Shown in pieces: positions 1 through 64,000 of a stretch of DNA of 64,000 nt (its first letter is position 1; the number at the start of each line of letters is the position of its first letter). Position numbers and translations under genes: made by a program. Source of the DNA: Bordetella genomosp. 5 (GTDB taxonomy: Bacteria; Pseudomonadota; Gammaproteobacteria; Burkholderiales; Burkholderiaceae_B); assembly GCF_002261475.1 (NCBI RefSeq), contig NZ_NEVN01000009.1, positions 1 through 64,000 of the forward strand, written 5' to 3'. The notes beneath the pieces were generated by a model that did no database searches, was not told the origin of the DNA, and was given only the letters and a program-made list of their open reading frames with translations.

Positions 1-176
1 ATAACACAGTTTTTGCAGATCGTGCAACTCAGTGCGCACAATTTGCAGCTCACCGTGCAACGCTGGAATTCGGTAAGCCCTTTCGGACAACCTCGGAAGC
101 AAGCTTCCGTTCCTGCGCTGAAAGCCCCGTTTCGCGCCTCGCGTCCCACTCAGGTGGCAACCGCTTTGAGGCCGGC

Positions 177-230
177 TAAACAGCACTTGCCGCTTCGGCT
201 TCGTTGTTCACACTGTTGTGTGAGCAGCGA
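177..230 (-). promoter_or_regulatory. rRNA-type leader: boxB-like hairpin and boxA-like element
   Basis: Read leftward, just after the predicted start of transcription, positions 230-201 form a hairpin with a 13-bp stem (two G-U pairs) and a 4-nt loop. It is followed at 185-177 by TGCTGTTTA, one mismatch from the E. coli rrn boxA core TGCTCTTTA. A hairpin (boxB) followed by boxA is the layout of rRNA antitermination leaders. Inference: a 16S rRNA gene starts shortly beyond the left edge. A second small inverted repeat lies at 95-108. The rRNA itself is not in the window. Confidence 0.45.
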
Positions 231-239
231 AGGGGGCGA

Positions 240-267
240 ACTATAGCATGGTTTTTGGGCTTGTCAA
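240..267 (-). promoter_or_regulatory. Strong sigma-70 promoter pointing left, GC-rich discriminator
   Basis: On the minus strand a perfect -35 TTGACA (267-262) and a -10 TATAGT (245-240) are separated by 16 bp. The -10 is followed by a C-rich stretch, as in stringently controlled stable-RNA promoters. Nothing on this strand inside the window is a protein gene that it could serve, so its target lies left of base 1. Together with the boxA-like leader this suggests an rRNA operon promoter. Confidence 0.65.
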
Positions 268-735
268 AACGAAGTCATGGGAAACCCGTAAAGTTTTCGC
301 CCCCGCCATGTGGTTCGTACTGCCCTCTCCCGCTGCCCTCGGATGGGCAATTGGGGACAATACCTTTTGCGTTCAAGGACTTGGCCCTGTTTTCACGCCG
401 TCTGCGCAGGGTGTTCCGTTACTTAACGGGCCAAATAATGGCGCGAAAAATAATTTTGATCGCGCGCACCGTAGGTTGGGATGGCGTGGGCAGCGCCTGG
501 ATTCCGCATCGCCGGGTGGGCGCCGCGGCGCGTCAGCCCTCTATATAAGTGCCCCGGGCAATTGATATGTCGACGGGCGCGGATCCGGACGGTCTGAGCG
601 GAGCCGGATCCGGTGCAGCGGGATGCGCGGCGCAGCGTGTCCGTCTTCTACTTCTATATACAGGCGGTGCTATTCCGGGAAGGCTTCTATATATAGGGCG
701 AGGATTGACCGGTTGGGCCTAGGGGCCTGGACCCG
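268..735. other. Non-coding stretch without a recognisable gene
   Basis: No open frame here has a recognisable protein or a plausible ribosome binding site. Visible elements are an AT-richer patch around 430-455, an octamer TCTATATA near 540 and again near 650 and 690, and two GGATCCGG copies near 580-612. These could be promoter or protein-binding elements, but no function can be assigned. Confidence 0.4.
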
Positions 736-788
736 GTGCCCGGCGCCCGTTGCCCGGCGCCCGTTGCCCGGCGCCCGGCGCCCGGCGC
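736..788. repeat. GC-rich 14-bp tandem array
   Basis: A short array built from GCCCGGCGCCCGTT units that shorten to GCCCGGC units at its right end. It is strongly GC-rich and self-complementary, and it lies in a non-coding region directly left of two other repeat arrays. It may be a slippage-prone tract. No function is evident. Confidence 0.6.
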
Positions 789-900
789 TCCGTCGCACCC
801 GACGCAACGTGTCGTCTCTCTGTAGGCGGCCCAATATAGAGAAAGGGCCTGAGAGTAAGGGCCTAATAGTGAGAAGGGCTTGATAGAGAGAAAGGGCCCA

Positions 901-1118
901 CTATAGATAAGGCACCGTGCTAGTAGATAAGACAGCGCGCTAGTAGATAAGGCACCGTGCTGGTAGGTAAGCTGCGCGCTACTAGATAAGGCACCGGGCT
1001 GGTAGGTAAGCTGCGCGCTAGTAGATAAGGCGCCGTGCTAGTAGGTAAGGCAGCGCGCTCGTAGATAAGGCACCGCGCTAGTAGGTAAGGCAGCGCGCCG
1101 GTAGATAAGGCACCGGAC
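901..1118. repeat. Eleven-unit alternating 20-bp tandem repeat
   Basis: Eleven units of 19-20 bp start at 901, 921, 941, 961, 980, 1000, 1019, 1039, 1059, 1079 and 1099. Odd units contain GATAAGG(C)RCCG; even units contain GRTAAG with CAGCGCGC or CTGCGCGC. The array is therefore a 40-bp A/B dimer repeat ending on an A unit. A degenerate purine-rich repeat (GAGAAAGGGCC type) precedes it at about 834-900. Units have no spacers, so this is not a CRISPR array. The 20-bp period is close to two helical turns, which would place each unit on the same DNA face. Confidence 0.85.
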
Positions 1119-1220
1119 CAGCGGGAGCCCGCATAGGCGCCGTGCGAGCGAGAGCCGGCATCGAAAAGCATCGCGTGAACAACCCGCACCGGCCCGCCTC
1201 GGGATCCCGGAGTGCGCCGC

Positions 1221-1463
1221 CTACCAGAGATGGGGCTCGCGCAGATTGCGCTGACGGCGCAGGGCTTCGCATTCGTTCCAGGCGTTGACCTCCGGCGGCA
1301 GGCCCATGTCGCGCAGGAGCCGCGGGTCGAGATCGGCCGCGTTGACAGACGCTACCGGGGCGCCCGCCCACTCGACCACGCGAGCAACTACCGACCGCAC
1401 CCAGGACGCGATGGACCGCGGCGCCCCCTGCGGGTGAGACACATACGATTCGCTGATAGACAT
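1221..1463 (-). CDS. DUF1127 domain protein
   Basis: An 80-residue protein whose C-terminal half contains the DUF1127 signature LDPRLLRDMGL. DUF1127 proteins are small, often stress- or growth-phase-linked, and some related YjiS-like proteins bind RNA; the role here is unknown. The start chosen is the ATG at 1463, preceded by GGGAG at good spacing. An upstream in-frame start would add 25 residues without a ribosome binding site. It is divergent from a GcvA-type LysR gene across a 274-bp AT-richer intergenic region, so the LysR protein probably controls it. The N-terminal half is not typical of the family. Confidence 0.75.
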   Translation of the reverse strand: MSISESYVSHPQGAPRSIASWVRSVVARVVEWAGAPVASVNAADLDPRLLRDMGLPPEVNAWNECEALRRQRNLREPHLW

Positions 1464-1737
1464 GGCAACGCTCCCGATTAGGTATGCGTTCAGAATATCT
1501 ATACAGACCTGCCGCGAAAATCGATATATTGTGGCCAATATGGTTAGTAAATCCGACCGTTTTGGCGGCTATACCGTGGCGACAACCCTTGCCTGCCTGG
1601 CCGGCGAACGAGGCACCTGCCTTCCTGGGAAGACGAGGTCCTGCTCCTTTGGCGAGCGCTGCCCTCGCCTCCCCACCGAGATGGACACGTGACCTCCGCC
1701 GCGTCATGACGACAACCTTTATCGAGCCCTCGCGCCC

Positions 1738-2655
1738 ATGTCGAAAATTCCGTTGAACAGCCTGCCCGTGTTTCGCGCCGTGGCCGAAGGGGGCAATCTG
1801 CGCGCGGCCGCCACGGCGCTGCATCTCACACACAGCGCGGTCAGCCAGCAGATCCGTCATCTGGAAACGCGGCTCGGCACGCCGCTGTTCGACCGCGTGG
1901 GCCGCGGCATCCAGCTCAACGACGCGGGCCGCGCGTTGCTGGCGCGCGTGGGACCGGCGCTGGCGTTGATCGACGAGGGCACGCGCGCGGCGCAGGAAGC
2001 GGCGGCCGGCGCCACGGTGCGACTGAGGGTGAGCGTGTTGCCCTCCTTCGCGCAGCGCTGGCTGCTGCCGCGCATGGCGCGGTGGCGCGAGCGCCATCCG
2101 GAGCTCGTGCTGGAGGTCGAGACCTCGCAGCAACTGGCGGATCTTCAGCGGGATGGTTTCCATGCGGCGCTGCGCTACGGGCGGGGCCATTGGCCGGGGC
2201 TGGTGAGCGTGGCGCTTTTTCCCGCCCCCATGCCGATGGTGCTGGTGGGCTCGCCAGAGGCCGCGCAGCGTCTGGCGGGCGCCGAACCGGCGCAGTTCGC
2301 CCGCGAGCCGCTGCTGGGCGAACAGGGCTTATGGGAAAGTTGGTTTCATGCGGCGGGCGACCCGCGCCGCGTCGTGCCGGTGGCGGTGTTCAACGACGGC
2401 GGCATGTTGCTGCAGGCGGTGGAACAAGGCATGGGCATATCGCTGGTGCGCGAGCTGCTCGCGGCGGATGCGCTCGCCGAGGGGCGGCTCGTGCGCCTGT
2501 CGCCCCTGTCTATACCGTACGAAGGCGACCAGACCTATCACCTCGTCTATCGGCCGGAGTATGCCGACTGGCCGCCCGTGCAGGCCCTGCGCGCCTGGCT
2601 CGAGACCGAGATCACCCGCGCCGCAAGCCAGCTCGACGCGCGCGCGCCGCGTTGA
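1738..2655 (+). CDS. LysR family regulator, GcvA-like
   Basis: A 305-residue LysR-type transcriptional regulator. The winged helix-turn-helix fills residues 1-60, with the family pattern AAATALHLTHSAVSQQIRHL, and is followed by a linker helix and a periplasmic-binding-protein-like effector domain to about residue 295. The opening LNSLPVFRAVAEGGNLRAAA is typical of the GcvA group. Divergent from the DUF1127 gene; LysR regulators commonly act on the divergent neighbour. The effector is unknown. The last residues are basic and likely disordered. Confidence 0.9.
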   Translation: MSKIPLNSLPVFRAVAEGGNLRAAATALHLTHSAVSQQIRHLETRLGTPLFDRVGRGIQLNDAGRALLARVGPALALIDEGTRAAQEAAAGATVRLRVSVLPSFAQRWLLPRMARWRERHPELVLEVETSQQLADLQRDGFHAALRYGRGHWPGLVSVALFPAPMPMVLVGSPEAAQRLAGAEPAQFAREPLLGEQGLWESWFHAAGDPRRVVPVAVFNDGGMLLQAVEQGMGISLVRELLAADALAEGRLVRLSPLSIPYEGDQTYHLVYRPEYADWPPVQALRAWLETEITRAASQLDARAPR

Positions 2656-2706
2656 CGCGCTCGCCTGCATCCAGAGCAGCACGCGGCGCCGCAGGGCGCG
2701 CGGTTG

Positions 2707-2913
2707 CATGAGCTCGCGCATCAGCACGACGGATTCACGCGTTGAATCCACTCCGGTCAGGCACCCTGCGCGTCAGGACGACGGGACTGACGCCACCTTC
2801 CGCGTCAGGGCCACCGGACTTACGCCACCTCACGCGTCAGAACCATGCGATTCACGCATGGCATCCCGTTCCGATTACGCGACCTTGCGCGTCAGGGCCA
2901 CGGACTCGCGCAT
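2707..2913 (-). repeat. Five decayed copies of the CoA-transferase 3' end
   Basis: On the minus strand the last 39 bp of the CoA-transferase gene (2913-2875, encoding MRESVALTRKVA and stop) recur in degenerate form downstream at 2859-2820, 2819-2788, 2787-2757 and 2742-2707. Each copy keeps a core like CCTGACGCG followed by a purine-rich stretch. The copy at 2859-2820 even retains ATGCGTGAATC and the TAA stop. The array lies between the convergent LysR and CoA-transferase genes and looks like serial duplication followed by drift. Confidence 0.7.
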
Positions 2914-4392
2914 GGAATCCGTTTCGTTGAAGCGCTGGTGCCAAGAGAAGGCCTCTTCTAGCAGGTGCGGGGTCTGGCCGCCGCGTTCACAGGCGCGTTC
3001 GAAGTAGCTGGAGAGCGCATTGCGATACGAGGGGTGCACGCAGTGCGCGATGATGGCGCGGGCGCGCTCGCGCGGCGCCAGGCCACGCAGGTCGGCCAGG
3101 CCGCACTCGGTGACGATCACGTCGACGTCGTGCTCGTTGTGGTCGACGTGGGCCACCATCGGCACGATGCTGGAGATGTCGCCGTTCTTCGCCATGGACT
3201 TGGTCACGAAGATGGCCAGGTGCGCGTTGCGCGCGAAGTCGCCGGATCCGCCGATGCCGTTCATCATGTGCGTGCCGCCCACGTGGGTGGAGTTCACGTT
3301 GCCATAGATGTCGCATTCGAGCGCGGTATTGATGGCGATCACGCCCAGACGCCGCACGATTTCCGCAGCGTTGCTGATCTCTTGCGGGCGCAGCACGAGG
3401 CGCTCGCGGTAGTGATCCAGGTTATTGAGGATGCGCTCGTAGACCGGCGTGGACACGGTGATCGAAGAGGCCGACGCGAACGCCAGCTTGCCCTGGTCGA
3501 GCAGCGCGATGGCACTGTCCTGCAGCACCTCGGAATACATCGTCAGTCCGTCGAAGTCGCCTTCGCCGAAGCCATGCAGCACGGCGTTCGCGATGGTGCC
3601 GATGCCGGCCTGCAGGGGCAGCAGCGAACGGCTCAGGCGGCCGGCGCTGACCTCCGCACCGAGGAACGAAACGATGTGGCTCGCGATCGCCGCCGTTTCG
3701 TCGTCGGGCGGCAAGGCATTGGACGGGCTATCGGGCGCATCGGTGATCACGATGGCCCCGATCTTGGCGGGATCCACCTGGATGCAGGTCGTGCCGATGC
3801 GGTCGTGCGGCGCCAGCACCGGAAGCGGTGCGCGCGCGCCGTGCGGCGCAGGCACGTAAATGTCGTGCAGACCTTCGATCGCCGCCGGCACGCCGAGATT
3901 CAGCTCGACGATGACCGTGCGGGCCTGCTCGACGAAAGACGCGGAGTTGCCCACCGACATCGTCGGCACGATGCCGCCGTCCTCGGTGATCGCGGCGGCC
4001 TCGATGATGGCGACGTCGATCGGCCCGAGATGTCCGGCACGCAGGTGTTCGACCGTTTCGGAGAGATGCTGGTCGACGAACGCGATCTCGCCTTGATTGA
4101 TCTTGCGGCGCAACGTGGTGTCGACCTGGAACGGCATGCGTCGCGCGAGCACGCCGGCGTTCGCCAGCTGCTTGTCGGTGTCGTGACCCAGCGAGGCGCC
4201 GGTGATCAAAGTGATGCTGAGCGGCTCGTGCGCCGCGCGCTCGGCCAGGGCGGCCGGCACGGCCTTGCAGTCGCCGGCGCGGGTGAAGCCGCTCATGCCG
4301 ACCGTCATGCCGTTGGAAATCAAACGCGCGGCCTCCTGCGCGGTCGTGATGCGCGAGCGCAGGCCCTGATGACGGATACGTTCGATGTCCAT
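2875..4392 (-). CDS. Acetyl-CoA hydrolase/CoA-transferase family protein
   Basis: A 505-residue cytoplasmic class I CoA-transferase of the acetyl-CoA hydrolase / succinate CoA-transferase group (AarC, Cat1, ScpC relatives). It probably moves CoA between acetyl- or propionyl-CoA and succinate. Seen: GFTRAGDCKAVP near residues 35-46, the GIGTIANAVLHGF segment at 263-275, and YSE with Glu288 in the position of the catalytic glutamate that forms the glutamyl-CoA thioester. THMMNGIGGSGDF follows in the C-terminal half. The start at 4392 has AGGAGA upstream; a longer frame upstream is not family-like. It is divergent from a LysR gene that probably controls it. The gene end is the template of a decayed repeat array. 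Confidence 0.9.
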   Translation of the reverse strand: MDIERIRHQGLRSRITTAQEAARLISNGMTVGMSGFTRAGDCKAVPAALAERAAHEPLSITLITGASLGHDTDKQLANAGVLARRMPFQVDTTLRRKINQGEIAFVDQHLSETVEHLRAGHLGPIDVAIIEAAAITEDGGIVPTMSVGNSASFVEQARTVIVELNLGVPAAIEGLHDIYVPAPHGARAPLPVLAPHDRIGTTCIQVDPAKIGAIVITDAPDSPSNALPPDDETAAIASHIVSFLGAEVSAGRLSRSLLPLQAGIGTIANAVLHGFGEGDFDGLTMYSEVLQDSAIALLDQGKLAFASASSITVSTPVYERILNNLDHYRERLVLRPQEISNAAEIVRRLGVIAINTALECDIYGNVNSTHVGGTHMMNGIGGSGDFARNAHLAIFVTKSMAKNGDISSIVPMVAHVDHNEHDVDVIVTECGLADLRGLAPRERARAIIAHCVHPSYRNALSSYFERACERGGQTPHLLEEAFSWHQRFNETDSMRESVALTRKVA

Positions 4393-4626
4393 TGCGTGTC
4401 TCCTGATTCTTGAGCCGCGGCGGGCGGGCCGGATCGGGGAACCAGAAACGACACGTCTCCCGCCGAGGTCCGGACACCTTCTGCCGTGGTGTTTTCCGAT
4501 GCGCCCGGCCGCCGAAAATGTGGCGGGCAGGCTGCCTGGCCGCAGTATAGGAACGAGCCGAGTCAAATACGCAATGACTTAAAATCATGCAAATCAGTCG
4601 GTATTTTCATCAATTGGGTACGCCCC

Positions 4627-5553
4627 ATGGACATCCGCGCCCTGCGCTACTTCGTCGAAACCGTTCGAACCGCCAGCTTCACGCAGGCGGCACGCACGCT
4701 GTACGTGACGCAATCGACGGTCAGCAAGATGATCCGGCAGCTCGAGGAAGAGATCGGCACGCCGCTGCTGATCCGCGACGGCCACACGGCCCGCCCCACG
4801 GATACGGGACGCGTGGTGTACGAGCGCGGCCTGCATATCTTGGGCGCGATGCGCCAGCTCAACGCCGAAGTGCGCGAGACCGTGGATCTGCGCCGAGGCG
4901 AGCTCGAGGTGGGCATTCCGCCGATGATCAATCTGCTGTTCATTCCGGTGGTGCAGGCGTTTCGCGAACGGCACCCCGAGATCCGGCTGCAGCTGCGGGA
5001 AGGCACCGGGCAGGCCGTGGAACGGCTGGTCACCGCCAACGAACTGGAGATCGGCGCAACGGTGTTGCCGGTGCAGACGCCGAGTCCGCTCGAGACGCTG
5101 CGCTTCGGCAGTTATCCGCTTGCCGTGGTGGGACCGGCGCACGCGTCGTGGGCAGAAGGCAAAGCCCTGCCGCTGTCGGCGCTCAGGAATGAGCCGCTGT
5201 TGCTGCCCACCGATGACTTCGCGCTGACCCGCCGCCTGCGTCAGGCCTGCCTGGACGCGGGCTTTACCCCGCAGATCGCGGCGCAGAGCGCGCACTGGGA
5301 TTTTCTGGCCGCGATGGCGGCCGCCGGCCTGGGCACGGCCATCCTGCCCGAGCCGCTGGTCCAGCGTCTGAAGCCGCGCGGCACCCGCACCGCCCGGATC
5401 GCCCGCGGCGGGGTGCAATGGGAGGTCGGACACATCTGGCTGCGCGATCGTTACCTGTCGTACGCCGCTCGGGCCTGGCTCGACACCTGCCGCGAGGTGT
5501 TGGGCGTGGCGCCACGCTCCCGCCGCGCCCCCCCCGCCACGCCGCCGGACTGA
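4627..5553 (+). CDS. LysR family regulator beside CoA-transferase
   Basis: A 308-residue LysR-type regulator. The N-terminal HTH has MDIRALRYFVETVRTASFTQ and STVSKMIRQLEEEIG; a type 2 effector-binding domain follows from about residue 90. It belongs to the CynR/CbbR-like branch that opens with the MDIRALRYF pattern. The ATG at 4627 matches the usual LysR start, and upstream in-frame codons are not homologous. It is divergent from the CoA-transferase gene across about 230 bp, suggesting control by an acid or CoA-ester-related signal; the effector is not known. The C-terminal tail is rich in Arg, Pro and Ala and probably disordered. Confidence 0.9.
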   Translation: MDIRALRYFVETVRTASFTQAARTLYVTQSTVSKMIRQLEEEIGTPLLIRDGHTARPTDTGRVVYERGLHILGAMRQLNAEVRETVDLRRGELEVGIPPMINLLFIPVVQAFRERHPEIRLQLREGTGQAVERLVTANELEIGATVLPVQTPSPLETLRFGSYPLAVVGPAHASWAEGKALPLSALRNEPLLLPTDDFALTRRLRQACLDAGFTPQIAAQSAHWDFLAAMAAAGLGTAILPEPLVQRLKPRGTRTARIARGGVQWEVGHIWLRDRYLSYAARAWLDTCREVLGVAPRSRRAPPATPPD

Positions 5554-5791
5554 GCGTCAGGCCCGCCAGGCGCGGCGCCCGCCGGAGCGGCTACGGACCC
5601 ACGCCGCCCGCCGGACGGCCGTTCACCCATAGAGCGGGCGTGGGCGGCGGCCGGGCACCCGTCAAATTCTGTTGCAAGGCGTTGAACACCCACGGTGTGT
5701 CCGGGCTATGCTGCCGCGATCGGGCCGCGCCGCGCGAGGCTTGACCCGCACCCTGATCCGAATTGCCGCGCCCCTCGAGGGGCGCTCCGAC

Positions 5792-8248
5792 ATGACATCG
5801 ACCCCATTCCATCGTTTGCCCGCGGCGGCGCCCTTCGCGACGTCACGGCACCTCTGGCACCTGCTGTTCGTCCTGCTGCTCGCCATGTGCGTGATGGCGC
5901 CGGCGGCCGTGCACGCGCAGCCCGCCAGCACCATCGACATCAAGGAAGCCGACGCCAAGCTGACCGCGGCGCGGCAGGACATCGACGGCCTGCGCAAGGG
6001 CCTGGACAAGCTCACCGATGATGCCGAGCTGGTACAGCGCCGCGCCGACGCGCTCGACATCCAGAATCGCGCGGAGGGCCTCGCGGAAGCGTTGGCGCCG
6101 CAATTGGCCAGCGTGGCCGCCCGGCTCACCGAGCTGGGCAAGCCCACCGAGGGCGGCAAGGAAGCCCCCGATGTCGCGCAGCAGCGCGCCCAGCTCGAGA
6201 AGTCCAATCGCGATCTCGATGCGCAGGTGAAGCTGGCCCGACTGTTGTCGGTTGAAGCGGCCCAGACCGCCGAACAGATTTCGGCCATGCGGCGCACGCA
6301 GTTCCAGGCGCGCCTGGGCGAGCGGCGCGATTCCTTCGTGTCCTCGTCGTTCTGGTCGGAGCTGCGCGGGGACCTGCCGCGCGATCTCGATCGCATGGCG
6401 GATCTGCGCCAGGACGTGGGCGCCATGGTGACCGCCACGCCGGGATGGGGCTGGCTGGTGCTGGCCCTGCTCGCGGTGGCGGTGCTGACCCTGCGTTACT
6501 GGTTCGACAAACTGATCGTCCGGTTGACGGCCAGCCGCGTGCCGCCCGGCCGCCTGCGCCGGTCCTTCCTGGCCGTAGCGATCGTGATGCTCTCGATTGC
6601 CACGCCGGGCCTGATCGCCGAGTTCTTCAAGATCGGCCTAGTGTGGCGTGCGGAAGTGGGCGACGCGACCCAGAGCCTGCTCGATGGCCTGGTGGCGATG
6701 GTGTGTTTTGGCGGTTACGTGACCGGCCTGGGCTACGCACTGCTCTCCCCCGACCGGCCCTCGTGGCGGCTGCCCCCGATTCCGGACGAGGTGGCCCGCG
6801 GTCTGCGCTGGGCGCCGGCCATGCTGGGCACCCTCGTCATCATCGTCTGGCTCGCCGAACGGCTGCCGATCCTGCTCAATACCAGCCTGACATCGACGAT
6901 CGCGCTCAATAGTTTCGTGGTGGCGCTGCTGGGCATTCTGATGCTGTGGACCCTGCTCCGCGCCGAACGTCTGCGCCGCGCGTCGCAGACGACCGAAGAG
7001 GGCCAGCCGCCGGCGCCGCGCCCGCTCTGGATCGCGGCGCTCAGCACCGTGGCCTGGGTCGTGCTCGTCTTCAGCCTGCTTGCCATGCTGATCGGCTACG
7101 CGGCGCTCGGCAGCTTCGTAATCCGCCAATCCTTCTGGACGCTGGTGGTGCTGACGACGGCGTATCTCGCTTCGGTGCTGATCGAAGACGGCTTTTCGAC
7201 GCTGCTCGGCTCCAACGCGCAGCCCAAGGACGGTGAGCCCGCCCAATCCCGCATCCGCATCCAGGCGGCGGTGCTGCTCTCGGGCGTGGGCCGGGTGCTC
7301 GTGATCATGACCGCGGCGGTGATGCTGCTCGCGCCGTTCGGCGAAGGCCCGGCCGACCTGGCGCACCGGTTCGACCAGCTGCACCGGGGCCTGCAGATCG
7401 GCGAGGTGCAATTGCGTCCGGGCGCGCTGGTACAGGCGCTGCTGGTGCTGGCGCTCAGCCTGGTCGCGGTGCGCCTGCTCAAGCGCTGGCTGACCAACCG
7501 CTATCTGCCGAGCACCGAGCTCGACCCCGGCATGCAGATTTCGGCCGCCACGCTGTTCGGTTATGCGGGCGTGGTGATCGCGGTGGCGCTGGCGTTGTCG
7601 GCGCTGGGCATCGGTCTGGAACGGGTGGCCTGGATCGCCAGTGCGCTGTCGGTCGGTATCGGTTTCGGCCTGCAAGCGGTGGTGCAGAATTTCGTGTCGG
7701 GCCTGATCCTGCTGGCGGAACGGCCGGTCAAGGTCGGAGACTGGGTGTCGCTGGGCGGCGTGGAAGGCGACATCCTGCGCATCAATGTGCGCGCGACCGA
7801 GATCCAGATGGGGGATCGGTCGACGGTGATCGTGCCGAATTCGGAATTCATTACCAAGACCGTGCGCAACGTCACGCATGCGAACCCGCTCGGCCTGGTG
7901 CAGATCAAGCTGCCGATGCCGCTGTCGACGCCGCCCCAGCAGGTCAAGCAGCTGCTGCTGGACGCCTTCGGTGCGCATCAAGATATCCTGAGTGCCCCCG
8001 AGCCCAGCGTATTCCTCGACGGCTTCGACGCCGGCCACCTGGTGTTCAAGGCCACGGCCTACGTGAGTTCGCCGCGCCTCGCGTATGGCGTGCGCAGCGC
8101 GATTCTGTTCGACGTGCTGCAGCGCCTGTCCGATGCCAAGCTCGAAATGGCGCCGCCAGCGACGATGCTGCTGCGCGACGAGCCGTCGATCGCGCCGGCG
8201 CCCATCACGCAGGCCGCCGCCGATCCGCGTACGCCCGAGCCACGCTGA
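5792..8248 (+). CDS. Large mechanosensitive channel, DUF3772 plus MscS
   Basis: An 818-residue inner-membrane channel of the large MscS/KefA type, expected to release solutes on hypo-osmotic shock. A signal peptide ends near AHA at residue 42. A long periplasmic coiled-coil region follows (about 45-190, the DUF3772-type region), then a chain of transmembrane helices. The MscS core lies in the C-terminal third: pore helix with GFGLQAVVQNFVSG, then a beta domain with RPVKVGDWV and the conserved VIVPNSEF, then an alpha/beta cytoplasmic end. The start at 5792 places a proper signal peptide at the N-terminus. It appears to be a single-gene unit. Substrate preference cannot be read from sequence. 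Confidence 0.9.
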   Translation: MTSTPFHRLPAAAPFATSRHLWHLLFVLLLAMCVMAPAAVHAQPASTIDIKEADAKLTAARQDIDGLRKGLDKLTDDAELVQRRADALDIQNRAEGLAEALAPQLASVAARLTELGKPTEGGKEAPDVAQQRAQLEKSNRDLDAQVKLARLLSVEAAQTAEQISAMRRTQFQARLGERRDSFVSSSFWSELRGDLPRDLDRMADLRQDVGAMVTATPGWGWLVLALLAVAVLTLRYWFDKLIVRLTASRVPPGRLRRSFLAVAIVMLSIATPGLIAEFFKIGLVWRAEVGDATQSLLDGLVAMVCFGGYVTGLGYALLSPDRPSWRLPPIPDEVARGLRWAPAMLGTLVIIVWLAERLPILLNTSLTSTIALNSFVVALLGILMLWTLLRAERLRRASQTTEEGQPPAPRPLWIAALSTVAWVVLVFSLLAMLIGYAALGSFVIRQSFWTLVVLTTAYLASVLIEDGFSTLLGSNAQPKDGEPAQSRIRIQAAVLLSGVGRVLVIMTAAVMLLAPFGEGPADLAHRFDQLHRGLQIGEVQLRPGALVQALLVLALSLVAVRLLKRWLTNRYLPSTELDPGMQISAATLFGYAGVVIAVALALSALGIGLERVAWIASALSVGIGFGLQAVVQNFVSGLILLAERPVKVGDWVSLGGVEGDILRINVRATEIQMGDRSTVIVPNSEFITKTVRNVTHANPLGLVQIKLPMPLSTPPQQVKQLLLDAFGAHQDILSAPEPSVFLDGFDAGHLVFKATAYVSSPRLAYGVRSAILFDVLQRLSDAKLEMAPPATMLLRDEPSIAPAPITQAAADPRTPEPR

Positions 8249-8346
8249 GCCGCGCTGGAGTCGAGCCGCGCGAAGTCGAGCGATGGGTTGGCCCTCAGGC
8301 TGCGCCTTCGGTGGGATGCTCGCGCCGCTTCTATCTCGGCGCGGTC

Positions 8347-8377
8347 AAAAAAAAGACGCCCCCGCAAAGGGGGGCGC
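8347..8377 (-). terminator. Rho-independent terminator, leftward
   Basis: Read leftward, a GC-rich stem (8376-8369 with 8363-8357) and a short loop are followed by eight T residues (8354-8347). It lies about 90 bp beyond the stop of the secreted-protein gene at 8464 and fits as the end of that two-gene unit. Confidence 0.8.
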
Positions 8378-8463
8378 GTGGAACGCTGCGTTTGGCCCGC
8401 CTCTTTTAGCGCGATCCCGGTGGCGCGGGCGGGCCGCCCGCGTGCCGGCTGCAGACATCGCGC

Positions 8464-9111
8464 TCAACCCGGCGTGAACAGATCGTCAATGCGCGCACGC
8501 GCGGTGTCGGGAATACGTCGAGGCGATTGCGGTGCCAATACCGGGTTGCCCATGGACAGACGCTGTGACGGCACGGCGTACGCCGTCGTCTGCGGCGGTG
8601 CGGCCGACGCCGTGTTGGGCGGCGCCACCGCGGCGGCCGCGACCGCTTCGAGGTTGGTGCACAGCCCCTGCGCCGACAGCGCCGCGCGCGTGGCCTTGTC
8701 CGTCTGACACAGCATGTCGACGGCGGCGGTCTCGAGCTTGCGCGACTTGTCCTGGTCCCGCGTGGTGGCGGCCGCCTGCATCGTGCGCTCGAAGTTGCGG
8801 CGCAGGCTGCAGTTGGAGTCTTCCACGGGCACCGCGAGGTTGATGCCGAAGCCCATGACCGACCCGCCGCCCCCGCCCGACACCATGCAGCTGTCGGTGG
8901 AGAACGAGCCGTAAAAGGCCTGACCGGCCACCGGCGGCACGGTACGCAGGGAATCCGACGTCGTGCTGCGGCTGTTGAACGTCACGCCCTGCTGATTGCC
9001 GGCTGCGGTCACGCCTGCCGATGCACTCGTGCTCGACGACGCGGTACTGGTCTGCGCCAGGGCGCCACTGGAAACCAGCGCCAGGGATAGAGCGAGAATC
9101 ATGGTCTTCAT
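8464..9111 (-). CDS. Secreted protein of unknown function, Ser/Thr/Gly-rich N-terminus
   Basis: A 215-residue protein not recognised as a named family. A clear signal peptide (MKTMILALSL to GALA, about residues 1-20) is followed by a Ser/Thr/Ala-rich stretch, then a GGGGG run and a GFGINLAVPVEDSNC segment, then a charged helix with further cysteines, and a Pro-rich tail. Cysteines recur in CMV, NCSLRR, LCQT and LCTN contexts, so disulfides in the periplasm are plausible. The start at 9111 has GGAGAA upstream. It lies 51 bp downstream of another small secreted protein on the same strand and shares its terminator, so the two are probably one operon. Confidence 0.75.
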   Translation of the reverse strand: MKTMILALSLALVSSGALAQTSTASSSTSASAGVTAAGNQQGVTFNSRSTTSDSLRTVPPVAGQAFYGSFSTDSCMVSGGGGGSVMGFGINLAVPVEDSNCSLRRNFERTMQAAATTRDQDKSRKLETAAVDMLCQTDKATRAALSAQGLCTNLEAVAAAAVAPPNTASAAPPQTTAYAVPSQRLSMGNPVLAPQSPRRIPDTARARIDDLFTPG

Positions 9112-9162
9112 GATGTTCTCCTGGATCCGTGCGGCCGGCGGCCGCACGGATCAGCGGTTGGC

Positions 9163-9603
9163 TTAGCGACGGCCGAAGCTGCTGAAGCCGCCGATCGCGC
9201 CCATCTGGAAGGCGCCCTGCGCGGCAGCGCCGGTATCGGTGTTGCCATACGCGCCCGCGCCGTTGGAGATCGAACCGTTCGTCATGCCCGGTGCGTTGCC
9301 CCACGTGGAGCCCGAGGTCTTCGTGGTCGAGTACTGCTGGGTGGACGTCGACACGCTGGCGCCGCTGGGGCCGATAGCGCCGGACATGCTGGCCGTGCCG
9401 CCGGTGTTGGCCTGGGCGCTCTGGTACGAATGGCCGGTGCCGATGACCTGGCTGGAGGCCACGGCATTGCCTTGCGAGATCGAGCCGACCGAGCCGACCA
9501 CGGAGCCTTGATAGGCTCCCATGGAACCGCCGAAACCTCCTCCGGCAAAAGCGGGCGCGGCCGCGGCGAACGACAGAACTGCGATGGTTGCGAGCTTCTT
9601 CAT
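9163..9603 (-). CDS. Small secreted Gly/Ser-rich protein, unknown
   Basis: A 146-residue protein with a signal peptide (MKKLATIAVLSFAAAAPAFA) and a mature part almost wholly of Gly, Ser, Ala, Thr, Asn and Gln. It contains no cysteine. The GGGFGGSMGAYQGS start and the FGRR end stand out. The composition recalls surface or fibre-forming proteins, but no curlin-type or other repeat is clear, so no function is assigned. GGGAGG precedes the ATG. First gene of a two-gene leftward unit with the secreted protein ending at 8464. Confidence 0.7.
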   Translation of the reverse strand: MKKLATIAVLSFAAAAPAFAGGGFGGSMGAYQGSVVGSVGSISQGNAVASSQVIGTGHSYQSAQANTGGTASMSGAIGPSGASVSTSTQQYSTTKTSGSTWGNAPGMTNGSISNGAGAYGNTDTGAAAQGAFQMGAIGGFSSFGRR

Positions 9604-9926
9604 TTGGATGCCTCCCTGGTGTCCGTGATGCGACGGACCGCGCTTTCCGGACTACCGGTCCGGGCCGGCCCGGTGCTCTTCGCTTTGGCGGGAAGCCGTT
9701 GCGTCGAGTGCCGGTGAGGCATAGATTGCGCGGCCCGGCGGATCCGAAGAATCCTGCAAACGGGCTACCGGGACATTCGGTGGAGAACTCGGTCTACCGG
9801 AGATCGCACGGAAGGAGGAACGGCGCGCGGGCCCAAACCTGACAGCCAGCTGTAAGCATGAGGCCGCGGCGGGCGGGACTACATCTTTGGCTGGGTACCG
9901 AGGTCTGCGCCGCTAGGCTCAGGGAA
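9604..9926. other. Intergenic region upstream of the secreted-protein pair
   Basis: About 320 bp between two leftward genes. It should contain the promoter for the secreted-protein pair. I see no convincing -35/-10 pair, terminator or small gene in it. Confidence 0.4.
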
Positions 9927-10697
9927 TCAGCGCAGCATCGTCCAAAGGTTGAGGGTGGCCGGGCCGAGAAGCCCGAATCCCGCGGCGAGCAGCAGGACGA
10001 ACACCATGCGCCTGACCGCGCGCATCGAATCGGCCGAGGCGTAACGGCGCACCAGCCAGGTGAGCCCGACCACGACCGGAAGCGCCTCCAGGCTCAACCA
10101 CAAGGTGGAGACCTTGAGCGTGCCCTGCCAGGTCACCAGGGAAAGCCGCAATACCGCGTTGAAGGAAAACAGCACAAGCAGGGTGTTGCGGATCACGGCC
10201 AGCGGCAGGGGCTGGCGGTACAGGTGATACACCATCGGCGGACCCGCACTCGAGAAGAGACCGCCCAGCACGCCGGAAATCGTGCCGAAGAAAACGAAGG
10301 AGCCACGGCCGGACACCCGTTCGAGCGGCTGGGTGCGCAACACGAGCAACATGGCACAGGCCAGAATGGTGAGACCGAGCAGCCACTGCAGCACGATCGT
10401 CATGCTGCCGCTGATCCAGTCGAGCGCGAACACGCCGAACGTGACGCCCACCATGCTGCTCAGCAGCGCGGGGCGCAGCAGATTCCAGTCGACCTGCGGC
10501 CGGCTGCGCCCCATGGCCACCACGGCGTTGATGAGCGTGAGGATGCTGACGGTGTTCGACACGTCGGGCAGCGGCGCGAGCGCAAACAGGCCCGCGAGCC
10601 CCAGCAGCACGAGCCCGAACGCAAAGCCCGTCATGGTCTGGGCGTAGGTGGCGAGCGCGACGAAGACGAGAAACAGGATGTGGTCGGCGAGGCTCAT
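9927..10697 (-). CDS. TauE/SafE family membrane permease
   Basis: A 256-residue polytopic membrane protein of the TauE/SafE (DUF81) family, whose members move sulfite, sulfonates or other organic anions. Seen: about eight hydrophobic helices, the N-terminal TYAQTMTGFAFGLVLLG and the mirrored second-half motif GVLGGLFSSAGPPMVYHLY, which reflect the internal two-fold repeat of the family. The start at 10697 overlaps the stop of the upstream EamA gene by 4 bp (ATGA), so the two are translationally coupled and possibly share an export or import task. The substrate is unknown. Confidence 0.85.
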   Translation of the reverse strand: MSLADHILFLVFVALATYAQTMTGFAFGLVLLGLAGLFALAPLPDVSNTVSILTLINAVVAMGRSRPQVDWNLLRPALLSSMVGVTFGVFALDWISGSMTIVLQWLLGLTILACAMLLVLRTQPLERVSGRGSFVFFGTISGVLGGLFSSAGPPMVYHLYRQPLPLAVIRNTLLVLFSFNAVLRLSLVTWQGTLKVSTLWLSLEALPVVVGLTWLVRRYASADSMRAVRRMVFVLLLAAGFGLLGPATLNLWTMLR

Positions 10698-11587
10698 GCG
10701 CGGCCCGCCGGCTTGACGCGTTGACGGCCCGCATACAGATTGAGCGCCAGTCCGCCCAGAACCAGGGCGGCCGCCGTGAGCTTCCATGCCTGCAGGGCTT
10801 CGGAGAGCAACAGCGCGGACGACAGCATGCCGAACACCGGCACGAGCAGCGCGGTGGGCGCGACCGTGGCGGCCGGATGCCGTGCCAGCAGCCAGTTCCA
10901 GGCGCCGAAACCAAACACGGTATTGCCCAGGGCCTGCCACAGCACGGTGCCCCAGCCCGCCCAGCTGGCATGCAGGAGCGCCTGCGCGATCTGCTGCGGC
11001 CCTTCGACGCTCAGGCTGATGAGGCTGGTGGGGATGATGGCGAACAGACTGCTCCAGGCCATGAAGGCCGCCGCGTTGACCTTGCCCGCGCGCCGCACGA
11101 TGGTGTTGGCGCAGGCCCAGCAGAACGCCGCGGCCAGCACCAGCGCCAGGCCGGTGAGCGTGACGGCGGCAGCCGGATCGGCGCCCGTGTGCCAGGCCAC
11201 CACCCCATAGCCCACCACCGCCAGGATCAGGGCCACGCCCTGCAGCCAGCGCAGGCGCTCGCCCGTGAGCACCATTGCCATCAGGATGGTGAAGAACACC
11301 TGCGATTGCACCACCAGCGACGCGAGGCCGGGGGTGATGTCGTGCTGCATGGCCCAATACAGGAGCCCGAACTGACCCGCACCCAGCAGCGTGCCGACCG
11401 CCGCGAGCGAGGTCCACGGCACCGCGGGGCGGCGAAACACGAAGATCCACGGCAGCGCCGAAAAGAAGAAGCGCAGCGCCGCGTACAGAAAGGGCGGAAA
11501 GTCGGCCAGCCCCCACTTGATGACCACGAAGTTGGTGCCCCAGATGAACACGACGGACAGGGCCAGGAACAAATGACTCAAGGGCAT
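10694..11587 (-). CDS. EamA/DMT family transporter
   Basis: A 297-residue drug/metabolite superfamily transporter with ten predicted helices in two EamA repeats. The N-terminal pattern VVFIWGTNFVVIKWGL and the second-repeat GFGAWNWLLARHPAATVAPTAL are typical, and the protein resembles O-acetylserine/cysteine exporter relatives. The ATG at 11587 is preferred because the helix begins directly after it; a GTG six codons upstream (11605) is an alternative with slightly better Shine-Dalgarno context. The end overlaps the TauE gene by 4 bp. Paired with TauE/SafE, a sulfur-compound role is possible but is only inference. Confidence 0.85.
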   Translation of the reverse strand: MPLSHLFLALSVVFIWGTNFVVIKWGLADFPPFLYAALRFFFSALPWIFVFRRPAVPWTSLAAVGTLLGAGQFGLLYWAMQHDITPGLASLVVQSQVFFTILMAMVLTGERLRWLQGVALILAVVGYGVVAWHTGADPAAAVTLTGLALVLAAAFCWACANTIVRRAGKVNAAAFMAWSSLFAIIPTSLISLSVEGPQQIAQALLHASWAGWGTVLWQALGNTVFGFGAWNWLLARHPAATVAPTALLVPVFGMLSSALLLSEALQAWKLTAAALVLGGLALNLYAGRQRVKPAGRA

Positions 11588-11785
11588 GGCGAGGTCACGA
11601 GACACCCTGCGGAGCGCGTCGTGTTCGAGGAAGAAGTTGTGGGCGCAACGAGTGTCGCCGCAAAGAGCAATGAGTGTACCGAGTCGCGGGTGATCGCGCT
11701 GACGCGGCGTTCAGCAAGCGGTAAGGCATCGGACGACGGGCCGGTAAAGCCATCCGCCGGTCGTGACTCACGGTAGCACGAAGGG

Positions 11786-12136
11786 TCAGGCGTCGGCGTC
11801 GTACTTGCGCGCGCTGCCGCGAAAGGCGCCGGCGGGATACTTGACGGCGTTCTTGGCCATCTTCTGCTCGACAGCCGCGGCAATATCGACGCCGAGTTTG
11901 TCGGCCAGCGCGACCAGATACAGCTGCACGTCGGCGATCTCGTCGATCACCGCGGCGCGCTGCGCGTCGGTGAGCGCGCGGGATTCGGCTTCGGTGAGCC
12001 ACTGGAACTCGGCCACGAGCTCACCGGCCTCGCCGGCGAGCGCCATGGCGAGATTCTTGGGGCTATGGAATTGCTCCCAATCGCGTTCGGCGGTGAAACG
12101 GCGCACCGCAACTCGCATCGCTTGCAGGTCGGACAT
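11786..12136 (-). CDS. MazG-like nucleotide pyrophosphohydrolase
   Basis: A 116-residue all-alpha NTP pyrophosphohydrolase of the MazG/RS21-C6 type, which hydrolyses (d)NTPs, often dCTP or modified forms, to the monophosphate and pyrophosphate. The metal-binding pattern is visible: GEAGELVAEFQWL in the first helix pair and DEIADVQLYLVALAD in the second, giving the ExxE and ExxD sites. GGAGG precedes the ATG at 12136. It lies 15 bp after the exonuclease gene on the same strand, so the pair probably forms a nucleotide- or DNA-housekeeping operon. The exact nucleotide is unknown. Confidence 0.88.
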   Translation of the reverse strand: MSDLQAMRVAVRRFTAERDWEQFHSPKNLAMALAGEAGELVAEFQWLTEAESRALTDAQRAAVIDEIADVQLYLVALADKLGVDIAAAVEQKMAKNAVKYPAGAFRGSARKYDADA

Positions 12137-12151
12137 GATGCCTCCGGGTAA

Positions 12152-12772
12152 TTAAATCGCCAGCCGCTGACGCGCCGCCAGCGCGACGGCCACCGTGGTG
12201 TGGACGTCGGCCAGCGCCCGGTGGGTCGGCACGCGCGCCCCGATATGGTCCGCCAGCAGGCCCAGCTTGTGCGAGGGCAGCTCCGGCCACGCGCGCCGCG
12301 CGAGCTGCAAGGTGCAGTGCACCGGCGCGTCGAACGCCCGGCCCAGCCGCTCGGCCGTGGCGCGCAGAAAGCGCGTGTCGAACGAGGCGTTGTGAAAGAA
12401 CACCGGACCGCCCTCGATGAAACTCAGGAACTCGTCGAAGGCCTGCATGACGGGCAGGCCATCGCGATCCACCTCGATCTGCGAAATGCCGGTCAGGCGC
12501 GAGATGAAGGACGGGACCGGGCCACCGATGCGTACGACCTGGGAGTACTCGCGCTCGATACGGCCCTCGGCGGACACGGCCACGGCCGCGAACTCGAGAA
12601 TCTCGCAACTCGCCGCCGACAGTCCGGTGGTTTCCAGGTCGGCGACCCAGAAGGGGCCGCCCAGCGCGGACAGCGCCGCGTTCAACGGGGCGGCGGCCGA
12701 TCGGGCGGCGGATTTGGCGGCCGATCGGCGGGTCGGGAAGGCGGGCGTACCGGTGCGGCGGAAATAGGTCAT
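12152..12772 (-). CDS. DEDDh 3'-5' exonuclease (DnaQ-like)
   Basis: A 206-residue exonuclease of the DnaQ/RNase T superfamily. The four acidic positions and the general-base histidine can be placed: Asp and Glu in ADLETTG, Asp in FHNASFDTRFL, and His and Asp in THRALADVHTT. The N-terminal 35 residues are Arg/Ala-rich and precede the fold. The start at 12772 is the nearest ATG that does not extend far upstream into non-homologous sequence. It may degrade or proofread DNA ends; it is shorter than DnaQ itself, so it is probably an accessory exonuclease. It lies directly upstream of the MazG-like gene. Confidence 0.85.
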   Translation of the reverse strand: MTYFRRTGTPAFPTRRSAAKSAARSAAAPLNAALSALGGPFWVADLETTGLSAASCEILEFAAVAVSAEGRIEREYSQVVRIGGPVPSFISRLTGISQIEVDRDGLPVMQAFDEFLSFIEGGPVFFHNASFDTRFLRATAERLGRAFDAPVHCTLQLARRAWPELPSHKLGLLADHIGARVPTHRALADVHTTVAVALAARQRLAI

Positions 12773-12908
12773 GGGCAGCGTGCGAAAGTCGGGACGGCCC
12801 GGCACGGCGGGAGGCCGTGCCGGGGCTGCGATTGTACGGGCGGAATTCCGCTGACGCCCCCGGCCTCCTCTATGAGAATGTGGCGCGACCGCCACGTCCG
12901 GGCCGCAG

Positions 12909-12929
12909 GTCTTATATAAGATATAAGAC
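12909..12929 (+). promoter_or_regulatory. Palindromic operator upstream of acnB
   Basis: A 21-bp element with perfect 9-bp arms GTCTTATAT and ATATAAGAC separated by AAG. It lies 78 bp upstream of the acnB start. Exactly the same 21 bp recur upstream of acnA at 19981-20001 and, as far as I can see, nowhere else in the window. It contains a -10-like TATAAG. The size and symmetry fit a GntR/FadR-type dimeric regulator, possibly one that also serves other TCA-cycle genes; the regulator gene is not in the window. Confidence 0.8.
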
Positions 12930-13007
12930 ATTTGCTTGCCGGGGCCGCTTGCCTCTACAATCGCTGCCACAAACCCTTCTTCCAACCCGACTTTACGCAG
13001 GCTCCTC

Positions 13008-15599
13008 ATGCTGGAAACGTATCGCAAACACGTGGCCGAGCGCGCCGCGCTGGGTATCCCCGCGCTGCCCCTCTCGGCTCAACAAACCGCTGATCTGATC
13101 GAATTGCTGAAGAGCCCGCCCGCCGGGGAAGAGCAATTCCTGCTCGACCTGCTGACGCACCGCGTGCCCGCTGGCGTGGACGATGCCGCCAAGGTCAAGG
13201 CCTCCCACCTGGCCGCCGTCGCGCTGGGTAAAGAATCGTGTGCACTGATCAGCCGCGCCAAGGCGACCGAACTGCTGGGCACCATGCTCGGCGGCTACAA
13301 CATTGGCCCGCTGATCGAACTGCTCGACGACGCCGAAGTCGGTACGGTTGCCGCCGAAGCCCTGAAAAAAACCCTGTTGATGTTCGACGCCTTCCACGAC
13401 GTGAAGGACAAGGCCGACAAGGGCAACGCCAACGCGCGCGCCGTGATGCAGAGCTGGGCCGATGCCGAATGGTTCACCAGCCGTCCCGAAGTGCCGCAGA
13501 GCCTGACCATCACGGTCTTCAAGGTGCCTGGCGAGACCAACACCGACGATCTGTCGCCCGCCCCCGACGCCACGACCCGCCCCGACATTCCGATGCACGC
13601 GCTCGCGATGCTGAAGAACAAGCGTGAAGGCGCCGCGTTCCAGCCGGAGGAAGACGGCAAGCGCGGCCCGATCAAGTTCATCGAGTCGCTGAAGGACAAG
13701 GGCCACCTGGTCGCCTACGTGGGTGACGTGGTCGGCACGGGCTCGTCGCGCAAATCGGCCACCAACTCGGTGCTCTGGTTCACGGGCGAAGACATCCCCT
13801 TCGTGCCGAACAAGCGTTTCGGCGGCGTGTGCCTGGGCAGCAAGATCGCCCCCATCTTCTACAACACCATGGAAGATGCCGGCGCCCTGCCGATCGAACT
13901 CGACGTCTCCAAGATGGAGATGGGCGACGTGGTCGAGCTGCGCCCGTACGATGGCAAGGCCCTGAAAAACGGCGAAGTCATCGCTGAATTCGAAGTGAAG
14001 TCGGACGTGCTGTTCGACGAAGTGCGCGCCGGTGGCCGCATTCCGCTGATCATCGGCCGCGGCCTGACCGCCAAGGCGCGCGAGGCCCTCGGCCTGGCGC
14101 CCTCGACCCTGTTCCGCCTGCCCAACAACCCCGTCGACAGCGGCCGCGGTTTCTCGCTGGCGCAGAAGATGGTCGGCCGCGCCTGCGGCCTGCCGGCCGG
14201 CCAGGGCATCCGCCCGGGTACCTACTGCGAACCCAAGATGACCTCGGTCGGCAGCCAGGACACGACCGGCCCCATGACCCGCGACGAGCTGAAGGACCTG
14301 GCCTGCCTGGGCTTCTCGGCCGACCTCGTCATGCAGTCGTTCTGCCACACCGCCGCCTATCCCAAGCCCGTCGACGTCAAGACGCACCACACGCTGCCGC
14401 AGTTCATCAGCACGCGTGGCGGCATCTCGCTGCGCCCGGGCGATGGCGTGATCCACTCGTGGCTCAACCGCATGCTGCTGCCCGACACGGTCGGCACCGG
14501 CGGCGACTCGCACACGCGCTTCCCGATCGGGATCTCGTTCCCGGCCGGCTCGGGCCTGGTGGCCTTCGCCGCCGCCACGGGCGTGATGCCGCTGGACATG
14601 CCGGAATCGGTGCTGGTGCGCTTCAAGGGCAAGATGCAGCCCGGCGTCACCCTGCGTGACCTGGTCAATGCCATCCCGCTCTACGCGATCAAGCAAGACA
14701 TGCTGACCGTGGCCAAGCAAGGCAAGAAGAACATCTTCTCGGGCCGCATTCTGGAAATCGAAGGTCTGCCCGACCTGAAGGTCGAACAGGCGTTCGAGCT
14801 GTCCGATGCTTCCGCCGAGCGTTCGGCCGCCGGTTGCACGGTGCACCTGAACAAAGAACCGATCATCGAGTACATCAACAGCAACATCGTGATGCTGAAG
14901 TGGATGATCGCCAACGGCTACGAAGACGAGCGCTCGCTGGCTCGCCGCATCAAGGCCATGGAAGCCTGGCTGGCCGACCCGCAACTGCTCCAGCCCGACG
15001 CCGACGCCGAGTATGCCGCCGTGATCGAGATCGATCTGGCCGACATCCATGAGCCGATCGTGGCCTGCCCGAACGACCCCGACGACGTGAAGACGCTGTC
15101 GGACGTGGCCGGCGCGAAGATCGACGAAGTGTTCATCGGCAGCTGCATGACCAACATCGGCCACTTCCGTGCCGCCTCCAAGCTGCTCGAAGGCAAGCGC
15201 GACATCCCCGTCAAGCTGTGGGTCGCTCCGCCGACCAAGATGGACGCCGCGCAACTGACCGAAGAAGGTCACTACGGCGTGTTCGGCACGGCCGGTGCCC
15301 GCACCGAAATGCCGGGCTGCTCGCTGTGCATGGGCAACCAGGCCCAGGTGCGCGAAGGCGCGACCGTGATGTCGACCAGCACCCGCAACTTCCCGAACCG
15401 CCTGGGCAAGAACACCAACGTGTACCTGGGTTCGGCCGAGCTGGCCGCCATCTGCTCGCGTCTGGGTCGCATCCCGACCAAGGACGAGTACATGGCCGAT
15501 ATGGGCGTCATCACCAAGAGCGGCGACCAGATCTATCAGTACCTGAACTTCGACAAGATCGCCGACTACAAGGATGTGGCCGACGTGATCGAAGTGTAA
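13008..15599 (+). CDS. acnB: Aconitate hydratase B / 2-methylisocitrate dehydratase
   Basis: An 863-residue AcnB, the main TCA-cycle aconitase that interconverts citrate and isocitrate and also hydrates 2-methyl-cis-aconitate. The N-terminal HEAT-like domain (1-160) and the swivel domain (from about 165) precede the catalytic part, which is the AcnB domain order. The 4Fe-4S ligands are Cys713 ([10 protein letters not shown]), Cys771 and Cys774 (GCSLCMGNQ). Length equals that of the E. coli enzyme. The ATG at 13008 begins the canonical [14 protein letters not shown]. It is a single-gene unit with a palindromic operator upstream and a strong terminator downstream. Shared operator with acnA implies joint control. 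Confidence 0.98.
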
Positions 15600-15638
15600 G
15601 ACCGCAACGTGCGCCGGCCTGGCCGGCACACCACGCGA

Positions 15639-15674
15639 CAAAGCCCCGCGGTGCGAGCCGCGGGGCTTTGTTTT
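15639..15674 (+). terminator. Rho-independent terminator of acnB
   Basis: A perfect 12-bp GC-rich stem (15639-15650 with 15659-15670) is followed by a short T tract. It lies 40 bp after the acnB stop. The A-containing left flank could allow weaker function in the other direction. Confidence 0.9.
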
Positions 15675-15707
15675 GGGCGCACGGTCCGCGCGCTCGGCGG
15701 CGGCAAT

Positions 15708-15743
15708 GAAAAAGCCCCTCGCAACGCACAGGCGCGAGGGGCT
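15708..15743 (-). terminator. Rho-independent terminator of the TonB receptor gene
   Basis: Read leftward, GAGCCCCTCGC and GCGAGGGGCT form a stem with a short loop, followed by a T tract at 15713-15709. It lies 20 bp beyond the stop of the leftward receptor gene. Together with the acnB terminator it insulates two convergent genes. Confidence 0.9.
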
Positions 15744-15763
15744 CTTGACGCATCAGGCCGGAA

Positions 15764-17968
15764 TCAGAATTCCATCGAGGCCGTCAGCGAGAAGGTGCGG
15801 GGGCCGCCCAGATTCAGGTAGCCGTTGCCGGGATAACCCCCGACCGACGACCAGTAGTCGCGGTTGGCGATGTTCTCGACACGCGCGCGCCAGGTCACCA
15901 GATGACCGCCGATGTCGGTCATGTAGCGCACGCCGGCGTCGAAGCGCGTCCAGCCGGGCACCTTGAGCGTGTTGGCCGCATTCGCGTAGCTCGAGCCGGT
16001 GTAGACCACGCGGCCGTCGACGGTTAGGCCCTGCACGCCGGGGATGTCCCATTCGACGCCGAGGTTGGCCTGGTATTCCGGCACGCCGATCACGCGCTTG
16101 CCGTCGGTGGTGTCGCTGCCGGTGTTGCGCTGCTTGGCATCGAGCCAGGTCAGGCCGCCCAGCACGCGCACGCTGCGCGTGACTTCGCCGTAGGTGGTGA
16201 GTTCGATGCCTTGGTGACGATCCTTGCCCGAGGCCGTGAAGGTGTTCTGCTCGTTCACGAAAGCACGCGGCTTGTCGGTGGAGAAGAACGCCAGGCCGCC
16301 GCCTAGACCGTCGCGCTCGACCTTGACGCCCACTTCTTTCTGCTTGGAGACGTACGGCGACAGCATCTCGCCGCCGTTGGTGACGGGCGCGCTGTTGCTG
16401 GTGAGCGGCGCGGTGTCGCCCTGGACCAGGCCTTCGATGTAGTTCGCGTACAGCGACACCTCGGGCGTCAAGCGGAACACGATGCCCGCGGCCGGCGAGT
16501 TGCGGCTCTTTTCGTAGGCGTTGCCGCCCACGCCAGTGTTGTAGGCGTACTCACGGGTGTAGAGCCGCTGGTGACGCACGCCGGCCGTCACCATCACACG
16601 GTCGTCCCAGAACGACAGCGTGTCGCCCAGCGCGTAGCTGGTCAGTCGCGTCACGCCCTGCTTCGCGGGATCGTCCATGTCGTTGCCGCGGAACGCCGAG
16701 GCGAGCGGCGTGGGCTTGCCGTAGCTGACCGGATCGTAGAGGTTGGTCTGGAACCGGTTGGAGAAGTCCATCACATAGGCGTTCTTCTTTTCCAGATCGA
16801 AGTGCGAGGCCGACACGACGAACTCGTGCTTGACCGGGCCGGTCACGGCCTTGGCGCGCAGGCCGATCTCACCGGTGTTGACGGTGTCCTTGCGGGCGTT
16901 GTCGAAACGGTAGAAGTTGCCGTCGCCGGTGCTGCCGTTGGTCACGGTCACGTTGGCCAGCGAGTTTTCTTCCTTGCTGTGGCGCATGCCATAGGCGGCC
17001 CAGCCGGTGATGTTGTCGTTGAAGTCGTATTCGCCGCGCACCGAGCCGAACACGTCGCGCTCGTTGGAGTAGGTCCAGTCCTGTGCGTAGTTCTTGCGTG
17101 CATCCGGGGCCGAGGGCACCGAGGTCACGCCCGGGCCGAGCGTGACGTTCGGACGCGTGCGCTTGAGGCGGTTGTCCTGGTAGCCGATGTCTGCCGACAC
17201 GCGGGCGCGATCGCCGCGCCAGTCCAGGCCCAGGAACACGGCCGTGTTGCGGCTGCGCTCGTCATCGATGGCGCCTTCGCCGCCGCGCTGCGCGACGTTC
17301 AGGCGCACGCCGAAGCTGTCGTCGGGACCGAAGCGGCGCGCCACGTCGGCGGATGCCTCGAGCATGCTGTCGGTGCCGTAGCCCACGGTGAAGCGATTGA
17401 GCGGCTCGTTCGGCGCGCGCTTGGGCACCAGGTTGATCACGCCACCAATGCCGCCGCCGCCAGGCGCGGCGCCCGTCAGGAACGCCGACGCGCCGCGCAG
17501 CACTTCGACGCGCTCGAACAGCTGCGTCGAGATGTATTGGCGCGGCAGCAGGCCGTAGAGGCCGTTGTACGCGATGTCGTCCGAGCCCAGGATGAAGCCA
17601 CGGATGAAGTAGGACTCCTGGAAGTTGCCGAAGCCGCGCGCCACGCGCACGCCCGGGTCGTTCTGCAGCACATCGCCCACGCCGTGCGCCTGCTTGTCCT
17701 GGATCAGCTCGTTGGTATAGGACGTGATCGAGAACGGCGTTTCGAGGTTGCTGCGGGTGCCGAGGATACCCACGCGCGAGCCGGTGGCGACCTGGCCGCC
17801 GGCGAACGGGGCGGCCAGACCGCCCGCGGAGGCGTCGGCGCTCGCCTCGACCTTGACGGTGTCGAGCGTGACGGTGCTGTCCTGTGCGGACGTGGCGGTC
17901 TGGGCGAGCGCGCTCGCCACATACCAGGGCAGCACGGCGGCCAGCCACGCGAGATTCTGTTTTCTCAT
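15764..17968 (-). CDS. TonB-dependent siderophore receptor
   Basis: A 734-residue outer-membrane receptor for ferric siderophores. A signal peptide ends near ALA at about residue 22. A TonB-box-like LDTVKVEA follows, then the plug domain with SFLTGAAPGGGGIGGVINLVPKR, and a 22-strand barrel ending in Phe (SLTASMEF), as needed for barrel assembly. The FoxA/FhuE-like plug supports a hydroxamate-type ligand, but the siderophore cannot be named. The start at 17968 gives a proper signal peptide. It stands alone with no siderophore synthesis genes, so it is likely a xenosiderophore receptor. A Fur-box-like site lies about 180 bp upstream. Confidence 0.93.
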   Translation of the reverse strand: MRKQNLAWLAAVLPWYVASALAQTATSAQDSTVTLDTVKVEASADASAGGLAAPFAGGQVATGSRVGILGTRSNLETPFSITSYTNELIQDKQAHGVGDVLQNDPGVRVARGFGNFQESYFIRGFILGSDDIAYNGLYGLLPRQYISTQLFERVEVLRGASAFLTGAAPGGGGIGGVINLVPKRAPNEPLNRFTVGYGTDSMLEASADVARRFGPDDSFGVRLNVAQRGGEGAIDDERSRNTAVFLGLDWRGDRARVSADIGYQDNRLKRTRPNVTLGPGVTSVPSAPDARKNYAQDWTYSNERDVFGSVRGEYDFNDNITGWAAYGMRHSKEENSLANVTVTNGSTGDGNFYRFDNARKDTVNTGEIGLRAKAVTGPVKHEFVVSASHFDLEKKNAYVMDFSNRFQTNLYDPVSYGKPTPLASAFRGNDMDDPAKQGVTRLTSYALGDTLSFWDDRVMVTAGVRHQRLYTREYAYNTGVGGNAYEKSRNSPAAGIVFRLTPEVSLYANYIEGLVQGDTAPLTSNSAPVTNGGEMLSPYVSKQKEVGVKVERDGLGGGLAFFSTDKPRAFVNEQNTFTASGKDRHQGIELTTYGEVTRSVRVLGGLTWLDAKQRNTGSDTTDGKRVIGVPEYQANLGVEWDIPGVQGLTVDGRVVYTGSSYANAANTLKVPGWTRFDAGVRYMTDIGGHLVTWRARVENIANRDYWSSVGGYPGNGYLNLGGPRTFSLTASMEF

Positions 17969-18146
17969 GCTTGATAAATTCCCGTGGACGCGGCAACCGG
18001 GACGGGCCACGTCGTTGTTTTTTTTGCGAAATGCCGCGCCCGGGGCGGGCGCGCGATCGCTGCAATGACTGCGCGGTGATGGGGCTCGAAGCCCCTGACC
18101 GCATTGCTCGCCACACAGCGAGACGAGCCCGCATTTTAGCGATCAG

Positions 18147-18165
18147 GAATCATTATCATTTTTGT
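18147..18165 (-). promoter_or_regulatory. Fur-box-like site upstream of the TonB receptor
   Basis: On the minus strand 18165-18147 reads ACAAAAATGATAATGATTC, which contains the GATAATGAT core of Fur sites. It lies about 180 bp upstream of the receptor start, in the 396-bp region between the receptor and the SLT lipoprotein. This region holds no gene; only this site and poly-T/A stretches stand out. Position and sequence support iron control of the receptor. Confidence 0.65.
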
Positions 18166-18364
18166 AACGGCCAAAAAAAGCCGCGCCCGTTGCAACAAAA
18201 CCACGGCTTACCGCTCTCTGAAAGGCAGAAACCTCGTTTCGGGGCCGGACGACGCAATAAATTATCGGACCCGCGTCTGGCGTAACGATTGGTTTCTCTG
18301 CTTGTAGAATGCAGGTGGGACGCGGCGATGCGTCCCCCTGCCCCACACCACGTCAAGGAACGCC

Positions 18365-18967
18365 ATGCGAGCCCGTATGCCGACGCTGGTGGCGGTGCTC
18401 GCCCTGTCCGGGTGCGCGTCGACCGCCCCGCCCGCCAATCCCGAGAACATCTGCGCCATCTTCCGGGAGAAGCCCGATTGGCACAGCGCCGCCTTGCGCG
18501 TGCAGAAGAAGTGGGGCGCGCCGGTCCACGTGCCGATCGCGATGATGTATCAGGAGTCGAGCTTCAAGCATGACGCCCTGCCCCCGCGCTATTACTTCCT
18601 CGGCTTCATTCCGTGGGGCCGGGTCAGCAGCGCGTATGGCTATGCGCAAGCCAAGGACGAGACCTGGGCCGATTACAAGCGCGACGCGGGCGGGTGGACG
18701 TCGAGCCGCAGCAACTTCGACGATGCCCTGGACTTCATGGGCTGGTACATGAGCAAGACCCAGCGCATCAATGGCATCTCCAAATGGGACGCCTACGGCC
18801 AGTACCTCAACTATCACGAGGGCTGGACCGGCTATCGCAATCGCAGCTACGAACGCAAGGCCTGGCTGATGCGCGTGTCGCAGCAGGTGCAGGCGCGCGC
18901 CGAGCGGTTCGGCGCGCAGTACCGCCAGTGCGAAGGCGAGCTGACGCGGGGCGGCTGGCTCTTCTGA
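18365..18967 (+). CDS. Lipoprotein with SLT-type transglycosylase domain
   Basis: A 200-residue lipoprotein with a lipobox LSGC near residue 17. The mature part contains VPIAMMYQESSFKHDA, where the Glu in QESSF is the expected catalytic glutamate of lytic transglycosylases, and the segment SSAYGYAQAKDETW, which matches the GLMQ-like second motif of SLT folds. It would cleave peptidoglycan from the periplasmic face of a membrane. AAGGA precedes the ATG at 18365. Its neighbours, a TonB receptor and an aldolase, do not point to a specific secretion system, so a housekeeping wall role is the simplest view. Confidence 0.8.
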   Translation: MRARMPTLVAVLALSGCASTAPPANPENICAIFREKPDWHSAALRVQKKWGAPVHVPIAMMYQESSFKHDALPPRYYFLGFIPWGRVSSAYGYAQAKDETWADYKRDAGGWTSSRSNFDDALDFMGWYMSKTQRINGISKWDAYGQYLNYHEGWTGYRNRSYERKAWLMRVSQQVQARAERFGAQYRQCEGELTRGGWLF

Positions 18968-18994
18968 GCGCGCAGGCCCGCGCCGCGCGGCCGC

Positions 18995-19792
18995 TCAGGT
19001 GCGATAGGACGGATCCAGGCGGTCGGCCAGGCGCAGCAGCGCGGGCCATTCCATCTGGCCGTAGGGGCGGCGGGTGCCCGGCTGGTATTGCTTCCAGGTG
19101 CCTTCCTGCACCTCGGCTGACAGCGCCGTGATCGGCGTGTTGCAGGCCATGGCGGCGAGCTGGGCCCGGCACGAAACCTCGAGGCGGTGCATCCAGTTGA
19201 AGGCCTCGCCGATCGTGCGGCCCACCGTGAGCAGACCGTGATTGCGCAGGATCAGCGCTTCGCCCTGCCCCAGATCGGCCACCAGCGAGGCCTGCTCGCG
19301 CGTGTCGAGCACCACACCCTCGTAGTCGTGATAGCCGATGCGCAGAAAGCGCAGCGCGGTCTGGGTCATGGGGAGCAGCCCGCATTCGAGCGACGACAGC
19401 GCCATGCCGGCCCAGGTGTGCGTGTGGATCACGCAATCGACCTCCGGCCGCGCGTGATGCACCGCCGAGTGAATGACGAAACCGGCCTTGTTCACGCCGT
19501 AGCGCAGTTCGCCGAAGTCGGGCGCCGATAGCACATTGCCGTCATGGTCGATCTTGATGAGGCTGGACGCCGTGATTTCTTCGTACAGCAGGCCATAGGC
19601 ATTGATCAGGAATGCCCCTTGCTCGCCCGGCACGCGCAGGGAAATGTGATTGGCGATCATGTCGGACATGCCGTAATGCGCCACCAGCCGATAGCAGGCC
19701 GCGAGATCGATGCGCGCCTGCCACTCGGCCGGCGTGCAGCGATCCTGCATGGACGGAATCTGGAGTTCGTGCGCAAGGCGTTGCTCGGCCAT
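18995..19792 (-). CDS. Class II aldolase/adducin family protein
   Basis: A 265-residue protein of the class II aldolase (AraD/FucA) fold. The zinc site is visible as HTHT (in DCVIHTHTWAG) with a further His in the NHGLLTVG segment, and the N-terminal YRLVAHYGMSDMIANHISLRVPG is typical. Members act as sugar-phosphate aldolases, epimerases or decarboxylases; adducin-like members in proteobacteria often act in carbohydrate or aromatic catabolism. No sugar genes lie next to it, so the substrate remains open. The ATG at 19792 has GAGG upstream. Confidence 0.85.
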   Translation of the reverse strand: MAEQRLAHELQIPSMQDRCTPAEWQARIDLAACYRLVAHYGMSDMIANHISLRVPGEQGAFLINAYGLLYEEITASSLIKIDHDGNVLSAPDFGELRYGVNKAGFVIHSAVHHARPEVDCVIHTHTWAGMALSSLECGLLPMTQTALRFLRIGYHDYEGVVLDTREQASLVADLGQGEALILRNHGLLTVGRTIGEAFNWMHRLEVSCRAQLAAMACNTPITALSAEVQEGTWKQYQPGTRRPYGQMEWPALLRLADRLDPSYRT

Positions 19793-19964
19793 TCTGAGGA
19801 CCTCGATGTGTCAGGAGAGTGACCCATCGTAGGCAGGGTGGCGCGCGCGTGGCATGACGGATTTCGAACGCCGCGTTTCCTGCCTGCCGCAACCGGACAA
19901 GCCGGATGTCAGAGATTCTTGGTACAAATGGGGGCGTAGCCCTGACGACACGCGCGCCGGAACT

Positions 19965-20001
19965 TTGACGCGGGCTTTAAGTCTTATATAAGATATAAGA
20001 C
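19965..20001 (+). promoter_or_regulatory. acnA promoter with overlapping palindromic operator
   Basis: A -35-like TTGACG (19965-19970) and a -10-like TATAAG (19987-19992) are spaced by 16 bp. The -10 sits inside the 21-bp palindrome at 19981-20001, with arms GTCTTATAT and ATATAAGAC around AAG, identical to the acnB element. A bound regulator would cover the -10 hexamer, so repression is the natural reading. It ends 92 bp before the acnA start. Confidence 0.75.
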
Positions 20002-20093
20002 ATCCGCCGCTGCGCAGGCCGCACGTCGATGACAAACGCGGGGAAACGCCAGAAAATGGCGGATTCTCGCGGTCAAACCCCATGGAGTCCATC

Positions 20094-22799
<2,706 letters not shown>

Positions 22800-22824
22800 T
22801 CCCGGCAAGCAAGCCCAACGAATA

Positions 22825-22858
22825 AACCCGCGTGGCCTGCCGGCCGCGCGGGTTTTTT
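22825..22858 (+). terminator. Rho-independent terminator of acnA
   Basis: The arms AACCCGCG and CGCGGGTT enclose a GC-rich loop and end in a six-T tract. It lies 25 bp after the acnA stop. Confidence 0.88.
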
Positions 22859-22938
22859 CTTGCCTCGGTGGGCAGCCTCGGCGGGCGGCCTGGGTCGGTA
22901 GTCTCGGTGTGCCGCCTCAGTGAGCCGCCACTGCGCGC

Positions 22939-23745
22939 TCAGGCCTGGGGCGCGGCGCCGAACTGGTACGCGTCCATCGCGAGCGCGGCATAACTGACCT
23001 CGTCGGTCAGACGGCGCGGCGCACAGGCCGCGTCGGCCGGCGTGTCGCCCGCCCCGAGCGCCACGTAGAGCGGCATCAGGTGCTCGTCGTGCGGATGCGC
23101 CTGGTGCGCGCCCGGCGCCTGGCTCTGCCAGTCGAACAGCGCGGGCAGATCGCGCCGCGCCAGCCGGTCGGCATACCAGCTCTGGAACGCAGGGACGTAG
23201 GCATGCGCCCGCGCCGTCTGCGGCATCCGCACGTCGCGCAGATTGTGCGTGAGCGAACCGGAGCCGATGATCAGAATGCCCTCTTCACGCAAGGGCGCCA
23301 GCGCCTGACCGAGCGCGTACTGGCCGCGCGCGTCGCGGCTCATGTCGAGCGAGAGCTGCACCACCGGCACGTCGGCGTCGGGATAGAGATAGCGCAGCGG
23401 GACCCAGGCGCCATGATCCAGCGGCCGGCGCGGGTCGTTGTCGGCGGCGATGCCGGCCTCGGCCAGCAGCGCGCGCACCCGCTCGGCCAGCGCCGGCGAG
23501 CCGGGCGCGCCGTATTGCAGATGGTAGAGCTCGGGCGGAAACCCGCCGAAGTCGTGCCAGGCGACCTGGCGATCGCGCGTGGACACCGCGAGCCCCTGTC
23601 CCATCCAGTGCGGCGACACCACGAGAATGCCGCGCGGCCGCGCCGCGAGGCCGGCGCTCCAGTGGGCCAACGCGTGGCCGGTCTGGCCGGGCTCCACGGC
23701 CAGCATGGGCGAGCCGTGCGAAACGAATAAGGTGGGCCAAAGCAT
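22939..23745 (-). CDS. DODA-type extradiol dioxygenase (YgiD-like)
   Basis: A 268-residue class III extradiol ring-cleavage dioxygenase of the DODA/YgiD type. Seen: FVSHGSPML with the N-terminal metal-binding His, SPHW, RPLDHGAWVPL with the catalytic His, and SGSLTHNLRD. Bacterial members cleave DOPA-like or other catechols, but many natural substrates are unknown. AGGAAGA precedes the ATG at 23745; in-frame codons farther upstream are not homologous. It is divergent from the DUF2863 gene and has no aromatic-degradation genes nearby. Confidence 0.88.
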   Translation of the reverse strand: MLWPTLFVSHGSPMLAVEPGQTGHALAHWSAGLAARPRGILVVSPHWMGQGLAVSTRDRQVAWHDFGGFPPELYHLQYGAPGSPALAERVRALLAEAGIAADNDPRRPLDHGAWVPLRYLYPDADVPVVQLSLDMSRDARGQYALGQALAPLREEGILIIGSGSLTHNLRDVRMPQTARAHAYVPAFQSWYADRLARRDLPALFDWQSQAPGAHQAHPHDEHLMPLYVALGAGDTPADAACAPRRLTDEVSYAALAMDAYQFGAAPQA

Positions 23746-23910
23746 GGCGCGTCTTCCTGTAGATCCAATGACCCGATTCTGCCGATATTGAAACGAGCAA
23801 TAAACCCCGCGCGGCGGCATAGGCTGTTGCAGATCGAGCAACAGGCCGGAGTGCATCGGCGCGCCGGGGCGTTAAACTACGCTGTTACGCATCCAGTACC
23901 TACGAACTCA

Positions 23911-25122
23911 ATGGCCCGTTCCCGCAGCCAGACCCCCTCCCGCCTGAATCGCGATGCCACGCGCCTGGTCGCCCTGGCGCAAGCGCTCAACCGTTCCGGC
24001 AGCCGTGTCGAAGACCTGTTTTGGGAGGCACAGCTGGCCAACGCCGTGCCCAAGCTGCTGCGCGCGGGCAACGACGCGCCGCTCGAGGCCGCGCTCGATC
24101 ACCTGGCGCAGCACGACATCGGTGCCTACGAGGTGCTGATCGAACAGGCCGAAACCCTGTCCGAGTCCACGGCGATCGAGAAAAACGGCGTACGGCACGA
24201 CGTCATGCTGCTGGTCGCGCCGATCGCCGCCTGGACCCGCTACACCATTCCTACCGGCCCGATCTCCGCGTCGGCGCAGGAAGCGCTGCTGGCGCAGTTG
24301 CACGGCCACGTGCTGGCCAGCAATGCGCGGGTCGCCCTGCTGCCCCATCTGGTCAGCATCGATCAGATGCCGCGCACCTTCTCCGAAACCTGGCAATGGC
24401 TGCAACGCCTGGGCTCGCACGCGCTCGGCGCCGAGACCGCCAAGCCGGTGATCAATACCGCCGTCGAGACGGCCAATATGCTGGCCGACACGCGCTACGT
24501 GGTGGCGGCCGTGGCCGTGCCCGAGCACGGCGCCTTCTTCCGCTGGCAAGAACACTTCGACGAGCCGGGCAACACGCGCGAGGCGTGTCTGGCGCAGTGG
24601 GTCGAGCAGGCCCAGCCCACCTTCGCCACGCTGCTGCCTGGCTGCGGGCTCGACCTGTTGCTGCCCGACGCCTACTACGTGAGCAACCGCGAAGCCGACC
24701 GCCGTGTGCGGCCCCTGTCGCTGCGCGCGGCGGTGAGCTGGCTCGAGAGCGCGGTCAACCTGGAACCCTCGCAACTGCGCGCGGTGATCGCGGGTTGCGG
24801 CGAAGCGCAGATCGATGAGTACCGCGTCGGCTTCACGGCACGCAACAGCAACGACGTCTACTACGGCTGCGTCTGGCCCGTGTACGGCCGCGAAGACGAG
24901 CCCGCCCCCGGCGAAGAAGACGAGGGCGTGCCGGACGCGATGGACCAGATCGCGGCGCTGCTCAAGGAGTATGGCGTGAGCGACGTGCGCCGCATTCCCG
25001 GCGTGCTGCCGCCCGAGTACTGCGAAGACTGCGGCGCGCCGCACTTCCCGAATCCGCTCGGCGAACTCGTCCACGCCGAGCTGCCCGAAGACGCCGAGAC
25101 GGCGCCCACGCAGTTTCACTGA
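23911..25122 (+). CDS. DUF2863 family protein
   Basis: A 403-residue soluble protein of the DUF2863 family, which I know mainly from Burkholderiales. The function is unknown. It opens with the basic MARSRSQTPSRLNRDATRL and a helical part, and the C-terminal 40 residues contain YCEDCGAPHFPNP, a CxxC that could bind metal. It ends 8 bp before earP, so the two are probably co-transcribed. The conserved position beside earP-efp hints at a link with translation or its regulation, but this is inference only. Confidence 0.85.
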   Translation: MARSRSQTPSRLNRDATRLVALAQALNRSGSRVEDLFWEAQLANAVPKLLRAGNDAPLEAALDHLAQHDIGAYEVLIEQAETLSESTAIEKNGVRHDVMLLVAPIAAWTRYTIPTGPISASAQEALLAQLHGHVLASNARVALLPHLVSIDQMPRTFSETWQWLQRLGSHALGAETAKPVINTAVETANMLADTRYVVAAVAVPEHGAFFRWQEHFDEPGNTREACLAQWVEQAQPTFATLLPGCGLDLLLPDAYYVSNREADRRVRPLSLRAAVSWLESAVNLEPSQLRAVIAGCGEAQIDEYRVGFTARNSNDVYYGCVWPVYGREDEPAPGEEDEGVPDAMDQIAALLKEYGVSDVRRIPGVLPPEYCEDCGAPHFPNPLGELVHAELPEDAETAPTQFH

Positions 25123-25130
25123 GCGCAGCG

Positions 25131-26234
25131 ATGCGCGCCGACATCTTCTGCCGTGTCGTCGACAACTACGGCGACATCGGCGTGTGCTGGCGCTTGGCGC
25201 GCCGCCTCGCCCACGGCCGGGGCTGGCAGGTGCGGCTGTGGGTCGACGACCTCGATGCGTTCGCCCGGATCGAGCCCGGCGTGCAGCCGGCGCTCGCGAC
25301 CCAGACACTGCAGAACATCGCGGTGCGCCACTGGCGCGAGCCCTTGACCGAGCTCGACCCCGGCGATGTGGTGATCGAGGCGTTTGCCTGCGATCCGCCC
25401 GCCGAGTTCATCGCCGCCATGCGCGCCACGCACCCCGTGTGGATCAATCTCGAATACCTCAGCGCCGAGGCCTGGGTCGAGAGCTGCCACGGCCTGCCCT
25501 CGCAGCAACCCAGCGGTCTGGTGAAGCACTTCTTCTTTCCGGGCTTTACGGCGGCCACCGGCGGGCTCATCCGCGAGCCGGGCTTGAGCGCCGCGCGCGA
25601 CGCGTGGCAGGCCGATCGCCCGGCCCAGGACGAGTTTCTGCGGCGCCTCGGCGTGCCCGAATCCGTGATCGCGCGCCGTCATGCCGGGGCGCGTCTGGCC
25701 ACGCTGTTCTGCTATCCGCAGGCCCCGGCCGCCGACCTGGCCCGGGGGCTGGCGGCGCTGCCCGAAGGCGCGATCCTGCTCGTGCCGCAGGGCGTGGCGC
25801 CCGCGCTGGACGGTGTCGCGCTTTCCGGCCTGGACATCGTGCGCGTGCCCTTCGTGCCTCAACCCGATTTCGACCGCCTGCTGTGGCTGGCCGATCTCAA
25901 CCTGGTGCGCGGCGAGGATTCGTTCGTGCGGGCGGCCTGGGCGGGCCGGCCATTTCTGTGGCAGATCTATCCGCAGCAGGACGCGGTGCACCTGACCAAG
26001 CTCGACGCGTGGCTCGCGCGCTACGATCTGCCGGCGCCCGCGCGGGCGTTGATGCAGGCCTGGAATGCTTCCGCCGCCACCGACGTGGCGACGCTCGCCG
26101 GTGCGGCACTGGCCGATGGCCCCTGGCAGGCCTGGGAAAAGACGGCCCGGGAGTGGGACAAAGCGCAGGCCGCGCTCCCCGATTTGGGGGACACACTGGC
26201 CGATTTCTGTACTGATCTAAGCAAGACGCGCTAG
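25131..26234 (+). CDS. earP: EF-P arginine rhamnosyltransferase
   Basis: A 367-residue GT-B glycosyltransferase of the EarP family, which moves rhamnose from dTDP-beta-L-rhamnose to Arg32 of elongation factor P. The N-terminal DIFCRVVDNYGDIGVCWRLARRLA contains the conserved Asp thought to act in catalysis, and the C-terminal domain carries LNLVRGEDSFVRAAWAGRPFLWQIYPQQ, which binds the nucleotide sugar. Its target, efp, lies 176 bp downstream on the same strand and encodes Arg32. Modified EF-P relieves ribosome stalling at polyproline. Rhamnose synthesis genes are outside the window. Confidence 0.96.
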   Translation: MRADIFCRVVDNYGDIGVCWRLARRLAHGRGWQVRLWVDDLDAFARIEPGVQPALATQTLQNIAVRHWREPLTELDPGDVVIEAFACDPPAEFIAAMRATHPVWINLEYLSAEAWVESCHGLPSQQPSGLVKHFFFPGFTAATGGLIREPGLSAARDAWQADRPAQDEFLRRLGVPESVIARRHAGARLATLFCYPQAPAADLARGLAALPEGAILLVPQGVAPALDGVALSGLDIVRVPFVPQPDFDRLLWLADLNLVRGEDSFVRAAWAGRPFLWQIYPQQDAVHLTKLDAWLARYDLPAPARALMQAWNASAATDVATLAGAALADGPWQAWEKTAREWDKAQAALPDLGDTLADFCTDLSKTR

Positions 26235-26410
26235 AATAGACAGTTTTCTGCGGCGTCCATCCTGGTGATCAATCCGGGCATGCCGGGCGCAACAGACTCA
26301 CTGACAGCCTCCCGGGGCACGCATGCGGTGTACGGCCAGCCTACCTGGCAGCCGAACCGATTGCGCGCTAGCACGGCGAGTGCGCCATATCACCCCCGGA
26401 GTTTTAATCG

Positions 26411-26968
26411 ATGAAAACCGCTCAGGAATTGCGAGTCGGCAACGTGGTCATGGTCGGCAAGGATCCCCTCGTGGTCCAGAAGACCGAATACAACAAGTCC
26501 GGCCGTAACGCCGCCGTCGTCAAGCTGAAGTTCAAGAACCTGCTGACGGCCTCGGCCAGCGAGTCCGTGTACAAGGCCGACGAAAAGTTCGACGTGGTCA
26601 TGCTCGAGCGCAAAGAGTGCACCTACTCGTACTTCGGCGATCCGATGTACGTGTTCATGGACACCGAGTACAACCAGTACGAAATCGAAGCCGAGAGCAT
26701 GGGCGACGCCCTGAACTACCTCGAGCAAGATATGCCCGTTGAAGTGGTGTTCTACGACGGCCGCGCCATCTCGGTCGAACTGCCCACCATCCTGGTTCGC
26801 GAAATCACCTACACCGAGCCCGCCGTCCGTGGCGACACCTCGGGCAAGGTGCTCAAGCCCGCCAAGATCAACACCGGCTACGAGCTCAGCGTGCCGCTGT
26901 TCTGCGCCATCGGCGACAAGATCGAAATCGACACCCGCACCAACGAATACCGCAGCCGCGTCAACTGA
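26411..26968 (+). CDS. efp: Elongation factor P
   Basis: A 185-residue EF-P of normal length with the three beta-barrel domains in order: KOW-like domain I (1-65), and OB domains II and III. The loop at the tip of domain I reads NKSGRN, with Arg32 as the modification site; this is the EarP-type form rather than the Lys form served by EpmA. EF-P binds between the P and E sites and rescues ribosomes stalled at consecutive prolines. Several proteins here have long Pro/Ala tails (TadD, the DUF3613 protein) that would depend on it. A terminator follows 22 bp after the stop. Confidence 0.98.
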
Positions 26969-26990
26969 TCCGGCTGCCGCATTCGCGGCG

Positions 26991-27028
26991 AAAAAGCCCG
27001 CCCTGCCTTACGGCAGCGCGGGCTTTTT
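26991..27028. terminator. Bidirectional terminator between efp and DUF1178 gene
   Basis: A long stem with arms AAAAAGCCCGC and GCGGGCTTTTT encloses a short loop. A run of A on the left and T on the right lets it end transcription from efp and from the convergent DUF1178 gene. Confidence 0.9.
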
Positions 27029-27075
27029 CTTTGGTGTCTCGCAACGGCTCGGGTGAGGCGGCGGGGCCGCGGCGC

Positions 27076-27552
27076 TTATTGCAGCTGGTCGTCGTCGAGA
27101 AAGGTCGGAACGGTCATGACCGCAATGCCTTCCTCGGCCAGCTCCGCGCGTTCGTCGGCCGTGGCCGTGCCGCGAATGGGCCGGTCATCGGCCTCGCCGT
27201 CGTGGATGCGGCGGGCCTCGGCGGCGAAGCCCGGGCCCACGTCTTCGGTATTGCGCACCCATTGCCGCACCTGGCGCAGCACTTCGGCCTGCAGCTTGGC
27301 CAGCTCGGGAGGCAGCGGCGGTGCGCCGGGCCGCGACGGCGCGGCGGCCGGCGCGGGCGCGGGCGCCGCGTCGCGCAGATGCGCGACGTTCAGGCGCGGT
27401 GCCGACAGGCGCTTGACGATGCCGCGCGAGTCGCAGACCGGGCAGGCCACGAGGCCGCGCGCCTGTTGCGCGTCGTAGTCGTCATGCGAGGCGAACCAGC
27501 CTTCGAACAGGTGGCCGCGGTCGCATTCGAGGTCAAAAACTTTGAAAGCCAT
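27076..27552 (-). CDS. DUF1178 family protein
   Basis: A 158-residue member of the DUF1178 family of unknown function. The N-terminal 45 residues hold MAFKVFDLECDRGHLFEGWF and a CPVCDSRG motif, a likely zinc ribbon formed with the earlier cysteine and histidine. An Ala/Pro-rich linker follows (60-85), then a C-terminal region with VGPGFAAEARRIHDGEADDRPIRGTA, conserved in the family. No good ribosome binding site precedes the ATG at 27552. It is a short soluble cytoplasmic protein. It may be transcribed with the DUF2968 gene 126 bp upstream. Confidence 0.88.
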   Translation of the reverse strand: MAFKVFDLECDRGHLFEGWFASHDDYDAQQARGLVACPVCDSRGIVKRLSAPRLNVAHLRDAAPAPAPAAAPSRPGAPPLPPELAKLQAEVLRQVRQWVRNTEDVGPGFAAEARRIHDGEADDRPIRGTATADERAELAEEGIAVMTVPTFLDDDQLQ

Positions 27553-27678
27553 GATGAGGAGGGCCCGTGGTCGGGCCAGGCCGGACGCGCCAGCCGAGGC
27601 GCGCCGTAGCGCGTTGCCCGCGCGTGGATCGCGGCGGGAGGAGCGGCGGGTGGCAAAGCCCCCACCGCTCGGGTCATG

Positions 27679-28377
27679 TTACTTCGGTGCGCGCGCCTTG
27701 GGCGCGGAGAGACGGGCCTGCTCGGCCTGCAGCGCGTCGATCTGACGCTGCAACGCACGCAACTGCTCGCGGACGTCTTTGTTCTGGTCGGCCAGGGCCT
27801 GGGCTTCCTGGCGTGCCTGTGCCTGACGCTCGGCGACCAGCTGCTCCTGCTGCTGACGCTGCTGGCGATCGGCCTGCAGCGAGGCGAGCTCGGCGTTGCG
27901 CGCGGCGAGCTGGGCTTCGGCCTGGGTGTAGTCGGCCTGCATGCGGATGCGGCGGATGTCGACCTCGGCCAGATCGGCGGAGCGGGCGACGAAGCTGCGA
28001 TACACCGCTTCGGCCTGCTGCGCGGACTTGGTCTTGTAGACCTGCCAGAAATCCTTTTGCTGGAACAGCGCGACGTAATAGGTGAGCTCGTCGGGGCGGA
28101 ACAACAGGCTGGCGCCGTAGTTGCCGTTATAGCTGGTGCGCAGCTCGGAGACCTGACGGCTCTGGATCATGCCTTGCAGCTCGGTAGCCGTGGAACTGGC
28201 GCGAGGCGGCGTGGGGGCCGCCGGCGCGGGTGCCGGTGCCGGTGCCGGAGGCGTGACGGGCGTATTGGCCGCGTCTTTGTTTTCGACCTGCTGGACAGCG
28301 GGGCGCTCGGGGGCCGGCTGAGTGCTGGCGCAACCGGCCAGACCCGTGATGAACAGGCCAGCGAGCATCAGGCGCAT
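27679..28377 (-). CDS. DUF2968 lipoprotein with coiled coil
   Basis: A 232-residue lipoprotein of the DUF2968 family. The lipobox LAGC lies near residue 16. A Pro/Ala linker (30-60) is followed by the conserved ELQGMIQSRQVSELRTSYNGNYGASLLF region, and the C-terminal 110 residues form a Gln/Ala/Glu-rich coiled coil. Its function is unknown; location at the periplasmic face with a long coiled coil suggests a structural or scaffold role. AGGGG precedes the ATG at 28377. Confidence 0.85.
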   Translation of the reverse strand: MRLMLAGLFITGLAGCASTQPAPERPAVQQVENKDAANTPVTPPAPAPAPAPAAPTPPRASSTATELQGMIQSRQVSELRTSYNGNYGASLLFRPDELTYYVALFQQKDFWQVYKTKSAQQAEAVYRSFVARSADLAEVDIRRIRMQADYTQAEAQLAARNAELASLQADRQQRQQQEQLVAERQAQARQEAQALADQNKDVREQLRALQRQIDALQAEQARLSAPKARAPK

Positions 28378-28523
28378 ACCTGCACCCCTGTGTTGGATTT
28401 CCACTTTTTTATCCCCTACCCCTAGGCAGTAAGTTCGGAACTATAGCAACAGATTGCGAATTATCGCACCCAAATGCCACGGGTTTTCCTGGGTTATTCC
28501 CGCATTTACGCGCGCCACCGGCC

Positions 28524-29945
28524 TTAGAAGTCGGCCATGCCGTCCACCGGCTCGCCCTGGGTTTCGCCAAGCCGGAATTTGCGCATCTTTTCCCACAGCA
28601 CCTTGCGGCTGATGCCCAGCGCGTGCGCGGTGTCCTGGCGGCGCCAGCCGTTGGCCTCGAGCGCGGCCAGCACGCGTTCGCGTTCGCTGCGTTCGGCGGG
28701 GCTGTAGACCGGCGCGGCCTGCGCCGCGGCGGGCGGCGCCTCCGGGGTGGCGCGTGGCGTGGCGGGCGCAGGCGGCATCTGGCGCGCGTGCCGGTTGAGC
28801 ACGAGTTCAATGCGCGCCGGATCCCAGCCACGCAACTGACGGCGGATGATGGCCACCCGCTCGGCCAGATTGGAGAGTTCGCGCACGTTGCCCGCGAACT
28901 GCATCTGCTCGATTCGTTGCAGCAGCCAGGGCGGCACTTCGTCGTGTTCGGACACGCCATGACGTTGCAGCAGCGCCTGGAAAATCGCGCGCTTCTCGGC
29001 GGGGCCGCGCTCTTCGAGGCTGGGAATGCGCAGCTCGATCACGGCGAGCCGGTAGTACAGGTCGGCGCGAAAATCGCCTTCCGCCACCAGCGTGCGCAGA
29101 TCCTTGTTGGTGGCCGCCACCAGCCGGAACGACACTGGAATCTCGGTGGACGAGCCCAGCCGCGTGACCGTGCTCTGCTCGAGCACGCGCAGCAGCTTCA
29201 CCTGCTGATAGAGCGGAAGATCGCCGATTTCATCCAGAAAGAGCGTGCCGCCGTGGGCCTGCTCGAAATAGCCTTTGTGCGCGCCCACCGCGCCGGTAAA
29301 GGCGCCTTTGGCATGGCCGAAGAAATGCGCCTCGAACAGACCCTCGGGAATGGCGCCGCAGTTCACGGCCACGAACGGCCCGTCCGACCAGGAGGCGTCA
29401 TCGTGCAGCAGCCGGGCCACGCGTTCTTTGCCGACGCCCGTCTCGCCATGCACCAGCACGTTGGCGCGCACGTCGGCGAACATGCGGGCTTCGTCGAGCA
29501 GGTCGCGCATCACCGGCGACACCGCGACCAGGGCGGGCGCCGCGGGCGCCTCGGGCTCGTTGGCCTTCTGCGAAATGCCGGCCACGCGGAACAGCAACCG
29601 CCGCAGCTCGGCGCCCGTGAAGCCCAGGGGCAGCGTGTAGGAATATTCCGGCGGGTAGAAGCGCGGGTCGTGGCTGCGCACTTCGCCGGCCACCCAGATC
29701 ACGGGGATGCCCTGCGCGGCCAGCCAGTCGAAGCCGGCGAAGCGCGCATCTCCCATCATCGTGACCGACACCAGCGCCACGGCCGGACGCGCGCGGTCCC
29801 GGTCGGCCGCGAAGGTCAGACCGGCCTCGGCGCGGATCAGCGTCGCGTCGTAACCCGCGAGCGCGCGCTCGGCCCGCGCGGCGATATCCGAGGTGCCTTC
29901 CCAGACATACAGGTCGAGGCCATCGTTGAGCAGGGTTTCGCTCAT
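28524..29945 (-). CDS. Sigma-54-dependent activator at the end of the tad locus
   Basis: A 473-residue enhancer-binding protein. The N-terminal 125 residues form a receiver-like domain. The AAA+ domain has Walker A GETGVGKE (167-174), the GAFTGA loop that contacts sigma-54 (214-219) and Walker [12 protein letters not shown] (232-242). A Pro/Ala linker leads to a C-terminal Fis-type HTH ([22 protein letters not shown]). The receiver-like part lacks a clear phosphorylation site: the expected strand end reads VALVSVT without the usual Asp, so activation may not depend on a kinase. It follows the TadG gene by 15 bp and appears to belong to the tad operon. It may regulate Tad or other genes with a sigma-54 promoter. 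Confidence 0.92.
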
Positions 29946-29960
29946 GAGCGGCTCCGGCGA

Positions 29961-32195
29961 TCAGTAGACAAGCTGGACTCCCGTTCCATCACAATCCATC
30001 GACATCAAATGCACGTCGGTCTGGCCCACGCGCAGACCGATCACGTTTTCGATCAGCGGCTTGAGCAGCCCCGTACCGATCTGATCCAGCGTGGGCCGCA
30101 GCATCTCGAGCAGGAAGCCGACCAGGCCCAGCACGACGTTGGGCGGGCCGCCGGCGGTGGGCGTGGCGGCCAGCGTATTGCTGATCTGCTGCATGCAGCC
30201 CGCGACCGTGCCGCCGATCGGGATGCCCAGAATGCGCGTGGTGCATTGATTGGTCGGCAACAAGGCGCCGACCACATCGCCCAGCGTTTTGACCACGGTG
30301 CCGACCAGGTTGTTGACCAGCCCCCCGACACTGCCCAGCAGACCGCTGACATTCAGGGTCACGAGGCTGGTCAACAGATTGGCGGTGGTGTTGGGCAGGC
30401 CGGTGAGAAAGCCGCTGAGATTGGTCGGGGCGTCTTTGATCTGGTTGAGCGCGGCCTGCGTGCGCGAGCTGCGGCAGCCGAAGCCGGTCGCGTTCTGCTG
30501 CGCCGTGATCGCATCGGTGCAGGCGGCCGTGGCGGTGCCGTTCCAGAGCTCCTGCGCCAGCTTGTCGATGACCTGCGTCCGGGTGCCGCCCGGCAGATTC
30601 CCGCCCGCCTGCAGCGAATTGCCGAGCAAGGCGCCGAGCAAGGCATCGGTGACGTTCTTCACGGTGGTCCCGAGCAGGAGCGGATTGTCGGTGGCCGGCA
30701 CCGATTGCGTCTGCCCGACATAGAAATCGGCGGCGCCGTTGGCCGGCAGCGCGTTGATCACCAGCGGCGGATTCGGCTGCACCGACGCGAGCTCGGCACC
30801 GAGCAGCGCCACGCTGAGCAGCTTTTTGGGCTGCAGGCCCTGCTCGCAGCTCGCGCTGGTCGAGAACGGCCAGTTGGCCGGCGCACCCGGCGGCGGACCG
30901 CCGACGCACAGCTTGAGGATGGACGAGGTGACCGCGATGTTGGCCAGATCGCGATTCGCCGCGTCACGGCGCTGACAAAGCTGGGTCAGCGTGCCATGGC
31001 CGTCCACCAGATCCAGGGTGATCGGCAGGTCGATCGAGACCTTGAGCAGCGAGCTGATCGGAGGTGGCAGCGACGCCGTGGAGATCTGGATCGGCGCGTA
31101 CACCCGCACCTGCGCCGAATAGGCGGTGGTGCCCACGCCGCCGATGGCGATCGAGGGCGGCTCGATCACGCTGAAGCGCGGCGTCACAGTGACCAGCCCG
31201 CCGAGGCTCACGGCGGTGCCGCCCTGCACGGCATGGCCGCCGGTGCCCACCCCGATCGCGGTGGACAGCACCTGCAGCGCATCGAGCTCGAGATTGAGCG
31301 CGGAGCTGGCGTCACCCGAGGTGATGTTGGCGAAGAGCGCGCCGTTGCGGCCGGGTGTGGTGGAGCCCAGCTTGACCTGCAGGTTGGACACCCCGAGCTT
31401 GGTCTGTATGGCCTGCAACAGGCCCACGTTGGCCGCCACCAGCTCATTGCGGCCCGCGACGGTGACGACCGCGTTCAGCACGTCGCCCAGCGGCCGGGTG
31501 TTGGCCGCGAGCAGCTGATTGAAATCGGCCAGCGAGATATTGGCGGGCACCGGAATGCCGAGCGCCTGCAGCAGCCCGGCAGGCGTGATCTTCACGTTGG
31601 CCAGCCCGCTGTCGTAACCGGCCAGCGAGGTGCCGCTCAGATTGAGGCCGACCTGGCTGAGCAGATTGGTCAGCACGCCGGGCTTGGCCGCGATCAGCTT
31701 GGTGCCGACGGAAAAGGCCGCGACGGGCTCGCCGGGCCGCGCCCCGATCGCCTCGACCGAAATCGTGGTGCCGCCCAGGTAAGGCACCAGCGCAGGCGCC
31801 GGCATCGATAGCGCCACGCGTACCGCGTTGTAGCGCTCTCCGGCCGCGATCGGCCGGATGAATCGCGGTGCGAGCGAGGCGTTGCTGCTGTCCCAGCGGT
31901 GGCAGGTGCTGGCGACGTTGGTGGTCTGTGCATGGGCGCCCAGATTGGCGCGCGCGTTGGCATTCGCGGCGGCCGAGGCGGCCGTGCAATTGGCCTGCGC
32001 GCCCGCCCCAAGCAATTGCGCGGCGGTGAGCGCGGCGAGGTCCGCGGCCTTCTGCAGCTCGCGCTTCATGTAATAGAAGTAGCCGAGCTGCGCGCCGCCC
32101 AACAGCACCAGCCCGATCAGGATGACGAGGGCCGCGGGCATCAGGATCGAACCCTGTTGCCCGGCGGCCGGCGTGCGGAAGCGGCGCGGTCCCAT
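29961..32195 (-). CDS. tadG: TadG-like pilus protein with large beta/helical C-terminus
   Basis: A 744-residue protein with an N-terminal TadG-type helix (GSILMPAALVILIGLVLLGGAQLGYFYYMKRELQKAADLAALTAAQ region, about 15-55) that anchors it in the inner membrane, followed by a long periplasmic part rich in Ala, Gly, Leu, Asn and Thr. I see no von Willebrand-type MIDAS motif, which many TadG proteins carry. Repeated stretches such as VSGLLGSVGGLVNNLVGTVVK are hydrophobic. Cysteines occur in pairs late in the chain. The start at 32195 is 16 bp after the DUF3613 gene. It likely acts in pilus assembly, though its size and composition are unusual. Confidence 0.75.
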   Translation of the reverse strand: MGPRRFRTPAAGQQGSILMPAALVILIGLVLLGGAQLGYFYYMKRELQKAADLAALTAAQLLGAGAQANCTAASAAANANARANLGAHAQTTNVASTCHRWDSSNASLAPRFIRPIAAGERYNAVRVALSMPAPALVPYLGGTTISVEAIGARPGEPVAAFSVGTKLIAAKPGVLTNLLSQVGLNLSGTSLAGYDSGLANVKITPAGLLQALGIPVPANISLADFNQLLAANTRPLGDVLNAVVTVAGRNELVAANVGLLQAIQTKLGVSNLQVKLGSTTPGRNGALFANITSGDASSALNLELDALQVLSTAIGVGTGGHAVQGGTAVSLGGLVTVTPRFSVIEPPSIAIGGVGTTAYSAQVRVYAPIQISTASLPPPISSLLKVSIDLPITLDLVDGHGTLTQLCQRRDAANRDLANIAVTSSILKLCVGGPPPGAPANWPFSTSASCEQGLQPKKLLSVALLGAELASVQPNPPLVINALPANGAADFYVGQTQSVPATDNPLLLGTTVKNVTDALLGALLGNSLQAGGNLPGGTRTQVIDKLAQELWNGTATAACTDAITAQQNATGFGCRSSRTQAALNQIKDAPTNLSGFLTGLPNTTANLLTSLVTLNVSGLLGSVGGLVNNLVGTVVKTLGDVVGALLPTNQCTTRILGIPIGGTVAGCMQQISNTLAATPTAGGPPNVVLGLVGFLLEMLRPTLDQIGTGLLKPLIENVIGLRVGQTDVHLMSMDCDGTGVQLVY

Positions 32196-32211
32196 GATGG
32201 CGCGGGCGGGC

Positions 32212-32682
32212 TCAGCCGCCGCCCCCCGAGCCGGACTTGTTCTCGATGCGCGTGCCGAACCACTGCGGCAGCGGCTGCTCGAAGCTCTGGATATAGCGCT
32301 GCCAGGCCGCGCTGGCGACCGGCCCCTGCAGCGGCAGGCCCGGTCCGGCACGCCGGCCGTCGGCCTGCGCGGCCATCAGGGCACGGGTCACGGCGCCGGG
32401 CCGGTCCAGATCGTCCGCGCCGGCGCGAGCGACGGGAGCGGCGGGAGCGGCGGCCGGTTGCGACGGCACCTGGCGCACCGCCGCACTGGCGTCGGCCGGA
32501 GGCGGCGGGACCGTCGTCGCGGGACCGGCCGCGGGAACGGGCGTGGCCTGCGCCACCGGCGTGGCGGCGGAGGCCGCGGGGGGCGCAGGCGGCGTGAGCG
32601 GTGCACGCAGCTGCGCCGCGGCCGGGCCGCAGATCAGCACGCTCGCAAGCACGGCGGCCAGGGAAAGCGGAGATCGATGCAT
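32212..32682 (-). CDS. DUF3613 protein of the tad locus
   Basis: A 156-residue exported protein of the DUF3613 family, known from tad loci of betaproteobacteria. A signal peptide (to about AAA at residue 23) is followed by a Pro/Ala/Val-rich linker and a C-terminal conserved part with AWQRYIQSFEQPLPQWFGTRIE and a Gly-rich end. Function unknown; the conserved position implies a role in pilus assembly or anchoring. The ATG at 32682 has GAGG upstream; a GTG four codons earlier (32694) is an alternative. Confidence 0.8.
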   Translation of the reverse strand: MHRSPLSLAAVLASVLICGPAAAQLRAPLTPPAPPAASAATPVAQATPVPAAGPATTVPPPPADASAAVRQVPSQPAAAPAAPVARAGADDLDRPGAVTRALMAAQADGRRAGPGLPLQGPVASAAWQRYIQSFEQPLPQWFGTRIENKSGSGGGG

Positions 32683-32706
32683 GAGAGGCCTCACGATGCG
32701 TTCAGG

Positions 32707-33762
32707 TCAGGGGGTGGCCGCGCCCGCGGCGGGATTGCCCATCCGGTCGAGCAGCGGCCGTTGCAGGACCGGCATGGGCATGGCGGCGGAGACCGGGCTG
32801 GCGGCGGAAGAGGACGCATCGGCGACCGCGCGGCCGCTGGCATCCACCTGCCGCACGGACGGGCGGGCCGCGTCGGCCCGGGCCGCATCGGCCCCCGTCG
32901 CATCGCCACCCGGCCTGTCGCGGCCCGGCCTGTCGCGGCCCGGCCCGTCGCGGCCTGGCCTGTCGCGGCCCGGCACCATAGACACGGCCGCGATGGCCTG
33001 CGGCGGCGCGACGGCGCTCTGGCGTTGCGCCTGCCGGACTTCGTCGGCGAGCTGTACGACACGTTCGCGCGCCGGCTCGGACAATCCGGCCTGGTCCATC
33101 ACCTGATGCGCCGCGAGCGCATCGCCGCTCACCAGCAACAGCAGCGCGAGATTGCCGATGATGCGGGCATTGCCCGGGTCGAGCTCGGCGGCCTGACCCA
33201 GCGGCACGCGCGCGGCGGCGGGATCGCCCGCGCGCAACAACGCATAGCCGAGGTCACCCAGATATTGCGGATCGGTGGGGCGCATCCGCGCCGCCCGGCC
33301 CAGTTTGTCGGCCGCATCCTCGAAGTTGTTCTGTGCACCGGCGAGCAGGCCCAGCCCATGCCAGCCCCGCGCGGCCTGATCGCCATTCAGCAGCGCGCGG
33401 TACGCCTGTTCGGCGGCCGCGGGCTGGCCGGTCATGCGCAGCGCGTCGGCACGCAACGCCGCCACCTCGCCCCCTTCGCCATACGACTGCCGATAAGCAT
33501 CGATGTACGCAAGCGAGGCGAAGTAACGGCCATCGCGCTGCGACTCGCGGATCAGCGAGAGCGCGACCTCGGGCGGCGTCGCGGCATTGCGCCGCATCGA
33601 TTCGTCGGCCTTTTCCTGGGCCAGGGCCTGTTCGCGTTGCTGATCGCGCATGAGCTGCTGCGCGGTTTCGACGCGCGACGTCTGGCAGGCGGTCAGCGCG
33701 CCCAGCGCCGCCGCCGCCATCGCGATGCGCGCCCACGGCGCGAATCGGTCATGTTGTTTCAT
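32707..33762 (-). CDS. tadD: TadD-like TPR lipoprotein
   Basis: A 351-residue lipoprotein with the lipobox LTAC near residue 26 and TPR repeats from about residue 60 to 215 (for example PTDPQYLGDLGYALLRAGD). TadD is a pilotin-like protein needed for secretin assembly or stability. The C-terminal 110 residues are low complexity and include five Gly-Arg-Asp-Arg-Pro type pentapeptides encoded by a 15-bp tandem repeat. GGAGGAGG precedes the ATG at 33762, which overlaps the tadC stop by 4 bp. Confidence 0.88.
   Translation of the reverse strand: MKQHDRFAPWARIAMAAAALGALTACQTSRVETAQQLMRDQQREQALAQEKADESMRRNAATPPEVALSLIRESQRDGRYFASLAYIDAYRQSYGEGGEVAALRADALRMTGQPAAAEQAYRALLNGDQAARGWHGLGLLAGAQNNFEDAADKLGRAARMRPTDPQYLGDLGYALLRAGDPAAARVPLGQAAELDPGNARIIGNLALLLLVSGDALAAHQVMDQAGLSEPARERVVQLADEVRQAQRQSAVAPPQAIAAVSMVPGRDRPGRDGPGRDRPGRDRPGGDATGADAARADAARPSVRQVDASGRAVADASSSAASPVSAAMPMPVLQRPLLDRMGNPAAGAATP
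32911..32975. repeat. 15-bp tandem repeat inside tadD
   Basis: About four and a half copies of a unit like CGGCCCGGCCTGTCG. On the coding strand these give repeated GRDRP/GRDGP pentapeptides in the TadD tail. The length is a multiple of three, so copy-number change would lengthen or shorten the tail without a frameshift. Confidence 0.8.
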
Positions 33763-34763
33763 GGACTGCCTCCTCCAATCTGCGACAGGCCTCGGATGAC
33801 GGCGATGAAACCCGATCCGCCAGTGACGATGAGCAGCGCCGGCAACAGCGTCATCACCATCACGCCGGTCATCTTCACCGTCATCTTCGCCACCTTGGCC
33901 TTGAGGTCGAGCTTGCGCTTCTCGCGCACCCGCTCGCTGAAGCGCGCCAGCGGTTCCTGGACCGCGCCCCCGTGCTTGTCGATCTGGACCATCAGCCGGC
34001 AGATCGCCGTGAGGTCGTCGTTGTCGTAACCGTCGGCCAGGCGCGCGAGCGACTGCTCGCGGGTGCGGCCGCGTGTGTGGGCCTCGGCGGCCACGCGCAG
34101 CTCCTGGCCGATGACCGGCATCGCCACGCGAAAGTCGTGCACCAGCACGTGAATGCTCTGATCCAGCGAGAGGCCCACCCCCTGCAGCAGCCGCATCAGG
34201 TCGATCAACAGTGGCAGCTCCTGGCCGGCCTGGCGGCGGCGCTGCGACCAGCGGCGCATCAACCACCATTTGGGCCCCATCCACCCCAACGCGAAGCCGA
34301 AGAACATGAGGGCGGAGATGCCGGCCCAGCCCATGTCGGGCCAGCGCGCATCGGCGAGCATCCAGAGCGACATCGGCAGCGCCAGCACCAGAAACACGCG
34401 CGAGGCGATGAAGAGCCCGCGCGCGCGCGCCACGTCCGCGAAACCGCAGGCCTCGACCAGCCGCCGGTCTTCGTCGGCCAACAGGGAGTCGCCCAGGCGT
34501 CCCGCGCCCATGCGCAGGCCCGCATCGCTCGCCGCGTGCGTCACGGCCTCGATGTGCGCCCGGGGCGTGCGTGGCGCCTCCTCGACCGGCAGCGCGCGCC
34601 CTTCCCGCGCGGCCAGCGCGCGTTCGACGGTGCGCAGATTGCGCCCCTGCCGCCCCACGCGCGCCATCAGCGCGGCGCCCACGATCAGGCAGCCCACCAT
34701 CAGCGCAACGATGGCGCCGACGAGCAGCCAGCGGGCGACGGGATCGTTGAGCATCATCGCCAT
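33759..34763 (-). CDS. tadC: TadC, inner-membrane pilus platform protein
   Basis: A 334-residue type II secretion F-domain protein. The N-terminal helix (about 13-35), a central helix pair (about 115-165) and the conserved F domain (LPLLIDLMRLLQGVGLSLDQSI onward) end in a C-terminal helix with VMVMTLLPALLIVTGGSGF. With TadB it forms the inner-membrane platform that couples the ATPase to pilus growth. The gene starts 6 bp after tadB and overlaps tadD by 4 bp. Confidence 0.92.
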   Translation of the reverse strand: MAMMLNDPVARWLLVGAIVALMVGCLIVGAALMARVGRQGRNLRTVERALAAREGRALPVEEAPRTPRAHIEAVTHAASDAGLRMGAGRLGDSLLADEDRRLVEACGFADVARARGLFIASRVFLVLALPMSLWMLADARWPDMGWAGISALMFFGFALGWMGPKWWLMRRWSQRRRQAGQELPLLIDLMRLLQGVGLSLDQSIHVLVHDFRVAMPVIGQELRVAAEAHTRGRTREQSLARLADGYDNDDLTAICRLMVQIDKHGGAVQEPLARFSERVREKRKLDLKAKVAKMTVKMTGVMVMTLLPALLIVTGGSGFIAVIRGLSQIGGGSP

Positions 34764-34769
34764 GGCCGT

Positions 34770-35689
34770 CTATACCCCGCGCGCCATGCGATACAGCCAG
34801 AACGATCCGCAGATCTGCAGGCCGGCCGCGACGACCAGCATGCGAAAGCCCAGCGGATCGTTCCACATGTTCATGAACAGGTCGTTGTTGAACATGATGA
34901 TGAAGAGCGACACCCCCACCGGCAACAACGCCAGCACCCAGGCCGACAGGCGGATTTCGGCCGACAGCGCCGTGAGTTCGTCGCGGGCCGCTTCCAGATC
35001 CCGCATGAAGCCCGCCATGCGCTCGAGCACCTGATCGCTGCGCCCGCCGAAGCGCAGCGCCAGCGAGATCACCGCGGACACCAGCGAGAGCTCCTGCAGG
35101 CCATACTGGCGCGCCACCTGCGCGAGCGCCACGTCGAGTTCCTTGCCCGAGCGCGCCAGCGCGTCGGCCCGCTGCACCACCTCCAGCAGCGGCTGGTCGA
35201 CCGAGCGCGTGGCCGACTGAAACGCCGAGCTCACACTGTTGCCGATCACGATCAGGCGCACGGCCGCCTCGAGAAACTCGGGCAGCTGCGCCACCATGCG
35301 GCGCTTGCGCTTATCGGCCTTGTGCCACAGGCGGAAGTAGCCCAGCAGCAGCACCAGCGCGAAGCAGGCCAGCGCGGCAGCCGGACCGCCCGCCACGAGC
35401 GCGACCAGCGCGAGCAGCAGCGGCGGCGCCAGCAGCACGAAATAAATGCGTTGGCTCGAGGGCTCGCCCGCCAGCAGCAACAGGCGCGACCAGGCATTGC
35501 CGCCGCGCCGGATCGGCTGCATCAGCACGGCGCTCGCCGCAGTCGCGGTGGCGCCCTTGCCCTGATCCAGACGCGCATCGAGATAGGCCGACGTGGCGCT
35601 GCGTCGGGCACCCGCGCTGGCACGCAGCAGCACGATGAGTGCGCCGGCCAGCAACAACAGCGAGAGGGACCCGAGCAGCAACGCGTTCA

Positions 35690-35690
<1 letters not shown>
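34770..35690 (-). CDS. tadB: TadB, inner-membrane pilus platform protein
   Basis: A 306-residue T2SS F-domain protein paired with TadC. It has an N-terminal helix (3-25), two central helices (about 80-120), a cytoplasmic domain with LPEFLEAAVRLIVIGNSVSSAFQ, and C-terminal helices. The start codon overlaps the tadA stop by one base (TGATG), showing translational coupling. The protein belongs to the pilus platform in the inner membrane. Confidence 0.92.
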
Positions 35691-37057
<1,367 letters not shown>

Positions 37058-37073
37058 GATGCCTCCACCTTGG

Positions 37074-38405
37074 TCAAACCACGTTCACGCGTTTGTGCAC
37101 ACCGGGCAGCCACGTCGCGAGCCAGCCCTGGCGCGCGCTCGGCCCCATGTTGTCCGACATGACGCGATCGATCAGCGCCTGCACCGCGCGCACGTAGACG
37201 TCGCGCTCGGCCTGCTCGTGCAGCAGGCGGCCCTGGTTGGTACACACCATCAGCGGCAAGGTGCGATCGGGCAAAGTGCCTGCCAGCGTGATGCCGAAGC
37301 GCTCGGCGATCTGGCTGGCGGTCATGCCATAGCGCTCGTCGTAGCGATTGACCACGAGCTTGACGGAGGCGCGCTCGACGTGGTGCTGATCGAGCTCCTG
37401 CAGGACATTGGCGAGCGACACCAGCGCGCTCACGCTCTGGTCGGTGACCAGCCAGGTCTCCTGCGACGCGCGCACCAGCTTGGCCACGAACTCCGGATTG
37501 GAGAAGCCGCCGGCGTCGGTGATGAGCATGCCGTAATGCTGGCGCAGGCGTTCGAACAGCATGAGCGAGTCGGACGGCGACAGCGCGCGCATCTGCGCCA
37601 CGTCGCGCGGCAAGGCCAGCGCGCTCACGCCGGCGGCCGTGTGAGCCATGGCGGAGCTGAGCAAGGTGCCGTCGAGACGGCGCAGGTTGCGTACGGCTTC
37701 GGCAAAATCGAACTCGCTGCTGATGTTCAGATACAGCAGGCAGTCGCCCACCGGCCAGCCCAGGTCCAGCACGCCGACGCGATCGGACAGCGGCAACTGC
37801 GTGGCCATCAGGTCGCCACCGCGGGCCGCCTTGGCCGCGCCGTGCTGCCGCGTCGCGGCGGCCTGCGCGAGCATGTGCTGGCCGAGCCCGGCCGCATGCA
37901 CGGCGAGCGTGCTGGCGCCCACGCCGGGCCGCGCGCCCAGCACCAGCACGCTGCGATGGGTGGCGTCGGTGCCGCCGCCTTCGCCGCGCCGGTTCGAAAT
38001 CAGGCGCTGCACCACGCCGCGGACCTCTTCGGGCGAAACCGAGGGATCGACGAAGTCGCTCACACCGGCACGCAGCGCCGCGATGGCGCCATCGGGCTGG
38101 GCCAGGTAGCCCACGGCGACGCGCGGCACGGAAGGCGCCACGCGCGCCAGGATGCGCGCCAGATCGGCCGCCATCAGCAGCTTGCCCGGCTCGTTGGCAT
38201 CGGCCGTGAAATCCAGAAACACCACCTGCGGATTGATATCCGCAATGCGGCGCGCAAGCGTATCGAGCGGCGGCAGCTCTTGCGTCAACAGGCCGAGATC
38301 ACCGATGGCCTGACCCAACTGCTGCGCCACGTTGTTGTTGCTGGTGCAGAAAAGAAAGCAGGTGCTCTTGTCGAGAGCAACCCATTCTCGGGCGTGTGTC
38401 TTCAT
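37074..38405 (-). CDS. tadZ: TadZ/CpaE pilus localisation protein
   Basis: A 443-residue CpaE-family protein: an atypical receiver domain (1-130, with VVFLDFTADAN) followed by a MinD/ParA-like ATPase domain. The deviant Walker A is seen as LGARPGVGASTLAVHAA, where the usual signature Lys is replaced. It localises the Tad machine, typically to a cell pole. The open frame continues far upstream through the N-terminal half of cpaC, only because of the frameshift there; the natural ATG is 38405, 5 bp after the cpaC stop. Confidence 0.9.
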   Translation of the reverse strand: MKTHAREWVALDKSTCFLFCTSNNNVAQQLGQAIGDLGLLTQELPPLDTLARRIADINPQVVFLDFTADANEPGKLLMAADLARILARVAPSVPRVAVGYLAQPDGAIAALRAGVSDFVDPSVSPEEVRGVVQRLISNRRGEGGGTDATHRSVLVLGARPGVGASTLAVHAAGLGQHMLAQAAATRQHGAAKAARGGDLMATQLPLSDRVGVLDLGWPVGDCLLYLNISSEFDFAEAVRNLRRLDGTLLSSAMAHTAAGVSALALPRDVAQMRALSPSDSLMLFERLRQHYGMLITDAGGFSNPEFVAKLVRASQETWLVTDQSVSALVSLANVLQELDQHHVERASVKLVVNRYDERYGMTASQIAERFGITLAGTLPDRTLPLMVCTNQGRLLHEQAERDVYVRAVQALIDRVMSDNMGPSARQGWLATWLPGVHKRVNVV

Positions 38406-38410
38406 ATTCG

Positions 38411-39782
38411 TCACCGTGAAAAACCCGGCATCTGCTGACCTCCCATGGGGCCGAGCAAGTAATACCCCCAAGCCGTGGACGCGCGATCGCTCACTTCCTG
38501 GCGTTCGCCCGGCATCGGCAGGGTCACTCCCCGCGCAATGGGCCGGACCAGCCGCGGGGTGACCACAATCACCAACTCGTTGTCCTCTTGCGAGTACTGC
38601 ACGTTGCGGAAAAATGCGCCGATGATGGGCAGATCGCCCAGCAGCGGAATCTTGTTCACGTTGGCCTTCGTCTGGCGCGACACCAGGCCGCTGATCAGAT
38701 AGCTCTCGCCGTCGCCCAGCTCCACCGTGGTGTCCGCCTTGCGGGTGCGCAGGGCCGGAATCGTGGTGAGCGAGCCGTCGGTGTTCGACATCATGATGCC
38801 GTTCGTGTAATCCAGTTCGCTGGCCTCGGGCGCGACCTTGAGTGCGATACGCTCGCGCGAGATGACCGTGGGCGATACCGTGAGCCCGATGCCGAAGGGC
38901 TTGAATTCGATGGTCTGCGTGCCCAGGCCGCCGGCCACCGGAATCGGAATCTCGCCGCCCGCCAGAAAGCTCGCGCTCTGACCGGACAGGGCCAGCAGCG
39001 TCGGCTCGGCCAGGATGCGCGCCATGCCGTTGCTCTGCAGCAGGCGCAGCGTGGCGTTGAAGTCGCTGCTGTTGTAGCTGATGCCGCCCAGGAATCCGCT
39101 GAGTTGCGGCAGCAACGACACGCCGGCCGATACCCGGCCGCCACCCGCATTGAACGCGACGCCGATGTCCTTCATGACCGACTTCGACACTTCCACGACT
39201 TTCACTTCGACCTGCACCACCCCGCTCGTGGCGATCTGCGACACGTCGACGAGGGTCTCGGGGATCACCGGCCGCCTGCACCGCCGCGCGATGCGCATCG
39301 GCGGAAGGCGCCGTACCGGTGATCACGCCGCGGCCGTCGGCCGTATCCACGCTCACGCCGGGCTGCACGCCACGCCGCACGAGCGCGGCCTGTGCGTCGG
39401 AAATCACCCGGACCAGCCATACCTGCGGGTCCCGTGCCCCGCGGGTCCAGACGCGCAGCTCGGTGGTGCCGGCCTTGCGGCCGTAGACCAGCACTTCGCC
39501 AGCACCTGCCGTGCCCGTCAGTACTTTGACATCGGCCACGCTGGGATCGCCCACCGCGATGCGCGTGGGCGCGCCCGCCAGGCCCAGGGGCTGCTGGCCG
39601 TTCACGCTCACCATCAGCTCGCTGATGCGGGGCGCGGCCGGCTGTTGCGCCCCCGCAGGCGGCGCGGCGGGCGACGGTCCGCGCGGCGGTGTCTGCCCCC
39701 AGGCGTGACCCGACATGGCCACCATTCCCGCCGACAGCCAGATGCCTACCCCGATCTTCCTGCTCATCCCCGATACCTTCAT
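38411..39782 (-). pseudogene. cpaC: CpaC/RcpA outer-membrane secretin, frameshifted
   Basis: The secretin of the Tad pilus, split by one extra base. From 39782 the first 171 codons encode a signal peptide (through GHAWG) and the pilus/secretion N-domain up to AHRAAVQAA. From there the next frame continues with VIPETLVDVSQIATSGVVQVEVKVVEV and the secretin domain (SQRE... to ELVIVVTPRLVRP) to the stop at 38411. The extra G lies in the CCGG at 39268-39271. Removing it yields one 456-residue protein of normal length, AAVIPE at the junction. It may be a sequencing error or a real inactivating mutation; if real, pilus export should fail. Confidence 0.85.
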
Positions 39783-39849
39783 GCGTTCCGAATCCTGTTT
39801 CTGCTCACGCGCACCGAGAAGCGGCGCGCGCATGATTCCGTGATCACAC

Positions 39850-40809
39850 TCAATAAGTGACTGTGGAGATGTCTCCGCCTCGAATGATTTCCACGCTGCG
39901 GCCGCCCCCGGCCGGACGCGGCGAACGCGGCGCGGCCTGCTGCGGCGGCGGCTCGGGCGCCGGTCCCGCCAGTTGCGGCAGCGCATCGCCCGCGAAGGCC
40001 GCATTGATGCCGTCGCGTGCGCTGGCCTGCTGCACCGGCGTCAAGCCCGCGCGCGCGTTCAGCACGGGCGCGCGGCGCGGGAACAGCGAAGGATCCGGCA
40101 TGTCGGTGTCGCCCGGCGAGCGCAGCACCAATTGCAGCTTGCCGGCGCGCGAGGCGAGCAACAGCTCGTTGACCTGCTCGACCGGCACCGCAAGAATGGC
40201 GTTGCGCGCGACGGCCGCGTTCGGCGTGTTGGTATCGACCGCGGCGCCCGGTCCCGACACGGCATCCGCGCCGTAGGCCAGCACCCGCACGCGCGACTGC
40301 AGCAGACGGGTCTGCGTGCCGGGCACCTCGGCGCTGCGCTCCATCAGCAGAAACACGTCGATCAGGTCGCCCGGCTGGATCCGATTCTGCGCGCCGGACA
40401 GTTCGTCGACCGCGATCGTGACCGCACGCTCGCCCGGCTCCAGATAGGTGGCCAGGCCGCGCATCACATCGGCGCTCATCACCGGCTCGCCGGCCATCAG
40501 GGCCTTGCGCAGCACCTTGCCCTCGATCTGCTTGGGATCCGTCTCCACGCCGCCCGGCTGCACCGGCCATTGGGCGACTTTCAGCTTGTCGGCCGCGATC
40601 GGCACGCCCGGCTCGATACGGCTGGCCGCCACCAGGACCGGGAAGGTCTGCACCTCGGGCTCGGCCGGTGCGGCGTTCTGCACCTGCACGGGCCAGACCG
40701 GCGCGGGCGGCGGCGGCACCGGGCGCGTGGCGAGTTGAATGGCAAAGAAGCCCAACACCAGGGCAACCAGGATGAACAGACCCGCGACGATTTTGGCGGT
40801 GAGACTCAT
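39850..40809 (-). CDS. cpaB: CpaB/RcpC pilus assembly protein
   Basis: A 319-residue periplasmic protein with an N-terminal membrane helix (residues 5-27) and an SAF domain (ASRIEPGVPIAADKLKVAQWP), then the RcpC region (RAVTIAVDELSGAQNRIQPGDLIDVFL). CpaB helps gate or assemble the secretin. The C-terminal 60 residues are Pro/Ala-rich. The ATG at 40809 overlaps the stop of the upstream tadE-like gene by 4 bp; the Shine-Dalgarno is weak, so coupling probably drives translation. Confidence 0.9.
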   Translation of the reverse strand: MSLTAKIVAGLFILVALVLGFFAIQLATRPVPPPPAPVWPVQVQNAAPAEPEVQTFPVLVAASRIEPGVPIAADKLKVAQWPVQPGGVETDPKQIEGKVLRKALMAGEPVMSADVMRGLATYLEPGERAVTIAVDELSGAQNRIQPGDLIDVFLLMERSAEVPGTQTRLLQSRVRVLAYGADAVSGPGAAVDTNTPNAAVARNAILAVPVEQVNELLLASRAGKLQLVLRSPGDTDMPDPSLFPRRAPVLNARAGLTPVQQASARDGINAAFAGDALPQLAGPAPEPPPQQAAPRSPRPAGGGRSVEIIRGGDISTVTY

Positions 40810-41282
40810 GGTGAGGATCCGGAAGGTATCTGCACGCTGGCCAGTGCGCTCAGCGACGTCGGCAGCCAGCTGTTGCCGCCGGGCAGTGCCCCGGCCAGCG
40901 TGCGCATCATGCCGAGCAGCGGCCAGTCGGCCGCGTTGTATGACAGCGAGACGCGTGCGCAACGCTGCACCACCCCGTTGACATCGGCCCAGGGGCAGTT
41001 CGCGACGGTCACCGCGCAGCTCACCGCGAGCCAGCTGGCTTCCTGGCGCGCCGCCGTGCAGGCGGCGTTCGAATTCATGGAGCCGGCAAGCCCGGTCTGC
41101 AGCGCCACCTGCGCGCCCTCGCCCACCGCCTTGGTGAGCTTCTGTTGCGCCCAGAAGAGCGAACCGAGCCCGATGATGCCGCACAGGATGAAGAGCAGCA
41201 GCGTGATGACGAGCGCGAACTCGATGGCCGCGACGCCGCGTTGGCGGCGCATCGGTAGCAGGCGGGGAGACCGGGGCGGCAT
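40806..41282 (-). CDS. TadE-like minor pilin
   Basis: A 158-residue TadE-family protein. The signature QRGVAAIEFALVITLLLFILCGIIGLG lies at residues 14-40: a short basic leader, a Gly-Val cleavage region with Glu+5-like position and a pilin-type helix. Four cysteines in the C-terminal part (AACTAAR, VSCAV, ANCPW, QRCAR) may form disulfides. GGGAG precedes the ATG at 41282, 2 bp after the stop of the preceding tadE-like gene. It should be a minor pseudopilin of the Flp pilus. Confidence 0.88.
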   Translation of the reverse strand: MPPRSPRLLPMRRQRGVAAIEFALVITLLLFILCGIIGLGSLFWAQQKLTKAVGEGAQVALQTGLAGSMNSNAACTAARQEASWLAVSCAVTVANCPWADVNGVVQRCARVSLSYNAADWPLLGMMRTLAGALPGGNSWLPTSLSALASVQIPSGSSP

Positions 41283-41284
41283 GT

Positions 41285-41752
41285 TCAGCTCCCGGCCTGC
41301 GACAGCGCGCCGCCCAGGCGCACCGAGGCGCGCGCGCTCAATTCGTTGGGCATGACGAGTGCCATGCCGGGCAAGGTAGGCAGGAGCGGCGCGTTGCCGT
41401 AGGGGTAGCGCACCACGACTTCGATCTGGTCCGGCGCCAGCGCGATGCCGCTGCAATTACCCGTGCCGCTCAAGCGGCCGGAAACACCACATACGGCCAC
41501 GCGCGTGGCCGTGCCACCCATCGACGAGACCCAGGCCGCCTGCACGGCGGCTGCCGCCTGCGCGCTCTCGGCGCGCGGCGCCCAGGCGCCGATGGCCTGC
41601 CAGCGCTGCGCGGCGCGAGCGCCCTCATCGGCGGCAAAATTGATGGATTGCTGGGCGGCGAAGATGAGGCCCCAGGTCAGAAGACCGTAAGCAACCAGGA
41701 AGAACACCATGAACACAAGGGCGAACTCGACGGCATAAGCGCCCCGCTCCAG
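41285..41752 (-). CDS. TadE/TadF-like minor pilin, non-canonical start
   Basis: A 155-residue TadE/F-type minor pilin. The signature ERGAYAVEFALVFMVFFLVAYG is at the N-terminus and QQSINFAADEGARAAQRW follows. The difficulty is the start: in this frame no ATG, GTG or TTG lies close to the pilin leader. The nearest plausible start is a CTG at 41752 (CTG GAG CGG), which would give L/M-E-R-G-A-Y. The first usable GTG upstream lies inside tadV and would add a meaningless peptide. The gene overlaps the 3' end of tadV by about 75 bp in another frame. A small frame error here or a true CTG start are the two explanations. Confidence 0.65.
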   Translation of the reverse strand: MERGAYAVEFALVFMVFFLVAYGLLTWGLIFAAQQSINFAADEGARAAQRWQAIGAWAPRAESAQAAAAVQAAWVSSMGGTATRVAVCGVSGRLSGTGNCSGIALAPDQIEVVVRYPYGNAPLLPTLPGMALVMPNELSARASVRLGGALSQAGS

Positions 41753-42177
41753 GCGACCAGACCGGCCGCCGCGCCCATGGGCAGGATGCGCAGGCCCTTC
41801 ATGCCGCCCGCGATGCCCGTGCTGTAGTACCAGAGCGCGCCCAGACCGCACAGCGCGGTGCCGAAGAGCACGACCGCCGCCCATGGCCAAAAACCGACCC
41901 ACAAGCCGAGCGCAGCCAGATACTTCACGTCGCCCGCGCCCATCCAGCGCATATGCCAGGCGTAGACGAAGGCGAAACTCGCGCCGAACGCAAGCAACGC
42001 GTCGCCCCAGCTCTGCGCGCCATAGTCCGGCCAGGGCTGCCCGCTGAATGTCGCGAACAGCAGCCATCCGACCTGCACCAAAGCCGCGCCCGCCGTGAGC
42101 CAGTTGGGCACGCGGCGCCAGCGCATGTCGTAATACACGACCAGGGTGTTGAAGGCCAGGAACGACAGCCACCACAT
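41677..42177 (-). CDS. tadV: TadV/CpaA prepilin peptidase
   Basis: A 166-residue aspartyl prepilin peptidase that removes the leader of Flp and TadE-type pilins. The two catalytic aspartates fit YYDMRWRRVPN near the N-terminus and GAGDVKYLAALG in the middle (GxGD motif). AGGAG precedes the ATG at 42177; a GTG eight codons earlier is less likely. The C-terminal 20 residues (PSSSPLCSWCSSWLLTVF) do not look like the family and are read from a frame that overlaps the next gene, so the true end may lie earlier. Confidence 0.85.
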   Translation of the reverse strand: MWWLSFLAFNTLVVYYDMRWRRVPNWLTAGAALVQVGWLLFATFSGQPWPDYGAQSWGDALLAFGASFAFVYAWHMRWMGAGDVKYLAALGLWVGFWPWAAVVLFGTALCGLGALWYYSTGIAGGMKGLRILPMGAAAGLVAWSGALMPSSSPLCSWCSSWLLTVF

Positions 42178-42227
42178 GTTCTCCTTCAACAATCGGGGCA
42201 CTCCAGCTTATTGGGTGGGTCGCGAAA

Positions 42228-42309
42228 GGCGCGCGCAAAGCAGCGCGCGCTCGCGCCCGTAATACGTGCTCTCGAAAATTGCGCGAATGAGCCGGGCGCT
42301 TGCCCGGGC
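42228..42309 (-). promoter_or_regulatory. Hairpins between flp and tadV, possible attenuator
   Basis: Two inverted repeats lie in the 156-bp gap after flp: one at 42309-42291 (GCCCGGGC and GCCCGGC arms) and one at 42250-42228 (GCGCGCGC arms). Neither ends in a long T tract. Such structures after flp often limit read-through, so that the major pilin is made in excess of the assembly proteins; here this is inference. Confidence 0.4.
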
Positions 42310-42333
42310 CCATCGCGACTTACCGTACGCGCA

Positions 42334-42510
42334 TCAGGTACCGGCGCCGTCCAGCGCCGTTCCAATCCGGCCGAACAGGGCGACGATGTCTTCTCTCAAC
42401 GCGATCAACGCAGCGATGATGGCGACGGCAACCAGCCCCGCGATCAAGCCGTACTCGATCGCGGTGGCGCCCTCTTCGTCTTTCCAGAACGATTTGACGT
42501 GTTCAAGCAT
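42334..42510 (-). CDS. flp: Flp family major pilin
   Basis: A 58-residue Flp prepilin. The leader MLEHVKSFWKDEEG is cut after Gly14, leaving ATAIEYGLIAGLVAVAIIAALIAL, with Glu at +5 and Tyr at +6 as in all Flp pilins. TadV is the expected peptidase. AGGAGG precedes the ATG at 42510. It is the first gene of the leftward tad locus. The mature pilin is only 44 residues long. Confidence 0.95.
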   Translation of the reverse strand: MLEHVKSFWKDEEGATAIEYGLIAGLVAVAIIAALIALREDIVALFGRIGTALDGAGT

Positions 42511-42669
42511 GTGGCACCTCCTAAAAACAAGAGAAACAACGACAGTCAAAAAACACCTGCAGCCAAGACTGCGGCGCTACGTGGCCCGCGCCGGCGTCTG
42601 CCGGGTCGGGCGTCCTGCGGTGTTGCTATACAGCTTGTTTTTATGCGTATACGTTCGCCGTGGTGCTGC

Positions 42670-43476
42670 TCAACGCACCGGCGCTCCCGGGGCCCGGCCG
42701 TCGTTGAGCAACGCGTCCATGCGTTGCGACAGCCGCGCCTGGTAGCGCTTGTAGCTGCGATGCAATTGCCAGCGCATCGCGATGAGAACCAGAATGGCGC
42801 CGCCGAATGCCACGTAGGGCAACGAGACACCGCCGACGTGCAGGCCATCACCCGTGCCGCCGGTCGTACAAACCACCGTGGCCGCGGCCACGCCGGTGTA
42901 ATGCATGCCGCAAACCGCGACGGCCATCAGCACGGCGGCGACCATGCGCTGCCACTCGCGCTGCACGTTGAAGGCCAGCCATACCGCCGCCGTCGCCGCG
43001 CCGACCGCGATCAAAACCGAGGCGATCACGAGCGGCGTGTCCCAGCGGAAAAACGCCGGCATGCGCATCGCGCTCACGCCGATGTAATGCATCGCCGCCA
43101 CTGCCAGCCCGGCCAGCAGGCCCGCCACCGCGCAGCGGAACAGCGAGAAGGGTCGCCCTCCCACATACCAGAACGCCGCGCCCGAAAACACGATGGCGAC
43201 CAGCGCGCTGATCAGCGTGGGCACCAGCGCATACTCCACATCGAAAGGCAGGTTCTGTGCCTGCATGCCGATGAAGTGCATGCCCCAGATACCGATCCCG
43301 CCCATCGCCAGCGCGCCGATCACCGCGTATCCGCGCCAGGATTCCCCGTCGCGCACGCTGTCGCGAATATGCGCGGCAGCGCTCAGGGCCACGTAGGAGC
43401 CCAGCAGCGCGATCACAAACGACAAGAGGAACAGGCCGCTGTGAAACGCTAGGGGAACGATATCTCCGGGATTCAT
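42670..43476 (-). CDS. MHYT domain membrane sensor
   Basis: A 268-residue integral membrane protein made only of an MHYT domain: seven helices with the three motifs GMHFIG, AMHYIG and GMHYTG, thought to bind copper and sense oxygen, CO or NO. Unlike most MHYT proteins it has no GGDEF, EAL or kinase output; after the last helix only 35 basic residues follow. It may work through a partner. It is upstream of flp on the same strand (160 bp), so it could be transcribed toward the tad locus. Confidence 0.92.
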   Translation of the reverse strand: MNPGDIVPLAFHSGLFLLSFVIALLGSYVALSAAAHIRDSVRDGESWRGYAVIGALAMGGIGIWGMHFIGMQAQNLPFDVEYALVPTLISALVAIVFSGAAFWYVGGRPFSLFRCAVAGLLAGLAVAAMHYIGVSAMRMPAFFRWDTPLVIASVLIAVGAATAAVWLAFNVQREWQRMVAAVLMAVAVCGMHYTGVAAATVVCTTGGTGDGLHVGGVSLPYVAFGGAILVLIAMRWQLHRSYKRYQARLSQRMDALLNDGRAPGAPVR

Positions 43477-43941
43477 GGGTGCTCCGGATTAAACGAAGGA
43501 CGCAATCGAACCACGCACTTTCATTTATGTTTACTCCGTTTGGCCGCGATCGAAAAGCTTCGACGCAAAAGAACTGCCCACCGTGTTTTTAAATGTTTTT
43601 CTAGTCTTATCTATTAACATTCGTTTGGCATTGGGGTTTACCCGGGCATTCGTAATATTGCGACAGCAAACCCGCAAGTTATATTCCCGTCTTATGTAAT
43701 AAACGGAATTTATTCGCAATTATGCGATTAATGGCATACGTTTTCAGCAACTTGCGTGTCACGAGCCATTATATAAACCGGCCCCGTTTCCGGGATGTTG
43801 CGCATTGTGGCGGGTCCTTTTTGCTGGCAAGATGCAAAAAAATTCTAATGCGATACGTCCTGAAATAGTTCGATCGTTTTTCGGTCGAATGTCGCCGCTC
43901 CCCCAGGGGACTCCGTTTACTTTCTGTTTCCGATTGCGCCG
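43477..43941. other. AT-rich intergenic region
   Basis: A 465-bp gap between divergent genes, clearly richer in A and T than the rest of the window. Poly-T and poly-A patches occur near 43590-43620 and 43845. No tRNA or convincing small gene was seen. It should hold the promoters of the MHYT gene and of the outer membrane transporter gene. The composition suggests either a silenced (H-NS-type) region or acquired DNA. Confidence 0.5.
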
Positions 43942-45660
43942 ATGAAGCCTTATCAGCCTGCACATAGAAGGGTCTTGAGATACTCGGTAGTCGCGGCGCT
44001 GACCGGTTGCGCGATTAATAGCTGGGCCGACGCGCCACTGCGTGGCAATCCGGTGGACTCATTACCGCAGGTGGAACGCCCGGCGCAGGCCCCGCCTCCC
44101 ACCGTCGCGCCTCCACCCACGCCCGAGCAGCAGGCAATACAGGCGCGTCTGGCGCAACGCATCGTGCCGCGCAACTTCGACGTGGCCGGCGTGCATACCA
44201 TCGAGTTCAGCGAGATATCGGCCTTTCTGACGCCGCTGGTCGGGAAAGAGATAACGGTGGGCGAGCTGGTACAGCAGACCGAGAAAATCACCGAGCTCTA
44301 CCGCGAACGCGGTTATCCCTTGTCGTTCGCACTGGTGCAGAACCAGAACTTCGCCAACGGCCTGGTGGTCGTCACGGTGGTCGAGGGCTACATTCAGAAC
44401 GTGCGGATCGAGGGAGATACCGGCAATGCGCAGTCCCGGCTCGAGTATCTGGCCGAGCCTCTGCTCGAAGAGAAGCCCCTGACCCGCGCCACGCTCGAAC
44501 GCGTGCTCAATCTCATGCGCATCGTGCCCGGGGTGACGATCAATCCCGCGATGGATCTGCCGCGGCGCGCGGACGGCGCGACGGAGCTCGTCATCAATGC
44601 CAGCCTCAAGCGGGTGAACGTGAACGGCAACGTGGCCGACCTGGGCACCGGCATGCAGCCTCTCGTGAACGTGGGGACCAACAGCCTCACGCCGCTGGGC
44701 GAGCAGGTGAAGCTTACCGGCGCACTGCCGATCGGGCACAACGCCGTCACCTATTTCGCCGGCGAAGTCCGCGTGCCGATCGCCAACGACGGGCTTGCGC
44801 TGAAGATCGATGGCTACCATTACCAGGCCGAGCCGCAGGACGACGCGATCGAGATGCTGGGCTTCAACCGCAAGGTGACCAACGATCGGATCGGCGTCGC
44901 CCTGGCCTACCCCATCATCCTGAACAACCGCCGTTCCCTGACCGCGACGCTCGGAGCCTACGCGGCGAACTCCAAGGATCGCTACGACCAGAAGAACAGC
45001 GACAACTGGCTGCAGCAGGACACGCGCGTGCGCGCCGGCATGGCCGAATTGCGCTACATCGACGTGTTGCCCGAACGCACGACCGACGTGACGCTCGGCG
45101 TGTCGCACGGCTTCTCGGGGCTGGGCGCGAAGAAGTCCATCGAAACCAACTACGGTTACTCGGCGGACCCGGAGATCGATCTGCGCTTCACGCGCTATAA
45201 CCTCAACGCCCGTCAGTCGTTCGAGTTGCCCGCCAAGTTCGGCCTGGTATTGAGCGCGTCGGGCCAATACAGCAGCAGTATCCTGCCCAGCTCCGAACAG
45301 GTGTCGTTCGGCAGCTGGCGCTATGGTATGGGTTATCCGCAGGGCGAGATCAGCGGCGACAAGGGCGTGGGCCTGTCGGCCGAGATCAACCGCCGCTTCG
45401 GCCTGGGCTGGCAGTATCTGAGCGCGGTCCAGCCCTATTTTCTGGTGGACTACGCGCGCAGCTGGTATAACCGCGCCGATTTGAAGCCGCTCGACAACAA
45501 GCACCTCTCCTCGCTCGCGCTCGGGCTGCGCTTCACCGACGATCGCTATTACCTGTTCGATTTCAATGTGGCCAAGCCCGTGGGCTCCGCGACGCTGAAC
45601 GACAACGATCGTGACCTGCGCTTCAATGCGAATTATTCGCTGTTCTACGACGCGTTCTGA
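43942..45660 (+). CDS. TpsB-type outer membrane transporter (ShlB/FhaC family)
   Basis: A 572-residue two-partner secretion transporter. An atypical signal peptide (to WADA, about residue 31) is followed by a Pro-rich stretch containing PPPTPEQQA, a POTRA-type domain (about 75-150, IEFSEISAFLTPLVGKEITV), a second POTRA-like region, and a 16-strand barrel (about 205-572) ending in Phe. The family motif around VRAGMAELRYIDVLP fits strand 6 and loop L6. It should secrete a TPS exoprotein, but no filamentous hemagglutinin-like gene with a TPS domain is adjacent. The next gene is a glycine-rich lipoprotein, which may be its cargo. Confidence 0.9.
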   Translation: MKPYQPAHRRVLRYSVVAALTGCAINSWADAPLRGNPVDSLPQVERPAQAPPPTVAPPPTPEQQAIQARLAQRIVPRNFDVAGVHTIEFSEISAFLTPLVGKEITVGELVQQTEKITELYRERGYPLSFALVQNQNFANGLVVVTVVEGYIQNVRIEGDTGNAQSRLEYLAEPLLEEKPLTRATLERVLNLMRIVPGVTINPAMDLPRRADGATELVINASLKRVNVNGNVADLGTGMQPLVNVGTNSLTPLGEQVKLTGALPIGHNAVTYFAGEVRVPIANDGLALKIDGYHYQAEPQDDAIEMLGFNRKVTNDRIGVALAYPIILNNRRSLTATLGAYAANSKDRYDQKNSDNWLQQDTRVRAGMAELRYIDVLPERTTDVTLGVSHGFSGLGAKKSIETNYGYSADPEIDLRFTRYNLNARQSFELPAKFGLVLSASGQYSSSILPSSEQVSFGSWRYGMGYPQGEISGDKGVGLSAEINRRFGLGWQYLSAVQPYFLVDYARSWYNRADLKPLDNKHLSSLALGLRFTDDRYYLFDFNVAKPVGSATLNDNDRDLRFNANYSLFYDAF

Positions 45661-45670
45661 GCGTTACAAA

Positions 45671-45696
45671 CGTCCGGCGTTACGTTACGCCGGACG
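45671..45696. promoter_or_regulatory. Perfect inverted repeat after the TpsB gene
   Basis: Ten-bp arms CGTCCGGCGT and ACGCCGGACG around a six-base loop lie 10 bp after the transporter stop. No T tract follows, so it is not a classical terminator; GTAAC/GTTAC pentamers recur around it (for example at 45697 and 45706). It may be an mRNA-stabilising hairpin, a Rho-type end or a protein site. Confidence 0.5.
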
Positions 45697-45883
45697 TAAC
45701 ACCCCCGTAACACGTAACGACATTCGCGGAAAAACAACATTCGCGGCAGCGGGGAATTCGTCCGTTCGCGACGTGTTTTCTTCTCTCATTACATTCCAAA
45801 AAACACGCAAGCCATTGATTTAAAAGAAATTTTAAAAACCCAAAAAAGCGGATCGTCAATCTTTCGGCGGTATTCGAAAAAAC

Positions 45884-45899
45884 TGGCATGAATTTCGCA
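45884..45899 (+). promoter_or_regulatory. Near-consensus sigma-54 promoter
   Basis: TGGCATGAATTTCGCA matches the -24/-12 consensus TGGCACGN4TTGCA at all but two positions, with the obligatory GG and GC ten bases apart (45885-45886 and 45897-45898) and a C before the TGG. Transcription should begin near 45910, about 45 bp before the glycine-rich lipoprotein start. Its activator is not known; a sigma-54 activator gene lies at 28524-29945 in this window. Confidence 0.7.
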
Positions 45900-45956
45900 T
45901 AGGGATAGGTATCGGGCGGTTTAAAGGCCTGACTTACCAAACCCTAGGAGTGCATC

Positions 45957-47807
45957 ATGCAAGCAAAAAATGTTCGCAACCGCCCGACCCGCTTCGCAGT
46001 AACGCTGATGTCCGTTGCGCTGATGGCAGCGCTCACCGCTTGCGGCGGCGGTGGCGGTAGCAAGCGCACGGCAGGCGTCGGTGGTGATAACGGCAGTATT
46101 CCCGGCGGCGGCGGCGGTGGCGGCCAAATGCCCGGCGGCGGCGGCGGCGGCAATAACCCCGGCGGTGGCGATAATCCTGGCGGTGGCGGCGGCGGCGGCG
46201 GTGGTGGTGGCGGCGGCGGCGGCGGTGATCCCACCACGCCCACCAATCCTCCCGTGACGACCGGTCTGCTGGAAACCACGCTCGGTAATACCGGCGGCGC
46301 CGTGGACAGCTTGCTTCCGCTCGGCACCGGTACGGCATTGGGCGGCGTGGGCAAGGCTCTCGACCCCACCCTCGCTCCGGTGGTCGATACGGTTGAAAAC
46401 CTGACGCAAACGGTCGGCGCCCAGACGGGCCTCGGCACGCCGGTCGCCGGCACGCTGACCCAGGTGGGCGGCGCGGTCAGCAACCTGGGTGGCACCGTGT
46501 CTGGCGCCGGCCTGCCTGGCGGCCTCGGCACCGGCGTCGGCGGTCTGATCGACGGCCTGGGCAACACGGTTGCGGCCGCAGGTGGCCTGCTTGTCGCCGA
46601 TCCGAAGAACCCCGATCCGCTCAAGAACGTCGCCAATGAAGCCACCAAGGCCGTGGCCGCACTGACCGGCGCCCTCGGTGGCCAGGGCGGTCTGCTGCAG
46701 CCCGTGAACAGCCTCGTGGACAGCCTGGCCGGCGGCGTGCTCGCCCAGCCGGGTCAGCCGATCCTGCAACCCGCCCTCGGCAACACCGGCCAGGCCGCCG
46801 ACAACGTGCTCGGCCTCGGTCTGCAAGGCCCGCTGGCCGGCGTCGGCCAGGCGCTGGATCCGGCGGTCGCACCGGTCGCCGGCGCGGTCACGAACCTGAC
46901 GACGCGCGTCGGTGACCAGACCGGTCTGGGTGCGCCCGTGGCCGGCCTGCTGAGCAGTGTGGGCGGAACGCTGGCAGGCGCCGGCTCCAACGTGCCGGGC
47001 GGACTGCCGGTCGGCGGACTGGACGGCGTGCTGGGTGGTCTGGGCAGTGCCGTGGGCGCCGCCGGCGGGCTGCTGCACGCGGATGCGGCCAATCCGAATC
47101 CGCTGGGAAAGGTGCTGAAGGACGCGACCGGCGCGGTGGCGTCCCTGACCGGCGGGCTCGGACTCGGCGGCAACGGCGGCCTGCTCAGCCCGATCACCGG
47201 CAATCTGGGGGTGGGCGGTCTGACGGGCGGCGCGGCCAACGGCGGCTTGCTGGCCCCTGTGACCGGCCTGCTGGGTGGTGCGACGGGCAATACCGGCGGC
47301 AGCGCGAATGCCGGCTTGCTGACCGGCCTGCTGGGCGGCACGAGCGGCGGTTCGGCACCGGCGAACGGCGGCCTGGTCGGCGGTCTGCTGGGCGGCGTGA
47401 CCGGCGCGGTCTCGGGTGGCGCAACGGGTGGTACGACCGGGGGTGCTCCGGCCGGCAATAACGGCGGTCTGCTCGGCGGCCTGCTCGGCGGCGTGACCGG
47501 TGCCGTGTCGGGCGGTGCCACGGGTGGCGCCGGCGGTGCGGCCGCAGGCAACAACGGCGGCTTGCTGGGCGGTCTGCTCGGCGGCGTGACCGGCGCGGTC
47601 GCAGGAACCAAGGCGCCCGCCGCCACGGCTCCCGCACCGGCAGGCAACACCGCGACGGCGCCGTCCGGCGCCAGCAACGGCGGCCTTCTCGGCGGCCTGC
47701 TGGGTGGCGTGACGACGACGGCTTCCGGCTCGTCCGGCACCAGCGGCACGCCCAACGGTGGCCTCCTGGGCGGTCTGCTCGGTGGCGTCACCGGCGCCCT
47801 GAAGTAA
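45957..47807 (+). CDS. Glycine-rich repeat lipoprotein, putative surface protein
   Basis: A 616-residue lipoprotein. The signal peptide ends in the lipobox LTAC (Cys29). Residues 30-92 are a glycine linker with a run of 16 Gly. Two related segments follow, about 102-250 and 264-405, each with LGNTGxA, GVGxALDP, GxQTGLGxPVAG, and AAGGLL motifs: a duplicated unit of about 145 residues. The last 150 residues contain five copies of a GGLLGGLLGGVTG repeat separated by Gly/Ala/Thr spacers. No cysteine besides the lipobox is evident. The composition fits a fibrous or elastic surface protein; family unknown to me. It is preceded by a sigma-54 promoter and follows a TpsB transporter. Confidence 0.8.
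   Translation: MQAKNVRNRPTRFAVTLMSVALMAALTACGGGGGSKRTAGVGGDNGSIPGGGGGGGQMPGGGGGGNNPGGGDNPGGGGGGGGGGGGGGGGDPTTPTNPPVTTGLLETTLGNTGGAVDSLLPLGTGTALGGVGKALDPTLAPVVDTVENLTQTVGAQTGLGTPVAGTLTQVGGAVSNLGGTVSGAGLPGGLGTGVGGLIDGLGNTVAAAGGLLVADPKNPDPLKNVANEATKAVAALTGALGGQGGLLQPVNSLVDSLAGGVLAQPGQPILQPALGNTGQAADNVLGLGLQGPLAGVGQALDPAVAPVAGAVTNLTTRVGDQTGLGAPVAGLLSSVGGTLAGAGSNVPGGLPVGGLDGVLGGLGSAVGAAGGLLHADAANPNPLGKVLKDATGAVASLTGGLGLGGNGGLLSPITGNLGVGGLTGGAANGGLLAPVTGLLGGATGNTGGSANAGLLTGLLGGTSGGSAPANGGLVGGLLGGVTGAVSGGATGGTTGGAPAGNNGGLLGGLLGGVTGAVSGGATGGAGGAAAGNNGGLLGGLLGGVTGAVAGTKAPAATAPAPAGNTATAPSGASNGGLLGGLLGGVTTTASGSSGTSGTPNGGLLGGLLGGVTGALK
47361..47803 (+). repeat. Five GGLLGGLLGGVTG-coding repeats
   Basis: DNA repeats of about 40 bp encode NGGLxGGLLGGVTG at five places (near 47363, 47458, 47552, 47674 and 47754), with spacers of 17-28 residues. 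They form the C-terminus of the glycine-rich lipoprotein. Synonymous codon differences among copies show that the protein repeat, rather than the DNA, is conserved. Confidence 0.8.
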
Positions 47808-47846
47808 TCCACCCGCCCACGACCCCGCGCCCCCTGGAGCCGCGCC

Positions 47847-48404
47847 ATGTACGAGTCCGAACGAATTGTGTCGCATGATCATCGACACGGTGACACCAGC
47901 GATCACTACGGCCAGTCGGCCAACCCCGACAGCGCCGCCGAGATTGCCCTGATCCTGAGCCGCCAGTTGTCGGTGTACATGGCCGCGAGCCAGGCGGCCC
48001 TGGCCGAGAAGCTGGGCATCTCGCTCACCGAGCTCAAGGCCCTGGACCTGGTCCAGGAGTTCGATGCCCTGCCGACCGGCCAGCTCGGCCAGTTGCTGGG
48101 CATCAGCTGGGGCGGCGCCACCGCCCTGATCAATCGGCTGGAGGCGGCGGGTTATGTGCAACGCGGCCGCCATCCGCTGGATCGCCGGGTGATCGTGATC
48201 CGGCCGGTGGCCGAGCGCCTGCGGGAGCTGGACCGGGCCCGCCGGGCGGCGACGGAAGAAGTGCAGTTTCTGAGCCGCCAGTACGACGCCCAGCAGTTGC
48301 ACATCGTGCAGGCGTTCCTGGCGCAGTATGCCCGCACGCTGCGCCACGACACGCTGATGTGGTTGCAAAGCCGCCACGGCGGCATGCAGGACGAATCGCT
48401 TTAA
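47847..48404 (+). CDS. MarR family regulator downstream of the lipoprotein
   Basis: A 185-residue MarR-type winged-helix regulator. A His/Ser/Asp-rich N-terminal tail (1-30) precedes the dimerisation helix, the HTH with ALPTGQLGQLLGISWGGATALINRLEAAGYV, and the wing RHPLDRRVIVIRP. The C-terminal helices complete the dimer. GGAG precedes the ATG at 47847. It starts 39 bp after the glycine-rich lipoprotein gene, with no terminator between, and ends at a strong terminator, so the two genes are one unit. It may control its own operon or the TpsB gene. Confidence 0.9.
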   Translation: MYESERIVSHDHRHGDTSDHYGQSANPDSAAEIALILSRQLSVYMAASQAALAEKLGISLTELKALDLVQEFDALPTGQLGQLLGISWGGATALINRLEAAGYVQRGRHPLDRRVIVIRPVAERLRELDRARRAATEEVQFLSRQYDAQQLHIVQAFLAQYARTLRHDTLMWLQSRHGGMQDESL

Positions 48405-48467
48405 CGCTGTCCTGGGGTTCCGGCCGGACGGTTCCTGTCTCTCCCGCCCGGCCCCACGTTCACCCAC

Positions 48468-48508
48468 CCTGTCCCAGTGCGCCAAGAAGCCTGGGACAGG
48501 TTTTTTTT
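48468..48508 (+). terminator. Rho-independent terminator after marR
   Basis: A perfect 9-bp stem (CCTGTCCCA with TGGGACAGG) is followed by eight T residues. It closes the lipoprotein-MarR unit. Confidence 0.93.
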
Positions 48509-48533
48509 GCGTACGCCGCGCGAGGGCCGGCTC

Positions 48534-48624
48534 GCGATCCGCTGCCGGACGCCGGCCGCCGGCCGCCGGGCGATCATCCGTTGCCGCAGGTCGACCGCCC
48601 AGCGATCACCCGCTGCCGGACGCC
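48534..48624. repeat. Three imperfect GCGATC...CCGGACGCC repeats
   Basis: Units beginning GCGATC and containing CCG(C/T)TGCCG start at 48534, 48570 and 48602. They sit between the terminator and the convergent ABC transporter gene and have no coding role that I can see. Confidence 0.5.
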
Positions 48625-48625
48625 G

Positions 48626-50305
48626 TCAGGCCGGGGTGCCGAACTGCAGGCGCGGGACGGCGTCGAGCAGGCGGCGCGTCAGCTCGTGACGCGGCGCGTG
48701 CAGCACGGTGTCGGCAGGGCCGATCTCGGCGATCTGCCCGCCCGCCATGACGGCGATACGATCCGCCAGATACTCCACCACGCCGAAGTTGTGCGTGATG
48801 AAAAGGTAGGCGATGCCGAGCTCCTGCTGCAGCTCGCGCAGCAGATCGAGGATCTGCGCCTGCACCGACACATCGAGCGCCGAGGTCGGCTCGTCGCAGA
48901 TCAACACGCGGGGCTCGACCGCCAGGGCGCGCGCGATCGCGATGCGCTGGCGCTGGCCACCGGAAAATTCGTGCGGATAGCGTGTGTAGGTGTCTTCGGG
49001 CAGCCCCACGCGCGTCAGCAGATGGCGGGCACGCGCACGCCGGTCGGCCTCGGCCATCTCGGGGCGCAGCGAGGCGATGCCTTCGTCGAGAATCTCGCCC
49101 ACGCGCATGCGGGGATCGAGCGAGGCATAGGGGTCCTGGAACACGATCTGGATGTCGCGGCGCAGCGCCTGCAAGGTGCGGCGGTCGGCGTTCAGCAGAT
49201 CGCGCCCGCCCAGCATGGCGCGGCCTTCGATATGCGCACCGTCGATCAAGCGGAGCAGGGCTTTGCCGGTGGTGGTCTTGCCGCAGCCCGATTCGCCGAG
49301 CAGCGCCAGCGTTTCGCCCGCGCGCAGCGTGAAACTCACGCCATCGACCGCCTTGATCCAGGCGTGCGTGCGACGCAGCAGCCCCTTGCGCACCGGATAG
49401 TGCACCTTGAGGTCCTGGACGTCGAGCACCACGCCGGGGTCCGCGGGACGCGGACTGGCGCTGCGCGGCGCGATGCCGGGCGGCGGTGGCGACAAGGGCC
49501 GGCCGCGCTTTTCGAAGGTCGGGATCGCATCGAACAGCTGGCGGGCGTAGGGATGGCGCGGCGCCTCGAAGAACTCGGCCGCGCTTGCGCTCTCGACGAT
49601 CTCGCCATGCCGCATCAGCGCCACGTGCTGGGCGACGTTGCGCACCACGGCCAGGTCGTGCGTGATCAGCAGCACCGCCATGCCCATCTCACGCTGGATG
49701 TCGGCCAGCAACTGCAGAATCTGCGCCTGCACGGTCACGTCGAGCGCGGTGGTGGGCTCGTCGGCGATCAACAGGCGGGGCTCGGCCGCCAGCGCGATGG
49801 CGATCATCACCCGCTGCTTCTGGCCACCCGAAAACTGAAAGGGATAGTCGTCGACACGGCGCTCCGGCTCGGGGATGCCGACGCGGCGCAGCCAGTGGAT
49901 CGCCCGCTCGCGCGCGGCCGCGCCGCGCAGACCGGTGTGCGCCGTGAGCGTCTCGACGATCTGATCGCCCACGCGCATCACCGGGTTGAGGCTGGTGGCC
50001 GGCTCCTGGAAGATGATGCCGATCTGGCCGCCCCGCACGCGCCGCATGCCCGCTTCGGACAGGCCGTTGAGGTCGGTACCGCCGAGCTCGACCTGGCCCG
50101 CCACCACGCGGCCCGCATCGGGCAGCAGACGCAGCAGTGCCAGCGCCGTCATGCTCTTGCCGCTGCCGGACTCGCCCACCAGCGCGAAGGTCTCGCCCTG
50201 GGCGATCGCCAGTGCCAGGCGCTTGACCACGTGCGACAGGCGCGTCTCGCCCGCGATCACCACGTCGAGGTCACGCACCTCGATCACGTTCTCGGGATGG
50301 CTCAT
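48626..50305 (-). CDS. yejF: Dual ATPase of peptide ABC transporter (YejF-like)
   Basis: A 559-residue protein with two fused ABC ATPase domains, as in YejF. Each half has a Walker A (GESGSGKS and GESGCGKT), an ABC signature ([12 protein letters not shown] and [12 protein letters not shown]) and a Walker B ([12 protein letters not shown] and [12 protein letters not shown]), followed by H-loops ([16 protein letters not shown]). It powers uptake of peptides such as microcin C-like or wall peptides. It is the last gene of a four-gene operon and overlaps the permease upstream by 4 bp. Confidence 0.94.
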
Positions 50306-51741
50306 GGCAGGGTCCTCTGGAGCGCGGCGCGGGCCGGCTTGTAGCGCCGGCTGCGCGGGTCGAAGGCATCGCGCACGGCATCGGCGAACAGATTGGCCGA
50401 CAGCACCAGCGCCAGCATGAACAGGAAGGCGGTCATCAGGTTCCACCAGATCATGGGTTCGCGCGACATCTCGAGCCGCGCGCTGTCGATCATCGACCCG
50501 AACGAGTTCATGCCCGGATCGACGCCGATACCGAGATACGACAGCACGGCTTCGTAGAGCACCAGCCCGGAGAACTCCAGCACCACGGTGATGAGCACGA
50601 TGTGCATGACGTTGGGCAGCAGGTGGCGCAGGATGATGCGCCAGTGCGAGACGCCGAAGGCGCGCGCCGCCTGCACGTATTCGAGCTCGCGCAGCTTGAG
50701 CGCTTCGGCGCGCAGCAGCCGGCACAGCGCGGACCAACCCGTGAGGCCGAGGATCATGCACAGCAGGAACAGCCTCAGATCGGCGCGGGCCGCCGAGGTA
50801 TCGAAAAGCTCGGAGTGGTTGTCGATGTAGACCTGCATCATGAGCGCGCAGGCCGCCACCAGCAGCACGCCCGGAATCGAGGTGAGCGTGGTGTAGATGT
50901 ACTGGATGACGTCGTCGACGCGCCCCTTGAAGTAGCCCGCCGCGAGCCCGAACAGAATCGCGGGCGGCAGCATCGCGATCGTGGTGAGGCTGCCGATCAC
51001 CAGCGCCGTGCGCACGCTCTTGAGGGACTGCCACAGCACGTCGTTGCCGATGCGGTCGGTGCCGAACACGTGATAGACGCTGCCCAGGGCCGCCACCACG
51101 CCGATCACCAGGCACAGCGCGGTGAACGTGATGCCCATGGCCCGCCACGGCGCATCGGTGTGCCCGCGCAGCACCGCGCCCGGCGTGACGCCGCGGCGGC
51201 GCAACAGCGCGAGCGCCAACAGCCAGCCCGCGAGCGCGACGGCGGCGCCGGCCGCGAGACCGGTGCCGGCGCGCTGGCGCACATCGGGCCAGCGTTCGGT
51301 GGCGGGGTCTTTCAGGTGCACGCCGCCTGCCCGCAGACGCGGAAAATCCCGCACCGGCTGGCCATCGACGATCATGCTTTCCTTGAGGAACTGGTGCGTG
51401 GCGAGCGGCATCGAGTAGTTGCGCTCGGGCTTCATCAGCGCCGTATTTTCGAGCAGGCCGTCCAGCACGGATTTGACGGCGGGCGCGTAGGCCTTGGGCG
51501 CATCGGGCGCCGCGTTGGGCGCGGGCGGCAGGAGCGGCCGGTAGTGCATCGAATCGAGCAGGCCCACCATAACGAAGCAGACCAGGATCAGCGCGGAGCT
51601 CATGGCCGGCGCGTCGTGCCACACCCGGCGCCAGGTGGCCCGCATCGCGGGGCTGCGGCGCACGCGCCAGACATAGCCGAGCACCGCCAGCACCATCAGG
51701 AACAGGGCAACGTCGGTCCACAGAAAAACAAGTTGTGGCAT
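50302..51741 (-). CDS. Peptide ABC permease (YejE-like) with N-terminal extension
   Basis: A 479-residue permease. The C-terminal half carries the binding-protein-dependent transport domain, with the EAA-type loop ALKLRELEYVQAARAFGVSHWRIILRHLLPN that contacts the ATPase. The N-terminal 220 residues are longer than in E. coli YejE and contain three extra hydrophobic segments (about 8-24, 48-64, 160-180) with a periplasmic stretch between. It works with the YejB-like permease and YejF-like ATPase. It starts 6 bp after the YejB-like gene. Confidence 0.9.
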   Translation of the reverse strand: MPQLVFLWTDVALFLMVLAVLGYVWRVRRSPAMRATWRRVWHDAPAMSSALILVCFVMVGLLDSMHYRPLLPPAPNAAPDAPKAYAPAVKSVLDGLLENTALMKPERNYSMPLATHQFLKESMIVDGQPVRDFPRLRAGGVHLKDPATERWPDVRQRAGTGLAAGAAVALAGWLLALALLRRRGVTPGAVLRGHTDAPWRAMGITFTALCLVIGVVAALGSVYHVFGTDRIGNDVLWQSLKSVRTALVIGSLTTIAMLPPAILFGLAAGYFKGRVDDVIQYIYTTLTSIPGVLLVAACALMMQVYIDNHSELFDTSAARADLRLFLLCMILGLTGWSALCRLLRAEALKLRELEYVQAARAFGVSHWRIILRHLLPNVMHIVLITVVLEFSGLVLYEAVLSYLGIGVDPGMNSFGSMIDSARLEMSREPMIWWNLMTAFLFMLALVLSANLFADAVRDAFDPRSRRYKPARAALQRTLP

Positions 51742-51747
51742 GGCGCT

Positions 51748-52725
51748 TTACTCGAAACGGACACGCGGGTCGGCCAGCGTGTAAGAGATGTCGGCGAGAA
51801 TCAGCCCCACGATGTAGAGGGCCGATCCGAGAAAGACCATGGCGCGCACGATCGAGAAATCCTGCGCATTGATGGCATCGATGGTGTAGCTGCCCAGGCC
51901 CGGAATACCGAAGAACGACTCCGCGATCAGGCTGCCCATGAAGAGCAGCGGAATCGCCGAGACGGTGCCGGTGAGGATGGGCAGCATGGCGTTACGCAGC
52001 ACATGACGAAACAGCACGATGCGCTCGGACAGCCCCTTGGCGCGGGCCGTGCGTACGTAGTCCTTGCCGATTTCTTCGAGAAACAGCGTGCGATAGAAGC
52101 GCGCTTCGGGGCCCAGCCGCGATATCACCGCCACCAGTACCGGCAGCGCCAGGAACTTCACCATATCGAGCCCGCCGGCATAGCCCGAATAAGGCACCAG
52201 CCGCCAGAGCTTGGAGAACAGCCACTGGCCCGCGATGATGTAGAAGAGGCCGGAGATCGATAGCAGGATCACGCACAGCACCACGCCCCAGAAGTCGAGG
52301 CGGGTCGCTCTGAAAAACACCAGCGTGAGCGAGAACACGATGCTGGCGAACAGCCCGAGCAGAAAGGTGGGAATCGCGAGCGCCAGGCTGGGGCCCATGC
52401 GGTCGCGGATCTCGCGGCCGATGTCGCGCCCGCCATCGGAGGCGCCGAAGTCCATCACGAGCAGCGGCACCGAGCGCTGGTAGAACACGGTATCGGTGTA
52501 GCGCTGCAGGCCTTCGGCCTGGCTGTTGTACATGAGCGGCTTGTCGTAGCCGCGCTCGGCCTTCCAGCGATCGACCGCCTCCTGGCTGGTGCGCTGGCCG
52601 CCGATCGCCAGGCGCGCCATGTCGTCGGGCGTATTGACCGCGAAAAACAGCAGAAACGTGAACAGGTTCACGCCGATCAGAATGAGCACGCCATACATCA
52701 GGCGGCGCAGGATGTAGGCGGTCAT
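51748..52725 (-). CDS. Peptide ABC permease (YejB-like)
   Basis: A 325-residue permease with the N-terminal MTAYILRRLMYGVLILIGVN typical of DppB/YejB, a periplasmic insertion with the two-Gly pattern, and the EAA loop KDYVRTARAKGLSERIVLFRHVLRN. Six helices are expected. The start overlaps the stop of the solute-binding protein gene by 4 bp. Confidence 0.93.
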   Translation of the reverse strand: MTAYILRRLMYGVLILIGVNLFTFLLFFAVNTPDDMARLAIGGQRTSQEAVDRWKAERGYDKPLMYNSQAEGLQRYTDTVFYQRSVPLLVMDFGASDGGRDIGREIRDRMGPSLALAIPTFLLGLFASIVFSLTLVFFRATRLDFWGVVLCVILLSISGLFYIIAGQWLFSKLWRLVPYSGYAGGLDMVKFLALPVLVAVISRLGPEARFYRTLFLEEIGKDYVRTARAKGLSERIVLFRHVLRNAMLPILTGTVSAIPLLFMGSLIAESFFGIPGLGSYTIDAINAQDFSIVRAMVFLGSALYIVGLILADISYTLADPRVRFE

Positions 52726-54971
52726 GCTTGCTCCTTGGCCTTGCGCGCGGACTGGTCAGCCGTGCCGAAGGCCGTCTGCCGCTCGCGGCGCTTGAGCGCC
52801 ACATAGGCGGGCAGGATCGCCAGCAGCACGAGCGCCACCAGCAGGATCAGCCAGCGCCACACCGGGCGATTCCATTCGTCGATCTTCTCGACCCGCAGCG
52901 CGGGATCGACCTTCAGGTACTGCAGGGTGTTGCGCACCATCTGGGTGGGCTTGGCGTTGCCCACCCACTGTTGGTATGCCCCACCCGATTTCGGGAAGTA
53001 GCCGAACATCCAGGGCGCGTCGTGCCGCACCAGTTCGACCATGCGCGCGATGATCTGCGCTTTTTCCGGACCGTCGTCGAGAAACTTCATCTGCTCGAAC
53101 AGCCGGTCGAACTCGGGGTTGTCGTAGTTGGCGGCGTTTTCGCCGTTCTTGCCCGCCTTGGCGTTGGGACCGTAGAGCAGGAACAGGAAGTTCTCGGCGT
53201 CGGGGTAGTCGGCATTCCAGCCCCACAGGAACAACTGCGCGGTGCCACGCCGCATCTTGTCCTGGAAGCGGTTGTAGTCGGTGGAGCGCACGTCCATCTG
53301 GATGCCGATACGGGCGAGTTGCCGGCGCAGCCAGTCGAACTGCGGGTTGCCGCCGGCGCCGGTCATGGCGTCGTAATAGATCACCAGCGGCGCGCCGGTC
53401 TGGGCATTGCGGCCGTCCGGGTAGCCGGCCTCGGCCAGCAGACGCTTGGCGGTGTCGATGGACTTGCGCCGCGGCTTGCCGTCGACGAGGTCATAGACCA
53501 CCGGGTTATAGCCCTCGGGCGGCGGCACGTAGCCCAGCACGCCGGGCGGCACCGGCCCGTTGGCGACCTCGGCCTGGCTGTTCTCGAACACGGCGACGTA
53601 TTCTTCCCAGTCGACCGCGATGCTGATGGCCTGGCGCAGCTTGCGGTTTTTCTCTTGCTGTTCGGGGGTATCGCCCCGCCCGACGACCGGGTCGAGCCAG
53701 TTGAAGCCCATGTACCAGTTGGAGGTCTCGACGGTGGTGGGCAGCTGGATGCCGTGATCGCGGTACAGCTCGGCCTTCTCGGGCGAGTCGCCGGCCGCCA
53801 CCAGCATGGCCACGCCATACTCGCCGCGCTCCACCTGCGGCACGTCGTAGTAGCCCTGCAGGAACTTGCCGTTCAGTGGCACGGCTTCCTTCTCGATCGA
53901 GAACACGACCTTGTCGAGGAAGGGCGTGGGCTTGCCGCAATCGGCCAGCAGGCCCGCCTCGCGGTCGCCCGGCTCTCCCTCGCAGGGGTAGGCCTCGCCG
54001 TGGAAGTTGGGATTGCGCACCAGCACATGACGCCAGTTGGTGATGGACTCGCCCAGCATGAACGGCCCCGTGCCCACGGGCCAGGTGTTGAGCGAGAGGT
54101 CGTGCGCGGCCATGCCGGGCTGGCTGTAGAAGCGATCCGCCTCCCAGGGCACCGGCGCGGTGAAGGTCATGGCGAGCCAGTACTTGAACTGCGGATACTT
54201 GCCTTTGACCCGGATGCGCAGCGTGTGCGGGTCGAGCGCCTGCACGCCGTCGAAGCCGTCGGGCTCGCGCAGGTCGAGCCACGGCAGGTCGCGCGTGCCC
54301 GGCTCGATGCCCTTGCGCAGCGCCTCGTCGCGCTGGCGCAGGCGCTTGCCGTAGTCGTCGAGGCCGATCACGTAATCGGCCATCAGCGAATAGATCGGCG
54401 AGGCCACGCGCGGACTGGCGAGGCGCCGGAACGCATACACGTAATCGTCGGCCGTGAGCTCGCGCGTGCCGGTCTCGGGAAAGTCGGGGATGTAGAACTT
54501 GTCGTCGAGCTCGCCCGGCGCCAGCGGGAAGTACTTGTACGCGCCATCGGCGCCGCGCGCGAACGCCGGATGCGGCTGGAAGCGGGTGTCGGGCCGGATC
54601 GCGATGTCGTAGCGGCTTTCGGCGATCTGTTCGCCGGGCGCGTCGTCGGGCAGCACCTGGCCGTTGGCGTCGAGGTAGACCGGGTGCGCGATCTCGGCGG
54701 CGGCGCGCGGAATCAGCTCGTAGGGCCGCTTGAGATAGTGATAGCCGTAAAGCGGCTCATAGATGTTGTAGGTGTAGGCCGTTTCGTCGGTGGAATACGA
54801 CTGCGCCGGATCGAGATACTTGGGCGAGCGCTTGACGAAAGCGGTATAGAGCGCGTTATCGGCCATGGCGCCGGCCGCATAGGGGCTGTTGATCGGGTTT
54901 TCACGCGAGCAGCCCGCCAGCATTGCCACCAGGACCAGGAGCGTCGCGCCCCGCCGCCACATCGAATTCAT
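52722..54971 (-). CDS. Peptide-binding lipoprotein (family 5) with C-terminal membrane helix
   Basis: A 749-residue family 5 extracellular solute-binding protein. The lipobox LAGC (Cys21) anchors it to the outer face of the inner membrane. The fold is long compared with YejA/OppA and includes TADDYVYAFRRLASPRVASPIY and WPVGTGPFMLGE. Oddly, the last 45 residues form a membrane helix (WRWLILLVALVLLAILPAYVAL) with a basic cytoplasmic tail, so the protein is held at both ends. AGGAAGG precedes the ATG at 54971. First gene of the transporter operon. Confidence 0.92.
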   Translation of the reverse strand: MNSMWRRGATLLVLVAMLAGCSRENPINSPYAAGAMADNALYTAFVKRSPKYLDPAQSYSTDETAYTYNIYEPLYGYHYLKRPYELIPRAAAEIAHPVYLDANGQVLPDDAPGEQIAESRYDIAIRPDTRFQPHPAFARGADGAYKYFPLAPGELDDKFYIPDFPETGTRELTADDYVYAFRRLASPRVASPIYSLMADYVIGLDDYGKRLRQRDEALRKGIEPGTRDLPWLDLREPDGFDGVQALDPHTLRIRVKGKYPQFKYWLAMTFTAPVPWEADRFYSQPGMAAHDLSLNTWPVGTGPFMLGESITNWRHVLVRNPNFHGEAYPCEGEPGDREAGLLADCGKPTPFLDKVVFSIEKEAVPLNGKFLQGYYDVPQVERGEYGVAMLVAAGDSPEKAELYRDHGIQLPTTVETSNWYMGFNWLDPVVGRGDTPEQQEKNRKLRQAISIAVDWEEYVAVFENSQAEVANGPVPPGVLGYVPPPEGYNPVVYDLVDGKPRRKSIDTAKRLLAEAGYPDGRNAQTGAPLVIYYDAMTGAGGNPQFDWLRRQLARIGIQMDVRSTDYNRFQDKMRRGTAQLFLWGWNADYPDAENFLFLLYGPNAKAGKNGENAANYDNPEFDRLFEQMKFLDDGPEKAQIIARMVELVRHDAPWMFGYFPKSGGAYQQWVGNAKPTQMVRNTLQYLKVDPALRVEKIDEWNRPVWRWLILLVALVLLAILPAYVALKRRERQTAFGTADQSARKAKEQA

Positions 54972-55053
54972 CTATGCCTTCCTGATAATTGCTGGCGCAA
55001 AGCATAGCAAAGGCCCGCCCGGCGCCGTATCGGGGGTATCACGGCCACGCGCC

Positions 55054-55725
55054 TCAGCACTTGCCCTGCTTCCAGCAGTCGTAGCGCCACTTCCAGGGCT
55101 CGATCGCACCGGCGTCCTGCCACAGGCCCAGCCGGGCATCGCGCGCCTGGCGCTGCATTGCGACCAGCGCGGTATCGCGCAGGTAGTCGCCGCGGCGCGC
55201 GGTATAGGCCCAGGCATAGCCCGCCTGGACCTGCGCCCGGTTGGCCGAGTTGCCGTCGGGCAGCATCAGGGCGCAGAGGTCGCGTCCGTATTGATCGCGC
55301 TCGTAGCACTGCGCGGTGAGCGCGCGGCCGGCCACGAGCCTGGACAGATGCTCGCGCGAGGCCTGGCCGTGGGGCTGGCCCGGTTCGGCGCTGCCGTGGC
55401 CCGTCTCGGGCGCATCGATGCTGTCGAGCCGGAGCCGCCGCTGGCCCTCGGCGGTGCGCAAGGTGACGGTATCGCCGTCGGCCACGTTGACCACGGTGCC
55501 CTCGAGCTGATAACTGCCGGTGGGAACGGCGCCGGCGCCGGCCGCGGGCCGCGCGCCGGCCTGCGAGCCCGGTGCCGCCGGAGCCGGAGGGGTGTCGGGC
55601 GCGGACGAGCCGCCGAACTGCTGATACAGACCGGCGCCCAGGGCAATCAGAAATCCGATCAGCGCGGGCGCGCCACGGCGGAGCATGCGGTTCAGGGGCG
55701 GTGCGTAGCCACGACGACGGGCCAT
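55054..55725 (-). CDS. Exported thermonuclease-family protein
   Basis: A 223-residue Staphylococcal-nuclease-fold protein. The N-terminal basic stretch and hydrophobic helix (residues 19-36) make it a membrane-anchored or exported protein. A Pro/Ala-rich linker leads to the SNc domain with ADGDTVTL, RLRLDSIDAPET and YERDQYGRDLC, which provide the Asp, Glu and Arg of the active site. Two Trp-rich segments and paired cysteines mark the C-terminus. It likely cuts extracellular or periplasmic nucleic acid. Confidence 0.85.
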   Translation of the reverse strand: MARRRGYAPPLNRMLRRGAPALIGFLIALGAGLYQQFGGSSAPDTPPAPAAPGSQAGARPAAGAGAVPTGSYQLEGTVVNVADGDTVTLRTAEGQRRLRLDSIDAPETGHGSAEPGQPHGQASREHLSRLVAGRALTAQCYERDQYGRDLCALMLPDGNSANRAQVQAGYAWAYTARRGDYLRDTALVAMQRQARDARLGLWQDAGAIEPWKWRYDCWKQGKC

Positions 55726-55836
55726 GGGCGGAATCTCTCGAAGGGAAACGCCCGCAGTGTGCCACGCCGGGCGGGGTCATGGCGCATGACGTATGCGCAC
55801 AAGCGCACGCGCGCCCGGCACGCCCCCGACGCCCTG

Positions 55837-56847
55837 CTACAGCCAGCCCGAGCGGCGGAAGCGCCAGTACAGAACCGAGCAGGCCACCGCGATGGTGGCC
55901 AGGGTCACCGGATAGCCCCACGGGCTCTTGAGCTCGGGCATGTATTCGAAATTCATGCCGTAGATACCGGCGATGGCGGTGGGAACGGCCAGGATGGCGG
56001 CCCAGGAGGCCAGCTTACGCGTGGTGTCGTTCTGCTGGCCCTGCCCGATCATGAGGCTGGCTTCGAACGCGAAGGCGAGCGCTTCGCGCAGCGCGCTGAT
56101 GAGCTCGTCGACCCGCAGCACGCGATCGGCCACCTCGCCGAAATACGGCCGCGCGTGTTCGTCGACCGCCGACATCTCGACCCGCGACAGCCGCCGGCAG
56201 ATCTCGGCCAGCGGCGAGATGGCGTTATGGATGCGCAGCAGATCGCGCCGCTGGCGGTACAGCCTGCGGATGTCGGAATCCTTGGCGCCCCTGATGAGCA
56301 GCTTCTGCTCGGCGTTTTCGACCACGTGTTCGAGCTTGTTGACGGCCACGACATAGCGGTCGACCAGCCAATCGAGCAGCTCCGACACCACGTAGTCGCT
56401 GCCCCGCTTGAGGATCTCGGGGGCGGCCTCGAGGCGCTCGCGCAGCGCCGTGTGGGCCGACAGCGCGCCGCGCCGCACGGTCACGAGAAAGCCGTCGCCG
56501 ATCAGATATTGGGTTTCGCCGAAGACGGGGCGGTCGGCCTCGACCTCGACCGTGATCGCCACCACGAGCACCATGTTGCCGTAGTCGATGATCTTGGGCC
56601 GGCGGTGCGGCTCGAGCATCTCTTCACGGTTTTTGTCGCACGCGCCCATCGTGTCGGCCACATAGGCGAGCGTTTGCGGGCTGGGATCGCGCAAGCCGAT
56701 CCAGAGCATGTCGTGCGTGCCGGTGGCGTACTGGCCGAGATCCGAGAGCGGGACCTCGCGCGCGCGCCGGCCATTCTGGTAAGCCACCGACGCCACGACT
56801 TCGGTGGCGGGCTGCGGCGTAGGGGCCACATGATCATCCGTTGGCAT
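55837..56847 (-). CDS. corA: CorA family divalent metal transporter
   Basis: A 336-residue CorA-type channel. A long cytoplasmic domain with a basic helix region (to about 270) is followed by two C-terminal membrane helices, with the signature YGMNFEYMPEL in the loop between them. It imports Mg2+ (or other divalent ions) as a pentamer. GGAGG precedes the ATG at 56847. The GMN and the following MPE-type loop are intact. It is a single gene; no regulatory leader was recognised. Confidence 0.93.
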   Translation of the reverse strand: MPTDDHVAPTPQPATEVVASVAYQNGRRAREVPLSDLGQYATGTHDMLWIGLRDPSPQTLAYVADTMGACDKNREEMLEPHRRPKIIDYGNMVLVVAITVEVEADRPVFGETQYLIGDGFLVTVRRGALSAHTALRERLEAAPEILKRGSDYVVSELLDWLVDRYVVAVNKLEHVVENAEQKLLIRGAKDSDIRRLYRQRRDLLRIHNAISPLAEICRRLSRVEMSAVDEHARPYFGEVADRVLRVDELISALREALAFAFEASLMIGQGQQNDTTRKLASWAAILAVPTAIAGIYGMNFEYMPELKSPWGYPVTLATIAVACSVLYWRFRRSGWL

Positions 56848-56909
56848 ACGCCCTCCTCTGGCTGCGGGCCCGGCGTCTGACCCGCGCCCGGCCTGCGAGT
56901 CATGATAGC

Positions 56910-59051
56910 TCAGGAGAACAGCTTGCGTAGACGTTGACCCACGTCGATCGCGGGCGCGCCGGTGGCGCCCAGACCGCGGCCACGATCGAACGGCAGCGCG
57001 GGCGGATGCGGCAGATGTTCGAAGAGCGGCAGCATGGCATCGGTGATGAAGCGCGTGCGCGCGCCGTACACATGCTTGTCGCCCATGCCCGTCTGGTTGT
57101 GGACATAAAAGCGCTGCGGCACGATCACCTGCAGGCGCTCGCGGGCCCGCGTCATGGCCACATACAGCAGGCGCCGCTCTTCTTCGATCTCTTCCGCCGT
57201 GTCGGTGGACATGTCCGAAGGAATGCAGCCGTCGACCGCATTGAGCAGGTACACGGCCTTCCATTCCTGGCCTTTGGCCGAATGAATGGTCGAGAGGATC
57301 ATGTAGTCTTCGTCGAGCAGCGGCGTACCCGACTCGTCGCTCGTGGCCGAGGGCGGATCGAGCGTGAGCTCGGTGAGAAAGCGCTCGCGGCTGGGATAGC
57401 CCCCCGCCAGGCGCTGCAGCTGCTCGAGATCGGCGCGCCGCACGCGGGCATCGTCGAACAGGCGCTCGAGCAGCTCGCCATACCAGCCCAACGCCACCTC
57501 CACATCGGCGGGCCAGCCGAGCTGCGGCGAACGCAGCCGGGTGTATGCCTGCACCAGCGCCTGCCAGTCGTCGGCCGCGGCCGACGGCACCTTGAACGCG
57601 GCCAGCGTGGCCACGGGGTCGGCGGACTCGGCCAGCGCATCCATCAGCTTGCCCGCGGTGGCCGGCCCCACGCCCGGCACCAGCTGCGTCACGCGAAAGC
57701 CCGCCATGCGCGAACGCGGGTTCTCGGCCCAGCGCAACAGCGAGAGCAGGTCTTTGATGTGCGCCGCCTCGAGAAAGCGCAGACCGCCGAATTTCACGAA
57801 GGGAATGTTGCGCCGCGTGAGCTCGAGCTCGAGCGCGGCGCTATGACTGGCGGTACGAAACAGCACGGCCTGCGATTTGAGCGTCTGCCCCTCTTCGCGG
57901 CGCGCCAGCACCTGGTCGGCGATCCAGCGGGCCTGACCCGCCTCGTCGCTCACGCTCACGAGCTCGGGCCGCTGGCTCGACGCACGATCGGTCCAGAGTT
58001 CTTTGGCATAGCGCTCGGGCGCCAGGGCGATCACCGCGTTGGAGGCGTCGAGAATGGGCTGCGTGGAGCGGTAGTTGCGCTCCAGCGTGATGACGTGCGC
58101 GCCCGCGCCTACCTGCTGCGGAAAATCGAGGATATTGCGCACGGTGGCCGCGCGAAAGCCATAGATCGACTGTGCGTCGTCGCCCACCACGGTCAGGCCG
58201 CGCCCGTCGGGCTTCATGGCCAGCAGGATCGAGGATTGGAGCCGGTTGGTGTCCTGGTACTCATCGACCAGGACATGATCGAAGCGCGCGCCGATGTCGG
58301 CCGCCAGCGCGGGCTCCTGCATCATCTCCGACCAGTACAGCAAGAGGTCGTCGTAATCCAGAATCTGCTGGTCCTGCTTGGCCGCCATGTACCCCTGGAA
58401 CAGGCGCTTGAGCTCGGCCTCCCATTGGGCGCACCACGGAAACGCCTGCGCCAGCACCTCGGCCAGGGGCAACTGACTATTGATCACGCGCGAGTAGATC
58501 GACAGGCAGGTGCCCTTGAGCGGAAAGCGATTCTGCGTGGCCGACAGCCCGAGCTCGTGGCGCACCATGCCCATCAGGTCTTCGGCGTCGGCGCGGTCAT
58601 GCACCGTGAACGCCTCGGCCAGCCCGATACGATGCGCGCAATCGCGCAGCAGCCGCGCGCCCACGCTGTGAAAGGTGCCGGCCCAGGGCAGCGAAGGCGC
58701 ATGCTGCGACGCGCCCAGCCGCATGATCTTGCGCAGCACGCCGCCGATGCGGCGCTCCATTTCCTGCGCGGCGCGGCGCGAAAAGGTGAGCAGCAGCAGG
58801 CGTTGCGGATCGGCGCCGTTCTGGATCAGATGGGCCACCCGGTGCGCCAGCGTGTTGGTCTTGCCGGAACCGGCGCCGGCGATCACCAGCAGTGCCTGGC
58901 CCGGCGCCGCGCCGGGCTGCACGCCGAACTCGGCGGCCGCGCGCTGCTCGGCGTTGAGCTCGGCCAGAGGATCGGGCGCATGCTGACCGGGTAGGTCGGG
59001 GGCAGGAACGGGGGGCAGGCCGGAGGCGGCCGGCGAGGCGGGGTCGGACAT
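56910..59051 (-). CDS. UvrD/Rep family DNA helicase
   Basis: A 713-residue superfamily 1A helicase. The Q motif LNAEQRAA (32-39), Walker A AGAGSGKT (58-65), DEYQDTN (motif II), QSIYGFRAA, and the C-terminal STIHSAKGQEWKAV and YVAMTRARERL are all present. It unwinds 3'-5' during repair or replication restart. It is longer than Rep at the N-terminus by about 25 Pro-rich residues and lacks a nuclease domain. It resembles the UvrD-like group of Burkholderiales. Single gene, start chosen for lack of a better upstream site. Confidence 0.93.
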   Translation of the reverse strand: MSDPASPAASGLPPVPAPDLPGQHAPDPLAELNAEQRAAAEFGVQPGAAPGQALLVIAGAGSGKTNTLAHRVAHLIQNGADPQRLLLLTFSRRAAQEMERRIGGVLRKIMRLGASQHAPSLPWAGTFHSVGARLLRDCAHRIGLAEAFTVHDRADAEDLMGMVRHELGLSATQNRFPLKGTCLSIYSRVINSQLPLAEVLAQAFPWCAQWEAELKRLFQGYMAAKQDQQILDYDDLLLYWSEMMQEPALAADIGARFDHVLVDEYQDTNRLQSSILLAMKPDGRGLTVVGDDAQSIYGFRAATVRNILDFPQQVGAGAHVITLERNYRSTQPILDASNAVIALAPERYAKELWTDRASSQRPELVSVSDEAGQARWIADQVLARREEGQTLKSQAVLFRTASHSAALELELTRRNIPFVKFGGLRFLEAAHIKDLLSLLRWAENPRSRMAGFRVTQLVPGVGPATAGKLMDALAESADPVATLAAFKVPSAAADDWQALVQAYTRLRSPQLGWPADVEVALGWYGELLERLFDDARVRRADLEQLQRLAGGYPSRERFLTELTLDPPSATSDESGTPLLDEDYMILSTIHSAKGQEWKAVYLLNAVDGCIPSDMSTDTAEEIEEERRLLYVAMTRARERLQVIVPQRFYVHNQTGMGDKHVYGARTRFITDAMLPLFEHLPHPPALPFDRGRGLGATGAPAIDVGQRLRKLFS

Positions 59052-59171
59052 GAGCGGTAGGCAGGAAAGACGGACGGCAATACAACTGTATATTTATACA
59101 GAATAACGGAAAACGCGCCGCCGCCCGGAATCGCCCTCGCCGGGCCTGCCCGGCCGGCTCATTTCATCGAC

Positions 59172-60089
59172 ATGTCGCATCGCATCCTCACCGGCACCGC
59201 CTCCTGGACCGACCCCACCCTGCTGGCGTGCGGGCGCTTCTATCCGCCCGACGCCCGCGACGCCGCCAGCCGCCTGCGTTTCTACGCCTCGCGCTTCAGG
59301 ATGGTCGAGGCCGACGCGGGGTTCTACGCCCTGCCCGACCCCACCCTGACCCACACCTGGACGCAGCGCACACCGCCCGGTTTTGTGTTCAACATCAAGG
59401 CCTTCCGGCTGTTCACCGGCCATGCCACGCCGGTGGCGGCGCTGCCGCGCGAGATGCGGCGCGACCTGGCGCTCGATGACGCCCCGCGCGATGCCGTGCT
59501 GTACGACAACCAGATTCCCGACGACTGGATGCGCGAGCTGTGGCAACGGCAGTTGATCGCGCTCGAGCCGTTGCGCCAGTCCGGCCAGTTCGGCGCGCTG
59601 CATCTGCAGTTCGCGCCGTGGGTGCGGCGCGATGCGCGTGGCCGGGCGCGCGTGCAGGCCGCGGTCCGGCACGCGAGCGACGTGCTGACCAGCGTGGAGT
59701 TTCGCCATCGCAGCTGGTTCGACGGCGCCGCGGCGTGCCGCGACACGCTCGCCTTCGAACGCGAGCTCGGCGTGGTGCACACGGTCGTCGATGCGCCGCA
59801 GGGCTTCGACAACACCGTGCCCGACATCTGGGAAGCCAGTCACGACGCGCTGGCGCTGGTGCGCCTGCATGGCCGCAACAGCGCGGCCTGGAACAATCGC
59901 GCCGGGGCGTCGTCGTCGCGCTTTCAGTATGAGTATTCGCCCGAAGAGATCGCGGACCTGGCCCGCCGCATCGCCGAGCTGTCGCGGCGCACGCGGCAGA
60001 CGCATGTGGTGCTCAACACCAATTACCAGGACCAGGGCATGACGAATGCGGCCAATCTGAATCGCGCGCTTGCGTTGCAGCCGGTGTGA
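59172..60089 (+). CDS. DUF72 family protein (YecE-like)
   Basis: A 305-residue DUF72 protein with a TIM-barrel fold. Typical features are the N-terminal GTASWTDPTL, FYPPDARDAASRLRFYASRF, FNIKAFRLFTGH and the C-terminal VRLHGRNSAAWN. Function is unknown; homologues bind metal or sugar-like ligands. The N-terminal ATG lacks a clear Shine-Dalgarno. Divergent from the helicase gene and convergent with the MocR gene. Confidence 0.88.
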   Translation: MSHRILTGTASWTDPTLLACGRFYPPDARDAASRLRFYASRFRMVEADAGFYALPDPTLTHTWTQRTPPGFVFNIKAFRLFTGHATPVAALPREMRRDLALDDAPRDAVLYDNQIPDDWMRELWQRQLIALEPLRQSGQFGALHLQFAPWVRRDARGRARVQAAVRHASDVLTSVEFRHRSWFDGAAACRDTLAFERELGVVHTVVDAPQGFDNTVPDIWEASHDALALVRLHGRNSAAWNNRAGASSSRFQYEYSPEEIADLARRIAELSRRTRQTHVVLNTNYQDQGMTNAANLNRALALQPV

Positions 60090-60148
60090 CGGCCAGCCCC
60101 GGCACAAGTGCGGCGCAAACGCGGCGCGGGCGCTGCGCGGGCGCGGCG

Positions 60149-61660
60149 CTACGCCGCGGTACGCGCGGCCGCCGGTGCGTCGGCGCGTGACGCGGGCCCG
60201 CGGCGTGCCACCTCGGCAAGGCTGTCCAGCACAATCTCGAACTTGCGTGCGATCTGGTTCTCCGGAACGCAGGCATACCCGAGCAGCAGGCCGTGGCGCA
60301 CGGGCTCGCCGGCCGTGTAGTAGCGCGACAGCGCGCGCGTGAGCACGCCCCGCTCGCGCGCCACGTCGACCACGGCGGAGTCGTCCATGTCGGGCGGCAG
60401 GTTCAGCACCAGGTGCAGCCCCGCATCGCTCGAATCGCGATGCAGCCAGCCCGCGCCCAGCCGGCGGTCGATCAGGTTCACCAGAATGGCGCGGCGGCGC
60501 CCGTACAGCATGCGCATGCGACGGATGTGCGCCGCATAATGGCCTTCGGAGATGAACGTGGCGAGCGCCGCGTGCGTCATCAGATGGCCCTCGCGATAGA
60601 GCTCGGCGTGGGCCGCCTGGAAGGCCGGCGCGAGCATCTTAGGCAACACCAGATAGCCCACGCGCAGACCGGGATACAGCGTCTTGCTGAACGTGCCCAT
60701 GTAGATCACCGGCGCATCGGCCTCCAGGCCCTGCAGCGATGAAATCGGGCGGCCCGAGAAACGGAACTCGCTGTCGTAGTCGTCTTCGATGATCCAGCTG
60801 CCCCAGCCCCGCGCCAGGGCCAGCAGCTGGCGCCGGCGCGCCAGCGACATCACCGAGCCGAGCGGATACTGATGCGACGGCGTGACGAAAATGAACCGCG
60901 GCGGCACCGCCACCGGCTCGCTGGGCAGGCGCATGCCCTCCTCGTCCACCGGCAGCCCTTCGGTGCGAATCCCGTTGGCGGTGAGCACCGTGCGCGCGCC
61001 CCAATAGCCGGGATTCTCGATCCAGGCCGTGTCGCCCGCGCCGCCCAGCATGCGGGTGGTGAGATCGATGGCCTGGTGCGAGCCTTCGGTGATGATGATC
61101 TGGTCGGGATCGCAATCGACCGAGCGCGTCAGCGCGAGGTATTGCGCCAGCGCCTCGCGCAGGGCGGGCAGCCCGCCGCCATAGGCGTAGGTCAGCAGAT
61201 CGGGGGTGGGCTTGCGCCAGAGTGCGCTGAAGATGCGGCCGAACTTGCGATGCGGAAACTCGGTCACGTCCGGCACGCCCGGCATGAACGCGCCCCACTG
61301 AAACGGCGAGGCCGAGGCGCCGTGCACGATGCGCGCGCCGCGCTCGGACAGCGCCGCGTGCCCGCGCGGCACATCGGTGTGCCGTTTGCTGCGGCCTGCC
61401 GACAAAAAGGTGTCGGGCAGCGTGTCGGTCACGAAGGTGCCGTTGCCCTGCCGGCTGCGCGTGTAGCCCTCGGCCTGCAGCTGGCTATAGACGTGGACCA
61501 CCGTGTTGCGCGCGATGGCGAGCTCGGTGGCGAGATCGCGCGAGGCCGGCAGCCGGGTGTCACCGGCGAGCGTGCCATCGAGGATGGCCTCGCGCAGCGC
61601 GCGGTAGAGCCGCTGGTTCATCGGCCCGTCGGTTACGTCCCCGAGCCTGAGCTGCAGCAT
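60149..61660 (-). CDS. MocR/GabR-type regulator of gab genes
   Basis: A 503-residue MocR regulator: an N-terminal GntR winged helix (RLYRALREAILDGTL, LPASRDLATELAIARNTVVHVYSQLQAEGY) joined to a fold type I aminotransferase domain with the PLP lysine in MGTFSKTLYPG. In GabR the domain binds PLP and GABA and activates gabTD. The divergent neighbours here are gabT and gabD, which supports the GabR role. The start is the ATG at 61660; a TTG seven codons upstream is less likely. A direct-repeat operator lies in the intergenic region. Confidence 0.92.
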   Translation of the reverse strand: MLQLRLGDVTDGPMNQRLYRALREAILDGTLAGDTRLPASRDLATELAIARNTVVHVYSQLQAEGYTRSRQGNGTFVTDTLPDTFLSAGRSKRHTDVPRGHAALSERGARIVHGASASPFQWGAFMPGVPDVTEFPHRKFGRIFSALWRKPTPDLLTYAYGGGLPALREALAQYLALTRSVDCDPDQIIITEGSHQAIDLTTRMLGGAGDTAWIENPGYWGARTVLTANGIRTEGLPVDEEGMRLPSEPVAVPPRFIFVTPSHQYPLGSVMSLARRRQLLALARGWGSWIIEDDYDSEFRFSGRPISSLQGLEADAPVIYMGTFSKTLYPGLRVGYLVLPKMLAPAFQAAHAELYREGHLMTHAALATFISEGHYAAHIRRMRMLYGRRRAILVNLIDRRLGAGWLHRDSSDAGLHLVLNLPPDMDDSAVVDVARERGVLTRALSRYYTAGEPVRHGLLLGYACVPENQIARKFEIVLDSLAEVARRGPASRADAPAAARTAA

Positions 61661-61682
61661 GTCGCCGACGATGGACCTCAAT

Positions 61683-61715
61683 TGGTTCTACCTGATTTGT
61701 AAAAGTGGTTCCTAC
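61683..61715 (+). promoter_or_regulatory. Direct repeats, probable MocR operator
   Basis: TGGTTCTAC (61683-61691) and TGGTTCCTAC (61706-61715) are direct repeats with starts 23 bp apart, about two helical turns. They lie between divergent mocR and gabT. MocR regulators bind direct repeats as dimers, so this is the likely site for autorepression and gabTD activation. Confidence 0.6.
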
Positions 61716-61823
61716 GGATGGGGCCATCTTAGCATTAAAGTATCGCCATCCCCGCCCTGTCGGGCGATACGAATCCTGTCTGCCGCGACCGCGGCGCCGT
61801 CCCTGCTGCCATTCGAGGCCGTA

Positions 61824-63086
61824 ATGAAAAATCGTGATCTGAATACCCGCCGTGCGCTCGCCACTCCCCGTGGCGTGGGCGTGATGTGTGACTTCTACGC
61901 CGTGCGCGCCGAAAACTCGACGCTGTGGGATGCGGAAGGCAAGGAATACATCGACTTCGCCGGCGGCATCGCCGTGCTGAACACCGGCCACCGTCACCCC
62001 AAGGTCAAGGCCGCGATCGCCGCCCAGCTCGACAACTTCACGCACACCGCCTACCAGATCGTGCCTTACGAGGGCTACGTCGCCCTGGCCGAGCGCATCA
62101 ATGCGCTGGCCCCGATCGAAGGCCTGAAGAAGACCGCCTTCTTCACCACGGGCGTCGAAGCCGTCGAAAACGCCGTGAAGATCGCGCGTGCCGCCACCGG
62201 CCGCTCGGGCGTCATCGCCTTCTCCGGCTCGTTCCATGGCCGCACGATGATGGGCATGGCGCTGACCGGCAAGGTCGCTCCGTACAAGCTGTCCTTCGGC
62301 CCGATGCCGGCCGACGTGTTCCACGTGCCCTTCCCCAACGCCACCCAGGACATCAGCGTGGCTGATTCGCTCAAGGCGCTGGATCTGCTCTTCAAGGTCG
62401 ACATCGATCCGAAGCGCGTGGCCGCGATCATCATCGAGCCCGTGCAAGGTGAAGGCGGCTTCAACGTGACCCCGCCGGAGCTGTTCGTCGCGCTGCGCAA
62501 GGTGTGCGACGAGCACGGCATCATGCTGATCGCCGACGAAGTGCAGACCGGCTTCGCCCGCACCGGCAAGCTGTTCGCCATGCAACATCACACGGTCCAG
62601 GCGGACCTCATCACGATGGCCAAGAGCCTGGGCGGCGGCATGCCGATCTCGGGTGTGGTCGGCCGCGCCGACGTGATGGACGGCCCGGCCGCGGGCGGCC
62701 TGGGCGGCACCTACGCCGGCAACCCGCTGGCCGTCGCCGCCGCGCACGCCGTGCTCGACGTGATCGAAGAAGAGAAGCTGTGCGAACGCGCCGAAACGCT
62801 CGGCCGCCGCCTGAAAGACCGCATGGAAGCCCTGCGTACCAAGGTGCCCGCCATCGCCGACGTGCGTGGCCTGGGCTCGATGGTCGCGGTGGAGCTCAAC
62901 GATGCCGACGGCAAGCCCGACGCCGAAGCCGTCAAGCGCGTTCAGCAGAAGGCCATCGAGCGTGGCCTCATCCTGCTAAGCTGCGGTGTGTATGGCAACG
63001 TCCTGCGCTTCCTGTATCCGCTGACGATTCCGGACGCCCAGTTCGATCGCGCCCTGGACATCCTGGCCGACGCACTGGTCGCCTGA
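61824..63086 (+). CDS. gabT: 4-aminobutyrate aminotransferase
   Basis: A 420-residue class III aminotransferase that converts GABA and 2-oxoglutarate to succinate semialdehyde and glutamate. Seen: FTTGVEAVENAVKIAR (cofactor phosphate), FSGSFHGRTMMGMALTG, EPVQGEGGFNV, ADEVQTGFARTGK, and Lys267 in MAKSLGGG, which binds PLP. GAGG precedes the ATG at 61824. It is followed by gabD after a hairpin. Control by the divergent MocR regulator is likely. Confidence 0.96.
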   Translation: MKNRDLNTRRALATPRGVGVMCDFYAVRAENSTLWDAEGKEYIDFAGGIAVLNTGHRHPKVKAAIAAQLDNFTHTAYQIVPYEGYVALAERINALAPIEGLKKTAFFTTGVEAVENAVKIARAATGRSGVIAFSGSFHGRTMMGMALTGKVAPYKLSFGPMPADVFHVPFPNATQDISVADSLKALDLLFKVDIDPKRVAAIIIEPVQGEGGFNVTPPELFVALRKVCDEHGIMLIADEVQTGFARTGKLFAMQHHTVQADLITMAKSLGGGMPISGVVGRADVMDGPAAGGLGGTYAGNPLAVAAAHAVLDVIEEEKLCERAETLGRRLKDRMEALRTKVPAIADVRGLGSMVAVELNDADGKPDAEAVKRVQQKAIERGLILLSCGVYGNVLRFLYPLTIPDAQFDRALDILADALVA

Positions 63087-63104
63087 TCGACATCTGACAC
63101 GACG

Positions 63105-63138
63105 CGCGGGGTGGGTGCTCCCACCCCGCGTTTGTTTT
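63105..63138 (+). terminator. Hairpin with T-rich tail between gabT and gabD
   Basis: A perfect 11-bp stem (63105-63115 with 63120-63130) and a 4-base loop are followed by TTTGTTTT. It looks like a terminator, yet gabD lies only 15 bp downstream, so it may reduce read-through or shape the gabT/gabD ratio. Confidence 0.7.
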
Positions 63139-63152
63139 CAAAGGAGAATTTC

Positions 63153-64000
63153 ATGTCCTTGACCAAGACGCTCGCGCGCCCCGACCTGCTGCGCGAAGCC
63201 TGCTACATCGACGGCAAGTGGGTGGCCGCCTCCGGCGCCAGCATTCCGGTGGACAACCCCTCGACGGGCAAGACCATCGTGTCCGTGCCCAAGCTGGGCC
63301 GCAAGGAAACCGAACAGGCCATCGCCGCCGCCGAGCGCGCGCTGCCCGCCTGGTCCGCCAAGACCGGCAAGGAACGCGCCGCGATCCTGCTGAAGTGGGC
63401 CAACCTGATGATGGCGAACCAGCAAGACCTGGCCACCATCATGACCTCGGAGCAGGGCAAGCCCCACCCCGAAGCCGCCGGCGAAATCGCCTACGCCGCG
63501 TCCTTCCTCGAGTGGTTCTCCGAAGAAGCCAAGCGCATCGACGGCGACGTCCTGACCAGCCCCAAGGCCGGTCAGCGCCTGATGGTGCTCAAGCAGCCCA
63601 TCGGCGTCACCGCCGCCATCACGCCCTGGAACTTCCCGGCCGCGATGATCACCCGCAAGGTCGGCCCCGCGCTGGCCGCCGGCTGCACCATGGTGGTCAA
63701 GCCCGCCCAACAGACGCCGCTCACCGCGCTGGCGCTGGCCGTGCTGGCCGAAGAAGCCGGCGTGCCGGCCGGCGTGTTCCACGTCATCACCGGCAGCTCG
63801 CGCGATATCGGCGGAGCGCTGTGCGAGAGCGACGTCGTGCGCAAGCTCAGCTTCACCGGCTCCACCGAAGTGGGCCGCACGCTGATGGAACAGTGCGCGC
63901 CGACCATCAAGAAGCTGTCGCTCGAGCTGGGCGGCAACGCGCCCTTCATCGTGTTTGACGACGCCGATCTCGACCGCGCGGTCGACGGCATTCTGGCATC
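63153..64000 (+). CDS. gabD: Succinate-semialdehyde dehydrogenase, partial
   Basis: The first 282 residues of an NAD(P)-dependent succinate-semialdehyde dehydrogenase; the gene runs off the right edge. Seen: ITPWNFPAAMITRK for the cofactor region, the glycine motif FTGSTEVGR, and Glu258 in SLELGGNAPF, the general base. The catalytic cysteine would lie near residue 292, outside the window. AAGGAGAA precedes the ATG. It completes the GABA shunt by oxidising succinate semialdehyde to succinate, with gabT upstream. Confidence 0.95.
   Translation, partial: MSLTKTLARPDLLREACYIDGKWVAASGASIPVDNPSTGKTIVSVPKLGRKETEQAIAAAERALPAWSAKTGKERAAILLKWANLMMANQQDLATIMTSEQGKPHPEAAGEIAYAASFLEWFSEEAKRIDGDVLTSPKAGQRLMVLKQPIGVTAAITPWNFPAAMITRKVGPALAAGCTMVVKPAQQTPLTALALAVLAEEAGVPAGVFHVITGSSRDIGGALCESDVVRKLSFTGSTEVGRTLMEQCAPTIKKLSLELGGNAPFIVFDDADLDRAVDGILA

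What the first reader, a model, noticed from the sequence alone, without database searches (positions are those of the whole stretch)
43942..48404. Candidate novel system: TpsB transporter, glycine-repeat lipoprotein and MarR regulator
Seen: a complete ShlB/FhaC-type transporter followed by a lipoprotein with a Gly16 linker, a duplicated 145-residue unit and five GGLLGGLLGGVTG repeats, then MarR. No TPS-domain exoprotein is present. Inference: the transporter delivers this lipoprotein, or part of it, to the surface. This would be a two-partner pair with a non-canonical cargo, a possible new class of adhesive or matrix fibre.
Basis: partly seen in the sequence, partly recalled or inferred. Interest (0 to 1): 0.7.

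Follow-up and report, generated by a model that had tools for sequence, protein, structure and literature searches.

The report
Tad-linked TpsB and collagen-like lipoprotein pair
A protein exporter of the kind that normally releases huge adhesins or toxins is here paired, in many related bacteria, with a glycine-rich lipid-anchored protein beside a sticky-pilus gene cluster, which suggests a little-noticed route for putting adhesive lipoproteins on the cell surface.

Summary
43942-45660 encodes a TpsB (POTRA_2 + ShlB; model closest to CdiB and FhaC). 45957-47807 encodes a 616-aa lipoprotein with Gly16, a duplicated ~147-aa unit (56% identical) and five GGL[LV]GGLLGGVT repeats; a MarR follows. 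No TPS-domain protein was found in the genome.

The pairing is real: in 398 Pseudomonadota genomes, Collagen_mid over cut-off occurs in 13, each with a gene beside a TpsB of one clade; the 384 genomes without that clade have none over cut-off. The clade is one side of a branch (100/100) against 18 other TpsBs. Gene order inverts and cargo genes multiply, yet the pairing holds. Five of five tested nearest outgroup TpsBs sit beside TPS-domain exoproteins. Five genomes have this as their only TpsB and no TPS protein.

Best reading: a type Vb variant whose TpsB displays Collagen_mid lipoproteins on the surface, Tad-associated in most Burkholderiales loci seen. Export itself is inferred. In print: the lipoproteins as adhesin candidates, BCAL1524 in vesicles and in autoaggregation; no listed paper names a TpsB as exporter.

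The parts
43942..45660 (+). TpsB-type outer-membrane transporter of the Collagen_mid-linked clade (572 aa); mature N-terminal motif GNPVDSLP at residues 35-42; L6 Arg position is Met463
45957..47807 (+). Collagen_mid (PF15984) glycine-rich lipoprotein, 616 aa, presumed cargo
46041..46043 (+). lipobox Cys29 codon; +2 residue is Gly
46179..46226 (+). Gly16 linker (residues 75-90)
46266..46706 (+). unit 1, aligned to the second half of Collagen_mid
46761..47195 (+). unit 2, 56% identical to unit 1, also Collagen_mid
47367..47804 (+). five GGL[LV]GGLLGGVT repeats, protein ends GALK; a Leu/Gly-rich C-terminal tail with a terminal basic residue is common in the family
47847..48404 (+). MarR-family regulator; in a relative (L086) a MarR gene follows each of two lipoprotein genes
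42670..43476 (-). MHYT-domain membrane protein, divergent neighbour; found in 27 of the 28 named Bordetella/Achromobacter/Schauerella loci (L025 has no upstream flank)
29961..42201 (-). Tad/Flp pilus cluster. By Pfam: TadV peptidase 41677-42201, two TadE-like, RcpC/CpaB, RcpA/CpaC (N domain and secretin domain in two frames), TadA-type ATPase, two T2SSF (TadB/TadC), TPR protein (TadD-like), Tad/Tad_C (TadG-like). TadZ is named from recall (no Pfam hit); the flp pilin gene was not looked for

Best explanation
This is a variant two-partner (type Vb) system. The lipoprotein is made with a type II signal peptide, lipidated and sent to the outer membrane. The clade-specific TpsB takes up its extended Gly-rich/Collagen_mid chain through its POTRA domains and displays it on the surface through the barrel, the lipid serving as anchor and the poly-Gly stretch as flexible tether. 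The displayed Collagen_mid and Leu/Gly repeats then work with the neighbouring Tad pilus in cell-cell and surface adhesion, under a local MarR. Shown here: the genes, the domains, no TPS partner found in the genome, conserved pairing, a separate TpsB clade and Tad linkage. Inferred: the export step, the route of the lipid anchor, the adhesive role in this strain and the MarR target.
For: Co-occurrence: PF15984 over cut-off in 13 of 398 genomes, all inside the 14 with the TpsB clade, with a PF15984 gene within 1.5 kb of the TpsB in 13 of 13 by the coordinates of these calls; 0 of 384 other genomes (Fisher 2e-23, phylogeny ignored). In 61 relatives: 18 of 19 clade-positive genomes have the unit, 0 of 42 others. 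Neighbourhoods: lipoprotein in 45 of 48 clade loci and 0 of 18 control loci; Tad genes in 43 of 48 and 0 of 18. Order inverts between the Bordetella/Achromobacter family and the Cupriavidus, Caballeronia, f31 and f55/f58 loci, and cargo genes multiply beside one TpsB (L085 three, L086 two). Clade 100/100 against 18 other TpsBs; 5 of 5 tested outgroup neighbours are TPS exoproteins. Clade TpsB is the only TpsB found, with no TPS protein found, in G000, G015, G024, G025, G027. Both genes are broken together in G002. TpsB fold: CdiB, FhaC. Burkholderia counterpart: vesicle presence and autoaggregation (PMC10303873, passages), induction with flp genes (PMC7970998, passage), joint operon map (PMC2753556, passage).
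Against: No experiment links this TpsB to export of the lipoprotein. Vesicle localisation does not show the outer leaflet, and PMC10224339 gives a PSORT prediction of cytoplasmic membrane for BCAL1523. Eight Collagen_mid genes over cut-off have no clade TpsB nearby, though all lie in genomes that also have a pair. The L6 Arg of VRGY/F is Met here and lost in 20 of 29 clade members, so the barrel may not work as in FhaC. Not every partner scores as Collagen_mid: L023 and L083 do not. G008 has a full-length TpsB but a broken lipoprotein frame. The Tad secretin gene is split over two frames in this strain. Counts are not phylogenetically independent.
Confidence: 0.66

Rival explanations
1. The TpsB and the lipoproteins are both accessory parts of the Tad pilus (for example surface docking or pilus-binding factors); the TpsB is not the lipoprotein's exporter.
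For: Tad genes were found beside 43 of 48 clade loci; in B. cenocepacia the neighbouring lipoprotein genes are induced together with flp genes (PMC7970998, passage).
Against: The TpsB-lipoprotein pair occurs with no Tad genes detected in the fetched stretch in L081-L083 and L138-L141, so the pair is tighter than the Tad link. Detection used Burkholderiales queries and could miss diverged Tad genes, though it found them in L142 and L143.
Confidence: 0.13
2. Permanent display complex: the lipoprotein stays lipidated at the inner leaflet and its Gly-rich tether threads the TpsB barrel for good, as RcsF does with BamA/OmpA (recalled); the TpsB is a holder more than a transporter.
For: A low-complexity stretch rich in Gly, Ser, Pro or Asn follows the lipidated Cys in the members listed; no helix of four or more residues is predicted between residues 23 and 60, where FhaC has its plug helix (low confidence there; plug recalled); BamA-RcsF (6t1w) is among the structural matches.
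Against: One TpsB gene accompanies up to three adjacent and further unlinked cargo genes, which suits a recycling transporter better. Not directly tested.
Confidence: 0.12
3. The lipoprotein stays in the periplasm and the TpsB exports an unknown, unlinked soluble protein.
For: No direct surface data exist for this strain; the TpsB retains the general fold.
Against: No TPS-domain protein found in this genome (control), and near-perfect co-occurrence and adjacency with Collagen_mid lipoproteins, also outside the order.
Confidence: 0.06

Closest known systems
Two-partner secretion (type Vb), FhaC/CdiB-type TpsB
   Same: POTRA_2 and ShlB domains; barrel model nearest CdiB (6wim, 6wil) and FhaC (4ql0, 4qky)
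   Different: No TPS-domain partner found; presumed cargo is a lipoprotein; distinct clade; L6 Arg replaced by Met; GNPVDSLP motif at the mature N-terminus
Bcc-CLP Collagen_mid lipoproteins of Burkholderia cenocepacia (BCAL1523/BCAL1524, beside BCAL1522, BCAL1520 and the flp operon)
   Same: PF15984 domain, lipoprotein, position beside Flp/Tad; locus L075 has the same gene order and similar gene lengths, the TpsB gene exactly equal at 1686 bp
   Different: Window protein matches only the second half of PF15984, twice; Gly runs at the N-terminus; order TpsB-lipoprotein-MarR. That BCAL1522 is this TpsB is inferred from order and length (its sequence was not fetched); the paper calls it heme utilization-related
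Slam-dependent surface lipoproteins (Neisseria)
   Same: Functional analogy: an outer-membrane translocon that puts lipoproteins on the surface (PMC5449769, PMC9090332, search listing only)
   Different: Different transporter family: only POTRA_2 and ShlB are over cut-off here
RcsF-BamA display
   Same: A lipoprotein in complex with an Omp85-superfamily barrel (6t1w among matches)
   Different: TpsB not BamA; different lipoprotein; complex not shown

Membership tests
Two-partner secretion (type Vb) | TpsB with ShlB-type POTRA and ShlB barrel domain | tested here: met
Two-partner secretion (type Vb) | TpsA partner with N-terminal TPS domain (PF05860) | tested here: not met
   no PF05860 match in the genome, control 36 of 61 genomes; no TPS match on the lipoprotein
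Two-partner secretion (type Vb) | L6 VRGY/F arginine (motif recalled) | tested here: not met
   Met463; Arg kept in 9 of 29 clade members and 17 of 18 other TpsBs
Two-partner secretion (type Vb) | Partner protein is transported by the TpsB | not testable with these tools
   genomic association only
Collagen_mid / Bcc-CLP lipoproteins | PF15984 over curated cut-off | tested here: met
   mature protein 60.9 bits against cut-off 31.1, two stretches, best stretch profile 89-196. The full-length scan listed nothing, so the hit depends on leaving out the signal peptide
Collagen_mid / Bcc-CLP lipoproteins | Lipobox and signal peptide | tested here: met
   LTAC at residues 26-29, by pattern only
Collagen_mid / Bcc-CLP lipoproteins | Location beside the flp/Tad operon (BCAL1523/1524 type) | tested here: met
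   Tad locus 29961-42201
Collagen triple helix (PF01391) | Gly-X-Y repeats scored by PF01391 | tested here: not met
   absent in the window protein; present in relatives L080 and L085
Slam | Slam barrel family | tested here: not met
   only POTRA_2 and ShlB exceed cut-off in the Pfam scan of the TpsB

The most novel reading that the evidence does not exclude
A third kind of TpsB, beside the FhaC and Hmw1B groups, has given up TPS-domain exoproteins and serves as the dedicated surface exporter of Collagen_mid lipoproteins: a lipid-anchored type Vb system, found in Burkholderiales and in families outside that order, and usually built into Tad pilus loci in Burkholderiales. One transporter can serve several cargo lipoproteins, perhaps through their shared Leu/Gly-rich, basic-ended C-terminal tail.
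Probability: 0.55. Interest if true: 0.78.

Novelty: new variant of a known kind. Interest (0 to 1): 0.66.

Why it matters
How surface lipoproteins cross the outer membrane is known for only a few systems (recalled). If this TpsB exports Collagen_mid lipoproteins, it adds a route, explains how a set of adhesin candidates described in Burkholderia reaches the surface, extends type Vb secretion to lipidated cargo without a TPS domain, and ties this to Tad pili, so that one deletion would test the adhesive system. PMC4104836 (passages) reports only the FhaC and Hmw1B groups of TpsB and no further subfamilies.

Tried and rejected
Orphan or pseudo TpsB: rejected, since the pairing recurs within the order and outside it. 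Classical TpsA elsewhere: rejected by PF05860 (control); the Fil_haemagg search was also empty but has no positive control. L6 Arg loss as a mark of the whole clade: rejected, as the six f55/f58 members and three f25-type members keep Arg. Plasmid origin: of 82 plasmid records matched, 30 were listed; the best five, at 37-40% identity, are Cupriavidus and Caballeronia replicons of 1.3-2.8 Mb, and the other 25 listed are at 27% or less. Pfam on the full-length lipoprotein gave nothing; without the signal peptide it matched PF15984. The NCBIfam scan gave no match over cut-off for TpsB or lipoprotein. Structure of the lipoprotein: never obtained. A Collagen_mid tree had weak inner support; unlinked genes fall inside the Burkholderiales groups, so it does not separate linked from unlinked cargo. 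Ten paper searches (open-licence PMC only; one search listed 20 of 80 papers and one search listed 20 of 21) showed no listed paper that names a TpsB as exporter of Collagen_mid lipoproteins; of the listed papers I looked inside six only. BCAL1522 is named in one paper of the library.

Full report
What is there. The TpsB carries POTRA_2 (65 bits) and ShlB (59.1 bits). Its AlphaFold2 model (mean pLDDT 82.8, pTM 0.74) is closest to CdiB and FhaC in the PDB. The lipoprotein has a lipobox ending in Cys29, Gly16 at residues 75-90, two units 56% identical, and five GGL[LV]GGLLGGVT repeats. One ShlB match occurs in the genome.

No TPS partner found. PF05860 gives no hit in the genome, while the same search rings in 36 of 61 genomes of the related sample. 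In five genomes (G000, G015, G024, G025, G027) this TpsB is the only TpsB found and there is no TPS-domain match (G000 has a second POTRA_2 hit, under cut-off, in an 819-residue frame that is probably BamA, by recall).

What the lipoprotein is. Pfam listed nothing for the full-length protein. The mature protein scores 60.9 bits with Collagen_mid, PF15984 (cut-off 31.1), in two stretches, the best covering profile positions 89-196; each unit alone also passes. The proteins of L060, L062 and L075 match the whole domain at 202-251 bits and L080 at 174; L086 and L087 score 66 and 67; L083 has no match. L002, L022, L041 and L085 score 45-90 bits; L023 has no match. The window protein is thus a divergent member in which the second half of the domain is duplicated. 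The family name is misleading here: PF01391 collagen repeats are absent in the window protein but occur in L080 and L085.

The setting. The minus strand from 42201 to 29961 is a Tad/Flp pilus cluster (Pfam: prepilin peptidase, two TadE-like, RcpC, RcpA domains, T2SSE, two T2SSF, TPR, Tad/Tad_C; TadZ is named from recall and the flp pilin was not looked for). In 48 loci of the TpsB clade, Tad genes were found in 43 and the lipoprotein in 45; in 18 loci of other TpsBs neither was found. The five clade loci without Tad genes are L025 (no upstream flank) and L081-L084; the three without a detected lipoprotein are L084, L089 and L090, the last two with broken lipoprotein frames. By the coordinates, 10 of the 17 control stretches from genomes hold a TPS-domain match (L091, L092, L094-L096, L098-L101, L106); the eighteenth, L063, is a plasmid record not searched for it. 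The loci are not independent: 28 are named Bordetella, Achromobacter or Schauerella.

The pairing. In 61 related genomes, 19 have the TpsB clade (E < 1e-80; G002 with a truncated gene) and 18 of these have the lipoprotein unit (profile A5), against 0 of the other 42. In G042 that profile found the unlinked gene, the linked one being seen by PF15984. The nineteenth, G060, has a more divergent repeat lipoprotein beside its TpsB. In a sample of 398 Pseudomonadota genomes, a clade profile separates 14 genomes (619 bits or more) from the others listed (257 bits or less, limit E 1e-60). PF15984 over cut-off occurs in 13 genomes, all among these 14, with a gene within 1.5 kb of the TpsB in each by the coordinates; five further genomes have PF15984 matches under the cut-off. 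Fisher's p is 2e-23 if phylogeny is ignored. The clade is sparse: 14 of 399 genomes of the order at E 1e-40. The order is TpsB then lipoprotein in the Bordetella/Achromobacter family and lipoprotein then TpsB in Cupriavidus, Caballeronia, f31 and the f55/f58 loci L138-L143, which lie outside the order but in the same class by the tool's taxonomy; so one inherited gene order does not explain the link. One TpsB stands beside three lipoprotein genes in L085 and two in L086, where a MarR gene follows each; these two MarRs are 54% identical, so lipoprotein and MarR seem to duplicate as a unit. Eight further Collagen_mid genes over cut-off without a clade TpsB in the fetched stretch lie in four genomes that also have a pair. 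In G002 both TpsB and lipoprotein are broken; in G008 only the lipoprotein is.

The clade. 29 linked TpsBs form one side of a branch with 100/100 support against 18 other TpsBs (these were taken from weaker hits in related genomes, so sampling between the groups is thin). Ten stretches around the next-best TpsBs were fetched; in five the N-terminus of the large neighbour could be tested, and 5 of 5 are PF05860 proteins; of the other five, L152-L154 and L158 have large neighbours cut by the stretch and L160 has none such. A change of partner is therefore the simplest history. The L6 Arg of the VRGY/F motif (recalled) is absent in 20 of 29 clade members (Met463 here) and present in 17 of 18 others; the six f55/f58 members and three Burkholderiales members keep it. 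The PDB holds an FhaC R450A mutant (3njt); that this is the same residue is recalled. A motif like GNPVDSLP follows the signal peptide in 26 of 29 clade members and 0 of 18 others, by a broad pattern written after seeing the data. Of 57 complete lipoproteins found by script, 55 have Lys, Arg or His among the last two residues (54 of 56 without the out-of-frame L090), against 2% such residues in the mature window protein; the script's filter missed L138-L141, L145 and L149, and the ends of L138 and L141 seen are not basic. The residue after the Cys is Gly 40, Ser 8, Ala 7, Asp 2.

What is in print. In B. cenocepacia, BCAL1524 and BCAL1523 are Collagen_mid lipoproteins proposed as adhesins, in a possible operon with BCAL1522 and BCAL1520 beside the flp operon; PF15984 is reported from Beta- and Gammaproteobacteria (PMC10224339: abstract, passages, sections 10 and 11). 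That paper lists BCAL1522 as a heme utilization-related outer-membrane protein and does not hold the words two-partner or hemolysin. Deletion of BCAL1524 lowers autoaggregation, and a matching spot is lost from outer-membrane vesicles (PMC10303873, passages). BCAL1520, 1523 and 1524 are induced together with flp genes on contact with host-cell vesicles (PMC7970998, passage). BCAL1524-1520 and BCAL1525-1537 are described as two putative operons of one flp cluster, in which several genes showed lower expression in a cepR mutant (PMC2753556, passage). Locus L075 has the same order and similar lengths, which is why I take BCAL1522 for this TpsB; I did not fetch its sequence. PMC4104836 (passages) recognised only FhaC and Hmw1B groups of TpsB. 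PMC5422565 (passages) describes recognition of the TPS domain by POTRA domains as the rule.

How it most likely works. By analogy with type Vb, the POTRA domains bind the extended Gly- and Leu-rich chain and the barrel passes it to the surface, where the lipid and Gly tether hold it; with the Tad pilus it would promote adhesion and aggregation. The export step is inferred. A permanent RcsF-like complex and a purely Tad-accessory role remain possible.

Verdict. The cargo belongs to a known family, so this is a new variant of two-partner secretion.

Noticed in passing
window 38411-40004 (-): The RcpA/CpaC secretin gene of the Tad cluster is split over two frames (N domain and secretin domain in different frames), while five of five relatives compared (L002, L009, L022, L023, L027) align in one frame. 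Tad pilus assembly may be impaired in this strain, or it is an assembly error.
   Followed up: partly
L089 (G002) and L090 (G008): G002 has an N-terminally truncated TpsB and a frame-broken lipoprotein; G008 has a frame-broken lipoprotein beside a full-length TpsB.
   Followed up: partly
L144-L151: Eight Collagen_mid genes with no clade TpsB in the fetched stretch, in genomes that also have one TpsB-linked pair (G042, G191, G286, G316).
   Followed up: partly
L085, L086: Lipoprotein genes repeat in tandem beside one TpsB; in L086 a MarR gene follows each lipoprotein gene, so the two genes seem to duplicate as a module.
   Followed up: partly
window 47762-47804; many relatives: Collagen_mid lipoproteins mostly end in a Leu/Gly-rich stretch (such as GGLLGGLLGGL) followed by one or two basic residues: 55 of 57 complete ones found by script have Lys, Arg or His in the last two positions; L138 and L141, which the script missed, do not. 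It may be a secretion or retention signal.
   Followed up: partly
L075, L078, L079: A small exported protein follows the TpsB in Burkholderia-type loci; the L075 copy is DUF2147 by Pfam, the others are judged by similar sequence.
   Followed up: no
G010, G011: These same-genus genomes carry 14 and 16 TPS-domain matches; the next highest in the sample of 61 has 9.
   Followed up: no
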